In this document: piece by piece, positions 1 through 64,000 of the stretch
Layout of the letters: each line of letters begins with the position of its first letter
Position numbering within the stretch: the first letter of the stretch is position 1
Origin: Aradus depressus
Taxonomy: Eukaryota > Arthropoda > Insecta > Hemiptera > Aradidae
Length of the DNA: 64,000 bases
Direction: 5' to 3'
NCBI GenBank assembly: GCA_963662175.1
Contig: OY759217.1
Span: 5,706,562 to 5,770,561, forward strand
Notes under the pieces: generated by a model
Seen by the model: only the letters and a program-made list of their open reading frames with translations
Databases searched by the model: none
Told to the model about the DNA's origin: nothing
Program-made: the position numbers and the translations under genes

Positions 1-1
1 G

Positions 2-464
2 AGAAATATCGAAACATTTCAAGATTCCTCAATCCACGATTTCTTCAATTTTAAAGAGACGAGAAACCATTTTTCAATTAGATACATGTGGTAAAAGACA
101 TATTAAACGAATTAGAACTAATGGTGATTATCCAATGGAACAAGATGAAACTGAGGATACACCCCCTCTTGTCTTCAACGGAGAGAATTACACACAACAC
201 ACAGACTCTTCAGAGGAGGATGTGGGTGAACACTCCAGTTCATCACAACAGCAAACGGACTCTTCACAGCATGATACGGATGAAGACGGAAGTGAACGAA
301 TTCATTCAACAGAACACCGACGAGTAGTATATGGTGATAAAAAACCAACAAAAAAGTTCAACCTTCCTAAACCCGTAAAATGCTTAATACCTCTTTCTAA
401 GGAAAATATGACGTTTTTACGTTTGGTCGGGTATAAAGTTCTGTCATCAACGTATAGATGTTAG
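2..464 (+). pseudogene. Left-arm copy of the CENP-B-type ORF, 5' end outside the window
   Basis: This is the mirror copy of the ORF in the right arm and is truncated by the window start. The frame is open from the first bases: the tail of the helix-turn-helix (EISKHFKIP onward) is encoded by bases 2-60, and the acidic Ser/Gln-rich tail follows to the stop at 462-464. Compared with the other copy it has a few amino-acid changes (for example V for A before FNG and C for G in the VKxLIPL segment) and lacks one Gln. The arms have therefore diverged very little, either through recent formation or through conversion. Confidence 0.55.
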
Positions 465-1098
465 ATTTGGATAGTTCAAAGAGGGGTTCGGATATCATTC
501 TCATTACCGAAACCATCGGGGGTATAGATGGAATAAGAAAATCTGTTAGACATGAAAACACTCTATCTATTTAAAAGGTAGATTTTTTCAAGGAGAATGG
601 GACAACGACAGTTGCAACATTCTAAAAGTGGTTTTTGTTCAATTCCAGTGCTTCCAGGGTAATAACTCGGACTATATTTTGAAGGATATATCAATAATGG
701 GCATTAACTTTATTGGGAATAGGTACACAGCATATCACAAACGAAAAGATTATTAGAAAGAATCAAATCGAATGCTGTGAGGTTGTGCAGGCTTGGAGAG
801 GCTATAAACGCACGCAGGTCGTATGAGTGAAGGTTTGGAGAGGATATAGACGCCCGCAGACCAGTGTGATCACCAGCAGTTCTAAATGTTGAAAACACTG
901 ATTTGAGGAAAAGTAGGAGAGTACAATCGTGTTAATATGCCTGTATTTTTGATTTGCAGGAAAGGGCCTTGCCCCCTTTTTATTCATGCTTTGTATCCAA
1001 AAGTATATATATATTTCAGTTTTCATTTGACTATATGCTTATATCATCTCTTTGTGAGAGCGGTTCTAAATCTGCTGGGTAAGTTTCGTTCTTGAGCA

Positions 1099-1883
1099 TA
1101 AATATAGCGATATCGTTATAACTCCTGTGATATCGTTATAAATATAGCGCTATCGTTATAACTACTGTCATATCGTTATAAATATAGCGATATCGTTATA
1201 ACTACTGTGATATCGTTAAAAATATAGCGATATCGTTATAACTACTGTGATATCGTTAAAAATATAGCGATATCGTTATAACTACAGTAATATCGTTATA
1301 AATATAGCGATATCGTTATAACTCCTGTGATATCGTTATAAATATAGCGATATCGTTATAACTACTGTGATATCGTTATAAATATAGCGATATCGTTATA
1401 ACTACAGTAATATCGTTATAAATATAGCGATATCGTTATAACTCCTGTGATATCGTTATAAATATAGCGATATCGTTATAACTACTGTGATATCGTTATA
1501 AATATAGCGATATCGTTATAACTACAGTAATATCGTTATAAATATAGCGATATCGTTATAACTCCTGTGATATCGTTATAAATATAGCGATATCGTTATA
1601 ACTACTGTGATATCGTTATAAATATAGCGATATCGTTATAATTACAGTAATATCGTTATAAATATAGCGATATCGTTATAACTACAGTAATATCGTTATA
1701 AATATAGCGATATCGTTATAACTACTGTGATATCGTTTTAAATATAGCGATATCGTTATAACTACTGTGATATCGTTATAAATATAGCGATATCGTTATA
1801 ACTCCTGTGATATCGTTATAAATATAGCGATATCGTTATAACTACAGTAATATCGTTATAAATATAGCGATATCGTTATAACT
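1099..1883. repeat. 40-bp tandem array, about 20 copies, GATATC-centred, with 120-bp higher-order period
   Basis: The unit AATATAGCGATATCGTTATA is followed by ACTnCnGTnATATCGTTATA, giving a 40-bp period made of two related 20-bp halves that share TATCGTTATA. Three versions of the second half (ACTCCTGTGA, ACTACTGTGA, ACTACAGTAA) rotate through much of the array, giving a 120-bp higher-order period. The core AACGATATCGnT is nearly palindromic. The array sits between the arms of the foldback element. Confidence 0.9.
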
Positions 1884-2637
1884 AGAAGGAGAGTGTAGTG
1901 ATGTTTGAGCGAGAATATTGCAGTATAATATAGGGATTTGAATCGATTTGACTGAGTTGAATTTGGTTCAAAGAAACAGGATTTTGGGGGTACATGTAGA
2001 CACTGCTCAAGAACGAAACTTACCCAGCAGATTTAGAACCGCTCTCACAAAGAAATGATATAAGCATATAGTCAAATGAAAACTGAAATATATATATACT
2101 TTTGGATACAAAGCATGAATAAAAAGGGGGCAAGGCCCTTTCCTGCAAATCAAAAATACAGGCATATTAACACGATTGTACTCTCCTACTTTTCCTCAAA
2201 TCAGTGTTTTCAACATTTAGAACTGCTGGTGATCACACTGGTCTGCGGGCGTCTATATCCTCTCCAAACCTTCACTCATACGACCTGCGTGCGTTTATAG
2301 CCTCTCCAAGCCTGCACAACCTCACAGCATTCGATTTGATTCTTTCTAATAATCTTTTCGTTTGTGATATGCTGTGTACCTATTCCCAATAAAGTTAATG
2401 CCCATTATTGATATATCCTTCAAAATATAGTCCGAGTTATTACCCTGGAAGCACTGGAATTGAACAAAAACCACTTTTAGAATGTTGCAACTGTCGTTGT
2501 CCCATTCTCCTTGAAAAAATCTACCTTTTAAATAGATAGAGTGTTTTCATGTCTAACAGATTTTCTTATTCCATCTATACCCCCGATGGTTTCGGTAATG
2601 AGAATGATATCCGAACCCCTCTTTGAACTATCCAAAT

Positions 2638-3183
2638 CTAACATCTATACGTTGATGACAGAACTTTATACCCGACCAAACGTAAAAACGTCATATTTTC
2701 CTTAGAAAGAGGTATTAAGCCTTTTACGGGTTTAGGAAGGTTGAACTTTTTTGTTGGTTTTTTATCACCATATACTACTCGTCGGTGTTCTGTTGAATGA
2801 ATTCGTTCACTTCCGTCTTCATCCGTATCATGCTGTGAAGAGTCCGTTTGCTGTTGTGATGAACTGGAGTGTTCACCCACATCCTCCTCTGAAGAGTCTG
2901 TGTGTTGTTGTGTGTAATTCTCTCCGTTGAAGGCAAGAGGGGGTGTATCCTCAGTTTCATTTTGTTCCATTGGATAATCACCATTAGTTCTAATTCGTTT
3001 AATATGTCTTTTACCACATGTATCTAATTGAAAAATGGTTTCTCGTCTCTTTAAAATTGAAGAAATCGTGGATTGAGGAATCTTGAAATGTTTCGATATT
3101 TCTCCAACCTTTTCTCCTTCATCAAAAAGTTTAATTATTTTTATTTTATTTTCTATAGTGAGAGCGTTTCGTTTGACCCCCAT
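2638..3183 (-). CDS. CENP-B/pogo-type helix-turn-helix protein without DDE domain (right arm copy)
   Basis: This 181-aa ORF starts at an ATG in the MGVKRNAL context. Residues 4-50 fit the CENP-B N-terminal (pogo/Tigger/Psq) helix-turn-helix domain: a basic start, a first helix (NKIKIIKLFDEGE), then the recognition helix with the characteristic QSTISSILKRR. The rest is acidic and rich in Ser, Gln and His (about residues 70-130) and ends without any CENP-B middle domain or DDE catalytic core. In Tigger-like transposases this domain binds the terminal repeats. Here only DNA binding could be retained. The reading frame is intact, unlike the neighbouring transposon remnants. Whether it is expressed is unknown. 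Confidence 0.65.
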   Translation of the reverse strand: MGVKRNALTIENKIKIIKLFDEGEKVGEISKHFKIPQSTISSILKRRETIFQLDTCGKRHIKRIRTNGDYPMEQNETEDTPPLAFNGENYTQQHTDSSEEDVGEHSSSSQQQTDSSQHDTDEDGSERIHSTEHRRVVYGDKKPTKKFNLPKPVKGLIPLSKENMTFLRLVGYKVLSSTYRC

Positions 3184-3389
3184 GGTATCTAACCTGCTGT
3201 GGATTACTAGATCAATGAAGTCTGTCTAATAATCACCAAACAGACCGTATTTATTGTAACAGGGTTGACAACTTCGGTTCAATAAATAGTGAATGATCAG
3301 ATTGTATTTATCTCAACGTTGTTAACACGTTAACAATGAAAACAGATAACTACTGACCAAACAGAACGTATTTATAGTTTTTTTCATCC

Positions 3390-6240
3390 TACATGCAACG
3401 AAAGGAGCCGATAAAATCCGAGACGAGCCGAGAAGAGCCGATCATTAATGGGTTTCCAGCAATACACCTAGCCCCAACAACAATAAGGAACTGCCTATGA
3501 TATGGAACCTATATACGATTTTTATTTCTTAATACTGACCAGCTTGTACTCACCAATTTTTCTTATAATCACGATAGTTATTACGCAGTCACATTCATCA
3601 CAAAAAATGTTCCTGAATATGCTACAAAATTTTCATAATTTACGTAAATTTTCGAAAATGTAAATAAATATTAATCGCATAAAATATTAAATAATATGAC
3701 TAAATAAAAAATAAATATATGAAAGGATGTAAGATATGTATAGGACTTTAAGAAAAAACAGTTGAGTGGAGTAGGCGTTGTATGTGGGGAAAAAAAACCT
3801 GTGACAAATAATGAAAAAATAAATATACTAAAATATTAAATAATCCCGGGTTTTGTGGCTATGAAGATGAATCGGTAAAATAACTGTTGTATTGGGTCAT
3901 CGTAAGTGTTTTGGCTCTCAATACCATATATGCGGGGAAGGAGGGCTGAATTGTGGGGTCCATGAGATGTGGGTGAGGATGGAACAATAATACTATATGG
4001 GTTCTCAAATACCGGTGGGAACTGTGATGTATATTAGACGAAGAGCTTGGGACTTGAAAAATAAATAGAATGGAGTATGGGTGTGAGGGCTGCGTTATAA
4101 TATTAATTGAGGAACGGTTGAGTGTTAGTTGTAGAAAAATGTCGGGGGAACTATAGAAAATATATTATATATATATATATATATATATGCATGTAGGAGA
4201 CTGGTGATAGCACTTATAGAAAACCCTATCTATGGTGCATGACTGAGAAATAAAAGTTTAGATTGATAGGAATGGTGTTCGGGTTGGGGTTACTTTAGAG
4301 TTTAAGATATACTATAGAGGGGAACCAGGGAAATAATTTAGCTGAGGAAGTATATAGAAGAGTGGTGGGGTTTTTAAAATGTGTCCGAGCGACTTCTAAG
4401 TTTTTTAGATTTGGGGAAGTTGCAGTTGAGTGATGTTTATAGGGATAGGTGAACAATTCCGTATTTTTGTGGTGTTGTGTCGTGACGATATATTGGATTT
4501 CTCGGAAGGATTCTATTGTCTCTGCATAGTCTCTGATTTGTAGAAAAGTACATCGCAGTTAATCTCTGATAATGAAATGTTACACAAGGCCGCCTACCCA
4601 TTCAAAAAATATTAGTATCTCTACTATAAATAATTATCCGGCTCAGTGGGTAAAGTTTTCAATGACTTCTTCTTAGGATAGCTATATAAGAAGAGTTCCT
4701 ATTGTATTGGACACACCTTATATGTACGTTGGGGCTGTGTTATAAAATAGTTCTTTAACTGATCTCGTTGGTGATGAAGGGGTCTAGAGCCTTCATCAGT
4801 ATGAAATCTTAGGAAAAATACTTGAATATGAAATTACTCCCGGCTTTTGCAGTTATAAAGATGGGTTGACAGGTACCAATGTGAGTGAGCCTACACAGCA
4901 GGGGTCCTAGGTTAGAGTTCTATTAGTGCTCAGATGTGTGGGAGTGGGTTCTGAATATATCCGGAGTAGTGTTGTGCAGGGGGATGATTTAAGTTCCTGC
5001 TAGATTGTAGGTTATTAGTCGTAAAAATAGTGATGGTAAAGTAATATTGGAAATGCGAATCTAAATATCGACGAGAACTGTGGGGGTGTTGACCTGGCGG
5101 TTTAGGTAGGGAGAAGCATTTAAATTTGATTTTCTGCATGTGATGCAAGTGTACAGGTATGTCTGAGTGAGAGGTGGGATAGAAGTGGTTTGAATGAGAA
5201 AGAAATGTTGACGGGGCAGTAGTCTACACTTGTAGGGTTCTAACTTGATATGATGTTGGGGAAGTAGAAGTGGAGAGCAGAATATTGGGATGGATTGGTC
5301 GTTGTCAGAATTGTGTGGGGGTTTGAGAAGGTTAGGAGAGCAATTACAGTAGAGGACGGTTGGTGGAAGGAAAAATAAATTGTTTTGACCGCTATAAACG
5401 AGGATTGAAATATAGTAGAGATGCTAAGTAAGTTAAGTGCTGGAGATGAGAAGTAGCATGTAACAAAATGTAAGTTAAATATACTGCATGTTAGCCTAAG
5501 AATGTATCCATGGAAAGGTACATCTAGATCTAAAGATTACTCCGCGGGTATGTATAAGTAAAAGGTTTTAGAAGTAGAGAACAGAAAATTAGTAAGGACA
5601 AGTTGAGAAAAAACAATTAGACGATTGATGTGGGGAAGTAGAAGTGAGTCATAAAAATTAGAAGAAAGACCTGAGGATTAGGTGTGGGTTGCAAAGTTTT
5701 TGCCGGATTGGAAGAAGTACAATTGGTCTGAGGAAGTAGAACTATAATTAAAGATTATGTTTTAGAATAATTGATGTGGATATGTGCATTGAAGGTGATT
5801 TGTGGTGGGTAAGTATGACTGATTCAGAGGGAGAGGCTAATGGACGTAGAATGTAGGTTTATGTATGGGTAGACCGGGTTATGATGAAAATGTCAGACGA
5901 TCTAGAGAGAGTGTCTGAGTAAAAGGTTTAAAGGGAGAATGAGGTGGGATAATTGGGAAGTATAAGTGAGAAAATTGAGATGGATTGGCTACACCGCTAT
6001 ACTGAAGATGGAGAGTAGTGATTCGGCGGGAGAGCGGGGGTATTGAGATGGGGAAGCACATTGGATGTGTTAATTGACGTGGGGATGTAAGATTAAATCA
6101 TGAAATAAAAATTGGTGAAGTATGCCTGCAACAACAGGTCTCGACATGTTTGAACATGTAAACAACGACTTAATTCCTATAGATACGAAGGTCATTTCCA
6201 AACCATAGTGGATATAAAAAAATAAAATAATAAAAAACAA
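3390..6240. other. Non-coding stretch with decayed repeats and a (TA)n tract
   Basis: No credible gene was found. A (TA)n tract lies at about 4161-4188. Motifs such as GGGGAAGTAGAAGTG and a short segment around GCTATAAAGATG or GCTATACTGAAGATGG recur in diverged form near 3855, 4850, 5390 and 5995. The region is therefore probably a very old tandem or dispersed repeat now beyond easy recognition. Confidence 0.45.
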
Positions 6241-6242
6241 GA

Positions 6243-6482
6243 ATTCACAAATAACACCAAAGGACAGCGTGCTCGGAATTCGAGATAAATATTTTTTCGC
6301 ATATATTACTCCAATCGGACAACATACTCAATATGAAGAGCTTTGAATTATATTTTTAAATGCAATACCATTCAAGGCACCGAAGGACGGCATGCTCAAA
6401 AGTGTAGGTAGCCGATTTTTCCATCATAATACTCCAGTTTAAAATAATACTGAATACAATGATGATGATGATGATGATGATA
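6243..6482. repeat. Two diverged direct copies (~120 bp spacing) followed by a (GAT)n microsatellite
   Basis: AGGACAGCGTGCTC near 6262 and AGGACGGCATGCTC near 6384 are each followed by related AT-rich sequence ending in an ACTCCA...ATACTnAATA motif. This makes two old direct copies. The second runs into (GAT)n at 6458-6482. Confidence 0.5.
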
Positions 6483-6651
6483 GGACATGATAAGGTAGGC
6501 TACACGAATGCAGGGTTCGACATGCTACATCACGCAAGTGCCTGTTCAAGGTCACGAAATCACTCTTAAAAAATATAAAAATTGTTACTAGTGGGCTAAT
6601 TAAAAAAAATATAGGGGCACAGGCGAGGGGTGAGATAAAAATGTAAAGCAG

Positions 6652-6906
6652 GGTTTAGAGGGAGAGCGGAAACTTATTGAGGTTTAAAGGAAGAGCGGAA
6701 ACTTATTGAGGTTTAGAGAGAGAGGGGAACTTATTGAGGTTTAGAGGAAGAGCGGAAACTTATTGAGGTTTAGAGTGAGAGCGGAAACTTATTTAGATGG
6801 GGAAGTAGATTGGTAGTGATTCAAAGGACAAAAATTGAGATGAAAAAATTAGGGGGGGGGGGGGGCCTTATTGAGGTTTAGAGGGAGAGCGGAAACTTAT
6901 TGAGCT
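6652..6906. repeat. 29-30-bp minisatellite, five contiguous copies plus one outlier
   Basis: The unit is GTTTAGAGGGAGAGCGGAAA followed by CTTATTGAG. Copies start near 6652, 6682, 6711, 6739 and 6768. Another at about 6877 is separated from them by a G-rich stretch that contains a run of about 13 G. Confidence 0.8.
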
Positions 6907-7032
6907 GGGGATGTACTGTGGTGGGTGATTCGGAGCTAGGGAGGGTGGGGAAGTGTTGGTGGTGGGGGGTGATGGATCACGTGACCCCGTGGGGTCAAAG
7001 GTCATGTGGAGCAACTGATCCAGAGTCCCCAT

Positions 7033-7728
7033 TTCCCTTATCGCGATGAGCGGCTAATGGAGCGGCCAAACTAGATAGGTGGCGCACGACAGATCGCAAT
7101 GGGCGGCTAATGGAGCGGCCAAACTAGATAGGTGGCGCACGACAGATCGCGATGACAGGCTAATGGAGCGGTCATACTAGATAGGTGGCGCTCGACCGAT
7201 CGCGATGAGCGGCTAATGAAGCGGCCATACTAGATAGGTGGCGCTCGACAGATCGCGATGAGCGGCTAACGCAGCGGCCACACTAGATAGGAGGCGCTCG
7301 TCAGATCGTAATGGACGGCTAATGCAGCGGCCAAACTAGATAGATGGCGCTGGTCAGATCGAGAGGACTGGCTAATGGAGCGGTCACATGAGACAGGTGG
7401 GGCACATCATATCGCGATGAGCGGCTAATGCAGCGGCAATAGTAGATAGGTGGCGCACGACAGATCGTAATGGGCGGCTAATGAAGCGGCCATACTAGAT
7501 AGATGGCGCTGGTCAGATCGAGATGACTGGCTAATGCAGCGGCAATACTAGATAGGTGGCGCACGTCAGATCGTAATGGGCGGCTAATGCAGCGGCAATA
7601 CTAGATAGGTGGCGCACGTCAGATCGTAATGGGCGGCTAATGAAGCGGCCATACTAGATAGATGGCGCTGGTCAGATCGCGATGAGCGGCTAATGCAGCG
7701 GCCACACTAGACCGGTGGCGCAAGACAG
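7033..7728. repeat. 53-bp minisatellite, about 13 copies
   Basis: The unit begins GATCGCGATGAGCGGCTAAT and continues GnAGCGGCCAnACTAGATAGnTGGCGCnCGnCA, 53 bp in all. The copies vary at scattered bases (CGAC/CGTC/TGGT, CAGCGG/GAGCGG). The array is GC-rich against an AT-rich surround. Confidence 0.9.
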
Positions 7729-7894
7729 ACGAGCAGGTGAATAAAGGTTAAGGAGATCGCATCCGCGATTCCTTCCACCCGGATCACAATATTGTTGATC
7801 GTGCTGACACAACACCAGCCTGTTGTTTATGAAACCAAGCAGGTTGGATGCCTTCTTGCAGAGGAAGAATGAAGGAAAAAGTAGAGAAGCGGGG

Positions 7895-8063
7895 ATGGTA
7901 GTTACTTGTTAAAGACAGCTTACCCTAGGTGAATAAACCTAGGTAAGCAACATTTAGGTTGCCCACTGTAGAGTCGGGCTCATGTCCACCACAGTGACAA
8001 AAGAGCGCTCTGGTAGTAGGCGATATGACCTCGTAGTTAAAGCCCGGTATGAGTCTACTAACT
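7895..8063 (+). mobile_element. SINE 3' part (5' part different or lost)
   Basis: From TTGTTAAAGAC onward the sequence matches the 3' half of the complete SINE at 58120-58465: CCCTAGGTGAATAAA, the AGAGTCGGGCTCATGTCCAC segment, AGAGCGCTCTGGTAGTAGGC and AGTTAAAGCCCGG. It ends in CTAACTAACC, like the TAACC tail of the full copy. The tRNA-like head is absent here. Confidence 0.75.
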
Positions 8064-8595
8064 AACCGATTTGATTAACTTTCATATTTTTCATGGATGC
8101 TACTAAACATACGTGTCACAGCTGTATTGGAAAACACCTTATCTGTTTGAATAGTTGTTCCTGTTATTTGTGAGAAAGGAATCCATTGAATTACATGGAG
8201 CAGCTGGGAGTTTCTCAAGTCAATGTAAATATGACAGTATCTTCTCTGTAAAGTTGACTAATTCACTTGGAGAGAACCCAAACTTAAAGTTGCTAGAATG
8301 CGTGGGTTTGGTTGCTGATGGCGTTCTGGCTATAAATCCCAAAGAGATCGTTGTGTTGGAGCCTGGGTTCCATTCCTCGGAAATGACGGGAAAGGACGGA
8401 AATGAAGGCGGGGGGGTATGTGAGCCCAGAACGGGATTAGCACCGTCTACCAGATCAGCTCCGGGCCCTTCCTTCACCCCAATAGATGGCTACTCTTTGA
8501 TAAAGCAACACATTTCCACCTCTACTTTTTCGAACCCCCCGTCTTTGTTCTCTATTGCCCTTTCTAAACTTTTTCTGGGCTTGACTGTCAATTTC
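8064..8595. other. Stretch without a supportable gene
   Basis: A 157-codon ORF crosses this stretch (8155-8628). It shows no recognisable motif, its 3' end runs into a dispersed repeat also found near 13,950, and the opposite strand is open as well. I see nothing else to annotate. Confidence 0.4.
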
Positions 8596-8880
8596 CACAA
8601 TTGTTCTTACAAAAAAACAATCATTTAAAATTTCTTTATATGGGTTATAAAAATTTAAAAAAAGTTACCAGAGAATTGATCAATTACGTTTTCATATTCA
8701 AAGCTAATCGATCGTTTGGGCTAAAATTCTATATTTGACTATATAGTGGTTTCTGAAATCTCATACTTATCAGACGATTCATTCAAAAATTCTATGCCGG
8801 GTATACAACGGAATCTTATGTTTTCCGCCTCTAGAATCCAAATATGAAAAAAAAATGTATATGTCTGGGGAGAAGCTTAA
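8596..8880 (+). repeat. Dispersed repeat family A, copy 1
   Basis: This segment aligns by eye with 13,945-14,290: the same order of ACCAGnGAATTnATCAATTA, AGCTAATCGATC, CATTTGACT-like, TTCATTCAAAAATTC, ATCTTATGTTTTCCG and GTCTGGGGAGA landmarks. It ends in GCTTAACTCAAAAACTCT. Related but shorter versions lie at 57,460-57,668 and 61,425-61,840. Confidence 0.7.
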
Positions 8881-9012
8881 CTCAAAAACTCTAGTTACTG
8901 TCGTTGTAATGAACGTATTGGCACAAAAACTCTAGTTACTGTCGTTGTAATGAACGTATTGGCACAAAAACTCTAGTTACTGTCGTTGTAATGAACGTAT
9001 TGGCACAAAAGT
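8881..9012. repeat. 41-bp tandem repeat, three copies
   Basis: Three almost identical copies of ACTCTAGTTACTGTCGTTGT followed by AATGAACGTATTGGCACAAAA start near 8889, 8930 and 8971. They directly follow dispersed repeat family A. Confidence 0.9.
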
Positions 9013-9720
9013 TCATATGTGAATTCAAAACCTCATACACAATATTTTTTTTAAACATACGTTTTTCTTTATATTTTCTATACTTGTGTTTCCAAAGACC
9101 CTCTCAGCGTCAATATGAAGAGACTCACCGAGTCAAATTTTTAAAATTAATTTAATTAAAATTCTTCAATCAATATGGAGTAGTGGTTTCTTGACATTTC
9201 ATCGTTATTCCCCTCTTGAAAATTTCCACGTATTCTGACGCCTCCAAGTCGGATTTCCTTTGATTAAAAAGACCCCTTCAAGTATTTAATTTCTGTCAAA
9301 TGAGATGGAGAAGAAGGTTGGGTTGGAATGCGACTTGGGTCAGATTAGTGCACGAAATGTCCACCCCCAGTGCTGCTCGCTTCAATTCTTCAATAATATA
9401 CAAAAAGTATCATCCCAAAAAATTATAATAATAGATTTTTCTCGAGCTTGTGACCCGAATCATGACGAAGGAGGTCGGATACGACATCAATTCATGACGA
9501 AGGAGGTCGGATACGACATCAATTCATGACGAAGTTATAGAATCTTCACATTACATTAACGTTTTTCTATTTTTTATACCGTTAGTATCTTTATACTATT
9601 ATAATATTACTCCAAATATTGTAATCATGTGAATGTTGGCTCGCAATTGCAACGAATTTTGAAATATCTTCTGTTTTGGTAGTTTTTTTAATTAAACAGG
9701 ATAAATAATAATTAAAAAAG
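9013..9720. repeat. AT-rich stretch with a 32-bp direct repeat (two copies)
   Basis: TCATGACGAAGGAGGTCGGA followed by TACGACATCAAT occurs twice in a row at about 9462-9525. A short third start (TCATGACGAAG) follows. The remainder is AT-rich, with no gene seen. Confidence 0.7.
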
Positions 9721-9721
9721 T

Positions 9722-10143
9722 CCTCGGCAAATCACTGGCTATGTACTTCCCCAACACGAATAATCGACAAGAAATGAAGAGACGTTATAAACTTTTACTA
9801 AGACTACTAGACAAAAGATCCAATTTAAATTTGAAAACAAAACGACTTTTATACAACGCAGTACTCAAACCGAAGTGGACTTGAGCTCTGGGGTTCTGCC
9901 AAGGCTTCCAATCTCCTGCGCATCCAATCCTTTCAATCCAAAATCCTTCGTAAAATAGTCAATGCTCCTTATTACATCTCCAACGAAACTCTTCACACTG
10001 ACCTTAATGTACCTTTTGTCACCGAAGTCGCTAAATCCAAGTATAAAAAATTATTATTTTCCCTTTTTAGTTCCCACAATAATCCTCTAGTCCGTGCACT
10101 CCATTCTGCCAGACTTCACCAACGACGGCTTAAGCGTCAATGA
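9722..10143 (+). pseudogene. Jockey-type non-LTR retrotransposon, C-terminal part of reverse transcriptase, broken
   Basis: Conceptual translation gives the post-catalytic end of a Jockey-clade RT. It has the MKRRYKLLLRLL helix, KRLLYNAVLKPKWT, then LELWGSAKASNLLRIQ and SFQSKILRKIVNAPYYISN, and ends in HNNPLVRALHSARLHQRRLK just before the stop at 10,141. A short deletion after KWT, where the family has YG before the LELWG motif, shifts the frame. The 5' end is lost, as is usual for incomplete target-primed reverse transcription. The sequence after the stop (GGGAGTGTCACCACTGGATG and so on) resembles that behind the fragment at 23,522, so both are probably one family. Confidence 0.75.
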
Positions 10144-10483
10144 CCTAGAGACCTCCTGAGCAGAAGCAGTGACAGTGATTAGTTACAAATAAGGGAAATC
10201 AATGTCTAGGGAGTGTCACCACTGGATGATTTCTCCCCTCTTGACATTTTGACATTGCCATTATCTTTCTATTAACATATTTGCTTGTTGAATTTATTTT
10301 CATACTGTTGTAAATATCTGTTTATAAATATAAAAAAAATATTGTCTATTTCACAAAACACAATAGAACTTCGATTATCCGAACTAATTGGGATTACAGG
10401 TGGTTCGGATAATCGAGGTTGAATTTCAAAAAAATCGAAAAACATATTAAAAAATAGAAAACAAGTCAGATTCAAACGACTGA

Positions 10484-10803
10484 GTAACCTGTACTTATAT
10501 AGAGGAGGTGACCTACGGAAGCACTAGTACACTATCTGGGGCGCTATAACTTTAGTCGTATTAGTCATTTCAAACCTAAAGAGCGCTCTGGAAGTAGGCG
10601 ATATGACCTTGTAGTTACAGCCCGGGCATGTCTTAATGAACTAAGTAACCTGTACTTATATAGAGGAGGTGACCTACGGAAGCACTAGTACACTATCTGG
10701 GGCGCTATAACTTTAGTCGTATTAGTCATTTCAAACCTAAAGAGCGCTCTGGAAGTAGGCGATATGACCTTGTAGTTACAGCCCGGCCATGTCAATGCTT
10801 AAC
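10484..10803 (+). repeat. 160-bp direct repeat (two copies) that contains a SINE 3' end
   Basis: AGTAACCTGTACTTATATAG begins at 10,484 and again at 10,644. Both copies end with AGAGCGCTCTGGAAGTAGGC, GATATGACCTTGTAGTTACA and GCCCGG, which is the 3' region of the SINE at 58,120. The copies differ by only a base or two, so the duplication is recent. Confidence 0.85.
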
Positions 10804-11191
10804 GTCCCCATCGTCCTCAAGATTTTTTCATCTCTCAGATAAAAAACCTAAGGACTTCGGTTGGGTTTTGAATTGATACGTGCGCCGGGGACGAGTGCAG
10901 GCACGCCGAAGGTCGCCTCCCAGCGCCCCATCGCACTACAGCCAGCGAGCGCCCCCCTTTTATTCCGAGCTCTCTCGGCGCGCCAAAGAAATTACGTTGG
11001 GCTGGCAGTGACTGCAGATGGTCGGAGGCAGTCGCTCCTAGCCGACCACAGCAACAGAATTATTATATTTTTTGCTTTCATTTAATAAACTTGTTAAGCG
11101 CTCTTTTCACCGACGATTCGGCGAACGGGTGACGTGGCCTCCACCGGATATCCGCAACCCTAGAAAAAAAAAAAAAAAAAAAAAAAAAAAT
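10804..11191. mobile_element. GC-rich segment ending in a 28-A tract, candidate retroposon
   Basis: After a degenerate reversed SINE piece (about 10,830-10,870), a markedly GC-rich stretch of about 300 bp includes an AATAAA at about 11,083 and ends in a pure A run of about 28 bases. This is the look of a retroposed transcript. I do not recognise its source. Confidence 0.35.
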
Positions 11192-12055
11192 TGCTAGGTA
11201 ATAAGGATGTTGTGGGAGGCGGTTTCTCGTAGAAATAAAAGAGGTTGTCTTCCCATTGTTTTATTTCTAACTAGAACAGTTTTTCAACGCAACTGCGTCA
11301 TATCCCGTACAGTGTGGAGTCTAATGAAACGGTCTGGAAGTGAACACCTGATCTAAAACAATCTTTACGATGTATAACAATATTAACCAAGATATGGAAT
11401 AGAACTTGGAACAAGCTAAGAATCCTGACGACCGCACTTTATGTAACGTTGCTCCCCCTCTTTAATTTAATAACCTAGCCCAAAATATCTTAATAATATG
11501 CTTTAATCTTATTTTATAGGTTTGCTTATTATCCATAGGGTCTGATCTTGTTTTCAGGGGATGAAGGGAGGGTGGGGGGGGGGGGGGGGTATTAACATAT
11601 AATCTCGGAGGTTGCGATAAACACGGAGAGAGGGTTCTGAGGAGCAGGGATAAATCCATTGTCGTAAGAACAGGCTTTAATAAGAAGCTTTAATATAAAT
11701 TTGAGGAAGAGCTTGGAGCTGGGAAGGGCTTTAGTAGTTTTCAGAGGCACCAAAGGAAGGGGTTAAGCTCGTAAATCAAAGGAACAAAGGATGCAAAACA
11801 AAATTCAATATCCAGACGATAAGTTAGAGTGGAGAAAGGAGAAGGGGGCCGCCAACACATGGACATCTTCCAAGATACATAACTTGACACATATTATATA
11901 TCAGTAAGACAACCATGAAAACATGCCAAAGCAACCCTTAGTCAACAACAAGTCCAGCCTTACTTCCGTCTTCGACGTAGCAAGGCATTACGGAGGATCC
12001 ATTATCGGGCATCTGTTACAAACTGAATCATTCATGTTTGTCAGTAGAAGTCCCC
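11192..12055. other. Non-coding stretch with a poly-G tract
   Basis: No gene was seen. A run of about 17 G lies near 11,573-11,589. Confidence 0.4.
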
Positions 12056-12056
12056 T

Positions 12057-12255
12057 AAATTTTTATTCACCTAGGGCAGAGGTCTTTAACGAGTAGCTGA
12101 CATTGTACAGGCTCGCTTAACATCCCATCTGAAGGACAGCGTGCTCAAGTTTATTTTACCTCCCAGACAAAATAAACTAAGGGCCTCGCCGGGTTTCGAA
12201 CCCTCGATCTTTAGCTCAGAAGTCAACCACGCATACCGCTGAGCTACCGGCGCCA
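12057..12255 (-). mobile_element. tRNA-derived SINE, reverse orientation, 3' truncated
   Basis: The reverse complement begins GGCGCCGGTAGCTCAGCGGT (A-box), continues through the B-box-like GGGTTCGAAACCC and reaches CTGCCCTAGGTGAATAAAAA. It matches the first two thirds of the full SINE at 58,120-58,465. The tail is missing. Confidence 0.85.
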
Positions 12256-12673
12256 TCCATCTTGTTGATCTAGAATGACCCTGAAAATGTTTGTTTCAAA
12301 ACACCTGCGAAAAATGGTATTTCATATAAAATATATATTTTAGTTTTTCTTCAACTTCGGAATGAATTTTGGTGATAAATATAAGCTGTATCTTGTAAAA
12401 TGTACTTAGGCCCAGAAGTAAAGCAGTCTCAATTTTCGTCCAATTTCGGCCAAAATCGAACCAGATCTAAATTAGCCGTGTGACTTTTTCATTCCATAGC
12501 TACCAAGTTCAAAGCTAAAATGGTATTTGAGTTAGAGTGCTCACATGAATGAGTCGCAACAATCACAAAAGCTCGATCTCGAATTTTCGCACGATTACAA
12601 TATTTTCTTATCATTTAATATATATTATATTGTATATTATACAGGATGATTCCCTCGTAACTTAAAAAACACA

Positions 12674-13870
12674 CACTTTTTGTTCCATTGTCCCTCTTTG
12701 TGTTTCCACAATCATACATTTCACCTGAAATATCTTAAAAATCGACCAATCAGCGACCCAGAATCAATTGTACTTTTTTTGTTAAAATGATCAACAATTT
12801 ATTTTTATTGTTCACTAAATGTCAAGAAATCAAGAAAAATGTTATTTAATTTATTGCTCATAATATATTATTATTTCTGGCAATTATTGAAGTATAATTA
12901 CTTTATGAAAAAAACATAAAATTAAAAATTTTAAAAACCTCCGGCACAATAAAAAAATTTTTTTGTTCATTCCTTTTTTTACTGAAACCTTGGTGGAGAG
13001 CTTTTTTTTGGGGGGGGGCAGGGGGGGGGGGGGGGGGTTGAAGGGTTAGGGAAAGGGGCTTTGCTTTATAAACGAAAAAAAAAAAAAAACATTTGTGAAC
13101 TCCTAAGATTCGATTTACATCACGTTTTTTCGCATTCAACCTTAAATTTCTCCATAAAATCGATACGGAATCGCAAAGTTGACCATACCAATAGAAAGCT
13201 GATTCAATTTGAAAGTTTTCTAGCCCCCTGGACGGTTGAAGCGGGCCTTAAGCGGGAAAGTAGTTGACGTGAAAGTACTTTGCGAAATTTTAATTTTTCT
13301 AAAAATGTTTTCGGGTCTAAGTTGGTCATTTAATTGGTATATTTGAATTGGTAATATTAATATTGTTATATTATAACAAAATAAGTCTCCAAGATATTCA
13401 GGTTTCATCAGAGCCTGTGTAGGGATCTCGGCCTCCGTTACAGCTAGAGACTTGCAGTTTGAGCTCAAATGTTTATAAAGCAAAGCCCCTCCCCCTAACC
13501 CTTCAACCCCCCCCCCCCCCCCCCCCTGCCCCCCCCAAAAAAAGCTCTCTCCACCAAGGTTTCGGTAAAAAAAGAATGAACAAAAAATTTTTTTTATTGT
13601 GCCGGGGGTTTTTTAAATTTTTAATTTGATGTTTTTTCATACTTATACTTCAATAATTGCCAGAAATAATAATATATTATAAGCAATAAATTAAATAGGT
13701 ATAATTTTTCTTGATTTCTTGACATTTAGTGAACAATGAAAATAAATTGTTGATCATTTTAACAAAAAAAGTACAATTGATTCTGGGTTGCTGATTGGTC
13801 GATTTTTAAGATATTTGAGGTGAAATGTTTGATTGTGGAAACACAAAGAGGGACAATGGAACAAAAAGTG
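12674..13870. repeat. Long inverted repeat (arms about 400 bp, loop about 400 bp)
   Basis: Bases 12,674-13,073 reappear reverse-complemented at 13,471-13,870. They include an unusual block of G tracts at about 13,007-13,037 that is mirrored by C tracts at 13,507-13,543, and an A-rich segment. The arms differ by a modest number of bases and indels. Both contain the end of a retrotransposon ORF. The 397-bp spacer has no recognisable content. Confidence 0.85.
12675..12790 (+). pseudogene. Retrotransposon ORF terminal fragment (left hairpin arm)
   Basis: Translation gives HFLFHCPSLCFHNHTFHLKY, then LKNRPISDPESIVLFLLK and a stop at 12,788. The HxxxHCP arrangement is like the Cys-His region near the C-terminus of Jockey/R1-type retrotransposon polyproteins. 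It is the twin of the fragment at 13,754-14,026. The assignment rests on this short motif only. Confidence 0.4.
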
Positions 13871-14026
13871 TACAAGGTCGTTGTCCTTTTCGTTTAAGGT
13901 GTAGAGCCTGCAGGCACTTTGAAGGCAAAACTGATCGTACAATCGTTCTTGCAAAAAACAATAAATTAAAATTTCTTTAAAAGGGCTATGAAAATTAAAA
14001 AAAAAAGTGACCAGTGAATTAATCAA
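13754..14026 (-). pseudogene. Retrotransposon ORF terminal fragment (right hairpin arm)
   Basis: This longer version of the left-arm fragment includes an upstream Cys-containing segment (SACRLYTLNEKDNDLVHFLF, then HCP), consistent with the CxnHxxxxC end of a non-LTR retrotransposon polyprotein. The frame runs to the stop at 13,754. Upstream it merges into dispersed repeat family A. Confidence 0.4.
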
Positions 14027-14330
14027 TTATTTTCTTGCTCTCCCTTCATAGCTAATCGATCCTTTCGGCTAAAACTCAACATTTGACTTCCAAAGTGGTT
14101 TCTGAATTCTCATAGTAAATTTTGTGACGATTCATTCAAAAATTCGATGAGGAGTTTTCAACAGAATTTCATGTTTTCTGACTTCTAAAATCCAAGCATG
14201 AAAAAGAAAAAAAAAAAAAAAAAAAAAAAAAGTGTGTCTGGGGAGAGGCTTAACTCAAAAAACCCCCAAAACTGCCGATGAATGAACGTATCAACATGAT
14301 ATGTCATATGTAAAGTCGAAACCGAGAGGT
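13945..14330 (+). repeat. Dispersed repeat family A, copy 2, with a long A tract
   Basis: It carries the same landmarks as the copy at 8596-8880. An A tract at about 14,207-14,231 sits where copy 1 has a shorter A run. It ends with GAGAGGCTTAACTCAAAAA. Confidence 0.65.
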
Positions 14331-15580
14331 AGGGGGAGGGGGGTTCGGAAAGGGGGACAACTTAAAAACTCTAATAACTGCTAATATAAGGAAAGTATGA
14401 ATACGTCATCTAATAATTTTCAGCTAAATTGCCTGGAGTAAAAAAACATTACGGAGACTTACATAGGAGCTCCTAAATCCTCATAATAAATTTTGTGTCG
14501 ATAAATTCATTACATCGACAGTTATTAGGGTTTTTAATTGAGCCCTTTCCCTTGAAATCCCCCTAAAATTCCCTCCTACCGATATCGCTGAAATTCTACA
14601 GGTTATGTACTCATTGGATTTTAACTTTTAATATGAAATTTCATGTCGATATATTCATTACATCGGCAGTTATTGGGGTTTTTATGTTCTCTCTGCCCTA
14701 ATTCCTCCTTCCCTTTTGTCGATTTGGCTAAAAAAACAGTAGGTGTCGTCGTTAGAGGGATGTGGATTAACATAATAAATTTCTTATCGAAACATTCATT
14801 TTATTGGGAGTTATTGTGTTCACAGTCAGATGTTTTTTTCTTTTTCATGATTGGAATTTAGAGGTCGGAAAACATGAAAATCGATTGAAAAGTCCGCATC
14901 AAATTTTTGATCGATTACATAACGTCCTCTATACTTCGTATAGTTGGAAATATAAATGAGTTTAGAGGGAGAGTGAAAACTTAGATAAATACTAATAGTT
15001 TCATCTGGAGAACTACATAGTGATTCATTGATGCCTTTTTTATTTTTTTTTTTAATGTAATAATACGTTAAAAAATGAGTACCGTTGTACGGTTGATATA
15101 ATTAGAGAGGTTAATGAAAACCCCCTGATCCGGTCCCTTCTCATTGGGCTTAATTAATTAGGGAGAGGGGGATTTCTGGGATGAAAGGGTGGCTGAGGGA
15201 GTTATCGGGGTTTGGGGCTGTCTCTCTGCCTCCGAGGGTGGAGGATCCGAAGGGATTAGGGCCGCTTTTTTGGGAGCTTCGCCCTCAGCGCAGTCTGCTC
15301 CTGAGAAATCCTTTCAACAACACCTGGAAATGGACCTGGTGGTCACCCTTCAAAATATCTCTTGTTCAATACGAAAAAGCTTTTAGAGAAAGTTCTCTGT
15401 TTCTCAGTTTTCATTTGATTCTCATAGTGAAAAGAATCGTTGGATCATTTTTTTCGTTAGTTAAATTGAATGTTTAAAATTGTATTTTACTCACGTGCGA
15501 CGTTTTTGTTTACATTGTTTACGGACGTTTTGTTCGGCCGGTGCAGGATAGTGAACAGTATTTTTTTTTTAAATCATCAA
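14331..15580. other. Non-coding stretch with inverted family-A ends
   Basis: At about 14,500-14,545 and 14,645-14,690 the sequence GATAnATTCATTACATCGnC followed by AGTTATTnGGGTTTTT is the reverse complement of the family-A end. Family-A pieces therefore occur here in both orientations. From 14,900 on nothing is recognisable. A small GC-richer patch lies at 15,170-15,330. Confidence 0.45.
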
Positions 15581-15581
15581 G

Positions 15582-16405
15582 TTATAAAGTGATAAAACAA
15601 TGGTTTCCACTTGAGGCGTCTTGGTGGATTGATGGGGAGGGTGATTGTAGATAATTCTTGTATAAGTGGATTGGCGTGATGATGGAGTTTGTCGTGAAAA
15701 TTTTGATATCGTGTCCTAAATGAAGTCCTAGATATCGGACTGTGTCTGATGCAGGAATGGGCTGGTTGTTAATGTAAACTGGTGGACAAGTGTTGTGTCT
15801 GACGGTAAATGTGGTTTGCAGAGATTTGTCTCTATTAATTTTTATTTTCCATTTGTTGTGTAAATATTCCTGTAAGTGTGAGCTTGCTTGTGTTGGGTCT
15901 GAGTGTGTTGAGAGAATGGCTGTGTCGTCTGTATACGTAGCGAGTAGTGTGTTGTGTTGTGGAATGTGTGATGTGTAGAGAGAGAAGAGTAGGGGACTGA
16001 GGGAACTTTCTTGGGGGACTCCAGCTTTGACCTCCAAAAAATGCGATGAAGAAGATCCCTCGGACACGTTAAAGTTTCTGTTCTCTAGGAATGACTGCAG
16101 TATTAAATAATATGTGCCAGGAAGGTGAGTTTTAAGTGTGTAGAGCAGCCCTGGGTGCCAAACACGGTCAAACGCTTTTTCAATGTCCAGAAATACGCCT
16201 GTGCAAAACTCTTTTCTTTCAAAGCTGGTGGCGATGTAATCAACCAAACGATGGCATTGGTGTATTGTCGAATGTCTTTGTCGAAAGCCAAATTGATGAT
16301 CTAGGAGAAGGTTGTCTTGTGCAGTGATCTAGGTTAGTCTGTCCAGTAGAAGTCTCTCTAGTAGTTTGGATATCACAGGAAGCAGACTTATAGGTCGGTA
16401 TGACG
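15582..16405 (-). pseudogene. Jockey-type reverse transcriptase fragment with frameshifts and internal deletion
   Basis: Read on the minus strand, it opens with YRPISLLPVISKLLERLLL, followed after a stop and frameshift by HQFGFRQRHSTIHQCH. A long open stretch then has FLDIEKAFDRVWH (palm motif A), KAGVPQESSLSPLLF and YTDDTA (motif C, family norm YADD), and VRYLGLHLGHDIK. After that the frame changes and the RT C-terminal end (KLHHHANPLIQEL, then PPRRLKW) follows directly. The segment between palm and C-terminus has therefore been deleted. The 5' two thirds of the element are absent. A Jockey clade assignment is well supported. The copy is dead. Confidence 0.85.
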
Positions 16406-17540
16406 AGGATTATAAATATAAAAATGTTAATTAGTTTAGCTTTTATTAAAAATTAAAAACGACAAAATACGGCCGAAGCAACAAAAACCGGCCGTGCCAT
16501 TTGGTGGACATCTAGTCATCGATCAGTTGTAATGGAGACATGAACCAAGTGACGTCACAGACATGAGTGTATAAAGAAAATGACAACATTTTTTTTTTAT
16601 GAAGTAGCCCTAAATATATTGTATATAATAAGAAATGGTATGTTACAGAAGACAGAAGGACAATTGTGAGTGAGCTACACAAAGAAGGTACTTTTTTATT
16701 ATTATTAAATTGGATATGCGTAAAGAAGATGGCGGCCACAGAGAAAATAGTACTGATGTCATTTTAGGAATTAATTTAATAGTATCATTTTTGTATATAA
16801 TTGATTTTTATTTTCAACATTTATTTTTTATCTTTATAATGTCGTGTTAATAAAACCCATATGTATTTTGTTTTCGATTAAATTCTATTCATTTTTACTG
16901 TCAACCAAATAAAAAATACCTTTGGATTAGATAAATAAACATTTTTGCAAATTTAGAAAAATTTCCTGACATCTAAATTAAAAAAAAAAAAAAAAATACA
17001 AATGAAGTAATTTCAAAATTAAATATATTTATATACGTCCACTTTCTTCAAAATTGGACGTCATAAAGTTTATATTTATATAAATTGTGATGATCTTACC
17101 TCATATCTTTAACTTGAGATATACCCGGCGCCTCCACCATAAATTGAAGTGCCCTTATTTAGGGTCTTTATAACTTTTATTAATTACTATGAAAATGATT
17201 TTACTTTTACATGCGTACTCAGAAGGTGAACTAGGCTATAGAGAGTTTAGAGAACAATTTATAAGACAACATACATTTATTAACACAATTATGACATATA
17301 TTAGTGAGGCGTCCCTCCATAATCGCACATCTGGAATAAAATATCTATAAAACATGAAACAATTTATATAGACTTAAATGTTCTGGTAACTCCCGCAACA
17401 TGAAGGTGTCTATTGATGATCAGCCAGCCATTCGTCTCGATGTCGGAGAAAAATGTAAAATAAATGATTCCGTTACCTTGAAAGTCTTCTTTTTCTTAAC
17501 CACACTCAAGCCGGTGGTTTCTCCTACAGGATTCACGAAG
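16406..17540. other. AT-rich stretch without genes
   Basis: The stretch is strongly AT-rich with several homopolymer A/T runs. I see no conserved ORF or structured RNA. Confidence 0.5.
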
Positions 17541-17935
17541 ATTGAGGAACTTCCAGTCCCTTCGAAGTAGGCAGCAGGGATGATCTCCCTCTAGCAGCAA
17601 AATGAGAGTCTTCGGTCTCCTACGTCAGCTCAAACAGGAGTCTCCTTCCTCCTACAGCTCAGCCAGGAATGTCCTCTCCCTCAACAGCTCAACTCTGAGT
17701 AACTGTTCAGCTCAACAGCTGAACTCGGAATGACTACCTCCTCTAGTAGCTGACTGAAGACTGTCTACCTTTAGTGGCTGAACGACGACTGTCTACCTCC
17801 TCTGATAGCTGACTGCAGACGACTGACTCCTCTCGTAACTGAACGAGGACTCTGTCTGTCTGCCCCGACAGCTCAACTAGGACTCACTGCCTCATACCGC
17901 ACTTCAGCGAGGAACCCTTGAATTTCCATCCCCTC
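17541..17935. repeat. Imperfect CT-rich repeat around CAGCTcAAC / TAGCTGA motifs
   Basis: Irregular copies of a roughly 30-45-bp pattern contain CTACCTCCTCTnnTAGCTGA, ACTGnAGACTG and CAGCTCAAC. Boundaries and period are vague, so it looks like an old minisatellite. Confidence 0.5.
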
Positions 17936-18016
17936 CACTTTATGTATCTTCCACTAGTGCGCTTCTCGTGGTCGCTCTCATAACTATAATTATCATTCGG
18001 TCTGTGATATGCAATA

Positions 18017-18019
<3 letters not shown>

Positions 18020-18067
<48 letters not shown>
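18020..18067. repeat. (TA)n microsatellite
   Basis: The tract is about 22 consecutive TA dinucleotides, following GCAATATATCAC. Confidence 0.95.
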
Positions 18068-18070
<3 letters not shown>

Positions 18071-18179
18071 TTTTCGGAAACTAAGGTAGAAATCAAAATT
18101 TAATATAAGACCAGGCAATTTCTTCAGGATATCGATAATTATTTATCTTTAATTATTTATTATTATTAATTCTTTTTTT

Positions 18180-18310
18180 TTTATAATTTTTTTTTTTCAA
18201 ATCATTATCACAATAGTTTACCGGTTTCGGCTTATGCCATCTTGAGCACAAAGTTTAAAAGTAAAATTTGTAATGACGATGGCGTAACCCAAAACCGGTA
18301 CACTTTATAT
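18180..18310. other. Quasi-palindrome with ACCGGTTT ends
   Basis: TTTACCGGTTTCGGCTTATG with CCATCTTGAGC is mirrored downstream by GATGGCGTAACCCAAAACCG followed by GTA. The spacer is about 35 bases. This GGTTTCGnnnnnTGCCATCT pattern is common at the ends of invertebrate repeats. I cannot assign it to a family. Confidence 0.4.
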
Positions 18311-18900
18311 ATTTTATATATATTTGTGTGGAATTGTTCTTCCTTTTTACTTATTTTATTAGTTTTCCACTAAAATCGGCACACATCTAAAGGTATAAGA
18401 AAATAAAATATAAAATTAATGTTTTTTTATAATTTTTCACGACGATACCCTTCTTAATTGGGATGAACATCCTCATTGGCGTCAGGTTCCTTATCGGGGT
18501 TGTAGACCCTCATTGGCCCCATCGGGGTGAAGACCCTCATTGGGTTCAGCATCCTCATCAAATGAAAGTAGAATTTGTTTTCTTGTTTTCCCGCTGGTTG
18601 TTGCCCATTGGAAAGAAATCCGAGGGACACTTTGCATAAATGTAACTGCAGGACGGGAGAGGAGCAAATCCCCAATTTGCCTCCCATCCCACTATTTCCT
18701 CTTCAAATGACTGTGTATGAACAGGCTTTTCTCCGAACTCAGAGCCGCATTGCAGCCGGCATTTTTTTTTTTTTTTCTATATGTCCTCTGTTTTAATGCA
18801 ATGCGGTTTAGCTCTGAGTGTAAATTCTGCATTGTCTTTCTCAATAATTTCAAACTTCAGGATCAGATAACTGTGGTCGATTGTTACAATTTTCTAACAC

Positions 18901-20285
18901 GCATGAGAGAGGGGTGGGAGGGGGAGGGCATCAATTTGCCCCAGGGCTCCCGGTTCCATAGTGCCCCTCACATATTTAGAAGGCCGGGCATGAGAGAGGG
19001 GTGGGAGGGGGAGGGCATCAATTTGCCCCAGGGCTCCCGGTTCCATAGTGCCCCTCACATATTTAGAAGGCCGGGCATGAGAGAGGGGTGGGAGGGGGAG
19101 GGCATCAATTTGCCCCAGGGCTCCCGGTTCCATAGTGCCCCTCACATATTTAGAAGGCCGGGCATGAGAGAGGGGTGGGAGGGGGAGGGCATCAATTTGC
19201 CCCAGGGCTCCCGGTTCCATAGTGCCCCTCACATATTTAGAAGGCCGGGCATGAGAGAAGGGTGGGAGGGGGAGGGCATCAATTTGCCCCAGGGCTCCCG
19301 GTTCCATAGTGCCCCTCACATATTTAGAAGGCCGGGCATGAGAGAGGGGTGGGAGGGGGAGGGCATCAATTTGCCCCAGGGCTCCCGGTTCCATAGTGCC
19401 CCTCACATATTTAGAAGGCCGGGCATGAGAGAGGGGTGGGAGGGGGAGGGCATCAATTTCCCTCAGGGCCCCCAGCTCCACAGTGTCCCACACATATTTA
19501 GAAGGCCGGGCATGAGAGAGGGGTGGGAGGGGGAGGGCATCAATTTGCCCCAGGGCTCCCGGTTCCATAGTGCCCCTCACATATTTAGATGGCCGGGCAT
19601 GAGAGAGGGGTGGGACGGGGAGGGCATCAATTTGCCCCAGGGCTCCCGGTTCCATAGTGCCCCTCACATATTTAGAAGGCCGGGCATGAGAGAGGGGTGG
19701 GAGGGGGAGGGCATCAATTTGCCCCAGGGCTCCCGGTTCCATAGTGCCCCTCACATATTTAGAAGGCCGGGCATGAGAGAGGGGTGGGAGGGGGAGGGCA
19801 TCAATTTGCCCCAGGGCTCCCGGTTCCATAGTGCCCCTCACATATTTAGAAGGCCGGGCATGAGAGAGGGGTGGGAGGGGGAGGGCATCAATTTGCCCCA
19901 GGGCTCCCGGTTCCATAGTGCCCCTCACATATTTAGAAGGCCGGGCATGAGAGAAGGGTGGGAGGGGGAGGGCATCAATTTGCCCCAGGGCTCCCGGTTC
20001 CATAGTGCCCCTCACATATTTAGAAGGCCGGGCATGAGAGAGGGGTGGGAGGGGGCGGGCATCACTTTGCCCCAGGGCTCCCGGTTCCATAGTGCCCCTC
20101 ACATATTTAGAAGGCCGGGCATGAGAGAAGGGTGGGAGGGGGAGGGCATCAATTTGCCCCAGGGCTTCCGGTTCCATAGTGCCCCTCACATATTTAGAAG
20201 GCCGGGCATGAGAGAGGGGGGAGAGGGAGGGGGAGGGCATCAATTTCCCTCAGGGCCCCCGGCTCCATAGTGTCCCACACATTTT
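18901..20285. repeat. 87-bp minisatellite, 16 copies, open on both strands
   Basis: The unit starts GCATGAGAGAGGGGTGGGAG, with copies at 18,901, 18,988 and every 87 bases to 20,206. Because 87 is divisible by three and the unit has no stop in one frame of each strand, ORFs of 517 codons (+) and 449 codons (-) arise. Copies 7 and 16 share an alternative sequence block (TTCCCTCAGGGCCCCC and CACAGTG/CATAGTG TCCCACAC). Most others are nearly identical. I do not regard either ORF as a gene. Confidence 0.95.
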
Positions 20286-20332
20286 TCTGTCTAATATTTA
20301 CTACTATTTAATATTAATAATTAATAAAAAAA

Positions 20333-20626
20333 TATGTGATGTGGCCCTAACAGGATGTTTTTACACCAACCACGCTGTTACAGAACCCTTTCCTCCCCCA
20401 TCCCCCTCTACAAATCATTTCATATTGGCGTTATTGGGTATATGGAAGTATTGTGTTGGCGTCAGCGGTTTTCTTTGTTTCATTAGACAGTGTAATTCTG
20501 AGAGTGACTTTCTTATATCTGGTAACGCCAGCATGAATTTATTTTGGGACGGGAAAGAGAAAGAGTGATCTGTAAAAGCATGGTTGGTATAAGAAAGTAC
20601 TGTTATGGCCACATCACTTATTTTGT
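20333..20626. mobile_element. Foldback/MITE-like hairpin of about 290 bp
   Basis: TGTGATGTGGCCcTAACAGnA at the left end is the reverse complement of the right end TACTGTTATGGCCACATCAC. The similarity continues inward for about 110-130 bases per arm (ACACCAACCACGCT against AGCATGGTTGGTAT, and the TGGCGTTA segment). It carries no transposase. It is probably a non-autonomous DNA element, but I see no clear target duplication. Confidence 0.6.
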
Positions 20627-20696
20627 GTTCTTTATACTTAACAGTTTTAATATGAAAAAAAAAACTATTTTTTTAATATAAAAAAAACAACTACTC

Positions 20697-20840
20697 TTAC
20701 TCCGTTGGCGACGGACCCTGAAGATCTTTAGCGGCCCACACAAGCCTCCTCCACCACGATCTGTCATCCGCGTGCTTCACGGCATGCTTCTTCGCCAGGT
20801 CATTCCATCTCAGTGGTGGTCTTCCTCGTGATCTGGCTCC
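20697..20840 (-). pseudogene. Non-LTR retrotransposon ORF, C-terminal end
   Basis: The minus strand encodes GARSRGRPPLRWNDLAKKHA, then VKHADDRSWWRRLVWAAKDL and a stop at 20,697. The GRPxxRW...DRxxWRRLV pattern is the usual end of endonuclease-reverse transcriptase polyproteins of CR1/RTE-like elements. It is a different clade from the Jockey pieces in this window. Confidence 0.6.
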
Positions 20841-21232
20841 TTGGTCCTGAGTGCCCTTGATCCTGTCTGTGGTCCGCCGTAAGTCGCCAGTTCACCTAAC
20901 CGTGCTTCACGGCATCCTTCTTCACCAGGCCATTCCATCTCAGTTGTGGTCTTCCTCGTGATCTGGCTCCTTGGTCCTGAGTGCCCTTGATCCTGTCTGT
21001 GGTCCGCCGTAAGTCGCCAGTTCACCTAACCGTGCTTCACGGCATCCTTCTGCACCAGGTCATTCCATCTCAGTTGTGGTCTTCCTCGTGATCTGGCTCC
21101 TTGGTCCTGAGTGCCCTTGATCCTGTCTGTGGTCCGCCGTAAGTCACCTAACCGTGCTTCACGGCATCCTTCTGCACCAGGTCATTCCATCTCAGTTGTG
21201 GTCTTCCTCGTGATCTGGCTTTTGGCCCTGTC
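20771..21232. repeat. About 117-130-bp tandem amplification of the retrotransposon end, four copies
   Basis: The segment CGTGCTTCACGGCATnCTTC through ATCTGGCTCCTTGGTCCTGA and GTCGCCAGTTCACCTAAC recurs at 20,771, 20,901, 21,031 and 21,148. It overlaps the GRPPLRW-coding part of the adjacent retrotransposon fragment. The coding end of a dead element has therefore become a tandem repeat. Confidence 0.85.
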
Positions 21233-22620
21233 TGTGGTCCGCTTCTCTCCAAATGCAAGCCTTCTAACCTCATTGCTGCTAGTACGATCGGGTATTTCCA
21301 GAAGATGTACCTCAGCTCTCTGTTCGTTTCGTCTTTCCACTCCTGGCTTTCTCTGGTCCGGAGATCAGTAGATCCGATGCTTCAGGTTCCCCGCATGAAC
21401 TATGGACCCTTGTAACTTACGCTCTTTGGGCCTTCTGTCCACCTCTAAAATCAAGTTGATGAACTTCTATATGAGGATTAAAAAATTTCTGAATAAGACA
21501 ACCTTTTCGATTGATTATCTATCAAAGAGCTTTAGCATCATATCCGACAACTTTGTTTATCAAAAATAATTCAAGCTGGGAGATCCACTTAGGAATTTAT
21601 TTATTTTCCAATAAAGATTAGCACAAAGGATATTGTCTGTCTTTCTATTTTGTTGTTTAAATATAAATGATCTCTTTTTGATACGCTAATTAAAATCTCT
21701 TGGTTGTTTTTGCTCTTGAAGTCCAGTTTTTTTGCTTCTATCAAGAGCTCTTAACTAATTAGCACCCTGAAATATTCAAGATCTTTTTCTTCTTTAAGAG
21801 TTTGTTAATGCTCTTTAATTTCCGTCTCTAGATGAGACCACAGTTTTCTTCTCACCTCCTATCACCTCAAATAAAGGTTCACCTTCTGAACAAAAAAAAA
21901 CGCTGCTCTTCAGGGTAGGTAGGAGTATTAATAAGATGGTTTACAGTCTCTAGAACTCATTATGAGAACTTCCCCTCCAGCCAAGTTTTTCTTGTTTTCC
22001 GTTTTTTTTTCTTTTCTAAGCAGTCATCAAGGAAGATCCCAGGATTAGCTCCAGTTAACAAATGGCCCATGGACTCTTACTGCTAATTCGTCTTTTAATG
22101 TTTATGACCAAGATGCTGGCTTCTCTCCAAATCTCTTATTAAACTTACAGAAAAAAAAACAGACTTCGAACTTCTTTCTATTTAGCAATGGCTAACCCAT
22201 TGGGGGACAAGAATGAATAATGAATCATTATATTTTAAATAGTTTGGAATATTATCAGAAAAATCATTTTTGTAGTAGCAATTATTTAATTATTCATTTA
22301 TTTATTACCTTTTTGTGGTGCTCCTTGTGCATGTGCAACAATACCCGATGGTCGAACGTTGAGCTTAGGATCTGGGTAGTTCTTAAGAAAGGCTATGATG
22401 GGATGGGAGCGTCCACCGACCACCAATTTGTCCCCAGTCCGTCATACGTCTTGCTTCTGCTGTCCCGTCAGGGTCCTACAAACCACTGGGTCGTCTGTCT
22501 CCTGATGGTTGTCATTTTCCCATTGCCCATTCCAGGAAAATGTCCTTGCAACGCTCTGATCTGGAATGTCCGCGAATCTCTTCTTCCAGAAAAATTCGGT
22601 GTGTAACTTCTCAAAATTCT
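21233..22620. other. Stretch without a supportable gene
   Basis: The stretch is AT-rich to about 22,200. At 22,330-22,560 there is more balanced sequence inside a 128-codon ORF that shows no motif I recognise. Confidence 0.4.
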
Positions 22621-23060
22621 TAACGTGACAGGGGCTTAGCGTAAAAATAGTGCTAGCTCATTAACGGATGGTCGGATCGTGATGAAAGTTCACATGTAGC
22701 ATTTTTAAAAGCCAATTGAAATATGGACTATCTGGCGTCACAAAATTCTTAAGAGGAGAGGGCGCTGTGAGGGGGGCTAAGCATAAAAATAGTTCTAACT
22801 CATCAACGGATAATCGGATTTTAATTAAATTTAACGTGTAGTATTATTAAAAGCCAAATTAAAAAATAGTTTGTGTGATGTATCCAAATTCTTAACAGGA
22901 GAGGGATTATTGGGGGGGGGGGGGGGGGGGGGGCTAAGCATAAAAATGCATAGTGCAAACTAAAAAATAGTTATAGCTCATTAACGGATTATGGAATTGT
23001 CATGAAATTTCACGTGTAGTTTTAATACCAAAATTAAAAATTAGGTCTCAAAATATTGAA
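22621..23060. repeat. Three diverged copies of a ~150-170-bp repeat with a poly-G tract
   Basis: The motif GGGGnnTAAGCnTAAAAATA followed by CTCATnAACGGATnnTCGGA and CACGTGTAGTnTT recurs at about 22,630, 22,775 and 22,930. The third copy is preceded by a run of about 22 G (22,913-22,934). Confidence 0.7.
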
Positions 23061-23521
23061 AGGGCACCTAAGCACGTATTAACTAGAAGGTTCTAGCATC
23101 TAGTTGACCAATTTTGCACGACAAATACTTTCTATGTGCACCAGCGCTGCTAATCACTTTAACTTGCTTGTCCACCGTTGCAAGGCACTTACTAGGATGG
23201 GGTCCGCTGTATGTTCCCGATTATTAGCTACGATGACCACCGCTGCTCGGCCCCAAATTTGTTTTAATACCAAAACCATTAATTTTTATTGTTCCCGTTT
23301 TTCGGGATTTTACTATATGCCAAATTGCATATATTTTGAATAATAGAAAATGGCAACGTCATGAATGTACTGTGGAAGAAATGCCTAGGAATCGACTGAG
23401 AGATATTATGGGAAAAATTTTAAATTCCCCGGGCATTGCCGTTTATTATCCAAGAAACGGTAAATTAAGCCATCTAACATCAAGCGTATCTAGTCCTTTC
23501 ATTCCAAAGTCCATAATGACA

Positions 23522-23665
23522 TTAAAATCCCTTATGTTATTGATCTGATCAAGTCCCGCTTCTCCAAATTCCACTCTAACCTTTCTTCCCATGTCAATCC
23601 AGTTGCTCGACTATTGTGATCCCATTCCCATCCAGATAATCCCCCCCGAAGACTGAGGCGGTGCT
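23522..23665 (+). pseudogene. Jockey-type retrotransposon C-terminal remnant
   Basis: Translation gives IPYVIDLIKSRFSKFHSNLS and HVNPVARLL, with a stop codon before the RRLRR end. This is the same RT terminus as in the 9,722 fragment. The following sequence (GGGAGTGTCGGTGATGACCA, CTTCTCCCCTCATG) resembles the 3' region there. Confidence 0.6.
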
Positions 23666-24259
23666 GGTCGAGAGACCTGCTACTGTAGCAAAAATATTTA
23701 GGGAGTGTCGGTGATGACCAGCTTCTCCCCTCATGTAATCCTCTCACCTTCAACTCTCCTCCTTCTTGGCCTGCCTCCACTGCTGGACAGTGATTGGCGG
23801 GGCTAGGAGGCAGTGGGGATCACTCGAGCCCCCGCGGCCTCCCCTACCCCCATTAAGTTGGAGGGATGGGGATGGCAGAGAACCGGGGTGTTTCGAGGGG
23901 TTTCGAGTTGAAGGGTTTTCATGTTCATTTTATTTTATCTTTATTATTATTTTATTTTTATGTTTATGTTTATTATTATTTAAATTTAATATTTTCTCTT
24001 TGTTTTGTACATATTATATTATTTATTTTATTTTATTTTTTTTATTATTATTTTTTTTTCTCTACTATTATTTTTTACATAATCATATTCTTTCGATGTA
24101 TATATTGTAATGTAATCAAAATAGGCGATTAGGCCTAATGTATTTATTAATATCTATAAAATATGTAAAATAAATAATAAGATCAAATAAGATATGGAGA
24201 AATGAACAATAATCTTTGGAGGCTGGAGACAGGTATCAAGGTATAGCAAAAGGGGACCC
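23666..24259. other. Flank left of the Polinton, no gene
   Basis: A GC-rich patch at 23,760-23,900 is followed by extremely T-rich sequence to about 24,180. No gene was seen. Confidence 0.45.
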
Positions 24260-24265
24260 TTTTAC
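24260..24265. repeat. Left copy of the 6-bp target-site duplication
   Basis: TTTTAC immediately precedes the AGTAGGG terminus. The same six bases follow the right terminus at 39,709-39,714. Confidence 0.93.
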
Positions 24266-24544
24266 AGTAGGGAAGAAAAGGGCATTCTGGCCCCACGATA
24301 ATCCGCAAGATGGCGGCGTCCCCCACCCCAGCCCGGCCTCGCCTCCGCCCGGCATGGCCTTGCCCCAGCATGGCCTTGCCCCCACTCCAGCCTTGCCCCC
24401 CACCCCAGCATGTCCTCGCCCCGGCCTCGTCCCCCGCCCCGCATGGCCCCAGGGCCGTGCCCCCTCCCCGTGCCCCCATTATTTCTTTTTGTTTTCGATG
24501 TCGAAAGAACTAGAAGTATCTTATAGCTTTTTATTTTCATAATA
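24266..24544 (+). repeat. Polinton left terminal inverted repeat (279 bp)
   Basis: It matches the reverse complement of 39,430-39,708 with about three substitutions and no indel. The middle (about 24,310-24,480) is very GC-rich and made of irregular CCCCAGCnTnGCCTnGCCCC units, unlike the AT-rich element interior. The inner end just touches the stop codon of the adjacent zinc-protein gene. Confidence 0.95.
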
Positions 24545-24860
24545 ATAGTACATAATTTTCTTTTAGAGCTCGGTCTGTGAGTATTTTGCCTAACTCGGCA
24601 TCGCATTTGCGGCACCAGTTTACAATATCTGGGTGGATTTCCGTTAAATTATTTGCGCATAGCGAACATTTTAAATTTTCATAAAATTGCAAAATTTCAT
24701 CCTCTTCTTTGCAGGTAATGTGGACACTTGTTGGCGACAGCATATGAAGGGGTACGTTGTCCGCGCACCGGCCGCAGATTTTCTGCCCATTGTGGGTAAA
24801 ATACCGGCAGGCGACACAACGGTATGCTGCACAATTGATGCATGGCTCGATAGCAGGCAT
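24537..24860 (-). CDS. Cys-rich zinc-binding protein of the Polinton (107 aa)
   Basis: It has five CxxC pairs: residues 7/10, 15/18 and 29/32 in the first third, then CSLC and CRKC near the C-terminus. A compact treble-clef or zinc-ribbon fold is likely. I start it at the ATG before PAIEPCINC. The TTTTTTCAG just upstream looks like a splice acceptor, so the 5' leader may be spliced, as in the two neighbouring genes. It is the leftmost gene, and its stop overlaps the inner end of the TIR by a few bases. The function is unknown. Small zinc proteins in such elements could act as regulators or in nucleic-acid binding, which is inference. Confidence 0.7.
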   Translation of the reverse strand: MPAIEPCINCAAYRCVACRYFTHNGQKICGRCADNVPLHMLSPTSVHITCKEEDEILQFYENLKCSLCANNLTEIHPDIVNWCRKCDAELGKILTDRALKENYVLLL

Positions 24861-24990
24861 TTTTCCTGAAAAAATGACATCTATTAAATAGTTATACATT
24901 AAAAGTATATCCTAAATATTATGAATCAGCCTTTTAAGAAAAAAGTAAAAAATAGCAACATTTCAGGACCAACCTGGTAATGAAAAATAA

Positions 24991-25667
24991 TTAGAGATCG
25001 GTCGAGCCGAATCCTTTATTACCTCGGCCAGTAAGAGAAAGCGACTGCAAAAAAATGTTTATTTTAAATAACTTTTTGGAGTTATAAGGGGTTTCAGCTT
25101 AGAGCCTTGAATAACATTCTAAGTACCTTAACACGCTCTAATTTGGGATATGCAATTTTCTCGCAAATCAATTGCGCTATTGCGTCTCCTTTTTTAATTA
25201 TGAAAGGGCTATCGTCATGGTTAAATAAAATTATTTTTATCTCTCCCCTGTAGTCTCTGTCTACAACTCCAGCTAAAAATAAAATAAAAAATAATATAAC
25301 TACTTATACATTTATGAAAACTTGTCAATAATAATATAAGAATGGCTACCTCCAACATCTATGAAGTTCTTCAACGCTAAACTAGATCGCGGCGCAATTC
25401 GCCCATAACAATCGTCAGGCACCTCGATCATCAAGTCTGTATTTATTATAGTTTTGCTTCGCGGCGGAATGATTGCATCATGCGAGCTATTAAAGCAATG
25501 CACAAAATGTGATTTTTAAAACTTTTTGAAGTACAAAACTATTTTATATGAAATTAGCATAGATCCAACTTAGTACCTTCTCAAATCAAAGCCCGCCGAA
25601 AATTCTGTCCCCTTCGTAGGGGCATAACCATTTTCAGAAATTAAAACATATTTTAGAATATTCATGT
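24991..25667 (-). CDS. dUTPase, four coding exons (141 aa)
   Basis: Exons by GT-AG borders are 25667-25579, 25486-25350, 25272-25127 and 25044-24991. The phases join exactly to 141 codons, the usual size of trimeric dUTPases. All five family motifs are present: AGFDLR (24-29), APRSSLA (61-67), GVVDRDYRG (77-85, catalytic Asp80), KKGDAIAQLI (102-111) and RGNKGFGST (131-139). The enzyme cleaves dUTP to dUMP and so keeps uracil out of newly made element DNA. It sits head to head with the small (+) gene at 26,150. A TATATATAAAG at 25,836-25,826 and a GTGAGT donor at 25,760 with TTATACAG near 25,687 suggest an intron in the 5' leader. Without splicing the gene looks broken. The exons show no lesion. 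Confidence 0.93.
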
Positions 25668-25825
25668 TAGTGCAGAGATGTAGTCTGTATAATGTAAAAA
25701 CTTTCATGTAGATATAAATAATTAGTATTGAAAAATTTATAATAAGTAAAATATACTCACTACTTCAGAAGAGGTGGTGCGAACCTTCTAGATGTGTTGT
25801 GAGGAAAGTCTTGCCAAGCTTTATA

Positions 25826-25836
25826 TATATAATACT
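25826..25836 (-). promoter_or_regulatory. TATA box, dUTPase gene
   Basis: TATATATAAAG on the minus strand lies about 170 bases upstream of the ATG. It is consistent with a short 5' exon followed by the leader intron (GTGAGT at 25,760). Confidence 0.5.
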
Positions 25837-25947
25837 CTACGCCACTTTCTACTAGAGAGAGTGACTGCATAAGATAAAAGATGGCCTCACTCCAAGCTGA
25901 TGCAACTTGACTGCAGTTTCTCTTTACACTTTCTAAACCAGGTGCAC

Positions 25948-25957
25948 TATATATAAA
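25948..25957 (+). promoter_or_regulatory. TATA box, small spliced (+) gene
   Basis: TATATATAAA precedes the leader exon ending at 26,052. With the dUTPase TATA it forms a divergent promoter region. Confidence 0.55.
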
Positions 25958-26149
25958 CATAGAAGGACCACTGCTAACTATCCACTCAACCTTGTGTCTC
26001 CTTACAACATACTTCTCATCTCTGTATTCATCTTCCTCTCGCTGCGGGCAAGGTATGTCTTATATATTTTGTAAAAATTTGCCTGATTAGAATAAATTTG
26101 ACAGAGTAATAGCACTCGCCACATCTTTTGTGTTTGAAATCTGTTACAG

Positions 26150-26526
26150 ATGGCTTCCTTGAAATATAAGTTGAATACTGTACCTGACATAGCCATCACA
26201 AAAAATCTGTCTGACTTAGTAATAAATTACTCTTACAGGATAGCCTCTTTCAAAAAAGTTCAAACAATTTATGGGCCCTCTGTAATAGCGACTCTCAAAG
26301 ATCCTGAGGGTGATTTCTTCACTGTGTATCTTCCTAAACGATATGGGAATGTCATTACTACTGAGGAGGTGGACAACTATGAAGGTAATTAAGTTATTAA
26401 AAGTATTCTTCGTTTTAAGTTGTAATTTGTTGTAAAAACTAATTGTATTCTTTAATAATTATAGGAGATTTACACTTGATTTACAAAGGGAAACAGGCGT
26501 CGGCCTACAAAATTTTATTCGAATAA
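26150..26526 (+). CDS. Small Polinton protein with TIYGPSVIAT...LPKRY signature, two coding exons (98 aa)
   Basis: Coding exons are 26150-26384 and 26465-26526, with GT-AG borders and matching phase. A leader intron spans 26053-26149: donor CAAG/GTATGT, acceptor TTACAG directly before the ATG. The signature is TIYGPSVIAT at residues 39-48 followed by VYLPKRY at 59-65, within a predicted all-beta pattern. A paralogue with the same signature lies at the other end of the element (38,960-39,317). I do not know a proven function. The alternating strands, the size and the position next to polB suggest an OB-fold single-strand-DNA-binding protein, which is inference only. Confidence 0.75.
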
Positions 26527-26556
26527 TTACAAGATTTTATTCTTGCCGCCTCTAGT

Positions 26557-26573
26557 TTATATATATATATATG
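26557..26573 (+). promoter_or_regulatory. TATA-like tract upstream of polB
   Basis: TTTATATATATATATAT lies about 180 bases before the polB ATG. It is a plausible core promoter, but the low complexity makes it weak evidence. Confidence 0.35.
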
Positions 26574-26754
26574 AGGCTTTCTTGTTTATATTCTTATTAC
26601 CTCCGACCAGTGAGCAGTCTGTATCCGCGAGGTTTTTAGTTGTGAAATTTTATATATTGGAAGCCGTGCTGTGTCGGCTTAAACATTTAAACGGTGGATA
26701 ACGTTCCGAGTCTTGCAATCTGGTAACTTTTAGTAAAAAAAATACTGATCCATC

Positions 26755-27942
26755 ATGTTCGCCTGTGATCAATGTAACGTTGTGCTTGACCGGAAATCTA
26801 CCCTGGATATCCATAAAGCGTTTACACATGGAGTTAAACCAACTTTTGTTTGCGAAAAATGCTTGTCTAGTTTTACTAAATCGTGTGATCTAAAGCGGCA
26901 TGGGATTAGTTGTGGAACGACCTATACGTGTAAGCACTGTGGCCATAAATTTTCAAACGGATATCACGGGCGCCGTCATGAGTCCATATGTAAGGATGGT
27001 CCAGGGGCTAAAAAATCAAAAAATGAACCCCCCAAGAAAATGTTATTAAGTACCCTGCCTGATGAATGCAACCTAACCCCATATGAAACATCGTTTGAAG
27101 GGCGTGTAAAATCATATTATATTCGTTCCGATAAATATGGCGACTTGGGAGAGTTTTTGAAAGATGTCCGGGAATGTGTAAAGAGTAAAATCATTGAAGA
27201 GCTAAACCATCACACAGCCCTCAAAGTAAATTTCATGGCTGAATGTCTTTTTGAAAATATTGCCGGGGATAGATCTGATAAAGCTTTTAAGACCAAAAAT
27301 AAGCCCGTTTACAAAGACACCGATCTTGATGATTATTTAGACGTGGCCTTCAAAAAAATAGTCACGGAAATGGAAGAGGCCCAGATGAACAAAAGCGGGT
27401 GGAGTCTTTATGCCGTAGATGGGATGCGCCTTCGCATTAACAAATATCGGCCTTTACGGGGGAGTAGTTACATACCTTTACCAGGAGAAATTCAAGCCCG
27501 AAAAGCGTGTATTAATGTACAAGACAATGACCAAGAGTGCTTTAAATACGCGATCTTATCGAAATTTGTGCGAAAAAACCCCCAAAGACCCGATAACTAT
27601 AAGGTTCTCGAGCATCCCTACGACTTCTCGGGCATCTCATTTTCCACCCCTCTTCATGAAAAAAAAAAGTTTGAAAAGTCCAACAATATATCCATAAATG
27701 TGTTTGCGTTGGATGGGCAAAATAATGTTTACCCAATTAAAGTCGCGCGTGAAGAAAAACCCGACTTTCGCGATCTTCTTTTGCTTGATGATGGCAAAAA
27801 GCAACACTATGTTTACATAAAAAATTTTGAAAAGCTTGTGCGCTCTCAAATTACTAAACACCATAGTAAAATTGTAATCTGCAAAAGATGCTTCACACAC
27901 TATGACAATCAACAAAACTACTACTATGACAAAATATATTGA
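26755..27942 (+). CDS. polB: Protein-primed DNA polymerase B, N-terminal part (395 aa, ends by frameshift)
   Basis: Three zinc fingers open the protein: residues 4-25 (C2H2), 33-53 (C2HC) and 59-79 (CxxC...HxxxC). Next comes the N-terminal region typical of Polinton polymerases, including KACINVQDNDQECFKYAI. It ends in the ICKRCFTHYDN zinc element, after which the frame runs into a stop. The rest of the polymerase continues in the next frame from 27,902. In related elements a segment with the exonuclease I aspartate/glutamate lies between these parts. Here it is missing. The gene would replicate the element DNA from a protein primer. Confidence 0.9.
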   Translation: MFACDQCNVVLDRKSTLDIHKAFTHGVKPTFVCEKCLSSFTKSCDLKRHGISCGTTYTCKHCGHKFSNGYHGRRHESICKDGPGAKKSKNEPPKKMLLSTLPDECNLTPYETSFEGRVKSYYIRSDKYGDLGEFLKDVRECVKSKIIEELNHHTALKVNFMAECLFENIAGDRSDKAFKTKNKPVYKDTDLDDYLDVAFKKIVTEMEEAQMNKSGWSLYAVDGMRLRINKYRPLRGSSYIPLPGEIQARKACINVQDNDQECFKYAILSKFVRKNPQRPDNYKVLEHPYDFSGISFSTPLHEKKKFEKSNNISINVFALDGQNNVYPIKVAREEKPDFRDLLLLDDGKKQHYVYIKNFEKLVRSQITKHHSKIVICKRCFTHYDNQQNYYYDKIY

Positions 27943-30118
27943 TGATGTAGCTTTGAAAATTTCCAAAATTTATAAAAATAACGTCCCAATCATAATGTCA
28001 AATGAAGAGGGGGAAAATTGGGGTGCCGCCGTTCAATGTTATCTTTGTGGGGGTAACTTTTCGGAAAATAATCCTAAAGTTAGGGACCATGATCATTTAA
28101 CGGGTAAATATAGGGGTGCGGCCTGTAACAGCTGTAATCTCAGGTGTAAGACCCCCTCTTATATTCCGGTTATATTACATAATTTATCTAACTATGACGC
28201 AAACATCATTGTCTTAGAATTAGGTAAAGATTCGGAACGTGTTGATGTTATTCCAAATTCCGAAGAAAAATATATAAGTTTCACAAAGCATGTCCATGGT
28301 TTGAAACTTAGGTTTATTGACTCTTACCGGTTTATGAGTAGAAGCCTGAACTATCTAGTTAGCATGCTTCCTGAAGCTGCGTTTAAGGAAACCTCTAAAT
28401 ACTTTACGGAGGGTGAGTTGCTGCTGGTTACCAAAAAGGGAGTATTCTGCTATGATTATGTTGATTCGTGGGATAAATTGGAGGAAAAAAGTTTGCCACC
28501 CCGGGATAAATTCTTTAATACCTTGACCGATACCCCGCTAAGCGAGGAGGATTACAAACACGGTCAGATTGTGTGGGAAACTTTCAAGTGCTCCACCCTC
28601 GGCGAGTACAGCGATACCTATTTGAAAACTGACGTATTACTTCTCGCTGATATTTTCCAGAATTTTCGAGATGTTATGATGAACTCTCACAAGGTGGATC
28701 CCGCCCACTACTTCACAGCTCCCGGAATGACGTGGGACGCCATGTTAAAATATACGGGAGTGAAGTTGGAACAATTACAGGACTATGATATGGTGCTTTT
28801 TTTCGAGAGGGGTATTCGCGGAGGTTTGTGCCAGGTTTCCCATAGGTATGCCTGTGCCAATAATAAGTATATGCCCGAGTATGATCCGAAAAAGGAATCC
28901 TCTTATATTGCGTACTTGGACGCAAATAATCTTTATGGTCATGCTATGAGTAGGCCTTTGCCATACGGGGGGTTTCAGTGGGTGAAGGATCCCGAGAAAA
29001 TTGATGTTCTAAAGTTGGATGATGAGGGCGATGAGGGGTGTGTCCTGGAAGTTTCCCTCTCGTATCCCTCAGAGCTGCACTCGTTGCATAATGATCTCCC
29101 ATTTTTACCTGAATCCATTATTCCGCCAGGCAGTAAAGTCCAAAAATTAGTTGCACATTTAAATCCTCGGGAGCGGTATGTTGTACATTACGTCAATTTA
29201 AAGCAGGCTATTAATCATGGTCTTCAAGTCACAAAAATTCATAGAGCTATACAATTTAAACAGTCCCGGTGGCTAGAATCGTATATCAACTGCAACACAG
29301 AATTACGTAAAAAGGCCAATAATGATTTTGAGAAGGACTTTTATAAACTTTTAAATAATGCTGTCTTTGGAAAAACAATGGAGAACATCCGTAAGCGTAT
29401 GAATATGGAATTAGTTACCAATCCGAAAAAACTCATGAAACTAATATCAAAAGCCAATTTCTTAGACCGCATCATTTACCACGAAAACCTGGTTGCTGTA
29501 ACTATGAGTAAAACCAAATTACTGTTCGATAAACCAATATTTGTTGGCATGACTATTTTAGATTTGTCCAAAGAGGTTATTTACGCATTTCATTATGACG
29601 TCATGTTAAAAAAATACGGAGCGGACATATTAAAACTTTGCTATACTGATACCGATAGCCTAGTGTATTTGATACACACCGCCGATTGGTATGAGGATAT
29701 GAAATCAATGGCCCAATACTTTGACACGTCCGACTTTCCGACCGGCCACCCGCTGCATTCTGATCTAAATAAAAAAGTCCTAGGTAAGTTTAAGGATGAG
29801 ACGAACGGGAAGATTACGAATAAATTCGTGGGGTTGAAGCCAAAAATGTACGCCATGGATATCAGTAAAAATATAAAAAAAGTTATAAAGGGGGTTAAGA
29901 AAGCTTCTGTTGCTAAAAATATAACATTCGAAGATTATGAAAATGTACTTTTTAATGGGGAAACCGTTTTCACCGATATGAGAATGATTCAATCAAAAAA
30001 GCACAAACTGTTTACTGTTAAAATGAGCAAGAAAGCGTTATCCTCCGAAGATGACAAACGTATTATTTTATCTGATGGCATACATACTTTAGCTCATGGA
30101 CATTACAAAGCAACCTAG
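27902..30118 (+). CDS. polB: Protein-primed DNA polymerase B, C-terminal part with palm domain (738 aa)
   Basis: An HNH/endonuclease VII-like zinc element comes first (CYLCGG at 46-51, RDHDHLTGKYRGAACNSC at 61-78). Then come exonuclease-like motifs (HNLSNYDAN, then YLKTDVLLLADIF at 240-252) and the polymerase motifs: A as YLDANNLYGH (D340), B as KLLNNAVFGKTMEN (482-495) and C as YTDTDS (581-586). The palm residues look intact. Exonuclease motif I is absent because of the deletion at the junction with the upstream ORF, so proofreading would be lost even if the frames were rejoined. The start shown is simply the first ATG of the frame. I regard the two ORFs as one damaged gene. Confidence 0.93.
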   Translation: MTINKTTTMTKYIDDVALKISKIYKNNVPIIMSNEEGENWGAAVQCYLCGGNFSENNPKVRDHDHLTGKYRGAACNSCNLRCKTPSYIPVILHNLSNYDANIIVLELGKDSERVDVIPNSEEKYISFTKHVHGLKLRFIDSYRFMSRSLNYLVSMLPEAAFKETSKYFTEGELLLVTKKGVFCYDYVDSWDKLEEKSLPPRDKFFNTLTDTPLSEEDYKHGQIVWETFKCSTLGEYSDTYLKTDVLLLADIFQNFRDVMMNSHKVDPAHYFTAPGMTWDAMLKYTGVKLEQLQDYDMVLFFERGIRGGLCQVSHRYACANNKYMPEYDPKKESSYIAYLDANNLYGHAMSRPLPYGGFQWVKDPEKIDVLKLDDEGDEGCVLEVSLSYPSELHSLHNDLPFLPESIIPPGSKVQKLVAHLNPRERYVVHYVNLKQAINHGLQVTKIHRAIQFKQSRWLESYINCNTELRKKANNDFEKDFYKLLNNAVFGKTMENIRKRMNMELVTNPKKLMKLISKANFLDRIIYHENLVAVTMSKTKLLFDKPIFVGMTILDLSKEVIYAFHYDVMLKKYGADILKLCYTDTDSLVYLIHTADWYEDMKSMAQYFDTSDFPTGHPLHSDLNKKVLGKFKDETNGKITNKFVGLKPKMYAMDISKNIKKVIKGVKKASVAKNITFEDYENVLFNGETVFTDMRMIQSKKHKLFTVKMSKKALSSEDDKRIILSDGIHTLAHGHYKAT

Positions 30119-30183
30119 TTGGACATGATTTGACTCGCCAGACCGGTTTTGGGTTGGTGGGGAGAACGAGGGTGGAGAGGGAG

Positions 30184-30798
30184 ATGACTACACCAGAGAT
30201 GAGGAGACAGCAGTTGTTCATTGGAGCTGCAATGGAGTTGAATCTAGCGACGGAGTTTCCCCTCAATAAGTCAAAGACCAAGGTTATTAAGGTTGGTCTT
30301 CTAAACCAGTCACCGGTAGTGGTATTTTGCCACAAAAAATTATCGATTTATTTGGACAACGCAGATTGGACAGCCCTCTCTACCAACACCACCGGTCCTC
30401 TTCAAAACTACATCAGGCGGAGGAAACGGCAGCTGACACATGAGATCCAACAAGATTCTCTTCGAATAAGAAATATACTTTTGAAATTTGGACTGGCTGG
30501 ACGAAACCGAATTGTGAGCATTTCAAATTCTTACCCCTGGCTCACCATATGCTGCAACAGCCCTTCTCCACACATGTCTGCTGTGTCACCCCTACTTCCT
30601 GAAATCCGACTCAGCAAGTGCGAAGTAGTATGCCTTCTAAAGATTATTGAAAAAATTGACTATTATTTGAAACTTTTATCAACAATAATCTCTAAATGTT
30701 TTGATTTTTTTCCATCACAGTTAATAAATGAAGACTCTATTGTAAATTTGAACACTGTTGATTGGAACGACATGTATGCCCTTTATATGAATAAATAG
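30184..30798 (+). CDS. Uncharacterised Polinton protein (204 aa)
   Basis: The first ATG in frame is at 30,184. I do not recognise the family with confidence. The N-terminal half (KTKVIKVGLLNQSPVVVFCH, then LSIYLDNADWTAL) has the strand-turn-strand and Trp-containing helix pattern of small single-strand-DNA-binding folds such as PC4, a weak resemblance. The C-terminal third follows a pyrimidine tract ending in CACAG at 30,720, which could be a splice acceptor, so the last coding exon may be spliced and the central part may be intronic. It lies just behind polB on the same strand and faces the minus-strand capsid cluster. Confidence 0.5.
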   Translation: MTTPEMRRQQLFIGAAMELNLATEFPLNKSKTKVIKVGLLNQSPVVVFCHKKLSIYLDNADWTALSTNTTGPLQNYIRRRKRQLTHEIQQDSLRIRNILLKFGLAGRNRIVSISNSYPWLTICCNSPSPHMSAVSPLLPEIRLSKCEVVCLLKIIEKIDYYLKLLSTIISKCFDFFPSQLINEDSIVNLNTVDWNDMYALYMNK

Positions 30799-30909
30799 CC
30801 ATGGTTCTTGATTTCGTTGTTTATTTATCCCCCTCCTTGTTTTGGAACACTTGTGGTAAAAAAGTAGTATCAATATACATGAAATATTTATTATATTCAG
30901 TATACACAA

Positions 30910-31173
30910 TTATAATTTCAAACAAAATATACAATCTTTTTTCATGGGTGTGGGACCATCGATCTGGTCAGAAGAAAATCTGAAGTGTTGAGTACATCGG
31001 CGACACATCTGGAACCTCTGGTCCTGTCGCCAATTTTCTGGCAAGTTTTCCCATAGATGTTCAATGGCATAGTCATACAGATGAAGCACCAGGGCTGGTG
31101 GTAACTCCTTTAGATCCTCTGGCTCCAAATTCCAGATATAAGTTTGAGAAAGTTTCTTTAAAGCTGCATCCAT
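30910..31173 (-). CDS. Small protein with CxxC pairs (87 aa)
   Basis: It starts with MDAALKKL, one base after the stop of the upstream exonuclease-like ORF. The C-terminal half has CRRC (residues 57-60) and CIFC (81-84), a likely zinc site. It is the last ORF of the minus-strand block and may be translated from the same mRNA as the preceding ORF or be its detached C-terminal part. The function is unknown. Confidence 0.5.
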   Translation of the reverse strand: MDAALKKLSQTYIWNLEPEDLKELPPALVLHLYDYAIEHLWENLPENWRQDQRFQMCRRCTQHFRFSSDQIDGPTPMKKDCIFCLKL

Positions 31174-31174
31174 T

Positions 31175-31846
31175 TTAACACTGGTTAAACCAATAACATG
31201 AAGGGCTGTGTCTCTTATGGTACATGTGCGGGCAGACCGTCTGACTTATATCACATTTCAGGTTACAGTAGACACATTTCGCATTATCATTTAAGTGTTT
31301 CACAAACCCATGAAAAGCCAGCACTTTATTAGTAGATTTACGAAAGGTTTTTTCACGAACCTTTTCATTGTACAAATCAGTTTGAGACGGATGTTTGCTT
31401 ATCCAATCCTCCAACTTGAAGGCTTGATTGAGTGAACAAGTGTAGGATGTCCCGCCATGGAAATTACAAGTAGTCTCGTGTGGGGGTAATTTTTTCAAAT
31501 TTGGACAACCATAGTCGTGTAAGTCATAAACTGGTTTTTGAGCAATATTTTCAAGGAACGCACACTTCTCCAGTCCTTCCGCCCAGATGAATTTGGATGA
31601 TGCAGTAGCTGCACGCAAGAGGTCTTCAAGACTTATATATTCCGTATCTCCATACCACCAAGGAATATTATGAATATGTTTCTTAACCCATTGATTTACA
31701 CGACTAGTTTTCAAAGATTCGTCAGCATTCTGAGGTGGGAGGAAAAACCAGTGAAGTGATGTATTGTGTGTGAGAACTGTCAGCTCCTTGACAATAAATA
31801 CACCGTCCCCCTGATAACCTTGGAAATCCACAATCGCTGAACTGTT
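31175..31846 (-). CDS. Exonuclease-like (DEDD-type) protein, in-frame ATG missing
   Basis: The frame opens with SSAIVDFQGY, then VFIVKELTVL and a HWFFLPP segment. A WWYGD-type segment, CPNL, C..H and a CSLNQA region follow. This order is that of insect and Polinton proteins related to DEDDh 3'-5' exonucleases, though the catalytic DxE is DFQ here, so activity is doubtful. The C-terminus has CVYCNLKC and CPHM, probably zinc-binding. No ATG precedes the conserved start in frame. The nearest ATG (31,853) is in another frame. A mutated start, a small frameshift or an unseen exon could explain this. A TATAAATA lies at 31,911-31,902. Confidence 0.6.
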   Translation of the reverse strand, partial: NSSAIVDFQGYQGDGVFIVKELTVLTHNTSLHWFFLPPQNADESLKTSRVNQWVKKHIHNIPWWYGDTEYISLEDLLRAATASSKFIWAEGLEKCAFLENIAQKPVYDLHDYGCPNLKKLPPHETTCNFHGGTSYTCSLNQAFKLEDWISKHPSQTDLYNEKVREKTFRKSTNKVLAFHGFVKHLNDNAKCVYCNLKCDISQTVCPHMYHKRHSPSCYWFNQC

Positions 31847-31901
31847 GATCCATGTTTTCGGCGGGTAGATAGAAAACTAATGGTGAGGCTCACTTCACAG
31901 T

Positions 31902-31911
31902 CTATTTATAG
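31902..31911 (-). promoter_or_regulatory. TATA box for the exonuclease-like gene
   Basis: CTATAAATAG on the minus strand lies about 50 bases upstream of the first ATG. It overlaps the stop codon of the major capsid gene. Confidence 0.55.
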
Positions 31912-33123
31912 CTTTCTCACAAGGCCAGTAAGAGGATTCAATTCAATTAATTTATCGTGTATTATGAGACAGTATGCTCGAGTATTCGGAGGAAATGGCC
32001 TGGTCGCTTGAAGGTCCAAACGAATGTCAACAGTAGCAATCTTCAAAGTGTCTTGCTGTCTTGATACATCAAGAACTATAATGGGGGCGATCTCACTAAA
32101 GTCCTTTCTTGAGAGTAGTGGTTCACCATAATTCTTACCATAATAGCTCATTTGAAATCTTTGATACATGTCGTAAAGGAGAGCATATCGACCTTTATCA
32201 AAATCAAGGTTTAAATCATCGTATGGAAACATTTCACTGTTTAGATACAATTTAATATTGGACAAGTTACAGGCATCAAATTGGCTCGAATCCTTCACCT
32301 TGTTGTCAACTCTATCTGTCTGAAATGCTACAATTATGTATCGAGGTTTTTCCAGTGCTGAACTTGTCTTGACATTCCATGTATTTTGGGTGTTTTCTGG
32401 TAGGGCAGGGTACTCTGACAATTCCCATGATCGCAAAGGAATTGTCAACGTCTGATCTCGGTCTAAAATCCGTAATAGCCGTAATCTTTGTATATCGGAT
32501 ACTTTTATATGCGGTACTCTCCAGTTCACTTTGGCCAAAGTGAGTTGAACCTTGTCTTCCAAAATTGAATTTGCGCCACTCTTTGACCTAATTAGAATAA
32601 GCTCGTGCTTTGAGTGGATAATGACCTTTTTGAAATCGTCTAGAAATCCGATGAGAGTGTTGAGGGGGAGACATACATTAAAATGGCCGTCTTTGTCTAT
32701 AGAAATAGCACCATCTTTCTTGGGCATCATCCAACCTGCATTACCTAATCCGCCGACTTGGTTAGGTGTTAAAGATACGTACCCCTTCAAAGTACTCACT
32801 ATGCCCGGATTGCGGACTTTATCAATTTCCACACCATTCAATTCATAGCGGATTTCATCAAACATAAACGCAAAGGCATTATTTGCCAACTTTGCAGATG
32901 ATGTAGTTATTTTTTTATCAGGTCCCTCCTTTTGAATAGATCCTTCCAAATATAGATAACTTGCACATGGTAATATGTACAAATCCTGCTGGTGAATGGG
33001 TATGCGAATCTCATCAGAGTTCTTCAAATTTGCAGTATTAAAGGGATTATATGTATGAAACTGCAGCTCTGTAATACTATCATCAAACCGGACTTCTTCT
33101 GTGATGTCTAGAATGTCGTTCAT
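31906..33123 (-). CDS. Major capsid protein of the Polinton (405 aa)
   Basis: It starts with MNDILDITEEVRFDDSI. The strand-rich sequence, the segments FNTANLKNSDEIRIPIHQQD, NAFAFMFDEIRYELNGVEID, and GYVSLTPNQ, and the position between the minor capsid gene and the exonuclease-like gene match the Polinton major capsid protein (often called PY). That protein folds as a double jelly-roll and would form the hexon-like trimers of a virion. The ORF is intact. Its ATG overlaps the stop of the preceding 47-aa gene (ATGA). A TATA box inside that gene (33,240-33,231) gives it a possible promoter of its own. Confidence 0.85.
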   Translation of the reverse strand: MNDILDITEEVRFDDSITELQFHTYNPFNTANLKNSDEIRIPIHQQDLYILPCASYLYLEGSIQKEGPDKKITTSSAKLANNAFAFMFDEIRYELNGVEIDKVRNPGIVSTLKGYVSLTPNQVGGLGNAGWMMPKKDGAISIDKDGHFNVCLPLNTLIGFLDDFKKVIIHSKHELILIRSKSGANSILEDKVQLTLAKVNWRVPHIKVSDIQRLRLLRILDRDQTLTIPLRSWELSEYPALPENTQNTWNVKTSSALEKPRYIIVAFQTDRVDNKVKDSSQFDACNLSNIKLYLNSEMFPYDDLNLDFDKGRYALLYDMYQRFQMSYYGKNYGEPLLSRKDFSEIAPIIVLDVSRQQDTLKIATVDIRLDLQATRPFPPNTRAYCLIIHDKLIELNPLTGLVRKL

Positions 33124-33263
33124 TGTCGTTTCACTTTCAAACCTAGCCTTTTCAAAAATCGAATATTGGCCGGAGTCAATTGTTGTCTCATGTACGGTCT
33201 CGTACTAATGGGACGAGGCTGATGTTCTAAACTTATATACCGGGGTCTAAAGTCAATCGCCAT
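33120..33263 (-). CDS. 47-aa basic protein between the two capsid genes
   Basis: It begins MAIDFRPRYI and ends in LTPANIRFLKRLGLKVKRQ. A short ORF in this position, with an NIxFLKxLGxK-type end, recurs in Polintons as far as I know. It overlaps the end of the minor capsid gene by 11 bases and shares ATGA with the major capsid start, so all three are tightly coupled. The basic tail suggests nucleic-acid or capsid contact, which is inference. Confidence 0.65.
   Translation of the reverse strand: MAIDFRPRYISLEHQPRPISTRPYMRQQLTPANIRFLKRLGLKVKRQ
33231..33240 (-). promoter_or_regulatory. TATA box for the major capsid gene
   Basis: GTATATAAGT on the minus strand lies inside the 47-aa ORF, about 110 bases before the major capsid ATG. 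Confidence 0.5.
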
Positions 33264-33975
33264 TTTTCTTTATATGAATGTGAATGGTTATAGTTTCGTT
33301 TCTAAAGTTGATTGGATGACCGTCTTGGTCGACTATTCGTAATGTAATGTTGTCAAGGGATTTGGTATTAACTCCTAAATATACAATGGGTGATGGTGTC
33401 TCTACAATTTTGTACCCTGCCTCAACCGTTGGATAAAATTCATACAGTGTGTGAACTGGTTTTCCATTTCGATACGCGCCAAAAACAATGTTGCATTCAA
33501 TAGCAATTGTATTGACTTTCATCATTTTTACAATCCCCGGTGAGGTATGATACCCGTCTCCAGGATGTAGGGCACGCTTTGTCTCATCTATACTATCATC
33601 CCACCCCAATAAAGATCCAATGGAATTTTTCTTACCCGATGTATTAAAAAATACCGTTTTTGTACATCTCAATTCGGTTTTTAATGTATTATTATTGGCT
33701 CGGATTATAACATGATCACCTTTTCTCCTGAATGTCATATGTTCTTGTAAATATTCTGCGAGCGCTTCCAACTCATACGTCCCCATTGGTATTTTAATTT
33801 TTTCATCACCATAATAGAACATGTCATTCTCCCCCTCAATAATGTTAGGTATTGAATTATATGTGGTAAAACCTAAAAGTCCAATCGAATACTCTCCATC
33901 TGATAGGTCTATTGCGGGAAAAATGTCTGCACTTAAAATGTTCTCGGCACCCGAAAGGGTAAAGCTGTAACTCAT
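33253..33975 (-). CDS. Minor capsid (penton-like) protein of the Polinton (240 aa)
   Basis: It starts MSYSFTLSGAENILSADIFP and has the features GEYSIGLLGFTTYNSIPNI, a GTYELEALAEYL segment and GSLLGW. These place it with the Polinton minor capsid protein (PX), a single jelly-roll vertex protein. I chose the ATG at 33,975 because it overlaps the protease stop as ATGA. A longer frame upstream has no ATG. The ORF is intact. Confidence 0.82.
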   Translation of the reverse strand: MSYSFTLSGAENILSADIFPAIDLSDGEYSIGLLGFTTYNSIPNIIEGENDMFYYGDEKIKIPMGTYELEALAEYLQEHMTFRRKGDHVIIRANNNTLKTELRCTKTVFFNTSGKKNSIGSLLGWDDSIDETKRALHPGDGYHTSPGIVKMMKVNTIAIECNIVFGAYRNGKPVHTLYEFYPTVEAGYKIVETPSPIVYLGVNTKSLDNITLRIVDQDGHPINFRNETITIHIHIKKNGD

Positions 33976-34343
33976 GACTGCATGTTGCACTGCCCCTTAT
34001 TCTCATTATAAAGGAATTGGATGCATAAGTGTCCGCAATACGGAGTGTTCCAATCCTGATATCGATCGCGATTGTATTCGATTGTACACCCTTTTAAATA
34101 TCTGATAATTTCATGTGGAGGTGGTAAATTTCCAAAGGAATCGAAATATTTGACTTTATTTCTACGTTTGACATAGCAAACCCAATGTGATCCGGGTTCA
34201 TTGAGTCTATTAAGGTTCACAATGCCGGATTCATATATTTTTGGTTTCTCTGGTAATGCGTCTCTCATGAATATTCCTCTGAAATGACATAGGTTTTTAG
34301 CATATTTTGCCAAGTCCAGATTTGTAAGAGCTCTATCGGGTAG
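33972..34343 (-). CDS. Adenain-like cysteine protease, frame opens directly after a UGA-CUA stop
   Basis: Counting from the first codon after the upstream stop, the conserved start ALTNLDLAKYAKNL is at 5-18, followed by FRGIFMRDALP (21-31), SHW with catalytic His53, YFDSFG with Asp68, RYQDW with Gln96 and YCGHLC with nucleophile Cys103. The order His-Asp-Gln-Cys is that of adenovirus-type maturation proteases, which cut virion proteins during assembly. The only ATGs lie inside the conserved region (first at residue 26), so the protein needs another way to start. The frame is continuous with the upstream PLA2/core gene through UGA CUA, a known leaky-stop context. At 123 codons it is short for the family. 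Confidence 0.85.
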   Translation of the reverse strand, partial: LPDRALTNLDLAKYAKNLCHFRGIFMRDALPEKPKIYESGIVNLNRLNEPGSHWVCYVKRRNKVKYFDSFGNLPPPHEIIRYLKGCTIEYNRDRYQDWNTPYCGHLCIQFLYNENKGQCNMQS

Positions 34344-35096
34344 TCAAATTTGAGTTTTTCTTTTTCTGTACGGTCTAACATATAGGCCGTATCCTTTTCT
34401 GTATGGCCTCACATATAATCCTTGACCAATCTTTTGACCTTCCATTGTTCTATTATGTCTTTTCATTTCCTCCAATTTTGCCCTTGCATTCTGAACATCA
34501 GATACGGTTTTAGCTATAGCCGACGCACCTCCAGCTAAACTACCGAGAGCGGACAGACCTGCAAATAAGGGTACGAGAAAGGGTAATACTCCACCGGTTT
34601 TAGGCAATGGGAGCACTCTTGGTGTTTTGGTAATTTTCCATTTTTGTAAATATCGTTTAGCCTTTTTTAATGCAATAACTGAGGCTTTATCAATAGGTAA
34701 ATGATGGCGTACTCGTGCAGCTTTTATAAGTTTGCCAAATGAGCTACCACGTAGTCCCGAACCCATTTTGACTTTGGCTTTCATTGCGTTAGTTACAACC
34801 CAAGCAGCCGTCTTCTCCCCCCACTTTGCCTCTTTAGATTGCACTCCTGCCCAAGCTTTGTCTGCCAAGATTCTATCTGCTGCGTGTCGCTGAGATAAAT
34901 CTTTAGTTTTTGAATAGGATATATCGTGGTCACGACAGGCTTCGTCTAGAGGATTAATTCCTCCAATACCTCGGGCTAAGCGTACTTGTAGGTGGGTGCC
35001 AGGACCGCAAAAATTATAACCTGGGATGTGAGCTTCAAATGGTAGCTTATTGATCAGAGTGTTTACTATGGTGCCTCCTACTATCTTTCGTTTCAT
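34344..35096 (-). CDS. Phospholipase A2-like / virion core protein (250 aa)
   Basis: Residues 27-61 contain the PLA2 calcium loop YNFCGPGT and the catalytic DEACRDHDISY (His57, Asp58), as in the parvovirus capsid PLA2 domain. Residues 169-196 form a Gly/Ala-rich hydrophobic stretch like the membrane-active part of adenovirus pVI/pX-type core proteins. The basic C-terminus carries GLYVRPYRK twice (226-234 and 237-245). PLA2 domains of this kind help particles cross endosomal membranes. I infer the same role here. The gene shares a TATA region with the divergent ATPase gene. Its UGA stop is followed by CUA, and the protease frame continues from it. Confidence 0.85.
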   Translation of the reverse strand: MKRKIVGGTIVNTLINKLPFEAHIPGYNFCGPGTHLQVRLARGIGGINPLDEACRDHDISYSKTKDLSQRHAADRILADKAWAGVQSKEAKWGEKTAAWVVTNAMKAKVKMGSGLRGSSFGKLIKAARVRHHLPIDKASVIALKKAKRYLQKWKITKTPRVLPLPKTGGVLPFLVPLFAGLSALGSLAGGASAIAKTVSDVQNARAKLEEMKRHNRTMEGQKIGQGLYVRPYRKGYGLYVRPYRKRKTQI

Positions 35097-35123
35097 ACTG
35101 AATGCTGGCGCTCATATCCATAA

Positions 35124-35138
35124 ATTTATATATACAGA
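35124..35138. promoter_or_regulatory. Bidirectional TATA region between core and ATPase genes
   Basis: ATAAATTTATATATA reads TTTATATATA on the plus strand, about 45 bases before the chosen ATPase ATG. It reads TATATATAAATTTAT on the minus strand, about 30-40 bases before the PLA2/core ATG. Confidence 0.55.
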
Positions 35139-35173
35139 TGCTTCTACCCAAGAGGTTTCATTCATTCATCGAG

Positions 35174-35863
35174 ATGCATTTGGAGTCTCAGCCTTTGCAA
35201 CTGAAAGTCGTTAATCTTCTTCCCAACGACAATGAAAATGTGGAATCTACGACGAGTCTGTTACCAGCAAGCCCCCTGATAATTGTTTGCGGAGCTAGTG
35301 GATCGGGGAAAACCAATTTGGTCATTAGCCTTCTCCTCGATGAAAATGGTCTTCGTTTTGAAAATGTTTACGTTTACTCTCGATCTTTATCACAGAGCAA
35401 ATACACTTTTTTGAAAGAGGTTATGGACACGATTCCTGAAATTGGCTATTACACATTCGATGACTCGGAAACTATGATACAATTGGAAGATGCAAAACCT
35501 CAATCGGTCTTTGTATTTGATGACGTCAGCCTTGATAACCACAATATAATCAGAAAATATTTTAGCATGGGACGGCATAAGTCTATATACCCTATTTATA
35601 TCGGGCAAACATATGCGCACATACCCAAACATTTAATTAGAGACAATGCCAACTTTTTAATACTTTTTCGTCAAGATCTGTTAAATTTAAAACATATTTA
35701 TCAAGACCACGTCAGCTCGGGTGATCTTACATTTGATTTGTTTGAAAAAATGTGTGCTCTATGTTGGGACGACGACCCATATGGGTTCTTTGTCCTTGAT
35801 AAAACCCGGGAGGTGGACAGGGGGAGGTACCGGAAGGGTTTTGACACATTTATATTAATGTAA
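35174..35863 (+). CDS. Genome-packaging ATPase, FtsK/HerA (A32-like) type (229 aa)
   Basis: Walker A is GASGSGKT (residues 40-47 from the chosen start) and Walker B is SVFVFDDV (about 111-118), followed by GRHKSIYPIYIGQTYAHIPK and FRQDLLNL. This is the packaging ATPase of Polintons and related viruses, which drives DNA into capsids. The frame is open from 35,102, but the TATA at about 35,127 would lie inside that longer reading, so I start at the ATG at 35,174 (MHLESQPLQL). The ATG at 35,138 is an alternative. No lesion is seen. Confidence 0.88.
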   Translation: MHLESQPLQLKVVNLLPNDNENVESTTSLLPASPLIIVCGASGSGKTNLVISLLLDENGLRFENVYVYSRSLSQSKYTFLKEVMDTIPEIGYYTFDDSETMIQLEDAKPQSVFVFDDVSLDNHNIIRKYFSMGRHKSIYPIYIGQTYAHIPKHLIRDNANFLILFRQDLLNLKHIYQDHVSSGDLTFDLFEKMCALCWDDDPYGFFVLDKTREVDRGRYRKGFDTFILM

Positions 35864-35890
35864 TGTATAGGCTCCCCTCCTCAGTTCAAA

Positions 35891-36818
35891 ATGAAACGGT
35901 CAATAGTACGCGATATTATAGAGACCTCTAAAGGGTTAAGAAAAAAATTCAAATCTATCAAGAGAGGATCTCTAGAGACCCCAGGAATCACTGGAAAAAA
36001 CATTCGAACCTGTTACTAAACCTCTTCAAGAATTAAGTGAAACTCTGAAAAGAGATAAAGTTTCCCCGTCAATGGCAAAAATTAAGGGCGTGAAGCAGAC
36101 TCATCTTCCCACCTCGATTGCACCGAAATCAAAGAAATTAGGAATATATGCAAAGGAAACACTTTTACCTACTACCATTACACCAACAAGTGGAACGTTT
36201 GGGAAAAGAAAATTTCAGCTTTACACTCATACATTCACTGCTACTCCTGATGACGAAGAGACTGAACAACCTTTCGAGGAAGTATTTGAAAGTTCATCGC
36301 CACCCCGTACACCTGTAGAAGAGGCACAGCGTTTTTCGCAAACATCGGCTGGTAAGGAGGAAGTTGAGCAGCTGTTAGAACATAGCAACATTGGACCTTA
36401 TTTGCATCCATATATAAAAAAGTTCCTGAGTGGTCAAACAAGAGACTTGGACGATCGCTATGGACTTCGCTTTCTCCCTAGCGGGGGATTAACATTGGGT
36501 GATACTAGCGTACAGGTGGACCATAATGATTTAACAGTCAATGGCCAATTTTATGAGGGAACGCCAGGGCTCTATCAACTTTTGTTTTTAAAAGAACCGA
36601 AGACTTACACGAATGAGGATTTAGATAAATATAAGGAACTGCTGACGGTTTCAAATGCTCATAAGCGACAGTTTAGTGAAGTGAAGGGTCTGAGCGGCAA
36701 TAGAGGTTCAAAGTATAAAACTATTATTTCGAAACTCTTTCCACCTACAGCCGCCGCCGCTAGACACTATCAAACACGTCAGACTAAACAATCACAATTT
36801 TCTGGCACGGGGTTATGA
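35891..36818 (+). pseudogene. Conserved Polinton protein (DUF8207-like) with a 1-nt frameshift
   Basis: It opens at ATG 35,891 with MKRSIVRDIIETS, a basic start typical of this family. At the A6 run 35,995-36,000 the frame is lost. The continuing frame (36,072 and upstream) goes on to the stop at 36,816. The C-terminal domain has RYGLRFLPSGG, LTLGDTSVQVDHNDLTV and EGTPGLYQLLFL, followed by NEDLDKYKELL. I believe this domain is catalogued as DUF8207. The function is unknown. One extra A in the run explains the break: the shift needed is +1, so a classical -1 frameshift signal would not help. The gene lies between ATPase and the 53-aa gene, on the same strand. Confidence 0.75.
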
Positions 36819-36980
36819 ATGACTTACAGCAGACCTATATATGAGCGTTGGGATGATCCGAATGAATTATGTGAGCGTCTGGCCTTGTTAATCGCCAGTC
36901 AGGACGCAGGAGGAGGACCTCATTCAAATGAAATTGCATCCATTTTGGAAGAATTGAGAGAAGCCGGCATTATACATTAA
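36819..36980 (+). CDS. 53-aa conserved Polinton protein
   Basis: It begins MTYSRPIYERWDDPNELCER, with HSNEIASILEELREAGII at the C-terminus. Short proteins of this design (DPNEL..RL.LL.AS, then NEI..I.EELREAGII) recur in Polintons as far as I recall. The ATG comes directly after the stop of the preceding gene (TGA-ATG). It is predicted to be two or three helices. The function is unknown. Confidence 0.7.
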   Translation: MTYSRPIYERWDDPNELCERLALLIASQDAGGGPHSNEIASILEELREAGIIH

Positions 36981-37040
36981 TCTTGACGGATCACGATGAA
37001 TCATACCCCCCAAGAGAAGACATGATGATTTAGTTCAACA

Positions 37041-37625
37041 ATGACCATCGACAAGTTCGGACGACATGTTAGCAAGCGGTATTACCGCAAGCAGCAAAAA
37101 TTATTCGATGCAGTTCAAGCATTGAGAGGAGAAGACCGATTCAGACAAGTTGAGGCTGGAAACGTCCTTGATGTAAACCATAGACGAATTATTAATTTGG
37201 GAGAGGGACTTGAAGGATCGGATGTTGTTTCTAAAAATTATGTCGACACTCAAGTAAAAACAGTAAGTCAGGGGCAGCAGCCAGGGGACAAAATTAACAT
37301 GAATGAGAAACGGCTAATCAACGTGGGGGAGCCAGTAGAGACATCTGACGCAGTCACTAAAGGGTACATAGACAAATCGGCAAAATTCTACACAGACCTC
37401 AAGAACTGGCCTGGAGCATTCATCAACGGCAGCAGAAAACGACTTGTAAATGTCAGCCCTCCTATAGATGGGAACGATGTAGTCACTCTCAGTTATCTTC
37501 AGAGAGAATTGGCTCAAATTGTCAAGAAATATGATAATGCTGGGTATGTGACAATGCAGTACTTACACCGAGAACTGTCAAAATATACTAAAAACCCCGA
37601 GCCCTCATTGCTTAAATTGGACTGA
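37041..37625 (+). CDS. Fibre-like protein with three phage-tail-type repeats (194 aa)
   Basis: Three copies of a 21-residue motif lie at 49-69, 91-111 and 134-154, each like R(L/I)INxGxPxxxxDAVxKxYVD. This motif is well known from trimeric tail-fibre and shaft proteins of phages and some eukaryotic viruses. Between and after the repeats are linkers and a short basic end. A trimeric surface fibre at the capsid vertex is a reasonable inference. The gene sits between the 53-aa gene and the integrase, all on the plus strand. The ORF is intact. Confidence 0.65.
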   Translation: MTIDKFGRHVSKRYYRKQQKLFDAVQALRGEDRFRQVEAGNVLDVNHRRIINLGEGLEGSDVVSKNYVDTQVKTVSQGQQPGDKINMNEKRLINVGEPVETSDAVTKGYIDKSAKFYTDLKNWPGAFINGSRKRLVNVSPPIDGNDVVTLSYLQRELAQIVKKYDNAGYVTMQYLHRELSKYTKNPEPSLLKLD

Positions 37626-37659
37626 GGCAAGTGTTGTACTATTAGTAGTATCATGCAAC

Positions 37660-38610
37660 ATGACTGGGAATATACTTTTAAAACCTCTAACTCCAAGGGA
37701 GATTGTTGTCAGCGAACTACATAAACCTGCTCGAGTTAATTACCCTAGGCGCAGGGTGCTTTTGAAAGGAGTGGATGACACTTGGCAGGCTGACCTTGTA
37801 GAAATGGTGCCTTATTGGCGAATCAATAAGGGATTTAGGTACATAATGACAGTGATAGACGGATTTTCAAAATATGCCTGGGCAATACCTCTGAAACGAA
37901 AAACAGGGCCAGAGGTAACAAAGGCTCTAGAGAGTATATTGGTTAACAGTAAACGGGTGCCCCATCTGTTACATACAGATGAAGGACGTGAATTCTACAA
38001 CTCAATATTTCAGAATTTAATGAAGAAGTACAATATTGATCATTATTCAACGTACTCGGGTAAAAAAGCTAGCATTGTTGAGCGCTTTAACCGCACCTTA
38101 AAAGGACAAATGTGGAAAATGTTTACCTTGAATGGAAATCATAAATTTGTCGACCTGCTGCCTGCTTTGCTTTCAAGATATAATAATACGCCGCATAGAA
38201 CAATACGTACCACCCCGACGAAAGTTGTTGAAAATAAGAATTTACAGAATGACCTTCTTGCGACTATTTATACTGCCCCAGCTACCCCTACTAAGCCTAA
38301 ATTCAAAATAGGGGATTCTGTACGGGTATCTAAATTGCGCAATGCATTTTCAAAAGCTTACCTAGCTCAGTTTTCACCCGAAATATTTAGAATCGCCAAG
38401 GTGCGTTTTACCAACCCACCCACATACCTTCTTCAAGATGTAAATAAGGAAGATATAAAAGGCGGATTTTATGAACAAGAGCTGCAGCATGTCCATGATC
38501 ATGAAGTCTATCTTATTGAAAAAGTTCTCCGAAGAAAAGGCAAGAACTTCAATGTGAAATGGATGGGATTTCCCGAAAAAACCTGGATCCGTTCATCAGA
38601 TTTAGTGTAA
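37660..38610 (+). CDS. int: Polinton integrase (rve) with C-terminal chromodomain (316 aa)
   Basis: The retroviral-type catalytic core has WQADLVEM (Asp45), HTDEGREFYN (Asp107) and SIVERFNRTLKGQ (Glu141), with 33 residues between the last two acids. A KFKIGDSVRVSKLRN segment and a chromodomain end (YLIEKVLRRKGK, then VKWMGFPEKTWI) follow at about 281-316. It joins the element ends to target DNA. The chromodomain could steer it to particular chromatin. A zinc-finger HHCC region is not seen in the short N-terminus. No frameshift is present. Confidence 0.93.
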   Translation: MTGNILLKPLTPREIVVSELHKPARVNYPRRRVLLKGVDDTWQADLVEMVPYWRINKGFRYIMTVIDGFSKYAWAIPLKRKTGPEVTKALESILVNSKRVPHLLHTDEGREFYNSIFQNLMKKYNIDHYSTYSGKKASIVERFNRTLKGQMWKMFTLNGNHKFVDLLPALLSRYNNTPHRTIRTTPTKVVENKNLQNDLLATIYTAPATPTKPKFKIGDSVRVSKLRNAFSKAYLAQFSPEIFRIAKVRFTNPPTYLLQDVNKEDIKGGFYEQELQHVHDHEVYLIEKVLRRKGKNFNVKWMGFPEKTWIRSSDLV

Positions 38611-38959
38611 ATGTTCATAAAATATATTATTTATTATTTCATTTGCAATTTTTTATTTTTTATTCCAATACCCCTTTCTATGTTTCTATTGCATCTATAG
38701 TCTATAGGCTCTGATTGAAAAAAAAAATCTCGGAAAATACATTTTATTTATTTCTTTTTACAAAAATATTAATTTATAATAATCTGTATTTTCTTCATTC
38801 ATTTATAATAATCTGTTTTCTTCACGTTAAGTTGAAAACTCGATTATATGTTCTCGATTCATCTTCCGTCCTTTATAAATAAGCCCGAGTTTTCCCGTAG
38901 AAAAACAAAAAAACGTTAGCAAGAATTCGTGCATTGTTTATTTTATATGTATGCTCTAT
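38611..38959. other. Convergent 3' intergenic region, AT-rich
   Basis: It lies between the integrase (+) and the small (-) gene. ATTTATAATAATCTGTnTTC occurs twice (about 38,770 and 38,800). A TTTATT at about 38,938-38,943 is an AATAAA on the minus strand and would suit the (-) gene. Confidence 0.5.
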
Positions 38960-39317
38960 TCATTTTAGCATATTACCTGAAGCCTCAATAAGGTTCTCAT
39001 CTGTAAGGATTTCTGCATATCTCTTTGGTAAAAATATCGATTTCAGACCACTATTTGGTGATTCACTGTCTTCAAAAAAGGTCGCAATAACGCTTGGACC
39101 GTATATCGTGTCTATTCTTTTTAATGCGATTATTTTATATTCTTCATCGATCGCAAGATCCGTTATTGACACAAATTCTGCTCTTGAAGTATTCAGTTTC
39201 TGCACCAGAGCATTTATCTAGAAATTAAGACGTTATTAGAACACATATGATTTTAGACATGATGACATAGATTTCGCAACTGCTAACCTCGTTTCCCGTG
39301 TCTGTTTCCATGTTCAT
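38960..39317 (-). CDS. Second small Polinton protein with TIYGPSVIAT...LPKRY signature, two exons (95 aa)
   Basis: Exons are 39317-39288 and 39217-38960 (GAG/GTTAGC donor, TTTCTAG acceptor). Ten codons in exon 1 (MNMETDTGNE) join in phase. TIYGPSVIAT is at residues 47-56 and IFLPKRY at 71-77, the same signature as the gene at 26,150. The two share little else, so the duplication is old or the genes were acquired separately. A TATATAAAAG lies at 39,362-39,353, about 35-45 bases upstream. The function is unknown. An OB-fold single-strand-DNA-binding role is my guess. Confidence 0.75.
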
Positions 39318-39352
39318 GTGTTGTCTGTGACTAAAGCTAGTCTACGCTTTAA

Positions 39353-39362
39353 CTTTTATATA
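39353..39362 (-). promoter_or_regulatory. TATA box for the right small spliced gene
   Basis: TATATAAAAG on the minus strand lies about 35 bases before the ATG. Confidence 0.6.
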
Positions 39363-39429
39363 TCAGTGGCGCGACGCTTCTTCAACTCATTACTTCAGGT
39401 TCTTTCGACATACCTCCTCCTTGTATTAA

Positions 39430-39708
39430 TATTATGAAAATAAAAAGCTATAAGACACTTCTAGTTCTTTCAACATCGAAAACAAAAAGAAATAATGGGG
39501 GCACGGGGAGGGGGCACGGCCCTGGGGCCATGCGGGGCGGGGGACGAGGCCGGGGCGAGGACATGCTGGGGCGGGGGGCAAGGCTGGAGTGGGGGCAAGG
39601 CCATGCTGGGGCAAGGCCATGCCGGGCGGAGGCGAGGCCGGGCTGGGGTGGGGGACGCCGCCATCTTGCGGATTATCGTGGGGCCAGAATGCCCTTTTCT
39701 TCCCTACT
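39430..39708 (-). repeat. Polinton right terminal inverted repeat (279 bp)
   Basis: This is the partner of the left TIR. Differences include CGAAA against TGAAA in the GTTTTCGATG segment and ATCTT against GTCTT near the inner end. It is followed by the target duplication TTTTAC. Confidence 0.95.
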
Positions 39709-39714
39709 TTTTAC
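39709..39714. repeat. Right copy of the 6-bp target-site duplication
   Basis: TTTTAC immediately follows CCCTACT. It is identical to 24,260-24,265. Confidence 0.93.
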
Positions 39715-40443
39715 CTCCATCAACTACCTGTAGAGGTAGATATACAGATTTTACAATCTAACTTGACAGTAAGGGTACATGATTAGAGCCCAAGCACTCT
39801 TTTAGACTCACATAAATCTGTCTGGAGTGCCCAGATAGAAGTTGATAGGTCAAATTGGATGCCGCCAAGGCGAAAGCCGAAATTTCCCCTGAAGCCAGAC
39901 TAGCAGAAGAGAAGGGGAAAATGGTGGGGGAAGGAACAATCGAGATCCTCGGTGAGGAAGAAATATGTTAAGTTAGTTAAAGTCTGGGAGTTGAAGTGCA
40001 GAGTTCGTTTGAGAGGGGCTCGGAGGAGTCTCCAGTCCAGAGATCAGTTCAAGTCGGACAGTTCAAGTCAGGGAGCCTTAGGAGGAGCAACAGCTCCAGT
40101 CCAGAGCTGCAGTTGAAGTCCAGAGCTAGAGGGAGAGTACAGAAGCCCCGAGAGTCGACAAGAAGTTCAGCCCGTCTTGCAGTCAGTTCCCAGTCTATCT
40201 ATCCGCCCCCCTGTCTCCATACAGCATATATGAAATAAGGTTTAATTTTATATTATATTTTTTTTAAATTTTAATTATTAATTCTTTGTAAATATATTCT
40301 TTTCAAATATGACTTGCTAGATTCTTTAGCTTGCTTCCCATGCTCATCCTAGATCAGTAATGGTTTAAGAACTTAGTATTTCAAAACTTTATTCGCTGAA
40401 CGAACTTTTCGGCTTTGGTTTATAGAAATCCAATTTATACATT
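39715..40443. other. Flank between Polinton and satellite
   Basis: A purine-rich patch at 39,990-40,150 repeats GnTCAAGTC, CCAGTCCAGAG and GCTGCAGTTGAAGTCCAGAG irregularly. An AT-rich stretch leads to the satellite. An 80-codon ORF here has no support. Confidence 0.45.
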
Positions 40444-43400
40444 AAAATCAGTAATATAAGTATCGTTCTATTAAATAGGCGGTCTGGCATCCTTTAAATA
40501 TTTTAATTTAATAAAATCAGTAATATAAGTATCGTTCTATTAAATAGGCGCTCTGGCATCCTTCAAATATTTTAATTTAATAAAATCAGTATTATAAGTA
40601 TCGTTCTATTAAATAGGCGCTCTGGCATCCTTTAAATATTTTAATTTAATAAAATCAGTAATATAAGTATCGTTCTATTAAATAGGCGCTCTGGCATCCT
40701 TTAAATATTTTAATTTAGTAAAATCAGTAATTTAAGTATCGTTCTATTAAATAGGCGGTCTGGCATCCTTTAAATATTTTAATTTAATAAAATCAGTAAT
40801 ATAAGTACCGTTCTATTAAATAGGCGGTCTGGCATCCTTCAAATATTTTAATTTAATAAAATCAGTAATATAAGTACCGTTCTATTAAATAGGCGGTCTG
40901 GCATCCTTTAAATATTTTAATTTAATAAAATCAGTAATTTAAGTACCGTTCTATTAAATAGGCGGTCTGGCATCCTTTAAATATTTTAATTTAATAAAAT
41001 CAGTAATTTAAGTACCGTTCTATTAAATAGGCGGTCTGGCATCCTTTAAATATTTTAATTTAATAAAATCAGTAATATAAGTATCGTTCTATTAAATAGG
41101 CGGTCTGGCATCCTTTAAATATTTTAATTTAATAAAATCAGTAATTTAAGTATCGTTCTATTAAATAGGCGGTCTGGCATCCTTCAAATATTTTAATTTA
41201 ATAAAATCAGTAATTTAAGTATCGTTCTATTAAATAGGCGCTCTGGCATCCTTCAAATATTTTAATTTAATAAAATCAGTAATTTAAGTATCGTTCTATT
41301 AAATAGGCGCTCTGGCATCCTTCAAATATTTTAATTTAATAAAATCAGTAATTTAAGTATCGTTCTATTAAATAGGCGGTCTGGCATCCTTTAAATATTT
41401 TAATTTAATAAAATCAGTAATTTAAGTATCGTTCTATTAAATAGGCGCTCTGGCATCCTTTAAATATTTTAATTTAATAAAATCAGTAATTTAAGTACCG
41501 TTCTATTAAATAGGCGCTCTGGCATCCTTTAAATATTTTAATTTAATAAAATCAGTAATTTAAGTATCGTTCTATTAAATAGGCGGTCTGGCATCCTTTA
41601 AATATTTTAATTTAATAAAATCAGTAATTTAAGTACCGTTCTATTAAATAGGCGCTCTGGCATCCTTCAAATATTTTAATTTAATAAAATCAGTAATATA
41701 AGTATCGTTCTATTAAATAGGCGGTCTGGCATCCTTTAAATATTTTAATTTAATAAAATCAGTAATATAAGTATCGTTCTATTAAATAGGCGCTCTGGCA
41801 TCCTTTAAATATTTTAATTTAATAAAATCAGTAATATAAGTATCGTTCTATTAAATAGGCGGTCTGGCATCCTTTAAATATTTTAATTTAATAAAATCAG
41901 TAATATAAGTATCGTTCTATTAAATAGGCGCTCTGGCATCCTTCAAATATTTTAATTTAATGAAATCAGTAATATAAGTATCGTTCTATTAAATAGGCGG
42001 TCTGGCATCCTTTAAATATTTTAATTTAATAAAATCAGTAATATAAGTATCGTTCTATTAAATAGGCGCTCTGGCATCCTTTAAATATTTTAATTTAATA
42101 AAATCAGTAATATAAGTATCGTTCTATTAAATAGGCGCTCTGGCATCCTTCAAATATTTTAATTTAATAAAATCAGTAATTTAAGTATCGTTCTATTAAA
42201 TAGGCGCTCTGGCATCCTTTAAATATTTTAATTTAATAAAATCAGTAATTTAAGTATCGTTCTATTAAATAGGCGGTCTGGCATCCTTTAAATATTTTAA
42301 TTTAATAAAATCAGTAATTTAAGTATCGTTCTATTAAATAGGCGGTCTGGCATCCTTCAAATATTTTAATTTAATAAAATCAGTAATTTAAGTATCGTTC
42401 TATTAAATAGGCGCTCTGGCATCCTTTAAATATTTTAATTTAATAAAATCAGTAATTTAAGTATCGTTCTATTAAATAGGCGCTCTGGCATCCTTTAAAT
42501 ATTTTAATTTAATAAAATCAGTAATTTAAGTATCGTTCTATTAAATAGGCGGTCTGGCATCCTTTAAATATTTTAATTTAATAAAATCAGTAATTTAAGT
42601 ACCGTTCTATTAAATAGGCGCTCTGGCATCCTTCAAATATTTTAATTTAATAAAATCAGTAATATAAGTATCGTTCTATTAAATAGGCGGTCTGGCATCC
42701 TTTAAATATTTTAATTTAATAAAATCAGTAATATAAGTATCGTTCTATTAAATAGGCGCTCTGGCATCCTTTAAATATTTTAATTTAATAAAATCAGTAA
42801 TATAAGTATCGTTCTATTAAATAGGCGGTCTGGCATCCTTTAAATATTTTAATTTAATAAAATCAGTAATATAAGTATCGTTCTATTAAATAGGCGCTCT
42901 GGCATCCTTCAAATATTTTAATTTAATGAAATCAGTAATATAAGTATCGTTCTATTAAATAGGCGGTCTGGCATCCTTTAAATATTTTAATTTAATAAAA
43001 TCAGTAATATAAGTATCGTTCTATTAAATAGGCGCTCTGGCATCCTTTAAATATTTTAATTTAATAAAATCAGTAATATAAGTATCGTTCTATTAAATAG
43101 GCGCTCTGGCATCCTTCAAATATTTTAATTTAATAGAATCAGTAATTTAAGTACCGTTCTATTAAATAGGCGCTCTGGCATCCTATAAATATTTTAATTT
43201 AATAAAATCAGTAATATAAGTATCGTTCTATTAAATAGGCGCTCTGGCATCCTTTAAATATTTTAATTTAATAAAATCAGTAATTTAAGTACCGTTCTAT
43301 TAAATAGGCGCTCTGGCATCCTTTAAATATTTTAATTTAATAAAATCAGTAATATAAGTATCGTTCTATTAAATAGGCGCTCTGGCATCCTTTAAATATT

Positions 43401-46400
43401 TTAATTTAGTAAAATCAGTAATTTAAGTATCCTTCTATTAAATAGGCGGTCTGGCATCCTTTAAATATTTTAATTTAATAAAATCAGTAATATAAGTACC
43501 GTTCTATTAAATAGGCGGTCTGGCATCCTTCAAATATTTTAATTTAATAAAATCAGTAATATAAGTACCGTTCTATTAAATAGGCGGTCTGGCATCCTTT
43601 AAATATTTTAATTTAATAAAATCAGTAATTTAAGTACCGTTCTATTAAATAGGCGGTCTGGCATCCTTTAAATATTTTAATTTAATAAAATCAGTAATAT
43701 AAGTACCGTTCTATTAAATAGACGGTCTGGCATCCTTCAAATATTTTAATTTAATAAAATCAGTAATATAAGTACCGTTCTATTAAATAGGCGGTCTGGC
43801 ATCCTTTAAATATTTTAATTTAATAAAATCAGTAATATAAGTATCGTTCTATTAAATAGGCGCTCTGGCATCCTTTAAATATTTTAATTTAATAAAATCA
43901 GTAATTTAAGTACCGTTCTATTAAATAGGCGGTCTGGCATCCTTTAAATATTTTAATTTAATAAAATCAGTAATTTAAGTATCGTTCTATTAAATAGGCG
44001 CTCTGGCATCCTTTAAATATTTTAATTTAATAAAATCAGTAATATAAGTATCGTTCTATTAAATAGGCGGTCTGGCATCCTTTAAATATTTTAATTTAAT
44101 AAAATCAGTAATATAAGTACCGTTCTATTAAATAGGCGGTCTGGCATCCTTCAAATATTTTAATTTAATAAAATCAGTAATATAAGTACCGTTCTATTAA
44201 ATAGGCGGTCTGGCATCCTTTAAATATTTTAATTTAATAAAATCAGTAATATAAGTATCGTTCTATTAAATAGGCGCTCTGGCATCCTTTAAATATTTTA
44301 ATTTAATAAAATCAGTAATTTAAGTACCGTTCTATTAAATAGGCGGTCTGGCATCCTTTAAATATTTTAATTTAATAAAATCAGTAATATAAGTATCGTT
44401 CTATTAAATAGGCGCTCTGGCATCCTTTAAATATTTTAATTTAATAAAATCAGTAATATAAGTATCGTTCTATTAAATAGGCGCTCTGGCATCCTTCAAA
44501 TATTTTAATTTAATAAAATCAGTAATATAAGTATCGTTCTATTAAATAGGCGGTCTGGCATCCTTCAAATATTTTAATTTAATAAAATCAGTAATATAAG
44601 TATCGTTCTATTAAATAGGCGGTCTGGCATCCTTTAAATATTTTAATTTAATAAAATCAGTAATATAAGTATCGTTCTATTAAATAGGCGGTCTGGCATC
44701 CTTTAAATATTTTAATTTAATAAAATCAGTAATATAAGTATCGTTCTATTAAATAGGCGCTCTGGCATCCTTCAAATATTTCAATTTAATAAAATCAGTA
44801 ATATAAGTATCGTTCTATTAAATAGGCGGTCTGGCATCCTTTAAATATTTTAATTTAATAAAATCAGTAATATAAGTATCGTTCTATTAAATAGGCGCTC
44901 TGGCATCCTTTAAATATTTTAATTTAATAAAATCAGTAATATAAGTATCGTTCTATTAAATAGGCGCTCTGGCATCCTTCAAATATTTTAATTTAATAAA
45001 ATCAGTAATTTGAGTACCGTTCTATTAAATAGGCGCTCTGGCATCCTTTAAATATTTTAATTTAATAAAATCAGTAATATAAGTATCGTTCTATTAAATA
45101 GGCGCTCTGGCATCCTTTAAATATTTTAATTTAATAAAATCAGTAATTTAAGTACCGTTCTATTAAATAGGCGCTCTGGCATCCTTTAAATATTTTAATT
45201 TAATAAAATCAGTAATATAAGTATCGTTCTATTAAATAGGCGCTCTGGCATCCTTTAAATATTTTAATTTAGTAAAATCAGTAATTTAAGTATCCTTCTA
45301 TTAAATAGGCGGTCTGGCATCCTTTAAATATTTTAATTTAATAAAATCAGTAATATAAGTACCGTTCTATTAAATAGGCGGTCTGGCATCCTTCAAATAT
45401 TTTAATTTAATAAAATCAGTAATATAAGTACCGTTCTATTAAATAGGCGGTCTGGCATCCTTTAAATATTTTAATTTAATAAAATCAGTAATTTAAGTAC
45501 CGTTCTATTAAATAGGCGGTCTGGCATCCTTTAAATATTTTAATTTAATAAAATCAGTAATATAAGTACCGTTCTATTAAATAGGCGGTCTGGCATCCTT
45601 CAAATATTTTAATTTAATAAAATCAGTAATATAAGTACCGTTCTATTAAATAGGCGGTCTGGCATCCTTTAAATATTTTAATTTAATAAAATCAGTAATA
45701 TAAGTATCGTTCTATTAAATAGGCGCTCTGGCATCCTTTAAATATTTTAATTTAATAAAATCAGTAATTTAAGTACCGTTCTATTAAATAGGCGGTCTGG
45801 CATCCTTTAAATATTTTAATTTAATAAAATCAGTAATTTAAGTATCGTTCTATTAAATAGGCGCTCTGGCATCCTTTAAATATTTTAATTTAATAAATTC
45901 AGTAATATAAGTATCGTTCTATTAAATAGGCGCTCTGGCATTCTTCAAATATTTTAATTTAATAAAATCAGTAATTTAAGTATCGTTCTATTAAATAGGC
46001 GCTCTGGCATCCTTTAAATATTTTAATTTAATAAAATCAGTAATATAAGTATCGTTCTATTAAATAGGCGGTCTGGCATCCTTTAAATATTTTAATTTAA
46101 TAAAATCAGTAATATAAGTACCGTTCTATTAAATAGGCGGTCTGGCATCCTTCAAATATTTTAATTTAATAAAATCAGTAATATAAGTACCGTTCTATTA
46201 AATAGGCGGTCTGGCATCCTTTAAATATTTTAATTTAATAAAATCAGTAATATAAGTATCGTTCTATTAAATAGGCGCTCTGGCATCCTTTAAATATTTT
46301 AATTTAATAAAATCAGTAATTTAAGTACCGTTCTATTAAATAGGCGGTCTGGCATCCTTTAAATATTTTAATTTAATAAAATCAGTAATTTAAGTATCGT

Positions 46401-49400
46401 TCTATTAAATAGGCGCTCTGGCATCCTTTAAATATTTTAATTTAATAAAATCAGTAATATAAGTATCGTTCTATTAAATAGGCGCTCTGGCATCCTTCAA
46501 ATATTTTAATTTAATAAAATCAGTAATATAAGTATCGTTCTATTAAATAGGCGGTCTGGCATCCTTTAAATATTTTAATTTAATAAAATCAGTAATATAA
46601 GTATCGTTCTATTAAATAGGCGCTCTGGCATCCTTCAAATATTTTAATTTAATAAAATCAGTAATTTAAGTATCGTTCTATTAAATAGGCGCTCTGGCAT
46701 CCTTCAAATATTTTAATTTAATAAAATCAGTAATATAAGTATCGTTCTATTGAATAGGCGCTCTGGCATCCTTTAAATATTTTAATTTAATAAAATCAGT
46801 AATATAAGTATCGTTCTATTAAATAGGCGGTCTGGCATCCTTTAAATATTTTAATTTAATAAAATCAGTAATATAAGTACCGTTCTATTAAATAGGCGCT
46901 CTGGCATCCTTTAAATATTTTAATTTAATAAAATCAGTAATTTAAGTATCGTTCTATTAAATAGGCGGTCTGGCATCCTTTAAATATTTTAATTTAATAA
47001 AATCAGTAATATAAATACCGTTCTATTAAATAGGCGGTCTGGCATCCTTTAAATATTTTAATTTAATAAAATCAGTAATATAAGTATCGTTCTATTAAAT
47101 AGGCGCTCTGGCATCCTTCAAATATTTTAATTTAATAAAATCAGTAATATAAGTATCGTTCTATTAAATAGGCGGTCTGGCATCCTTTAAATATTTTAAT
47201 TTAATAAAATCAGTAATATAAGTATCGTTCTATTAAATAGGCGCTCTGGCATCCTTCAAATATTTTAATTTAATAAAATCAGTAATATAAGTATCGTTCT
47301 ATTAAATAGGCGGTCTGGCATCCTTTAAATATTTTAATTTAATAAAATCAGTAATATAAGTATCGTTCTATTAAATAGGCGCTCTGGCATCCTTCAAATA
47401 TTTTAATTTAGTAAAATCAGTAATATAAGTATCGTTCTATTAAATAGGCGGTCTGGCATCCTTTAAATATTTTAATTTAATAAAATCAGTAATATAAGTA
47501 TCGTTCTATTAAATAGGCGCTCTGGCATCCTTCAAATATTTTAATTTAATAAAATCAGTAATATAAGTATCGTTCTATTAAATAGGCGCTCTGGCATCCT
47601 TCAAATATTTTAATTTAATAAAATCAGTAATATAAGTACCGTTCTATTAAATAGGCGCTCTGGCATCCTTTAAATATTTTAATTTAATAAAATCAGTAAT
47701 ATAAGTATCGTTCTATTAAATAGGCGCTCTGGCATCCTTCAAATATTTTAATTTAATAAAATCAGTAATATAAGTATCGTTCTATTAAATAGGCGCTCTG
47801 GCATCCTTCAAATATTTTAATTTAATAAAATCAGTAATATAAGTATCGTTCTATTAAATAGGCGGTCTGGCATCCTTTAAATATTTTAATTTAATAAAAT
47901 CAGTAATATAAGTATTGTTCTATTAAATAGGCGCTCTGGCATCCTTCAAATATTTTAATTTAATAAAATCAGTAATTTAAGTACCGTTCTATTAAATAGG
48001 CGGTCTGGCATCCTTTAAATATTTTAATTTAATAAAATCAGTAATATAAGTACCGTTCTATTAAATAGGCGGTCTGGCATCCTTTAAATATTTTAATTTA
48101 ATAAAATCAGTAATATAAGTATCGTTCTATTAAATAGGCGCTCTGGCATCCTTCAAATATTTTAATTTAGTAAAATCAGTAATATAAGTATCGTTCTATT
48201 AAATAGGCGCTCTGGCATCCTTCAAATATTTTAATTTAATAAAATCAGTAATATAAGTACCGTTCTATTAAATAGGCGGTCTGGCATCCTTCAAATATTT
48301 TAATTTAATAAAATCAGTAATATAAGTACCGTTCTATTAAATAGGCGGTCTGGCATCCTTCAAATATTTTAATTTAATAAAATCAGTAATATAAGTATCG
48401 TTCTATTAAATAGGCGCTCTGGCATCCTTCAAATATTTTAATTTAATAACATCAGTAATATAAGTACCGTTCTATTAAATAGGCGGTCTGGCATCCTTCA
48501 AATGTTTTAATTTAATAAAATGAGTAATATAAGTATCGTTCTATTGAATAGGCGGTCTGGCATCCTTCAAATATTTTAATTTAATAAAATCAGTAATATA
48601 AGTATCGTTCTATTAAATAGGCGGTCTGGCATCCTTCAAATATTTTAATTTAGTAAAATCAGTAATATAAGTATCGTTCTATTAAATAGGCGGTCTGGCA
48701 TCCTTCAAATATTTTAATTTAATAAAATCAGTAATATAAGTATCGTTCTATTAAATAGGCGGTCTGGCATCCTTTAAATATTTTAATTTAATAAAATCAG
48801 TAATATAAGTATCGTTCTATTAAATAGGCGCTCTGGCATCCTTCAAATATTTTAATTTAGTAAAATCAGTAATATAAGTATCGTTCTATTAAATAGGCGG
48901 TCTGGCATCCTTTAAATTTTTTAATTTAATAAAATCAGTAATATAAGTATCGTTCTATTAAATAGGCGCTCTGGCATCCTTTAAATATTTTAATTTAATA
49001 AAATCAGTAATATAAGTATCGTTCTATTAAATAGGCGCTCTGGCATCCTTCAAATATTTTAATTTAATAAAATCAGTAATATAAGTATCGTTCTATTAAA
49101 TAGGCGCTTTGGCATCCTTTAAATATTTTAATTTAATAAAATCAGTAATATAAGTATCGTTCTATTAAATAGGCGCTCTGGCATCCTTCAAATATTTTAA
49201 TTTAATAAAATCAGTAATATAAGTATCGTTCTATTAAATAGGCGGTCTGGCATCCTTCAAATATTTTAACTTAATAAAATCAGTAATATAAGTATCGTTC
49301 TATTAAATAGGCGGTCTGGCATCCTTTAAATATTTTAATTTAATAAAATCAGTAATATAAGTACCGTTCTATTAAATAGGCGCTCTGGCATCCTTTAAAT

Positions 49401-52400
49401 ATTTTAATTTAATAAAATCAGTAATATAAGTACCGTTCTATTAAATAGGCGCTCTGGCATCCTTTAAATATTTTAATTTAATAAAATCAGTAATATAAGT
49501 ACCGTTCTATTAAATAGGCGGTCTGGCATCCTTTAAATATTTTAATTTAATAAAATCAGTAATATAAGTATCGTTCTATTAAATAGGCGCTCTGGCATCC
49601 TTTAAATATTTTAATTTAATAAAATCAGTAATATAAGTATCGTTCTATTAAATAGGCGGTCTGGCATCCTTTAAATATTTTAATTTAATAAAATCAGTAA
49701 TATAAGTACCGTTCTATTGAATAGGCGCTCTGGCATCCTTCAAATATTTTAATTTAATAAAATCAGTAATATAAGTATCGTTCTATTAAATAGGCGCTCT
49801 GGCATCCTTCAAATATTTTAATTTAATAAAATCAGTAATTTAAGTACCGTTCTATTAAATAGGCGGTCTGGCATCCTTTAAATATTTTAATTTAATAAAA
49901 TCAGTAATATAAGTACCGTTCTATTAAATAGGCGGTCTGGCATCCTTTAAATATTTTAATTTAATAAAATCAGTAATATAAGTATCGTTCTATTAAATAG
50001 GCGCTCTGGCATCCTTCAAATATTTTAATTTAGTAAAATCAGTAATATAAGTATCGTTCTATTAAATAGGCGCTCTGGCATCCTTCAAATATTTTAATTT
50101 AATAAAATCAGTAATATAAGTACCGTTCTATTAAATAGGCGGTCTGGCATCCTTCAAATATTTTAATTTAATAAAATCAGTAATATAAGTACCGTTCTAT
50201 TTAATAGGCGGTCTGGCATCCTTCAAATATTTTAATTTAATAAAATCAGTAATATAAGTATCGTTCTATTAAATTGGCGCTCTGGCATCCTTCAAATATT
50301 TTAATTTAATAACATCAGTAATATAAGTACCGTTCTATTAAATAGGCGGTCTGGCATCCTTCAAATGTTTTAATTTAATAAAATGAGTAATATAAGTATC
50401 GTTCTATTGAATAGGCGGTCTGGCATCCTTCAAATATTTTAATTTAATAAAATCAGTAATATAAGTATCGTTCTATTAAATAGGCGGTCTGGCATCCTTC
50501 AAATATTTTAATTTAGTAAAATCAGTAATATAAGTATCGTTCTATTAAATAGGCGGTCTGGCATCCTTCAAATATTTTAATTTAATAAAATCAGTAATAT
50601 AAGTACCGTTCTATTAAATAGGCGCTCTGGCATCCTTTAAATATTTTAATTTAATAAAATCAGTAATATAAGTATCGTTCTATTAAATAGGCGGTCTGGC
50701 ATCCTTCAAATATTTTAATTTAATAAAATCAGTAATATAAGTACCGTTCTATTAAATAGGCGGTCTGGCATCCTTCAAATATTTTAATTTAATAAAATCA
50801 GTAATATAAGTATCGTTCTATTAAATAGGCGCTCTGGCATCCTTCAAATATTTTAATTTAATAAAATCAGTAATATAAGTACCGTTCTATTAAATAGGCG
50901 GTCTGGCATCCTTCAAATATTTTAATTTAATAAAATCAGTAATATAAGTACCGTTCTATTAAATAGGCGGTCTGGCATCCTTTAAATATTTTAATTTAAT
51001 AAAATCAGTAATATAAGTACCGTTCTATTAAATAGGCGGTCTGGCATCCTTCAAATATTTTAATTTAATAAAATCAGTAATATAAGTACCGTTCTATTAA
51101 ATAGGCGGTCTGGCATCCTTCAAATATTTTAATTTAATAAAATCAGTAATATAAGTACCGTTCTATTAAATAGGCGGTCTGGCATCCTTTAAATATTTTA
51201 ATTTAATAAAATCAGTAATATAAGTACCGTTCTATCAAATAGGCGGTCTGGCATCCTTCAAATATTTTAATTTAATAAAATCAGTAATATAAGTACCGTT
51301 CTATTAAATAGGCGGTCTGGCATCCTTTAAATATTTTAATTTAATAAAATCAGTAATATAAGTATTGTTCTATTAAATAGGCGCTCTGGCATCCTTCAAA
51401 TATTTTAATTTAATAAAATCAGTAATTTAAGTACCGTTCTATTAAATAGGCGGTCTGGCATCCTTTAAATATTTTAATTTAATAAAATCAGTAATATAAG
51501 TACCGTTCTATTAAATAGGCGGTCTGGCATCCTTTAAATATTTTAATTTAATAAAATCAGTAATATAAGTATCGTTCTATTAAATAGGCGCTCTGGCATC
51601 CTTCAAATATTTTAATTTAGTAAAATCAGTAATATAAGTATCGTTCTATTAAATAGGCGCTCTGGCATCCTTCAAATATTTTAATTTAATAAAATCAGTA
51701 ATATAAGTACCGTTCTATTAAATAGGCGGTCTGGCATCCTTCAAATATTTTAATTTAATAAAATCAGTAATATAAGTACCGTTCTATTAAATAGGCGGTC
51801 TGGCATCCTTCAAATATTTTAATTTAATAAAATCAGTAATATAAGTATCGTTCTATTAAATAGGCGCTCTGGCATCCTTCAAATATTTTAATTTAATAAC
51901 ATCAGTAATATAAGTACCGTTCTATTAAATAGGCGGTCTGGCATCCTTCAAATGTTTTAATTTAATAAAATGAGTAATATAAGTATCGTTCTATTGAATA
52001 GGCGGTCTGGCATCCTTCAAATATTTTAATTTAATAAAATCAGTAATATAAGTATCGTTCTATTAAATAGGCGGTCTGGCATCCTTCAAATATTTTAATT
52101 TAGTAAAATCAGTAATATAAGTATCGTTCTATTAAATAGGCGGTCTGGCATCCTTCAAATATTTTAATTTAATAAAATCAGTAATATAAGTATCGTTCTA
52201 TTAAATAGGCGGTCTGGCATCCTTTAAATATTTTAATTTAATAAAATCAGTAATATAAGTATCGTTCTATTAAATAGGCGCTCTGGCATCCTTCAAATAT
52301 TTTAATTTAGTAAAATCAGTAATATAAGTATCGTTCTATTAAATAGGCGGTCTGGCATCCTTTAAATTTTTTAATTTAATAAAATCAGTAATATAAGTAT

Positions 52401-55400
52401 CGTTCTATTAAATAGGCGCTCTGGCATCCTTTAAATATTTTAATTTAATAAAATCAGTAATATAAGTATCGTTCTATTAAATAGGCGCTCTGGCATCCTT
52501 CAAATATTTTAATTTAATAAAATCAGTAATATAAGTATCGTTCTATTAAATAGGCGCTTTGGCATCCTTTAAATATTTTAATTTAATAAAATCAGTAATA
52601 TAAGTATCGTTCTATTAAATAGGCGCTCTGGCATCCTTCAAATATTTTAATTTAATAAAATCAGTAATATAAGTATCGTTCTATTAAATAGGCGGTCTGG
52701 CATCCTTCAAATATTTTAACTTAATAAAATCAGTAATATAAGTATCGTTCTATTAAATAGGCGGTCTGGCATCCTTTAAATATTTTAATTTAATAAAATC
52801 AGTAATATAAGTATCGTTCTATTAAATAGGCGCTCTGGCATCCTTTAAATATTTTAATTTAATAAAATCAGTAATATAAGTATCGTTCTATTAAATAGGC
52901 GCTCTGGCATCCTTCAAATATTTTAATTTAATAAAATCAGTAATATAAGTATCGTTCTATTAAATAGGCGCTTTGGCATCCTTTAAATATTTTAATTTAA
53001 TAAAATCAGTAATATAAGTATCGTTCTATTAAATAGGCGCTCTGGCATCCTTTAAATATTTTAATTTAATAAAATCAGTAATATAAGTATCGTTCTATTA
53101 AATAGGCGGTCTGGCATCCTTTAAATATTTTAATTTAATAAAATCAGTAATATAAGTACCGTTCTATTGAATAGGCGCTCTGGCATCCTTCAAATATTTT
53201 AATTTAATAAAATCAGTAATATAAGTATCGTTCTATTAAATAGGCGCTCTGGCATCCTTCAAATATTTTAATTTAATAAAATCAGTAATTTAAGTACCGT
53301 TCTATTAAATAGGCGGTCTGGCATCCTTTAAATATTTTAATTTAATAAAATCAGTAATATAAGTACCGTTCTATTAAATAGGCGGTCTGGCATCCTTTAA
53401 ATATTTTAATTTAATAAAATCAGTAATATAAGTATCGTTCTATTAAATAGGCGCTCTGGCATCCTTCAAATATTTTAATTTAGTAAAATCAGTAATATAA
53501 GTATCGTTCTATTAAATAGGCGCTCTGGCATCCTTCAAATATTTTAATTTAATAAAATCAGTAATATAAGTACCGTTCTATTAAATAGGCGGTCTGGCAT
53601 CCTTCAAATATTTTAATTTAATAAAATCAGTAATATAAGTACCGTTCTATTTAATAGGCGGTCTGGCATCCTTCAAATATTTTAATTTAATAAAATCAGT
53701 AATATAAGTATCGTTCTATTAAATTGGCGCTCTGGCATCCTTCAAATATTTTAATTTAATAACATCAGTAATATAAGTACCGTTCTATTAAATAGGCGGT
53801 CTGGCATCCTTCAAATGTTTTAATTTAATAAAATGAGTAATATAAGTATCGTTCTATTGAATAGGCGGTCTGGCATCCTTCAAATATTTTAATTTAATAA
53901 AATCAGTAATATAAGTATCGTTCTATTAAATAGGCGGTCTGGCATCCTTCAAATATTTTAATTTAGTAAAATCAGTAATATAAGTATCGTTCTATTAAAT
54001 AGGCGGTCTGGCATCCTTCAAATATTTTAATTTAATAAAATCAGTAATATAAGTACCGTTCTATTAAATAGGCGCTCTGGCATCCTTTAAATATTTTAAT
54101 TTAATAAAATCAGTAATATAAGTATCGTTCTATTAAATAGGCGGTCTGGCATCCTTCAAATATTTTAATTTAATAAAATCAGTAATATAAGTACCGTTCT
54201 ATTAAATAGGCGGTCTGGCATCCTTCAAATATTTTAATTTAATAAAATCAGTAATATAAGTATCGTTCTATTAAATAGGCGCTCTGGCATCCTTCAAATA
54301 TTTTAATTTAATAAAATCAGTAATATAAGTACCGTTCTATTAAATAGGCGGTCTGGCATCCTTCAAATATTTTAATTTAATAAAATCAGTAATATAAGTA
54401 CCGTTCTATTAAATAGGCGGTCTGGCATCCTTTAAATATTTTAATTTAATAAAATCAGTAATATAAGTACCGTTCTATTAAATAGGCGGTCTGGCATCCT
54501 TCAAATATTTTAATTTAATAAAATCAGTAATATAAGTACCGTTCTATTAAATAGGCGGTCTGGCATCCTTCAAATATTTTAATTTAATAAAATCAGTAAT
54601 ATAAGTACCGTTCTATTAAATAGGCGGTCTGGCATCCTTTAAATATTTTAATTTAATAAAATCAGTAATATAAGTACCGTTCTATCAAATAGGCGGTCTG
54701 GCATCCTTCAAATATTTTAATTTAATAAAATCAGTAATATAAGTACCGTTCTATTAAATAGGCGGTCTGGCATCCTTTAAATATTTTAATTTAATAAAAT
54801 CAGTAATATAAGTATCGTTCTATTAAATAGGCGCTCTGGCATCCTTCAAATATTTTAATTTAGTAAAATCAGTAATATAAGTATCGTTCTATTAAATAGG
54901 CGCTCTGGCATCCTTCAAATATTTTAATTTAATAAAATCAGTAATATAAGTACCGTTCTATTAAATAGGCGGTCTGGCATCCTTCAAATATTTTAATTTA
55001 ATAAAATCAGTAATATAAGTACCGTTCTATTAAATAGGCGGTCTGGCATCCTTCAAATATTTTAATTTAATAAAATCAGTAATATAAGTACCGTTCTATT
55101 AAATAGGCGGTCTGCCATCCTTCAAATATTTTAATTTAATAAAATCAGTAATATAAGTATCGTTCTATTAAATAGGCGCTCTGGCATCCTTCAAATATTT
55201 TAATTTAATAACATCAGTAATATAAGTACCGTTCTATTAAATAGGCGGTCTGGCATCCTTCAAATGTTTTAATTTAATAAAATGAGTAATATAAGTATCG
55301 TTCTATTGAATAGGCGGTCTGGCATCCTTTAAATATTTTAATTTAATAAAATCAGTAATATAAGTACCGTTCTATTAAATAGGCGGTCTGGCATCCTTCA

Positions 55401-56597
55401 AATATTTTAATTTAATAAAATCAGTATTATAAGTACCGTTCTATTAAATAGGCGGTCTGGCATCCTTCAAATATTTTAATTTAATAAAATCAGTAATATA
55501 AGTACCGTTCTATTAAATAGGCGGTCTGGCATCCTTTAAATATTTTAATTTAATAAAATCAGTAATATAAGTACCGTTCTATCAAATAGGCGGTCTGGCA
55601 TCCTTCAAATATTTTAATTTAATAAAATCAGTAATATAAGTACCGTTCTATTAAATAGGCGGTCTGGCATCCTTTAAATATTTTAATTTAATAAAATCAG
55701 TAATATAAGTACCGTTCTATTAAATAGGCGCTCTGGCATCCTTTAAATATTTTAATTTAATAAAATCAGTAATATAAGTACCGTTCTATTAAATAGGCGC
55801 TCTGGCATCCTTCAAATATTTTAATTTAATAAAATCAGTAATATAAGTACCGTTCTATTAAATAGGCGCTCTGGCATCCTTTAAATATTTTAATTTAATA
55901 AAATCAGTAATATAAGTACCGTTCTATTAAATAGGCGGTCTGGCATCCTTTAAATATTTTAATTAAATAAAATCAGTAATTTAAGTATCGTTCTATTAAA
56001 TAGGCGCTCTGGCATCCTTCAAATATTTTAATTTAATAAAATCAGTAATATAAGTACCGTTCTATTAAATAGGCGCTCTGGCATCCTTTAAATATTTTAA
56101 TTAAATAAAATCAGTAATTTAAGTATCGTTCTATTAAATAGGCGGTCTGGCATCCTTTAAATATTTTAATTTAATAAAATCAGTAATATAAGTATCGTTC
56201 TATTAAATAGGCGCTCTGGCATCCTTTAAATATTTTAATTTAATAAAATCAGTAATTTAAGTATCGTTCTATTAAATAGGCGGTCTGGCATCCTTTAAAT
56301 ATTTTAATTTAATAAAATCAGTAATATAAGTACCGTTCTATTAAATAGGCGGTCTGGCATCCTTCAAATATTTTAATTTAATAAAATCAGTAATATAAGT
56401 ATCGTTCTATTAAATAGGCGCTCTGGCATCCTTCAAATATTTTAATTTAATAAAATCAGTAATATAAGTACCGTTCTATTAAATAGGCGGTCTGGCATCC
56501 TTCAAATATTTTAATTTAATAAAATCAGTAATATAAGTATCGTTCTATTAAATAGGCGCTCTGGCATCCTTCAAATATTTTAATTTAATAAAATCAG
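40444..56597. repeat. 69-bp satellite array, 234 units, with higher-order organisation
   Basis: The unit starts AAAATCAGTAATATAAGTAT, then CGTTCTATTAAATAGGCGGT and CTGGCATCCTTTAAATATTT, then TAATTTAAT. From the first start (40,444) to the last (56,590) is 16,146 bases, exactly 234 x 69, so there is no net indel. Variation is almost confined to a few two-state sites (TAATAT/TAATTT, TATCG/TACCG, GGTCTGG/GCTCTGG, CTTTAA/CTTCAA, AATAAAA/AGTAAAA) plus rare private changes. Rare markers recur at 1,863 bp (27 units) and 3,450 bp (50 units). No spacers and no genes are present. Confidence 0.97.
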
Positions 56598-57459
56598 ATA
56601 AATCATTTCTAGAAAATCACCGCATCTTAGATTTAATGTATAATAAAGATAAATTTACATATACCACTTATCATTAAAAACGCGACGCAAACCAATCATA
56701 TATTACAATATATATATTTTTTTTCTCTCTTTCTTTTAATGTATATTTTAAAGTTTTGTCATTCATCAAATTTACTCATGGCTTATAACGATTGTAAATA
56801 TTCAAAATAAAGAATTTAAATAAAAAATAAATAAATGGTAAATAGGATTTGGAGACAGGTGGGGATGTCTATGAGAATATCTCTCAATATTGCAAGCAAC
56901 ACTAATAGTATATTTACAGAAATACACTTTCTATACATTGACAGGGATGTACATTTTCTGTAGAGCAGATATAGATAAGAGTGAGTACGTCTGCCCTGGA
57001 AGAGGATTCGTAAGTTAAAACGAACATTGCCCAAAGTAGGTCTGTATAACCTCCTCTGGGGTAAATCCTTGCCGCGCTCCAAACCTTAAACCACATCTTA
57101 AATATAAGTCCACCTCCCTCCACTTTAAGACGTGATCTAACTTACCAATAGGAACACCACGTACCCATCCAAACACCAAAACCCATTCCTAGTTTTTTTT
57201 TAACCCTCCATAACCAAATCCGTCTATTGCCAAATCCTATCGGCCTTTTCTTCGATGATAAACAGCAATGTGTATTGCTAAACTATACAATAAATAATAT
57301 GGAATAAGGTGAATATTGTTACTGAATCATGTATTCCATGTATTCACAGTTATGACGCTCCATTTTGTAACCATAATATTCATAAATATTGAATTTACTC
57401 GTTTCTTTATTACTATTATTTTTTTCTGCTAACTTGTTCTGGTCGTTTTTGTTATACAA
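56598..57459. other. Unique AT-rich stretch without a supportable gene
   Basis: It separates the satellite from dispersed repeat family A. Short overlapping ORFs on the minus strand (57,123-56,816) show no motif. Confidence 0.45.
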
Positions 57460-57668
57460 TCGGTCAGAAATTCGATGCGGAGTTTTCACTGGAATTTCAT
57501 CTTTTCCGACCTCTGGAGTCCTTAATACAAAAACGTAATTAGAAATTTAATGTGTACATTGAAAGCCCTAGGACGACAACTATTAATTTTCAGCGGAATC
57601 AGCCGAAGGGAAGGGGAGACCAGAGAAGATGCACTTGATTTAAATATCCTAATAATTGCCGATGTAAT
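57460..57668 (+). repeat. Dispersed repeat family A, copy 3
   Basis: AATCGGTCAGAAATTCGATG followed by CGGAGTTTTCACTGGAATTT and TTTTCCGACCTCT, ending in ATCCTAATAATTGCCGATGT and AATTT. The 34-bp array starts directly at this end. Confidence 0.6.
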
Positions 57669-60600
57669 TTTATATAGTAGGCACTTTATATAGTACTTAC
57701 CTTTTATATAGTAGGCACTTTATATAGTACCTTTTATATAGTAGGCACTTTATATAGTACCTTTTATATAGTAGGCACTTTATACAGTACTTACCTTTTA
57801 TATAGTAGGCACTTTATACAGTACTTACCTTTTATATAGTAGGCACTTTATATAGTACTTACCTTTTATATAGTAGGCACTTTATATAGTACTTACCTTT
57901 TATATAGTAGGCACTTTATATAGTACTTACCTTTTATATAGTAGGCACTTTATACAGTACTTACCTTTTAGATGGTAGGCACTTTATACAGTACTTACCT
58001 TTTATATAGTAGGCACTTTATACAGTACTTACCTTTTATATAGTAGGCACTTTATATAGTACTTACCTTTTATATAGTAGGCACTTTATACAGTATTTAC
58101 CTTTTATATAGTAGGCACTGAGGGCGCCGGTAGCTCAGTGGTATGCGTGCTTGACTTCTGAGCTGAAGGTTGTGGGTTCGTAGCCCGACCGAGGCCCTTA
58201 GTTTATTTTATCTGGGAGGTAAAATAAACTTAAGCACGCCGTCCTTCGGATGGGACGTTAAGCGATGGTCCCGAGCCTGTACGATGTCAGGTACTCGTTA
58301 AAGACCCCTGCCCTAGATGAATAAAAATTTAGGGTAGGCAAAATTTAGGACTCCCACAGTAGAGTCGGGCTCATGTCCACCAGAGTGACGATAGAGCGCT
58401 CTGGTAGTAGGCGATATGACCTCGTAGTTAAAGCCCGGGCATGAGTCATAAAACCTAACCTAACCTATAGTAGGCACTTTATACAGTACTTACCTTTTAT
58501 ATAGTAGGCACTTTATATAGTACTTACCTTTTATATAGTAGGCACTTTACATATTGTACTTACCTTTTATATAGTAGGCACTTTATACAGTACTTACCTT
58601 TTATATAGTAGGCACTTTACATATTGTACTTACCTTTTATATAGTAGGCACTTTATACAGTACTTACCTTTTATATAGTAGGCACTTTACATATTGTACT
58701 TACCTTTTATATAGTAGGCACTTTACATATTGTACTTACCTTTTATATAGTAGGCACTTTATACAGTACTTACCTTTTATATAGTAGGCACTTTACATAT
58801 TGTACTTACCTTTTATATAGTAGGCACTTTACATATTGTACTTACCTTTTATATAGTAGGCACTTTATACAGTACTTACCTTTTATATAGTAGGCACTTT
58901 ACATATTGTACTTACCTTTTATATAGTAGGCACTTTATACAGTACTTACCTTTTATATAGTAGGCACTTTACATATTGTACTTACCTTTTATATAGTAGG
59001 CACTTTATACAGTACTTACCTTTTATATAGTAGGCACTTTATACAGTACTTACCTTTTATATAGTAGGCACTTTATACAGTACTTACCTTTTATATAGTA
59101 GGCATTTTATATAGTACTAACCTTTTATATAGTAGGCACTTTATATAGTACTTACCTTTTATATAGTAGGCACTTTATATAGTACTTACCTTTTATATAG
59201 TAGGCACTTTATATAGTACTTACCTTTTATATAGTAGGCACTTTGTATAGTACTTACCTTTTATATAGTAGGCACTTTATATAGTACTTACCTTTTATAT
59301 AGTAGGCACTTTATATAGTACTTACCTTTTGAATAGTAGGCACTTTATACAGTACTTACCTTTTATATAGTAGGCACTTTATGCAGTACTTACCTTTTAT
59401 ATAGTAGGCACTTTATGCAGTACTTACCTTTTATATAGTAGGCACTTTATGCAGTACTTACCTTTTATATAGTAGGCACATTATGCAGTACTTACCTTTC
59501 ATATAGTAGGCACTTTATATAGTACTTACCTTTTATATAGTAGGCACTTTATACAGTACTTACCTTTTATATAGTAGGCACTTTATACAGTACTTACCTT
59601 TTATATAGTAGGCACTTTATATAGTACTTACCTTTTATATAGTAGGCACTTTATACAGTTCTTACCTTTTATATAGTAGGCACTTTATACAGTACTTACC
59701 TTTTATATAGTAGGCACTTTATGCAGTACTTACCTTTCATATAGTAGGCACTTTATATAGTACTTACCTTTTATATAGTAGGCACTTTATATAGTACTTA
59801 CCTTTTATATAGTAGGCACTTTATATAGTACTTACCTTTTATATAGTAGGCACTTTATACAGTACTTACCTTTTATATAGTAGGCACTTTATGCAGTACT
59901 TACCTTTTATATAGTAGGCACTTTATGCAGTACTTACCTTTTATATAGTAGGCACTTTATATAGATCTTACCTTTTATATAGTAGGTACTTTATACAGTA
60001 CTTACCTTTTATATAGTAGGCACTTTATGCAGTACTTACCTTTTATATAGTAGGCACTTTATGCAGTACTTACCTTTTATATAGTAGGCACTTTATATAG
60101 ATCTTACCTTTTATATAGTAGGCACTTTATACAGTACTTACCTTTTATATAGTAGGCACTTTATACAGTACTTACCTTTTATATAGTAGGCACTTTATAT
60201 AGTACTTACCTTCTATATAGTAGGCACTTTATATAGTACTTACCTTTTATATAGTAGGCACTTTATATAGTACTTACCTTTTATATAGTAGGCACTTTAT
60301 ATAGTACTTACCTTTTATATAGTAGGCACTTTATATAGTACCTTTTATATAGTAGGCACTTTATATAGTACCTTTTATATAGTAGGCACTTTATACAGTA
60401 CTTACCTTTTATATAGTAGGCACTTTATATAGTACTTACCTTTTATATAGTAGGCACTTTATATAGATCTTACCTTTTATATAGTAGGCACTTTATACAG
60501 TACTTACCTTTTATATAGTAGGCACTTTATACAGTACTTACCTTTTATATAGTAGGCACTTTATATAGTACTTACCTTCTATATAGTAGGCACTTTATAT

Positions 60601-61126
60601 AGTACTTACCTTTTATATAGTAGGCACTTTATATAGTACTTACCTTTTATATAGTAGGCACTTTATATAGTACTTACCTTTTATATAGTAGGCACTTTAT
60701 ATAGTACCTTTTATATAGTAGGCACTTTATATAGTACCTTTTATATAGTAGGCACTTTATACAGTACTTACCTTTTATATAGTAGGCACTTTATATAGTA
60801 CTTACCTTTTATATAGTAGGCACTTTATACAGTACATACCTTTTATATAGTAGGCACTTTATACAGTACTTACCTTTTATATAGTAGGCACTTTATGCAG
60901 TACTTACCTTTTATATAGTAGGCACTTTATGCAGTACTTACCTTTTATATAGTAGGCACTTTATGCAGTACTTACCTTTTTATATAGTAGGCACTTTATA
61001 TAGTACTTACCTTTTATATAGTAGGCACTTTATATAGTACTTACCTTTTATATAGTAGGCACTTTATATAGTACTTACCTTTTATATAGTAGGCACTTTA
61101 TATAGTACTTACCTTTTATATAGTAC
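57669..61126. repeat. 34-bp minisatellite, about 90 copies, split by a SINE
   Basis: The unit is CCTTTTATATAGTAGGCACT followed by TTATATAGTACTTA. Variants of the last part are TATACAG, TATGCAG and CATATTG, and 30-bp units lack CTTA. Variant types cluster: CATATTG alternates with TATACAG at 58.5-59.0 kb. The array is interrupted at 58,120-58,465. Confidence 0.95.
58120..58465 (+). mobile_element. Full-length tRNA-derived SINE with 13-bp target duplication
   Basis: The tRNA-like head GGCGCCGGTAGCTCAGTGGT contains the A-box, and GGGTTCGTAGCCC is the B-box at 58,174-58,186, so RNA polymerase III could transcribe it. The body follows, and the 3' end is ACCTAACCTAACC. It is flanked by TATAGTAGGCACT on both sides (58,107-58,119 and 58,466-58,478), which is part of the array unit. 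It is therefore inserted in the array, presumably using LINE machinery. Other pieces of the family lie at 7,895, 10,484 (twice) and 12,057. Confidence 0.92.
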
Positions 61127-61424
61127 TTTTATATTTTTCTTTGTTTAATTATTTTTATTTGACTTTGGGTGGGTGCTTGTCTGTGGGTGCTTGTAGTAGT
61201 TTTTTCATAGTCAGAATTTAGTTTGTATGTATTTTAAAGAACTATCAACTATTATTAAGGTTTTGATTTATTTTGTTTGAAATTAAATGTTTAAGTTTTT
61301 ATTTCCTTTTATATTATTTTATTAAAATTTGTAATATGTTTATATTTTGCACAATAAATTGTAAACAAGAATAGTGGGGTATTATTTTTACTTTTACCAG
61401 CTATCCGAGGCATAAGGGAAAGTT
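61127..61424. other. AT-rich stretch between arrays
   Basis: No gene or clear repeat is seen. GGGTGGGTGCTTGTCTGTGG followed by GTGCTTG holds a short direct repeat. Confidence 0.4.
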
Positions 61425-61840
61425 ATGTAATCGGTCAACAATTCGATGCCTAGTTTTCAACAAAATTTCGTGTTTTCCGACCTCTAGTTTCAAAATATGA
61501 AAAAAAAATATATATATATCTATGTGTCTGTGAACACAATAACTCCCGATAGAATGAATGTATCGACACGAAATTTTATATGTGAGTCCAGAACACTTTA
61601 AAGACGACCCCTGTTGTTTTTACAGCCAAATCGACCAAAGTGATGGGCGGGATTAGAGGAAAACTCGAATAAATAAATGTATTGATACATTGATAACAAT
61701 AAATTTTAACATGTGTGCTCGAAACCCCCAAGGACAATTCTTGTTGATTTTCAATCAAACGGTCAAAGGGATGGTGGGGGGATTAAGGGAGAGGCTTAAC
61801 TCAAAAACTCTAATAACTACCGTTGTAATAATTATAAAAT
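61425..61840 (+). repeat. Dispersed repeat family A, copy 4
   Basis: TAATCGGTCAACAATTCGAT starts it, followed by TTTTCAACAAAATTTCGTGT and TTTCCGACCTCT. It ends in GGGAGAGGCTTAACTCAAAA and ACTCTAATAACTACCGTTGT, and the 114-bp array follows within about 15 bases. Confidence 0.65.
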
Positions 61841-64000
61841 GCCAAGGCAGTAAAAAAGGTTTTAGAGGTGTCTACAGTAGGGGGAAAAATATGAAACTTC
61901 AGTTTCAAAGTAGAACTTCCAACAGATTACATAACTGCCTCTATATATCGCATAGCCAAGGCAGTAAAAAAGGTTTTAGAGGTGTCTACAGTAGGGGGAA
62001 AAATATGAAACTTCAGTTTCAAAGTAGAACTTCCGACAGATTACATAACTGCCTCTATATATCGCATAGCCAAGGCAGTAGAAAGGGTTTAAAGATGTCT
62101 ACAGTAGGGGGAAAAATATGAAACCTCAGTTTCAAAATAGAACTTCCGACATATTACATAACTGCCTCTATATATCGCATAGCCAAGGCAGTAAAAAAGG
62201 TTTTAGAGGTGTCTACAGTAGGGAGAAAAAAATGAAACTTCAGTTTCAAAATAGAACTTCCAACAGATTACATAACTGCCTCTATATATCGCATGGCCAA
62301 GGCAGTAAAAAAGGTTTTAGAGGTGTCTACAGTAGGGAGAAAAAAATGAAACTTCAGTTTCAAAATAGAACTTCCGACAGATTACATAACTGCCTCTATA
62401 TATCGCATAGCCAAGGCAGTAAAAAAGGTTTTAGAGGTGTCTACAGTAGGGGGAAAAATATGAAACTTCAGTTTCAAAGTAGAACTTCCAACAGATTACA
62501 TAACTGCCTCTATATATCGCTTAGCCAAGGCAGTAAAAAAGGTTTTAGAGGTGTCTACAGTAGGGGGAAAAATATGAAACTTCAGTTTCAAAATAGAACT
62601 TCCGACAGATTACATAACTGCCTCTATATATCGCATAGCCAAGGCAGTAAAAAAGGTTTTAGAGGTGTCTACAGTAGGGGGAAAAATATGAATCTTCAGT
62701 TTCAAAGTAGAACTTCCGACAGATTACATAACTGCCTCTATATATCGCATAGCCAACGCAGTAAAAAATGTTTTAGAGGTGTCTACAGTAGGGGGAAAAA
62801 TATGAAACTTCAGTTTCAAAGTAGAACTTCCAACAGATTACTTAACTGCCTCTATATATCGCATAGCCAAGGCAGTAAAAAAGGTTTTAGAGGTGTCTAC
62901 AGTAGGGGGAAAAATATGAAACTTCAGTTTCAAAATAGAACTTCCAACAGATTACATAACTGCCTCTATATATCGCATAGCCAAGGAAGTAAAAAAGGTT
63001 TTAGAGGTGTCTACAGTAGGGGGAAAAATATGAAACTTCAGTTTCAAAATAGAACTTCCAACAGATTACATAACTGCCTCTATATATCGCATAGCCAAGG
63101 CAGTAAAAAAGGTTTTAGAGGTGTCTACAGTAGGGGGAAAAATATGAAACTTCAGTTTCAAAATAGAACTTCCGACAGATTACATAACTGCCTCTATATA
63201 TCGCATAGCCAAGGCAGTAAAAAAGGTTTTAGAGGTGTCTACAGTAGGGGGAAAAATATGAAACTTCAGTTTCAAAGTAGAACTTCCGACAGATTACATA
63301 ACTGCCTCTATATATCGCATAGCCAACGCAGTAAAAAATGTTTTAGAGGTGTCTACAGTAGGGGGAAAAATATGAAACTTCAGTTTCAAAGTAGAACTTC
63401 CAACAGATTACATAACTGCCTCTATATATCGCATAGCCAAGGCAGTAAAAAAGGTTTTAGAGGTGTCTACAGTAAGGGGAAAAATATGAAACTTCAGTTT
63501 CAAAATAGAACTTCCAACAGATTACATAACTGCCTCTATATATCGCATAGCCAAGGAAGTAAAAAAGGTTTTAGAGGTGTCTACAGTAGGGGGAAAAAGA
63601 TGAAACTTCAGTTTCAAATTAGAACTTCCAACAGATTACATAACTGCCTCTATATATCGCATAGCCAAGGAAGTAAAAAAGGTTTTAGAGGTGTCTACAG
63701 TAGGGGGAAAAATATGAAACTTCAGTTTCAAAGTAGAACTTCCAACAGATTACATAACTGCCTCTATATATCGCATAGCCAAGGCAGTAAAAAAGGTTTT
63801 AGAGGTGTCTACAGTAGGGGGAAAAATATGAAACTTCAGTTTCAAAATAGAACTTCCAACAGATTACATAACTGCCTCTATATATCGCATAGCCAAGGAA
63901 GTAAAAAAGGTTTTAGAGGTGTCTACAGTAGGGGGAAAAATATGAAACTTCAGTTTCAAAATAGAACTTCCGACAGATTACATAACTGCCTCTATATATC
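61841..64000. repeat. 114-bp minisatellite, about 19 copies, runs out of the window
   Basis: The unit starts GCCAAGGCAGTAAAAAAGGT, with copies at 61,841, 61,955, 62,069 and onward. It contains TGAAACTTCAGTTTCAAA, a near-perfect inverted repeat, and TAACTGCCTCTATATATCGC. The period is a multiple of three, so it creates a short repetitive ORF (61,690-62,121) that I do not count as a gene. Confidence 0.95.

Follow-up and report, generated by a model that had tools for sequence, protein, structure and literature searches.

A UGA-CU stop codon as a candidate readthrough junction between the PLA2/core and protease genes of a Polinton in Aradus depressus

How is a protease made when the conserved start of the protein lies upstream of the first AUG in its reading frame? 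The question is raised by a Polinton within the 64,000-nucleotide stretch of Aradus depressus DNA analyzed here (hereafter the window). The element has the terminal inverted repeats, rve integrase, double jelly-roll capsid protein, packaging ATPase, and adenain-like protease by which Polintons/Mavericks are recognized. Its features, in window coordinates, are as follows.

24266-24552: Polinton left terminal inverted repeat (arms 98% complementary)
39422-39708: Polinton right terminal inverted repeat (arms 98% complementary)
34344-35096, minus strand: PLA2/core ORF (pVI-like by analogy), 250 amino acids and UGA (PF08398, E 6.2e-12)
34344-34346, minus strand: candidate leaky stop codon UGA, kept in families A-E (see below)
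34341-34343, minus strand: CUA codon 3' of the UGA; CU conserved, with a variable third base among copies
33972-34343, minus strand: adenain-like protease frame, 123 amino acids and stop, with Met26 as the first AUG
33253-33975, minus strand: gene next downstream of the protease, its AUG overlapping the protease stop as AUGA; without Pfam match
31906-33204 (stop to stop), minus strand: double jelly-roll major capsid ORF (PF21738, 2.7e-119)
35102-35863, plus strand: packaging-ATPase-like ORF (PF04665, 2.3e-06)
37552-38610, plus strand: rve integrase ORF (PF00665, 1.1e-13)
35124-35134, minus strand: TATA-like stretch TATATATAAAT, upstream of the PLA2 start

From its position, we take the gene at 33253-33975 to be that of the minor capsid (penton) protein. 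Two plus-strand ORFs (26749-27942 and 27878-30118) are presumably PolB-like, with zinc-finger and Endonuclease_7 stretches as their sole Pfam matches; this region (26749-30118) is split over two overlapping frames, as in a decayed copy, and by eye an ORF near 35889-36818 is broken, so that the window copy looks partly decayed. The element also contains a minus-strand ORF with a BIR (inhibitor of apoptosis) domain (31175-31876; PF00653, 7.5e-07) and a plus-strand ORF (37029-37625) that matches the profile of the phage T7 tail-fibre N-terminal domain (PF03906, 3.7e-08) and overlaps the start of the integrase frame. A tandem array of a 69-base unit (40443-56597; approximately 234 copies) adjoins the Polinton.

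The minus-strand PLA2/core ORF (35096 to 34344) ends in UGA (34346-34344) followed by CUA, and the protease frame (34343 to 33972) is in frame with it and open for 123 codons from the stop, both as the initial annotation had described. The first in-frame AUG after the UGA, at 34268, specifies Met26, which lies within a conserved FRGxFM motif. That the N-terminus of the protease precedes any AUG, as had also been claimed, agrees with an AlphaFold model (mean pLDDT 92.6), in which a helix (residues 8-14) lies before Met26 and the first strand (residues 21-26) ends at it. The best Foldseek matches of this model were adenovirus proteases (E 2.8e-06 to the adenovirus 2 protease; TM-scores of 0.68-0.72, normalized by query length, for the listed adenovirus entries, PDB 1nln and 1avp), with weaker matches to Salmonella SseL, the poxvirus core protease, and SUMO proteases; a Pfam search with the 123-residue frame gave no match. 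In an alignment of 25 protease sequences, H53, D68, Q96, and C103 were invariant, and we presume these residues to have catalytic roles. Approximately 22 of the 120 protease homologues listed have a predicted start only at an inner Met (counted by names, with one false match removed); an annotation of this kind removes the ordered N-terminus.

To compare the junction among relatives, we turned to the host genome (698 Mb, 74 contigs), which contains at least 150 protease-like places (150 of 334 candidates scored), and read the junction in a part of them (loci L002-L127). This gave 93 distinct copies, comprising 66 intact in-frame junctions, 17 with the protease in the -1 class, one with another shift (L111), and 9 unreadable at the expected place, 4 of them from family G; a locus without a PLA2 match (L084) and 16 loci duplicating places already taken were excluded. 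The 66 intact in-frame junctions fall into five families (A 13, B 2, C 33, D 6, and E 12) as follows.

Family A (the window's): UGA CUA in 10 copies, UGA CUG in 1, UGA CUU in 1, UGA CUC in 1
Family B: UGA CUA in L015 and L017
Family C: UGA CUU in 32 copies, UAA CUU in 1
Family D: UGA CUA in 6 copies; four-codon spacer
Family E: UGA CUU in 12 copies; three-codon spacer

When the junction was read without requiring a stop, 73 distinct A-E copies were obtained, of which 71 have UGA CU; the exceptions are L101 of family C, with UAA CU, and L056, from which the junction has been deleted. Neither a sense codon nor an AUG start, which the initial annotation had set against readthrough, was found at the junction in any of these 73 copies of one genome. 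The same annotation had expected UGA-CUA to be conserved in relatives: UGA-CU is indeed kept in families A-E (one genome, three lineages), but CUA is not fixed. Because the copies show CUA, CUG, CUU, or CUC after the UGA, the kept signal would be UGA-CU and not UGA-CUA. Since families A-C are closely related, many copies are decayed or nearly identical, and most of those read are near-identical members of C and E, what counts is the three lineages (A-C, D, and E) and not the number of copies. Protease identity to the window's copy is 52-100% across A-E (52-58% for D and E). Synonymous sites are saturated between A and D and between A and E (dN 0.34-0.35) and nearly so between D and E (dS 1.58); given the saturation in the first two comparisons, an unselected stop and its context should have drifted. 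As the UGA families are close enough for one origin, it is retention and not repeated origin that carries the argument. In the element's own DNA, the probability of UGA CU given a stop is 0.019, and its presence in both other in-frame lineages (D and E) would occur by chance at approximately 3.5e-4 if these were independent random draws. UGA CU was also seen at 1 of 10 other ORF ends checked in the element, that of the gene next downstream (UGA CUU, followed directly by UAG).

We note that family C (L020, L036-L051, and others) is an amplified Polinton family of near-identical copies, which may spread without a protease of its own. A large proportion of the Polinton places listed lie on one small contig of the host assembly, C14 (16 Mb), which may represent a sex chromosome or some other chromosome rich in repeats.

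The extension behind the stop appears to be maintained as a protein. The dN/dS ratio of the protease is 0.14 and 0.19 in A-B comparisons and 0.22 between D and E, values (0.14-0.22 in these main comparisons) which indicate that it is under purifying selection; two copy pairs gave higher ratios (0.44 for the window's copy and L010, 0.36 for L015 and L017), perhaps due to decaying copies. Of 13 A-E copies translated, 12 have their first Met in the protease frame at residues 26-28, and L017 lacks one. It might be argued that the protease of the UGA clade is dispensable or vestigial and that no fusion is made, since most listed copies of the amplified family C carry two internal TAGs in the protease. 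However, the A-B and D-E comparisons point to purifying selection, and copies with an uninterrupted protease frame exist in families A, B, D, and E; we therefore regard a vestigial protease as quite improbable.

Is the UGA the natural end of the PLA2/core protein? A search found 1069 PLA2 homologues, of which the best 120 were examined; the nearest named ones among the matches listed are from Rhodnius prolixus. Of these 120 closest homologues listed, 118 are 241-295 amino acids long, the other two (344 and 349 amino acids) have an internal insertion, and none is a PLA2-protease fusion. Because the listed homologues end where the window's ORF ends, the UGA would be the natural PLA2 end and not a lesion in a fused gene. 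A search with the 386-residue open frame of L091, a copy of family G (see below), identified single-chain PLA2-protease proteins, by pattern, in 26 of 111 newly listed proteins, some of which derive from genome annotation, where the joining may be a product of the gene model, and others from contig predictions. Such proteins had been named beforehand as counting against readthrough, and they are indeed present in some distant relatives; since none occurs among the 120 closest PLA2 homologues listed, we read them as support for a natural fusion product, and a core-protease fusion is probably tolerated in nature. Their existence, together with the partly decayed look of the window copy (the two-frame PolB-like ORF and the broken ORF near 35889-36818), could also suggest that the stop is a decay mutation in a dead element, descended either from an ancestor with a fused ORF or, by an indel, from one with a -1 frameshift. 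But the stop stands at the usual end of PLA2, and families A-E have it in common beyond synonymous saturation, which largely refutes decay as its origin and leaves it highly improbable.

Beyond the scope of the initial annotation, we found that sister families in this genome have sites for -1 frameshifting at the corresponding junction. In families F, G, H, and H2, the protease lies in the -1 frame relative to PLA2, and an in-phase heptamer of the form X_XXY_YYZ is present with the protease open in the -1 frame. Specifically, 16 of the 17 tabulated -1 copies (F 9, G 6, and H 1) have an in-phase A_AAA_AAC or A_AAA_AAA from which the -1 frame is open into the protease, in each case with UAA as the PLA2 stop and the heptamer no more than 22 nt away from it; the 17th (L014) belongs to family B, is shifted by an indel, and has no heptamer. 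Nine more short stretches (H 3, H2 4, and G-like 2) agree with this layout, and in the H2 copies the PLA2 stop is UGA, not UAA. Families F, H, and H2 have A_AAA_AAC as their heptamer; G has A_AAA_AAA and, in addition, A_AAT_TTA. The length of the A-run at the junction varies among family G copies (L086-L094 and L097), and in two of them (L087 and L091) PLA2 and protease are in one open frame. No in-phase heptamer was detected in the last 45 nt of the nine A-D copies tested, and the single family E copy tested has one, 43 nt away; as the control, 1 of 11 ORF ends of the window's element has any heptamer (GGGTTTT). The derivation of family A from A_AAA_AAC by a simple indel was considered and dropped: by eye, the AAAAAC within its tail is in a different phase, and the protease frame would then be stop-less.

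The protein termini are consistent with these sites. The C-terminus is KN, or KN and up to six residues, in 103 of the 120 listed PLA2 homologues (this count includes P0012, which contains KN but ends in GKI), and it is KN alone or KN and one of F, Y, C, S, or L in 80 of them; such an end is what A_AAA_AAY followed by T would give in the 0 frame. Conversely, KKL directly precedes the conserved start in 5 of 120 listed proteases (P0154, P0157, P0158, P0163, and P0222), as would be expected of the -1 frame. The window's PLA2 clade, which includes the Rhodnius proteins and P0006-P0012, is without the KN end.

The sister families also bear on the possibility that the protease is translated separately, from its own transcript, from a near-cognate CUG, or by re-initiation after the UGA, the in-frame layout being accidental. 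A CUG at 34319 does lie inside the protease frame in a strong start context. At the junction of family F, which has its protease in the -1 frame and does not belong to the UGA clade, the protease has an AUG of its own. In the copies of A, B, E, and G examined, the protease stop shares bases with the start codon of the next gene (AUGA), an arrangement familiar from cases of re-initiation. However, CTG, TTG, GTA, GCT, or ATT occupies the position of the CUG in A-E copies, and a start at 34319 was rejected because the codon is not conserved. Further, between the TATATATAAAT stretch and the protease, the only other strict TATA match is at 34728, inside PLA2, with none from there to the protease. 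Separate translation also leaves unexplained why the in-frame families have UGA-CU whereas the -1 families have heptamers; it is disfavored because it fails to predict this match of frame relation to signal, and we consider it unlikely.

Readthrough of the UGA is thus favored by a leaky UGA CU context, an extension apparently under coding selection, and a stop and context kept across lineages. The initial annotation had also anticipated conservation of synonymous sites around the stop, and here the expectation failed: over codons -10 to 4, synonymous divergence was not reduced (pS 0.80 for A-C and 0.38 for A-B). Downstream of the stop, no consistent RNA structure was found either (z between -1.6 and +1.5, with -2.3 and -2.1 also obtained in family C). 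Synonymous constraint is expected of programmed readthrough and 3' RNA structure accompanies some cases, but neither is obligatory. A search of the region 31800-35200 against Rfam gave no match of any family at E values up to 5. This last result led us to reject decoding of the UGA as selenocysteine, a reading that the open frame behind the UGA might invite; the stop is also at a domain border and not at an active-site residue, and its context is classically leaky, so that selenocysteine has an almost negligible probability.

A branch of the protease tree (97/92) separates the UGA families from the rest. This single-clade result was not repeated in the PLA2 tree, where A-D group together (94/89) and E, represented by a partial row of 148 codons, stands apart with P0006-P0012 (89/79), although A-D, E, the Rhodnius proteins, and P0006-P0012 all fall in one 97/83 clade. 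A single switch in the ancestor of the latter clade would be the most economical account, though short of proof. Searches of viral contigs with profiles and sequences yielded nothing for the protease alone or for the protease alignment, and one distant record, with another layout and no junction, for the PLA2 alignment; a search of genome contigs gave no junction.

Overall, we conclude that the PLA2/core gene very likely ends in a programmed leaky stop, readthrough of which would yield a minor core-protease fusion; the readthrough proposed by the initial annotation is supported by the family comparison in this one genome. Most ribosomes would stop at the UGA and release the core protein, and a minority would place a near-cognate tRNA on the UGA in its UGA-CU context and continue in frame into the protease. 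If it works as gag-pro does in retroviruses, the fusion would fix the dose of the protease and take it into the particle beside its core partner; that readthrough takes place, at what ratio, and with this role in delivery is what we infer. Readthrough is the sole route to a full-length protease found in the UGA clade. The ancestor of the window's clade probably used an A_AAA_AAC frameshift, which then gave way to the leaky stop. On a broader scale, it seems likely that insect Polintons ration their capsid protease by recoding, with -1 frameshifting at A_AAA_AAC as the common state and one clade switched once to UGA-CU readthrough, both types coexisting in one genome. In adenovirus, an 11-residue cofactor of the protease derives from core protein pVI. 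The two proteases are alike in fold, but the adenovirus enzyme is approximately 200 amino acids long and made separately, whereas that of the Polinton has 123 residues and would be joined to its partner by translation. One idea, drawn from this precedent and from PDB titles, is that the core tail might act as a built-in cofactor, as in adenovirus.

Retroviral gag-pro uses UAG readthrough in gammaretroviruses and A_AAA_AAC -1 frameshifting in others. Both there and in the Polintons, a core or structural gene and a protease would be joined by recoding, with readthrough or -1 frameshifting in related elements; unlike gag-pro, the present case is predicted from sequence and concerns a dsDNA element, in which a PLA2/pVI-like protein would be the partner of an adenain-like cysteine protease. 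Alphaviruses use UGA CU(A) readthrough. UGA CU is described as a readthrough core motif, to which a following A adds (PMC4207609), and C after UGA as promoting near-cognate binding (PMC12233894); cellular genes reported to use UGA CU(A) include LDHB and MDH1 (PMC4207609 and PMC12233894). The Polinton junction resembles LDHB, MDH1, and the alphaviruses in having UGA and then CU(A) before an in-frame extension, but here the extension is a whole enzyme domain, and the base following CUA in the window is C, versus G in the strongest readthrough motif. In flies and mosquitoes, ancient readthrough candidates are reported to have UGA with a following C more often, although the significance was limited (PMC5100048). 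For the related adintoviruses, a 2024 preprint suggests slippery sites near the 3' ends of Penton genes and a similar relation for potential Hexon-Adenain fusions (PMC11071296). These putative sites, too, lie near gene ends; however, the passages of that preprint on these sites concern Penton and Hexon, not PLA2/core, treat frameshifts only, as hypothetical cases from KnotInFrame, and do not name stop readthrough (PMC11071296). The protease is listed among the conserved genes of vertebrate Mavericks, and Polinton particles are stated to be unobserved as of 2021 (PMC8097293). A non-exhaustive search of the Polinton/Maverick/adintovirus recoding literature found no published account of core-protease stop readthrough in Polintons.

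If the proposed readthrough is correct, Polinton assembly would follow a testable rule, in which a core-protease fusion is supplied at a fixed low ratio. It would further mean that dsDNA elements have converged on the gag-pro solution of retroviruses and that readthrough and frameshifting are interchangeable at one and the same junction.
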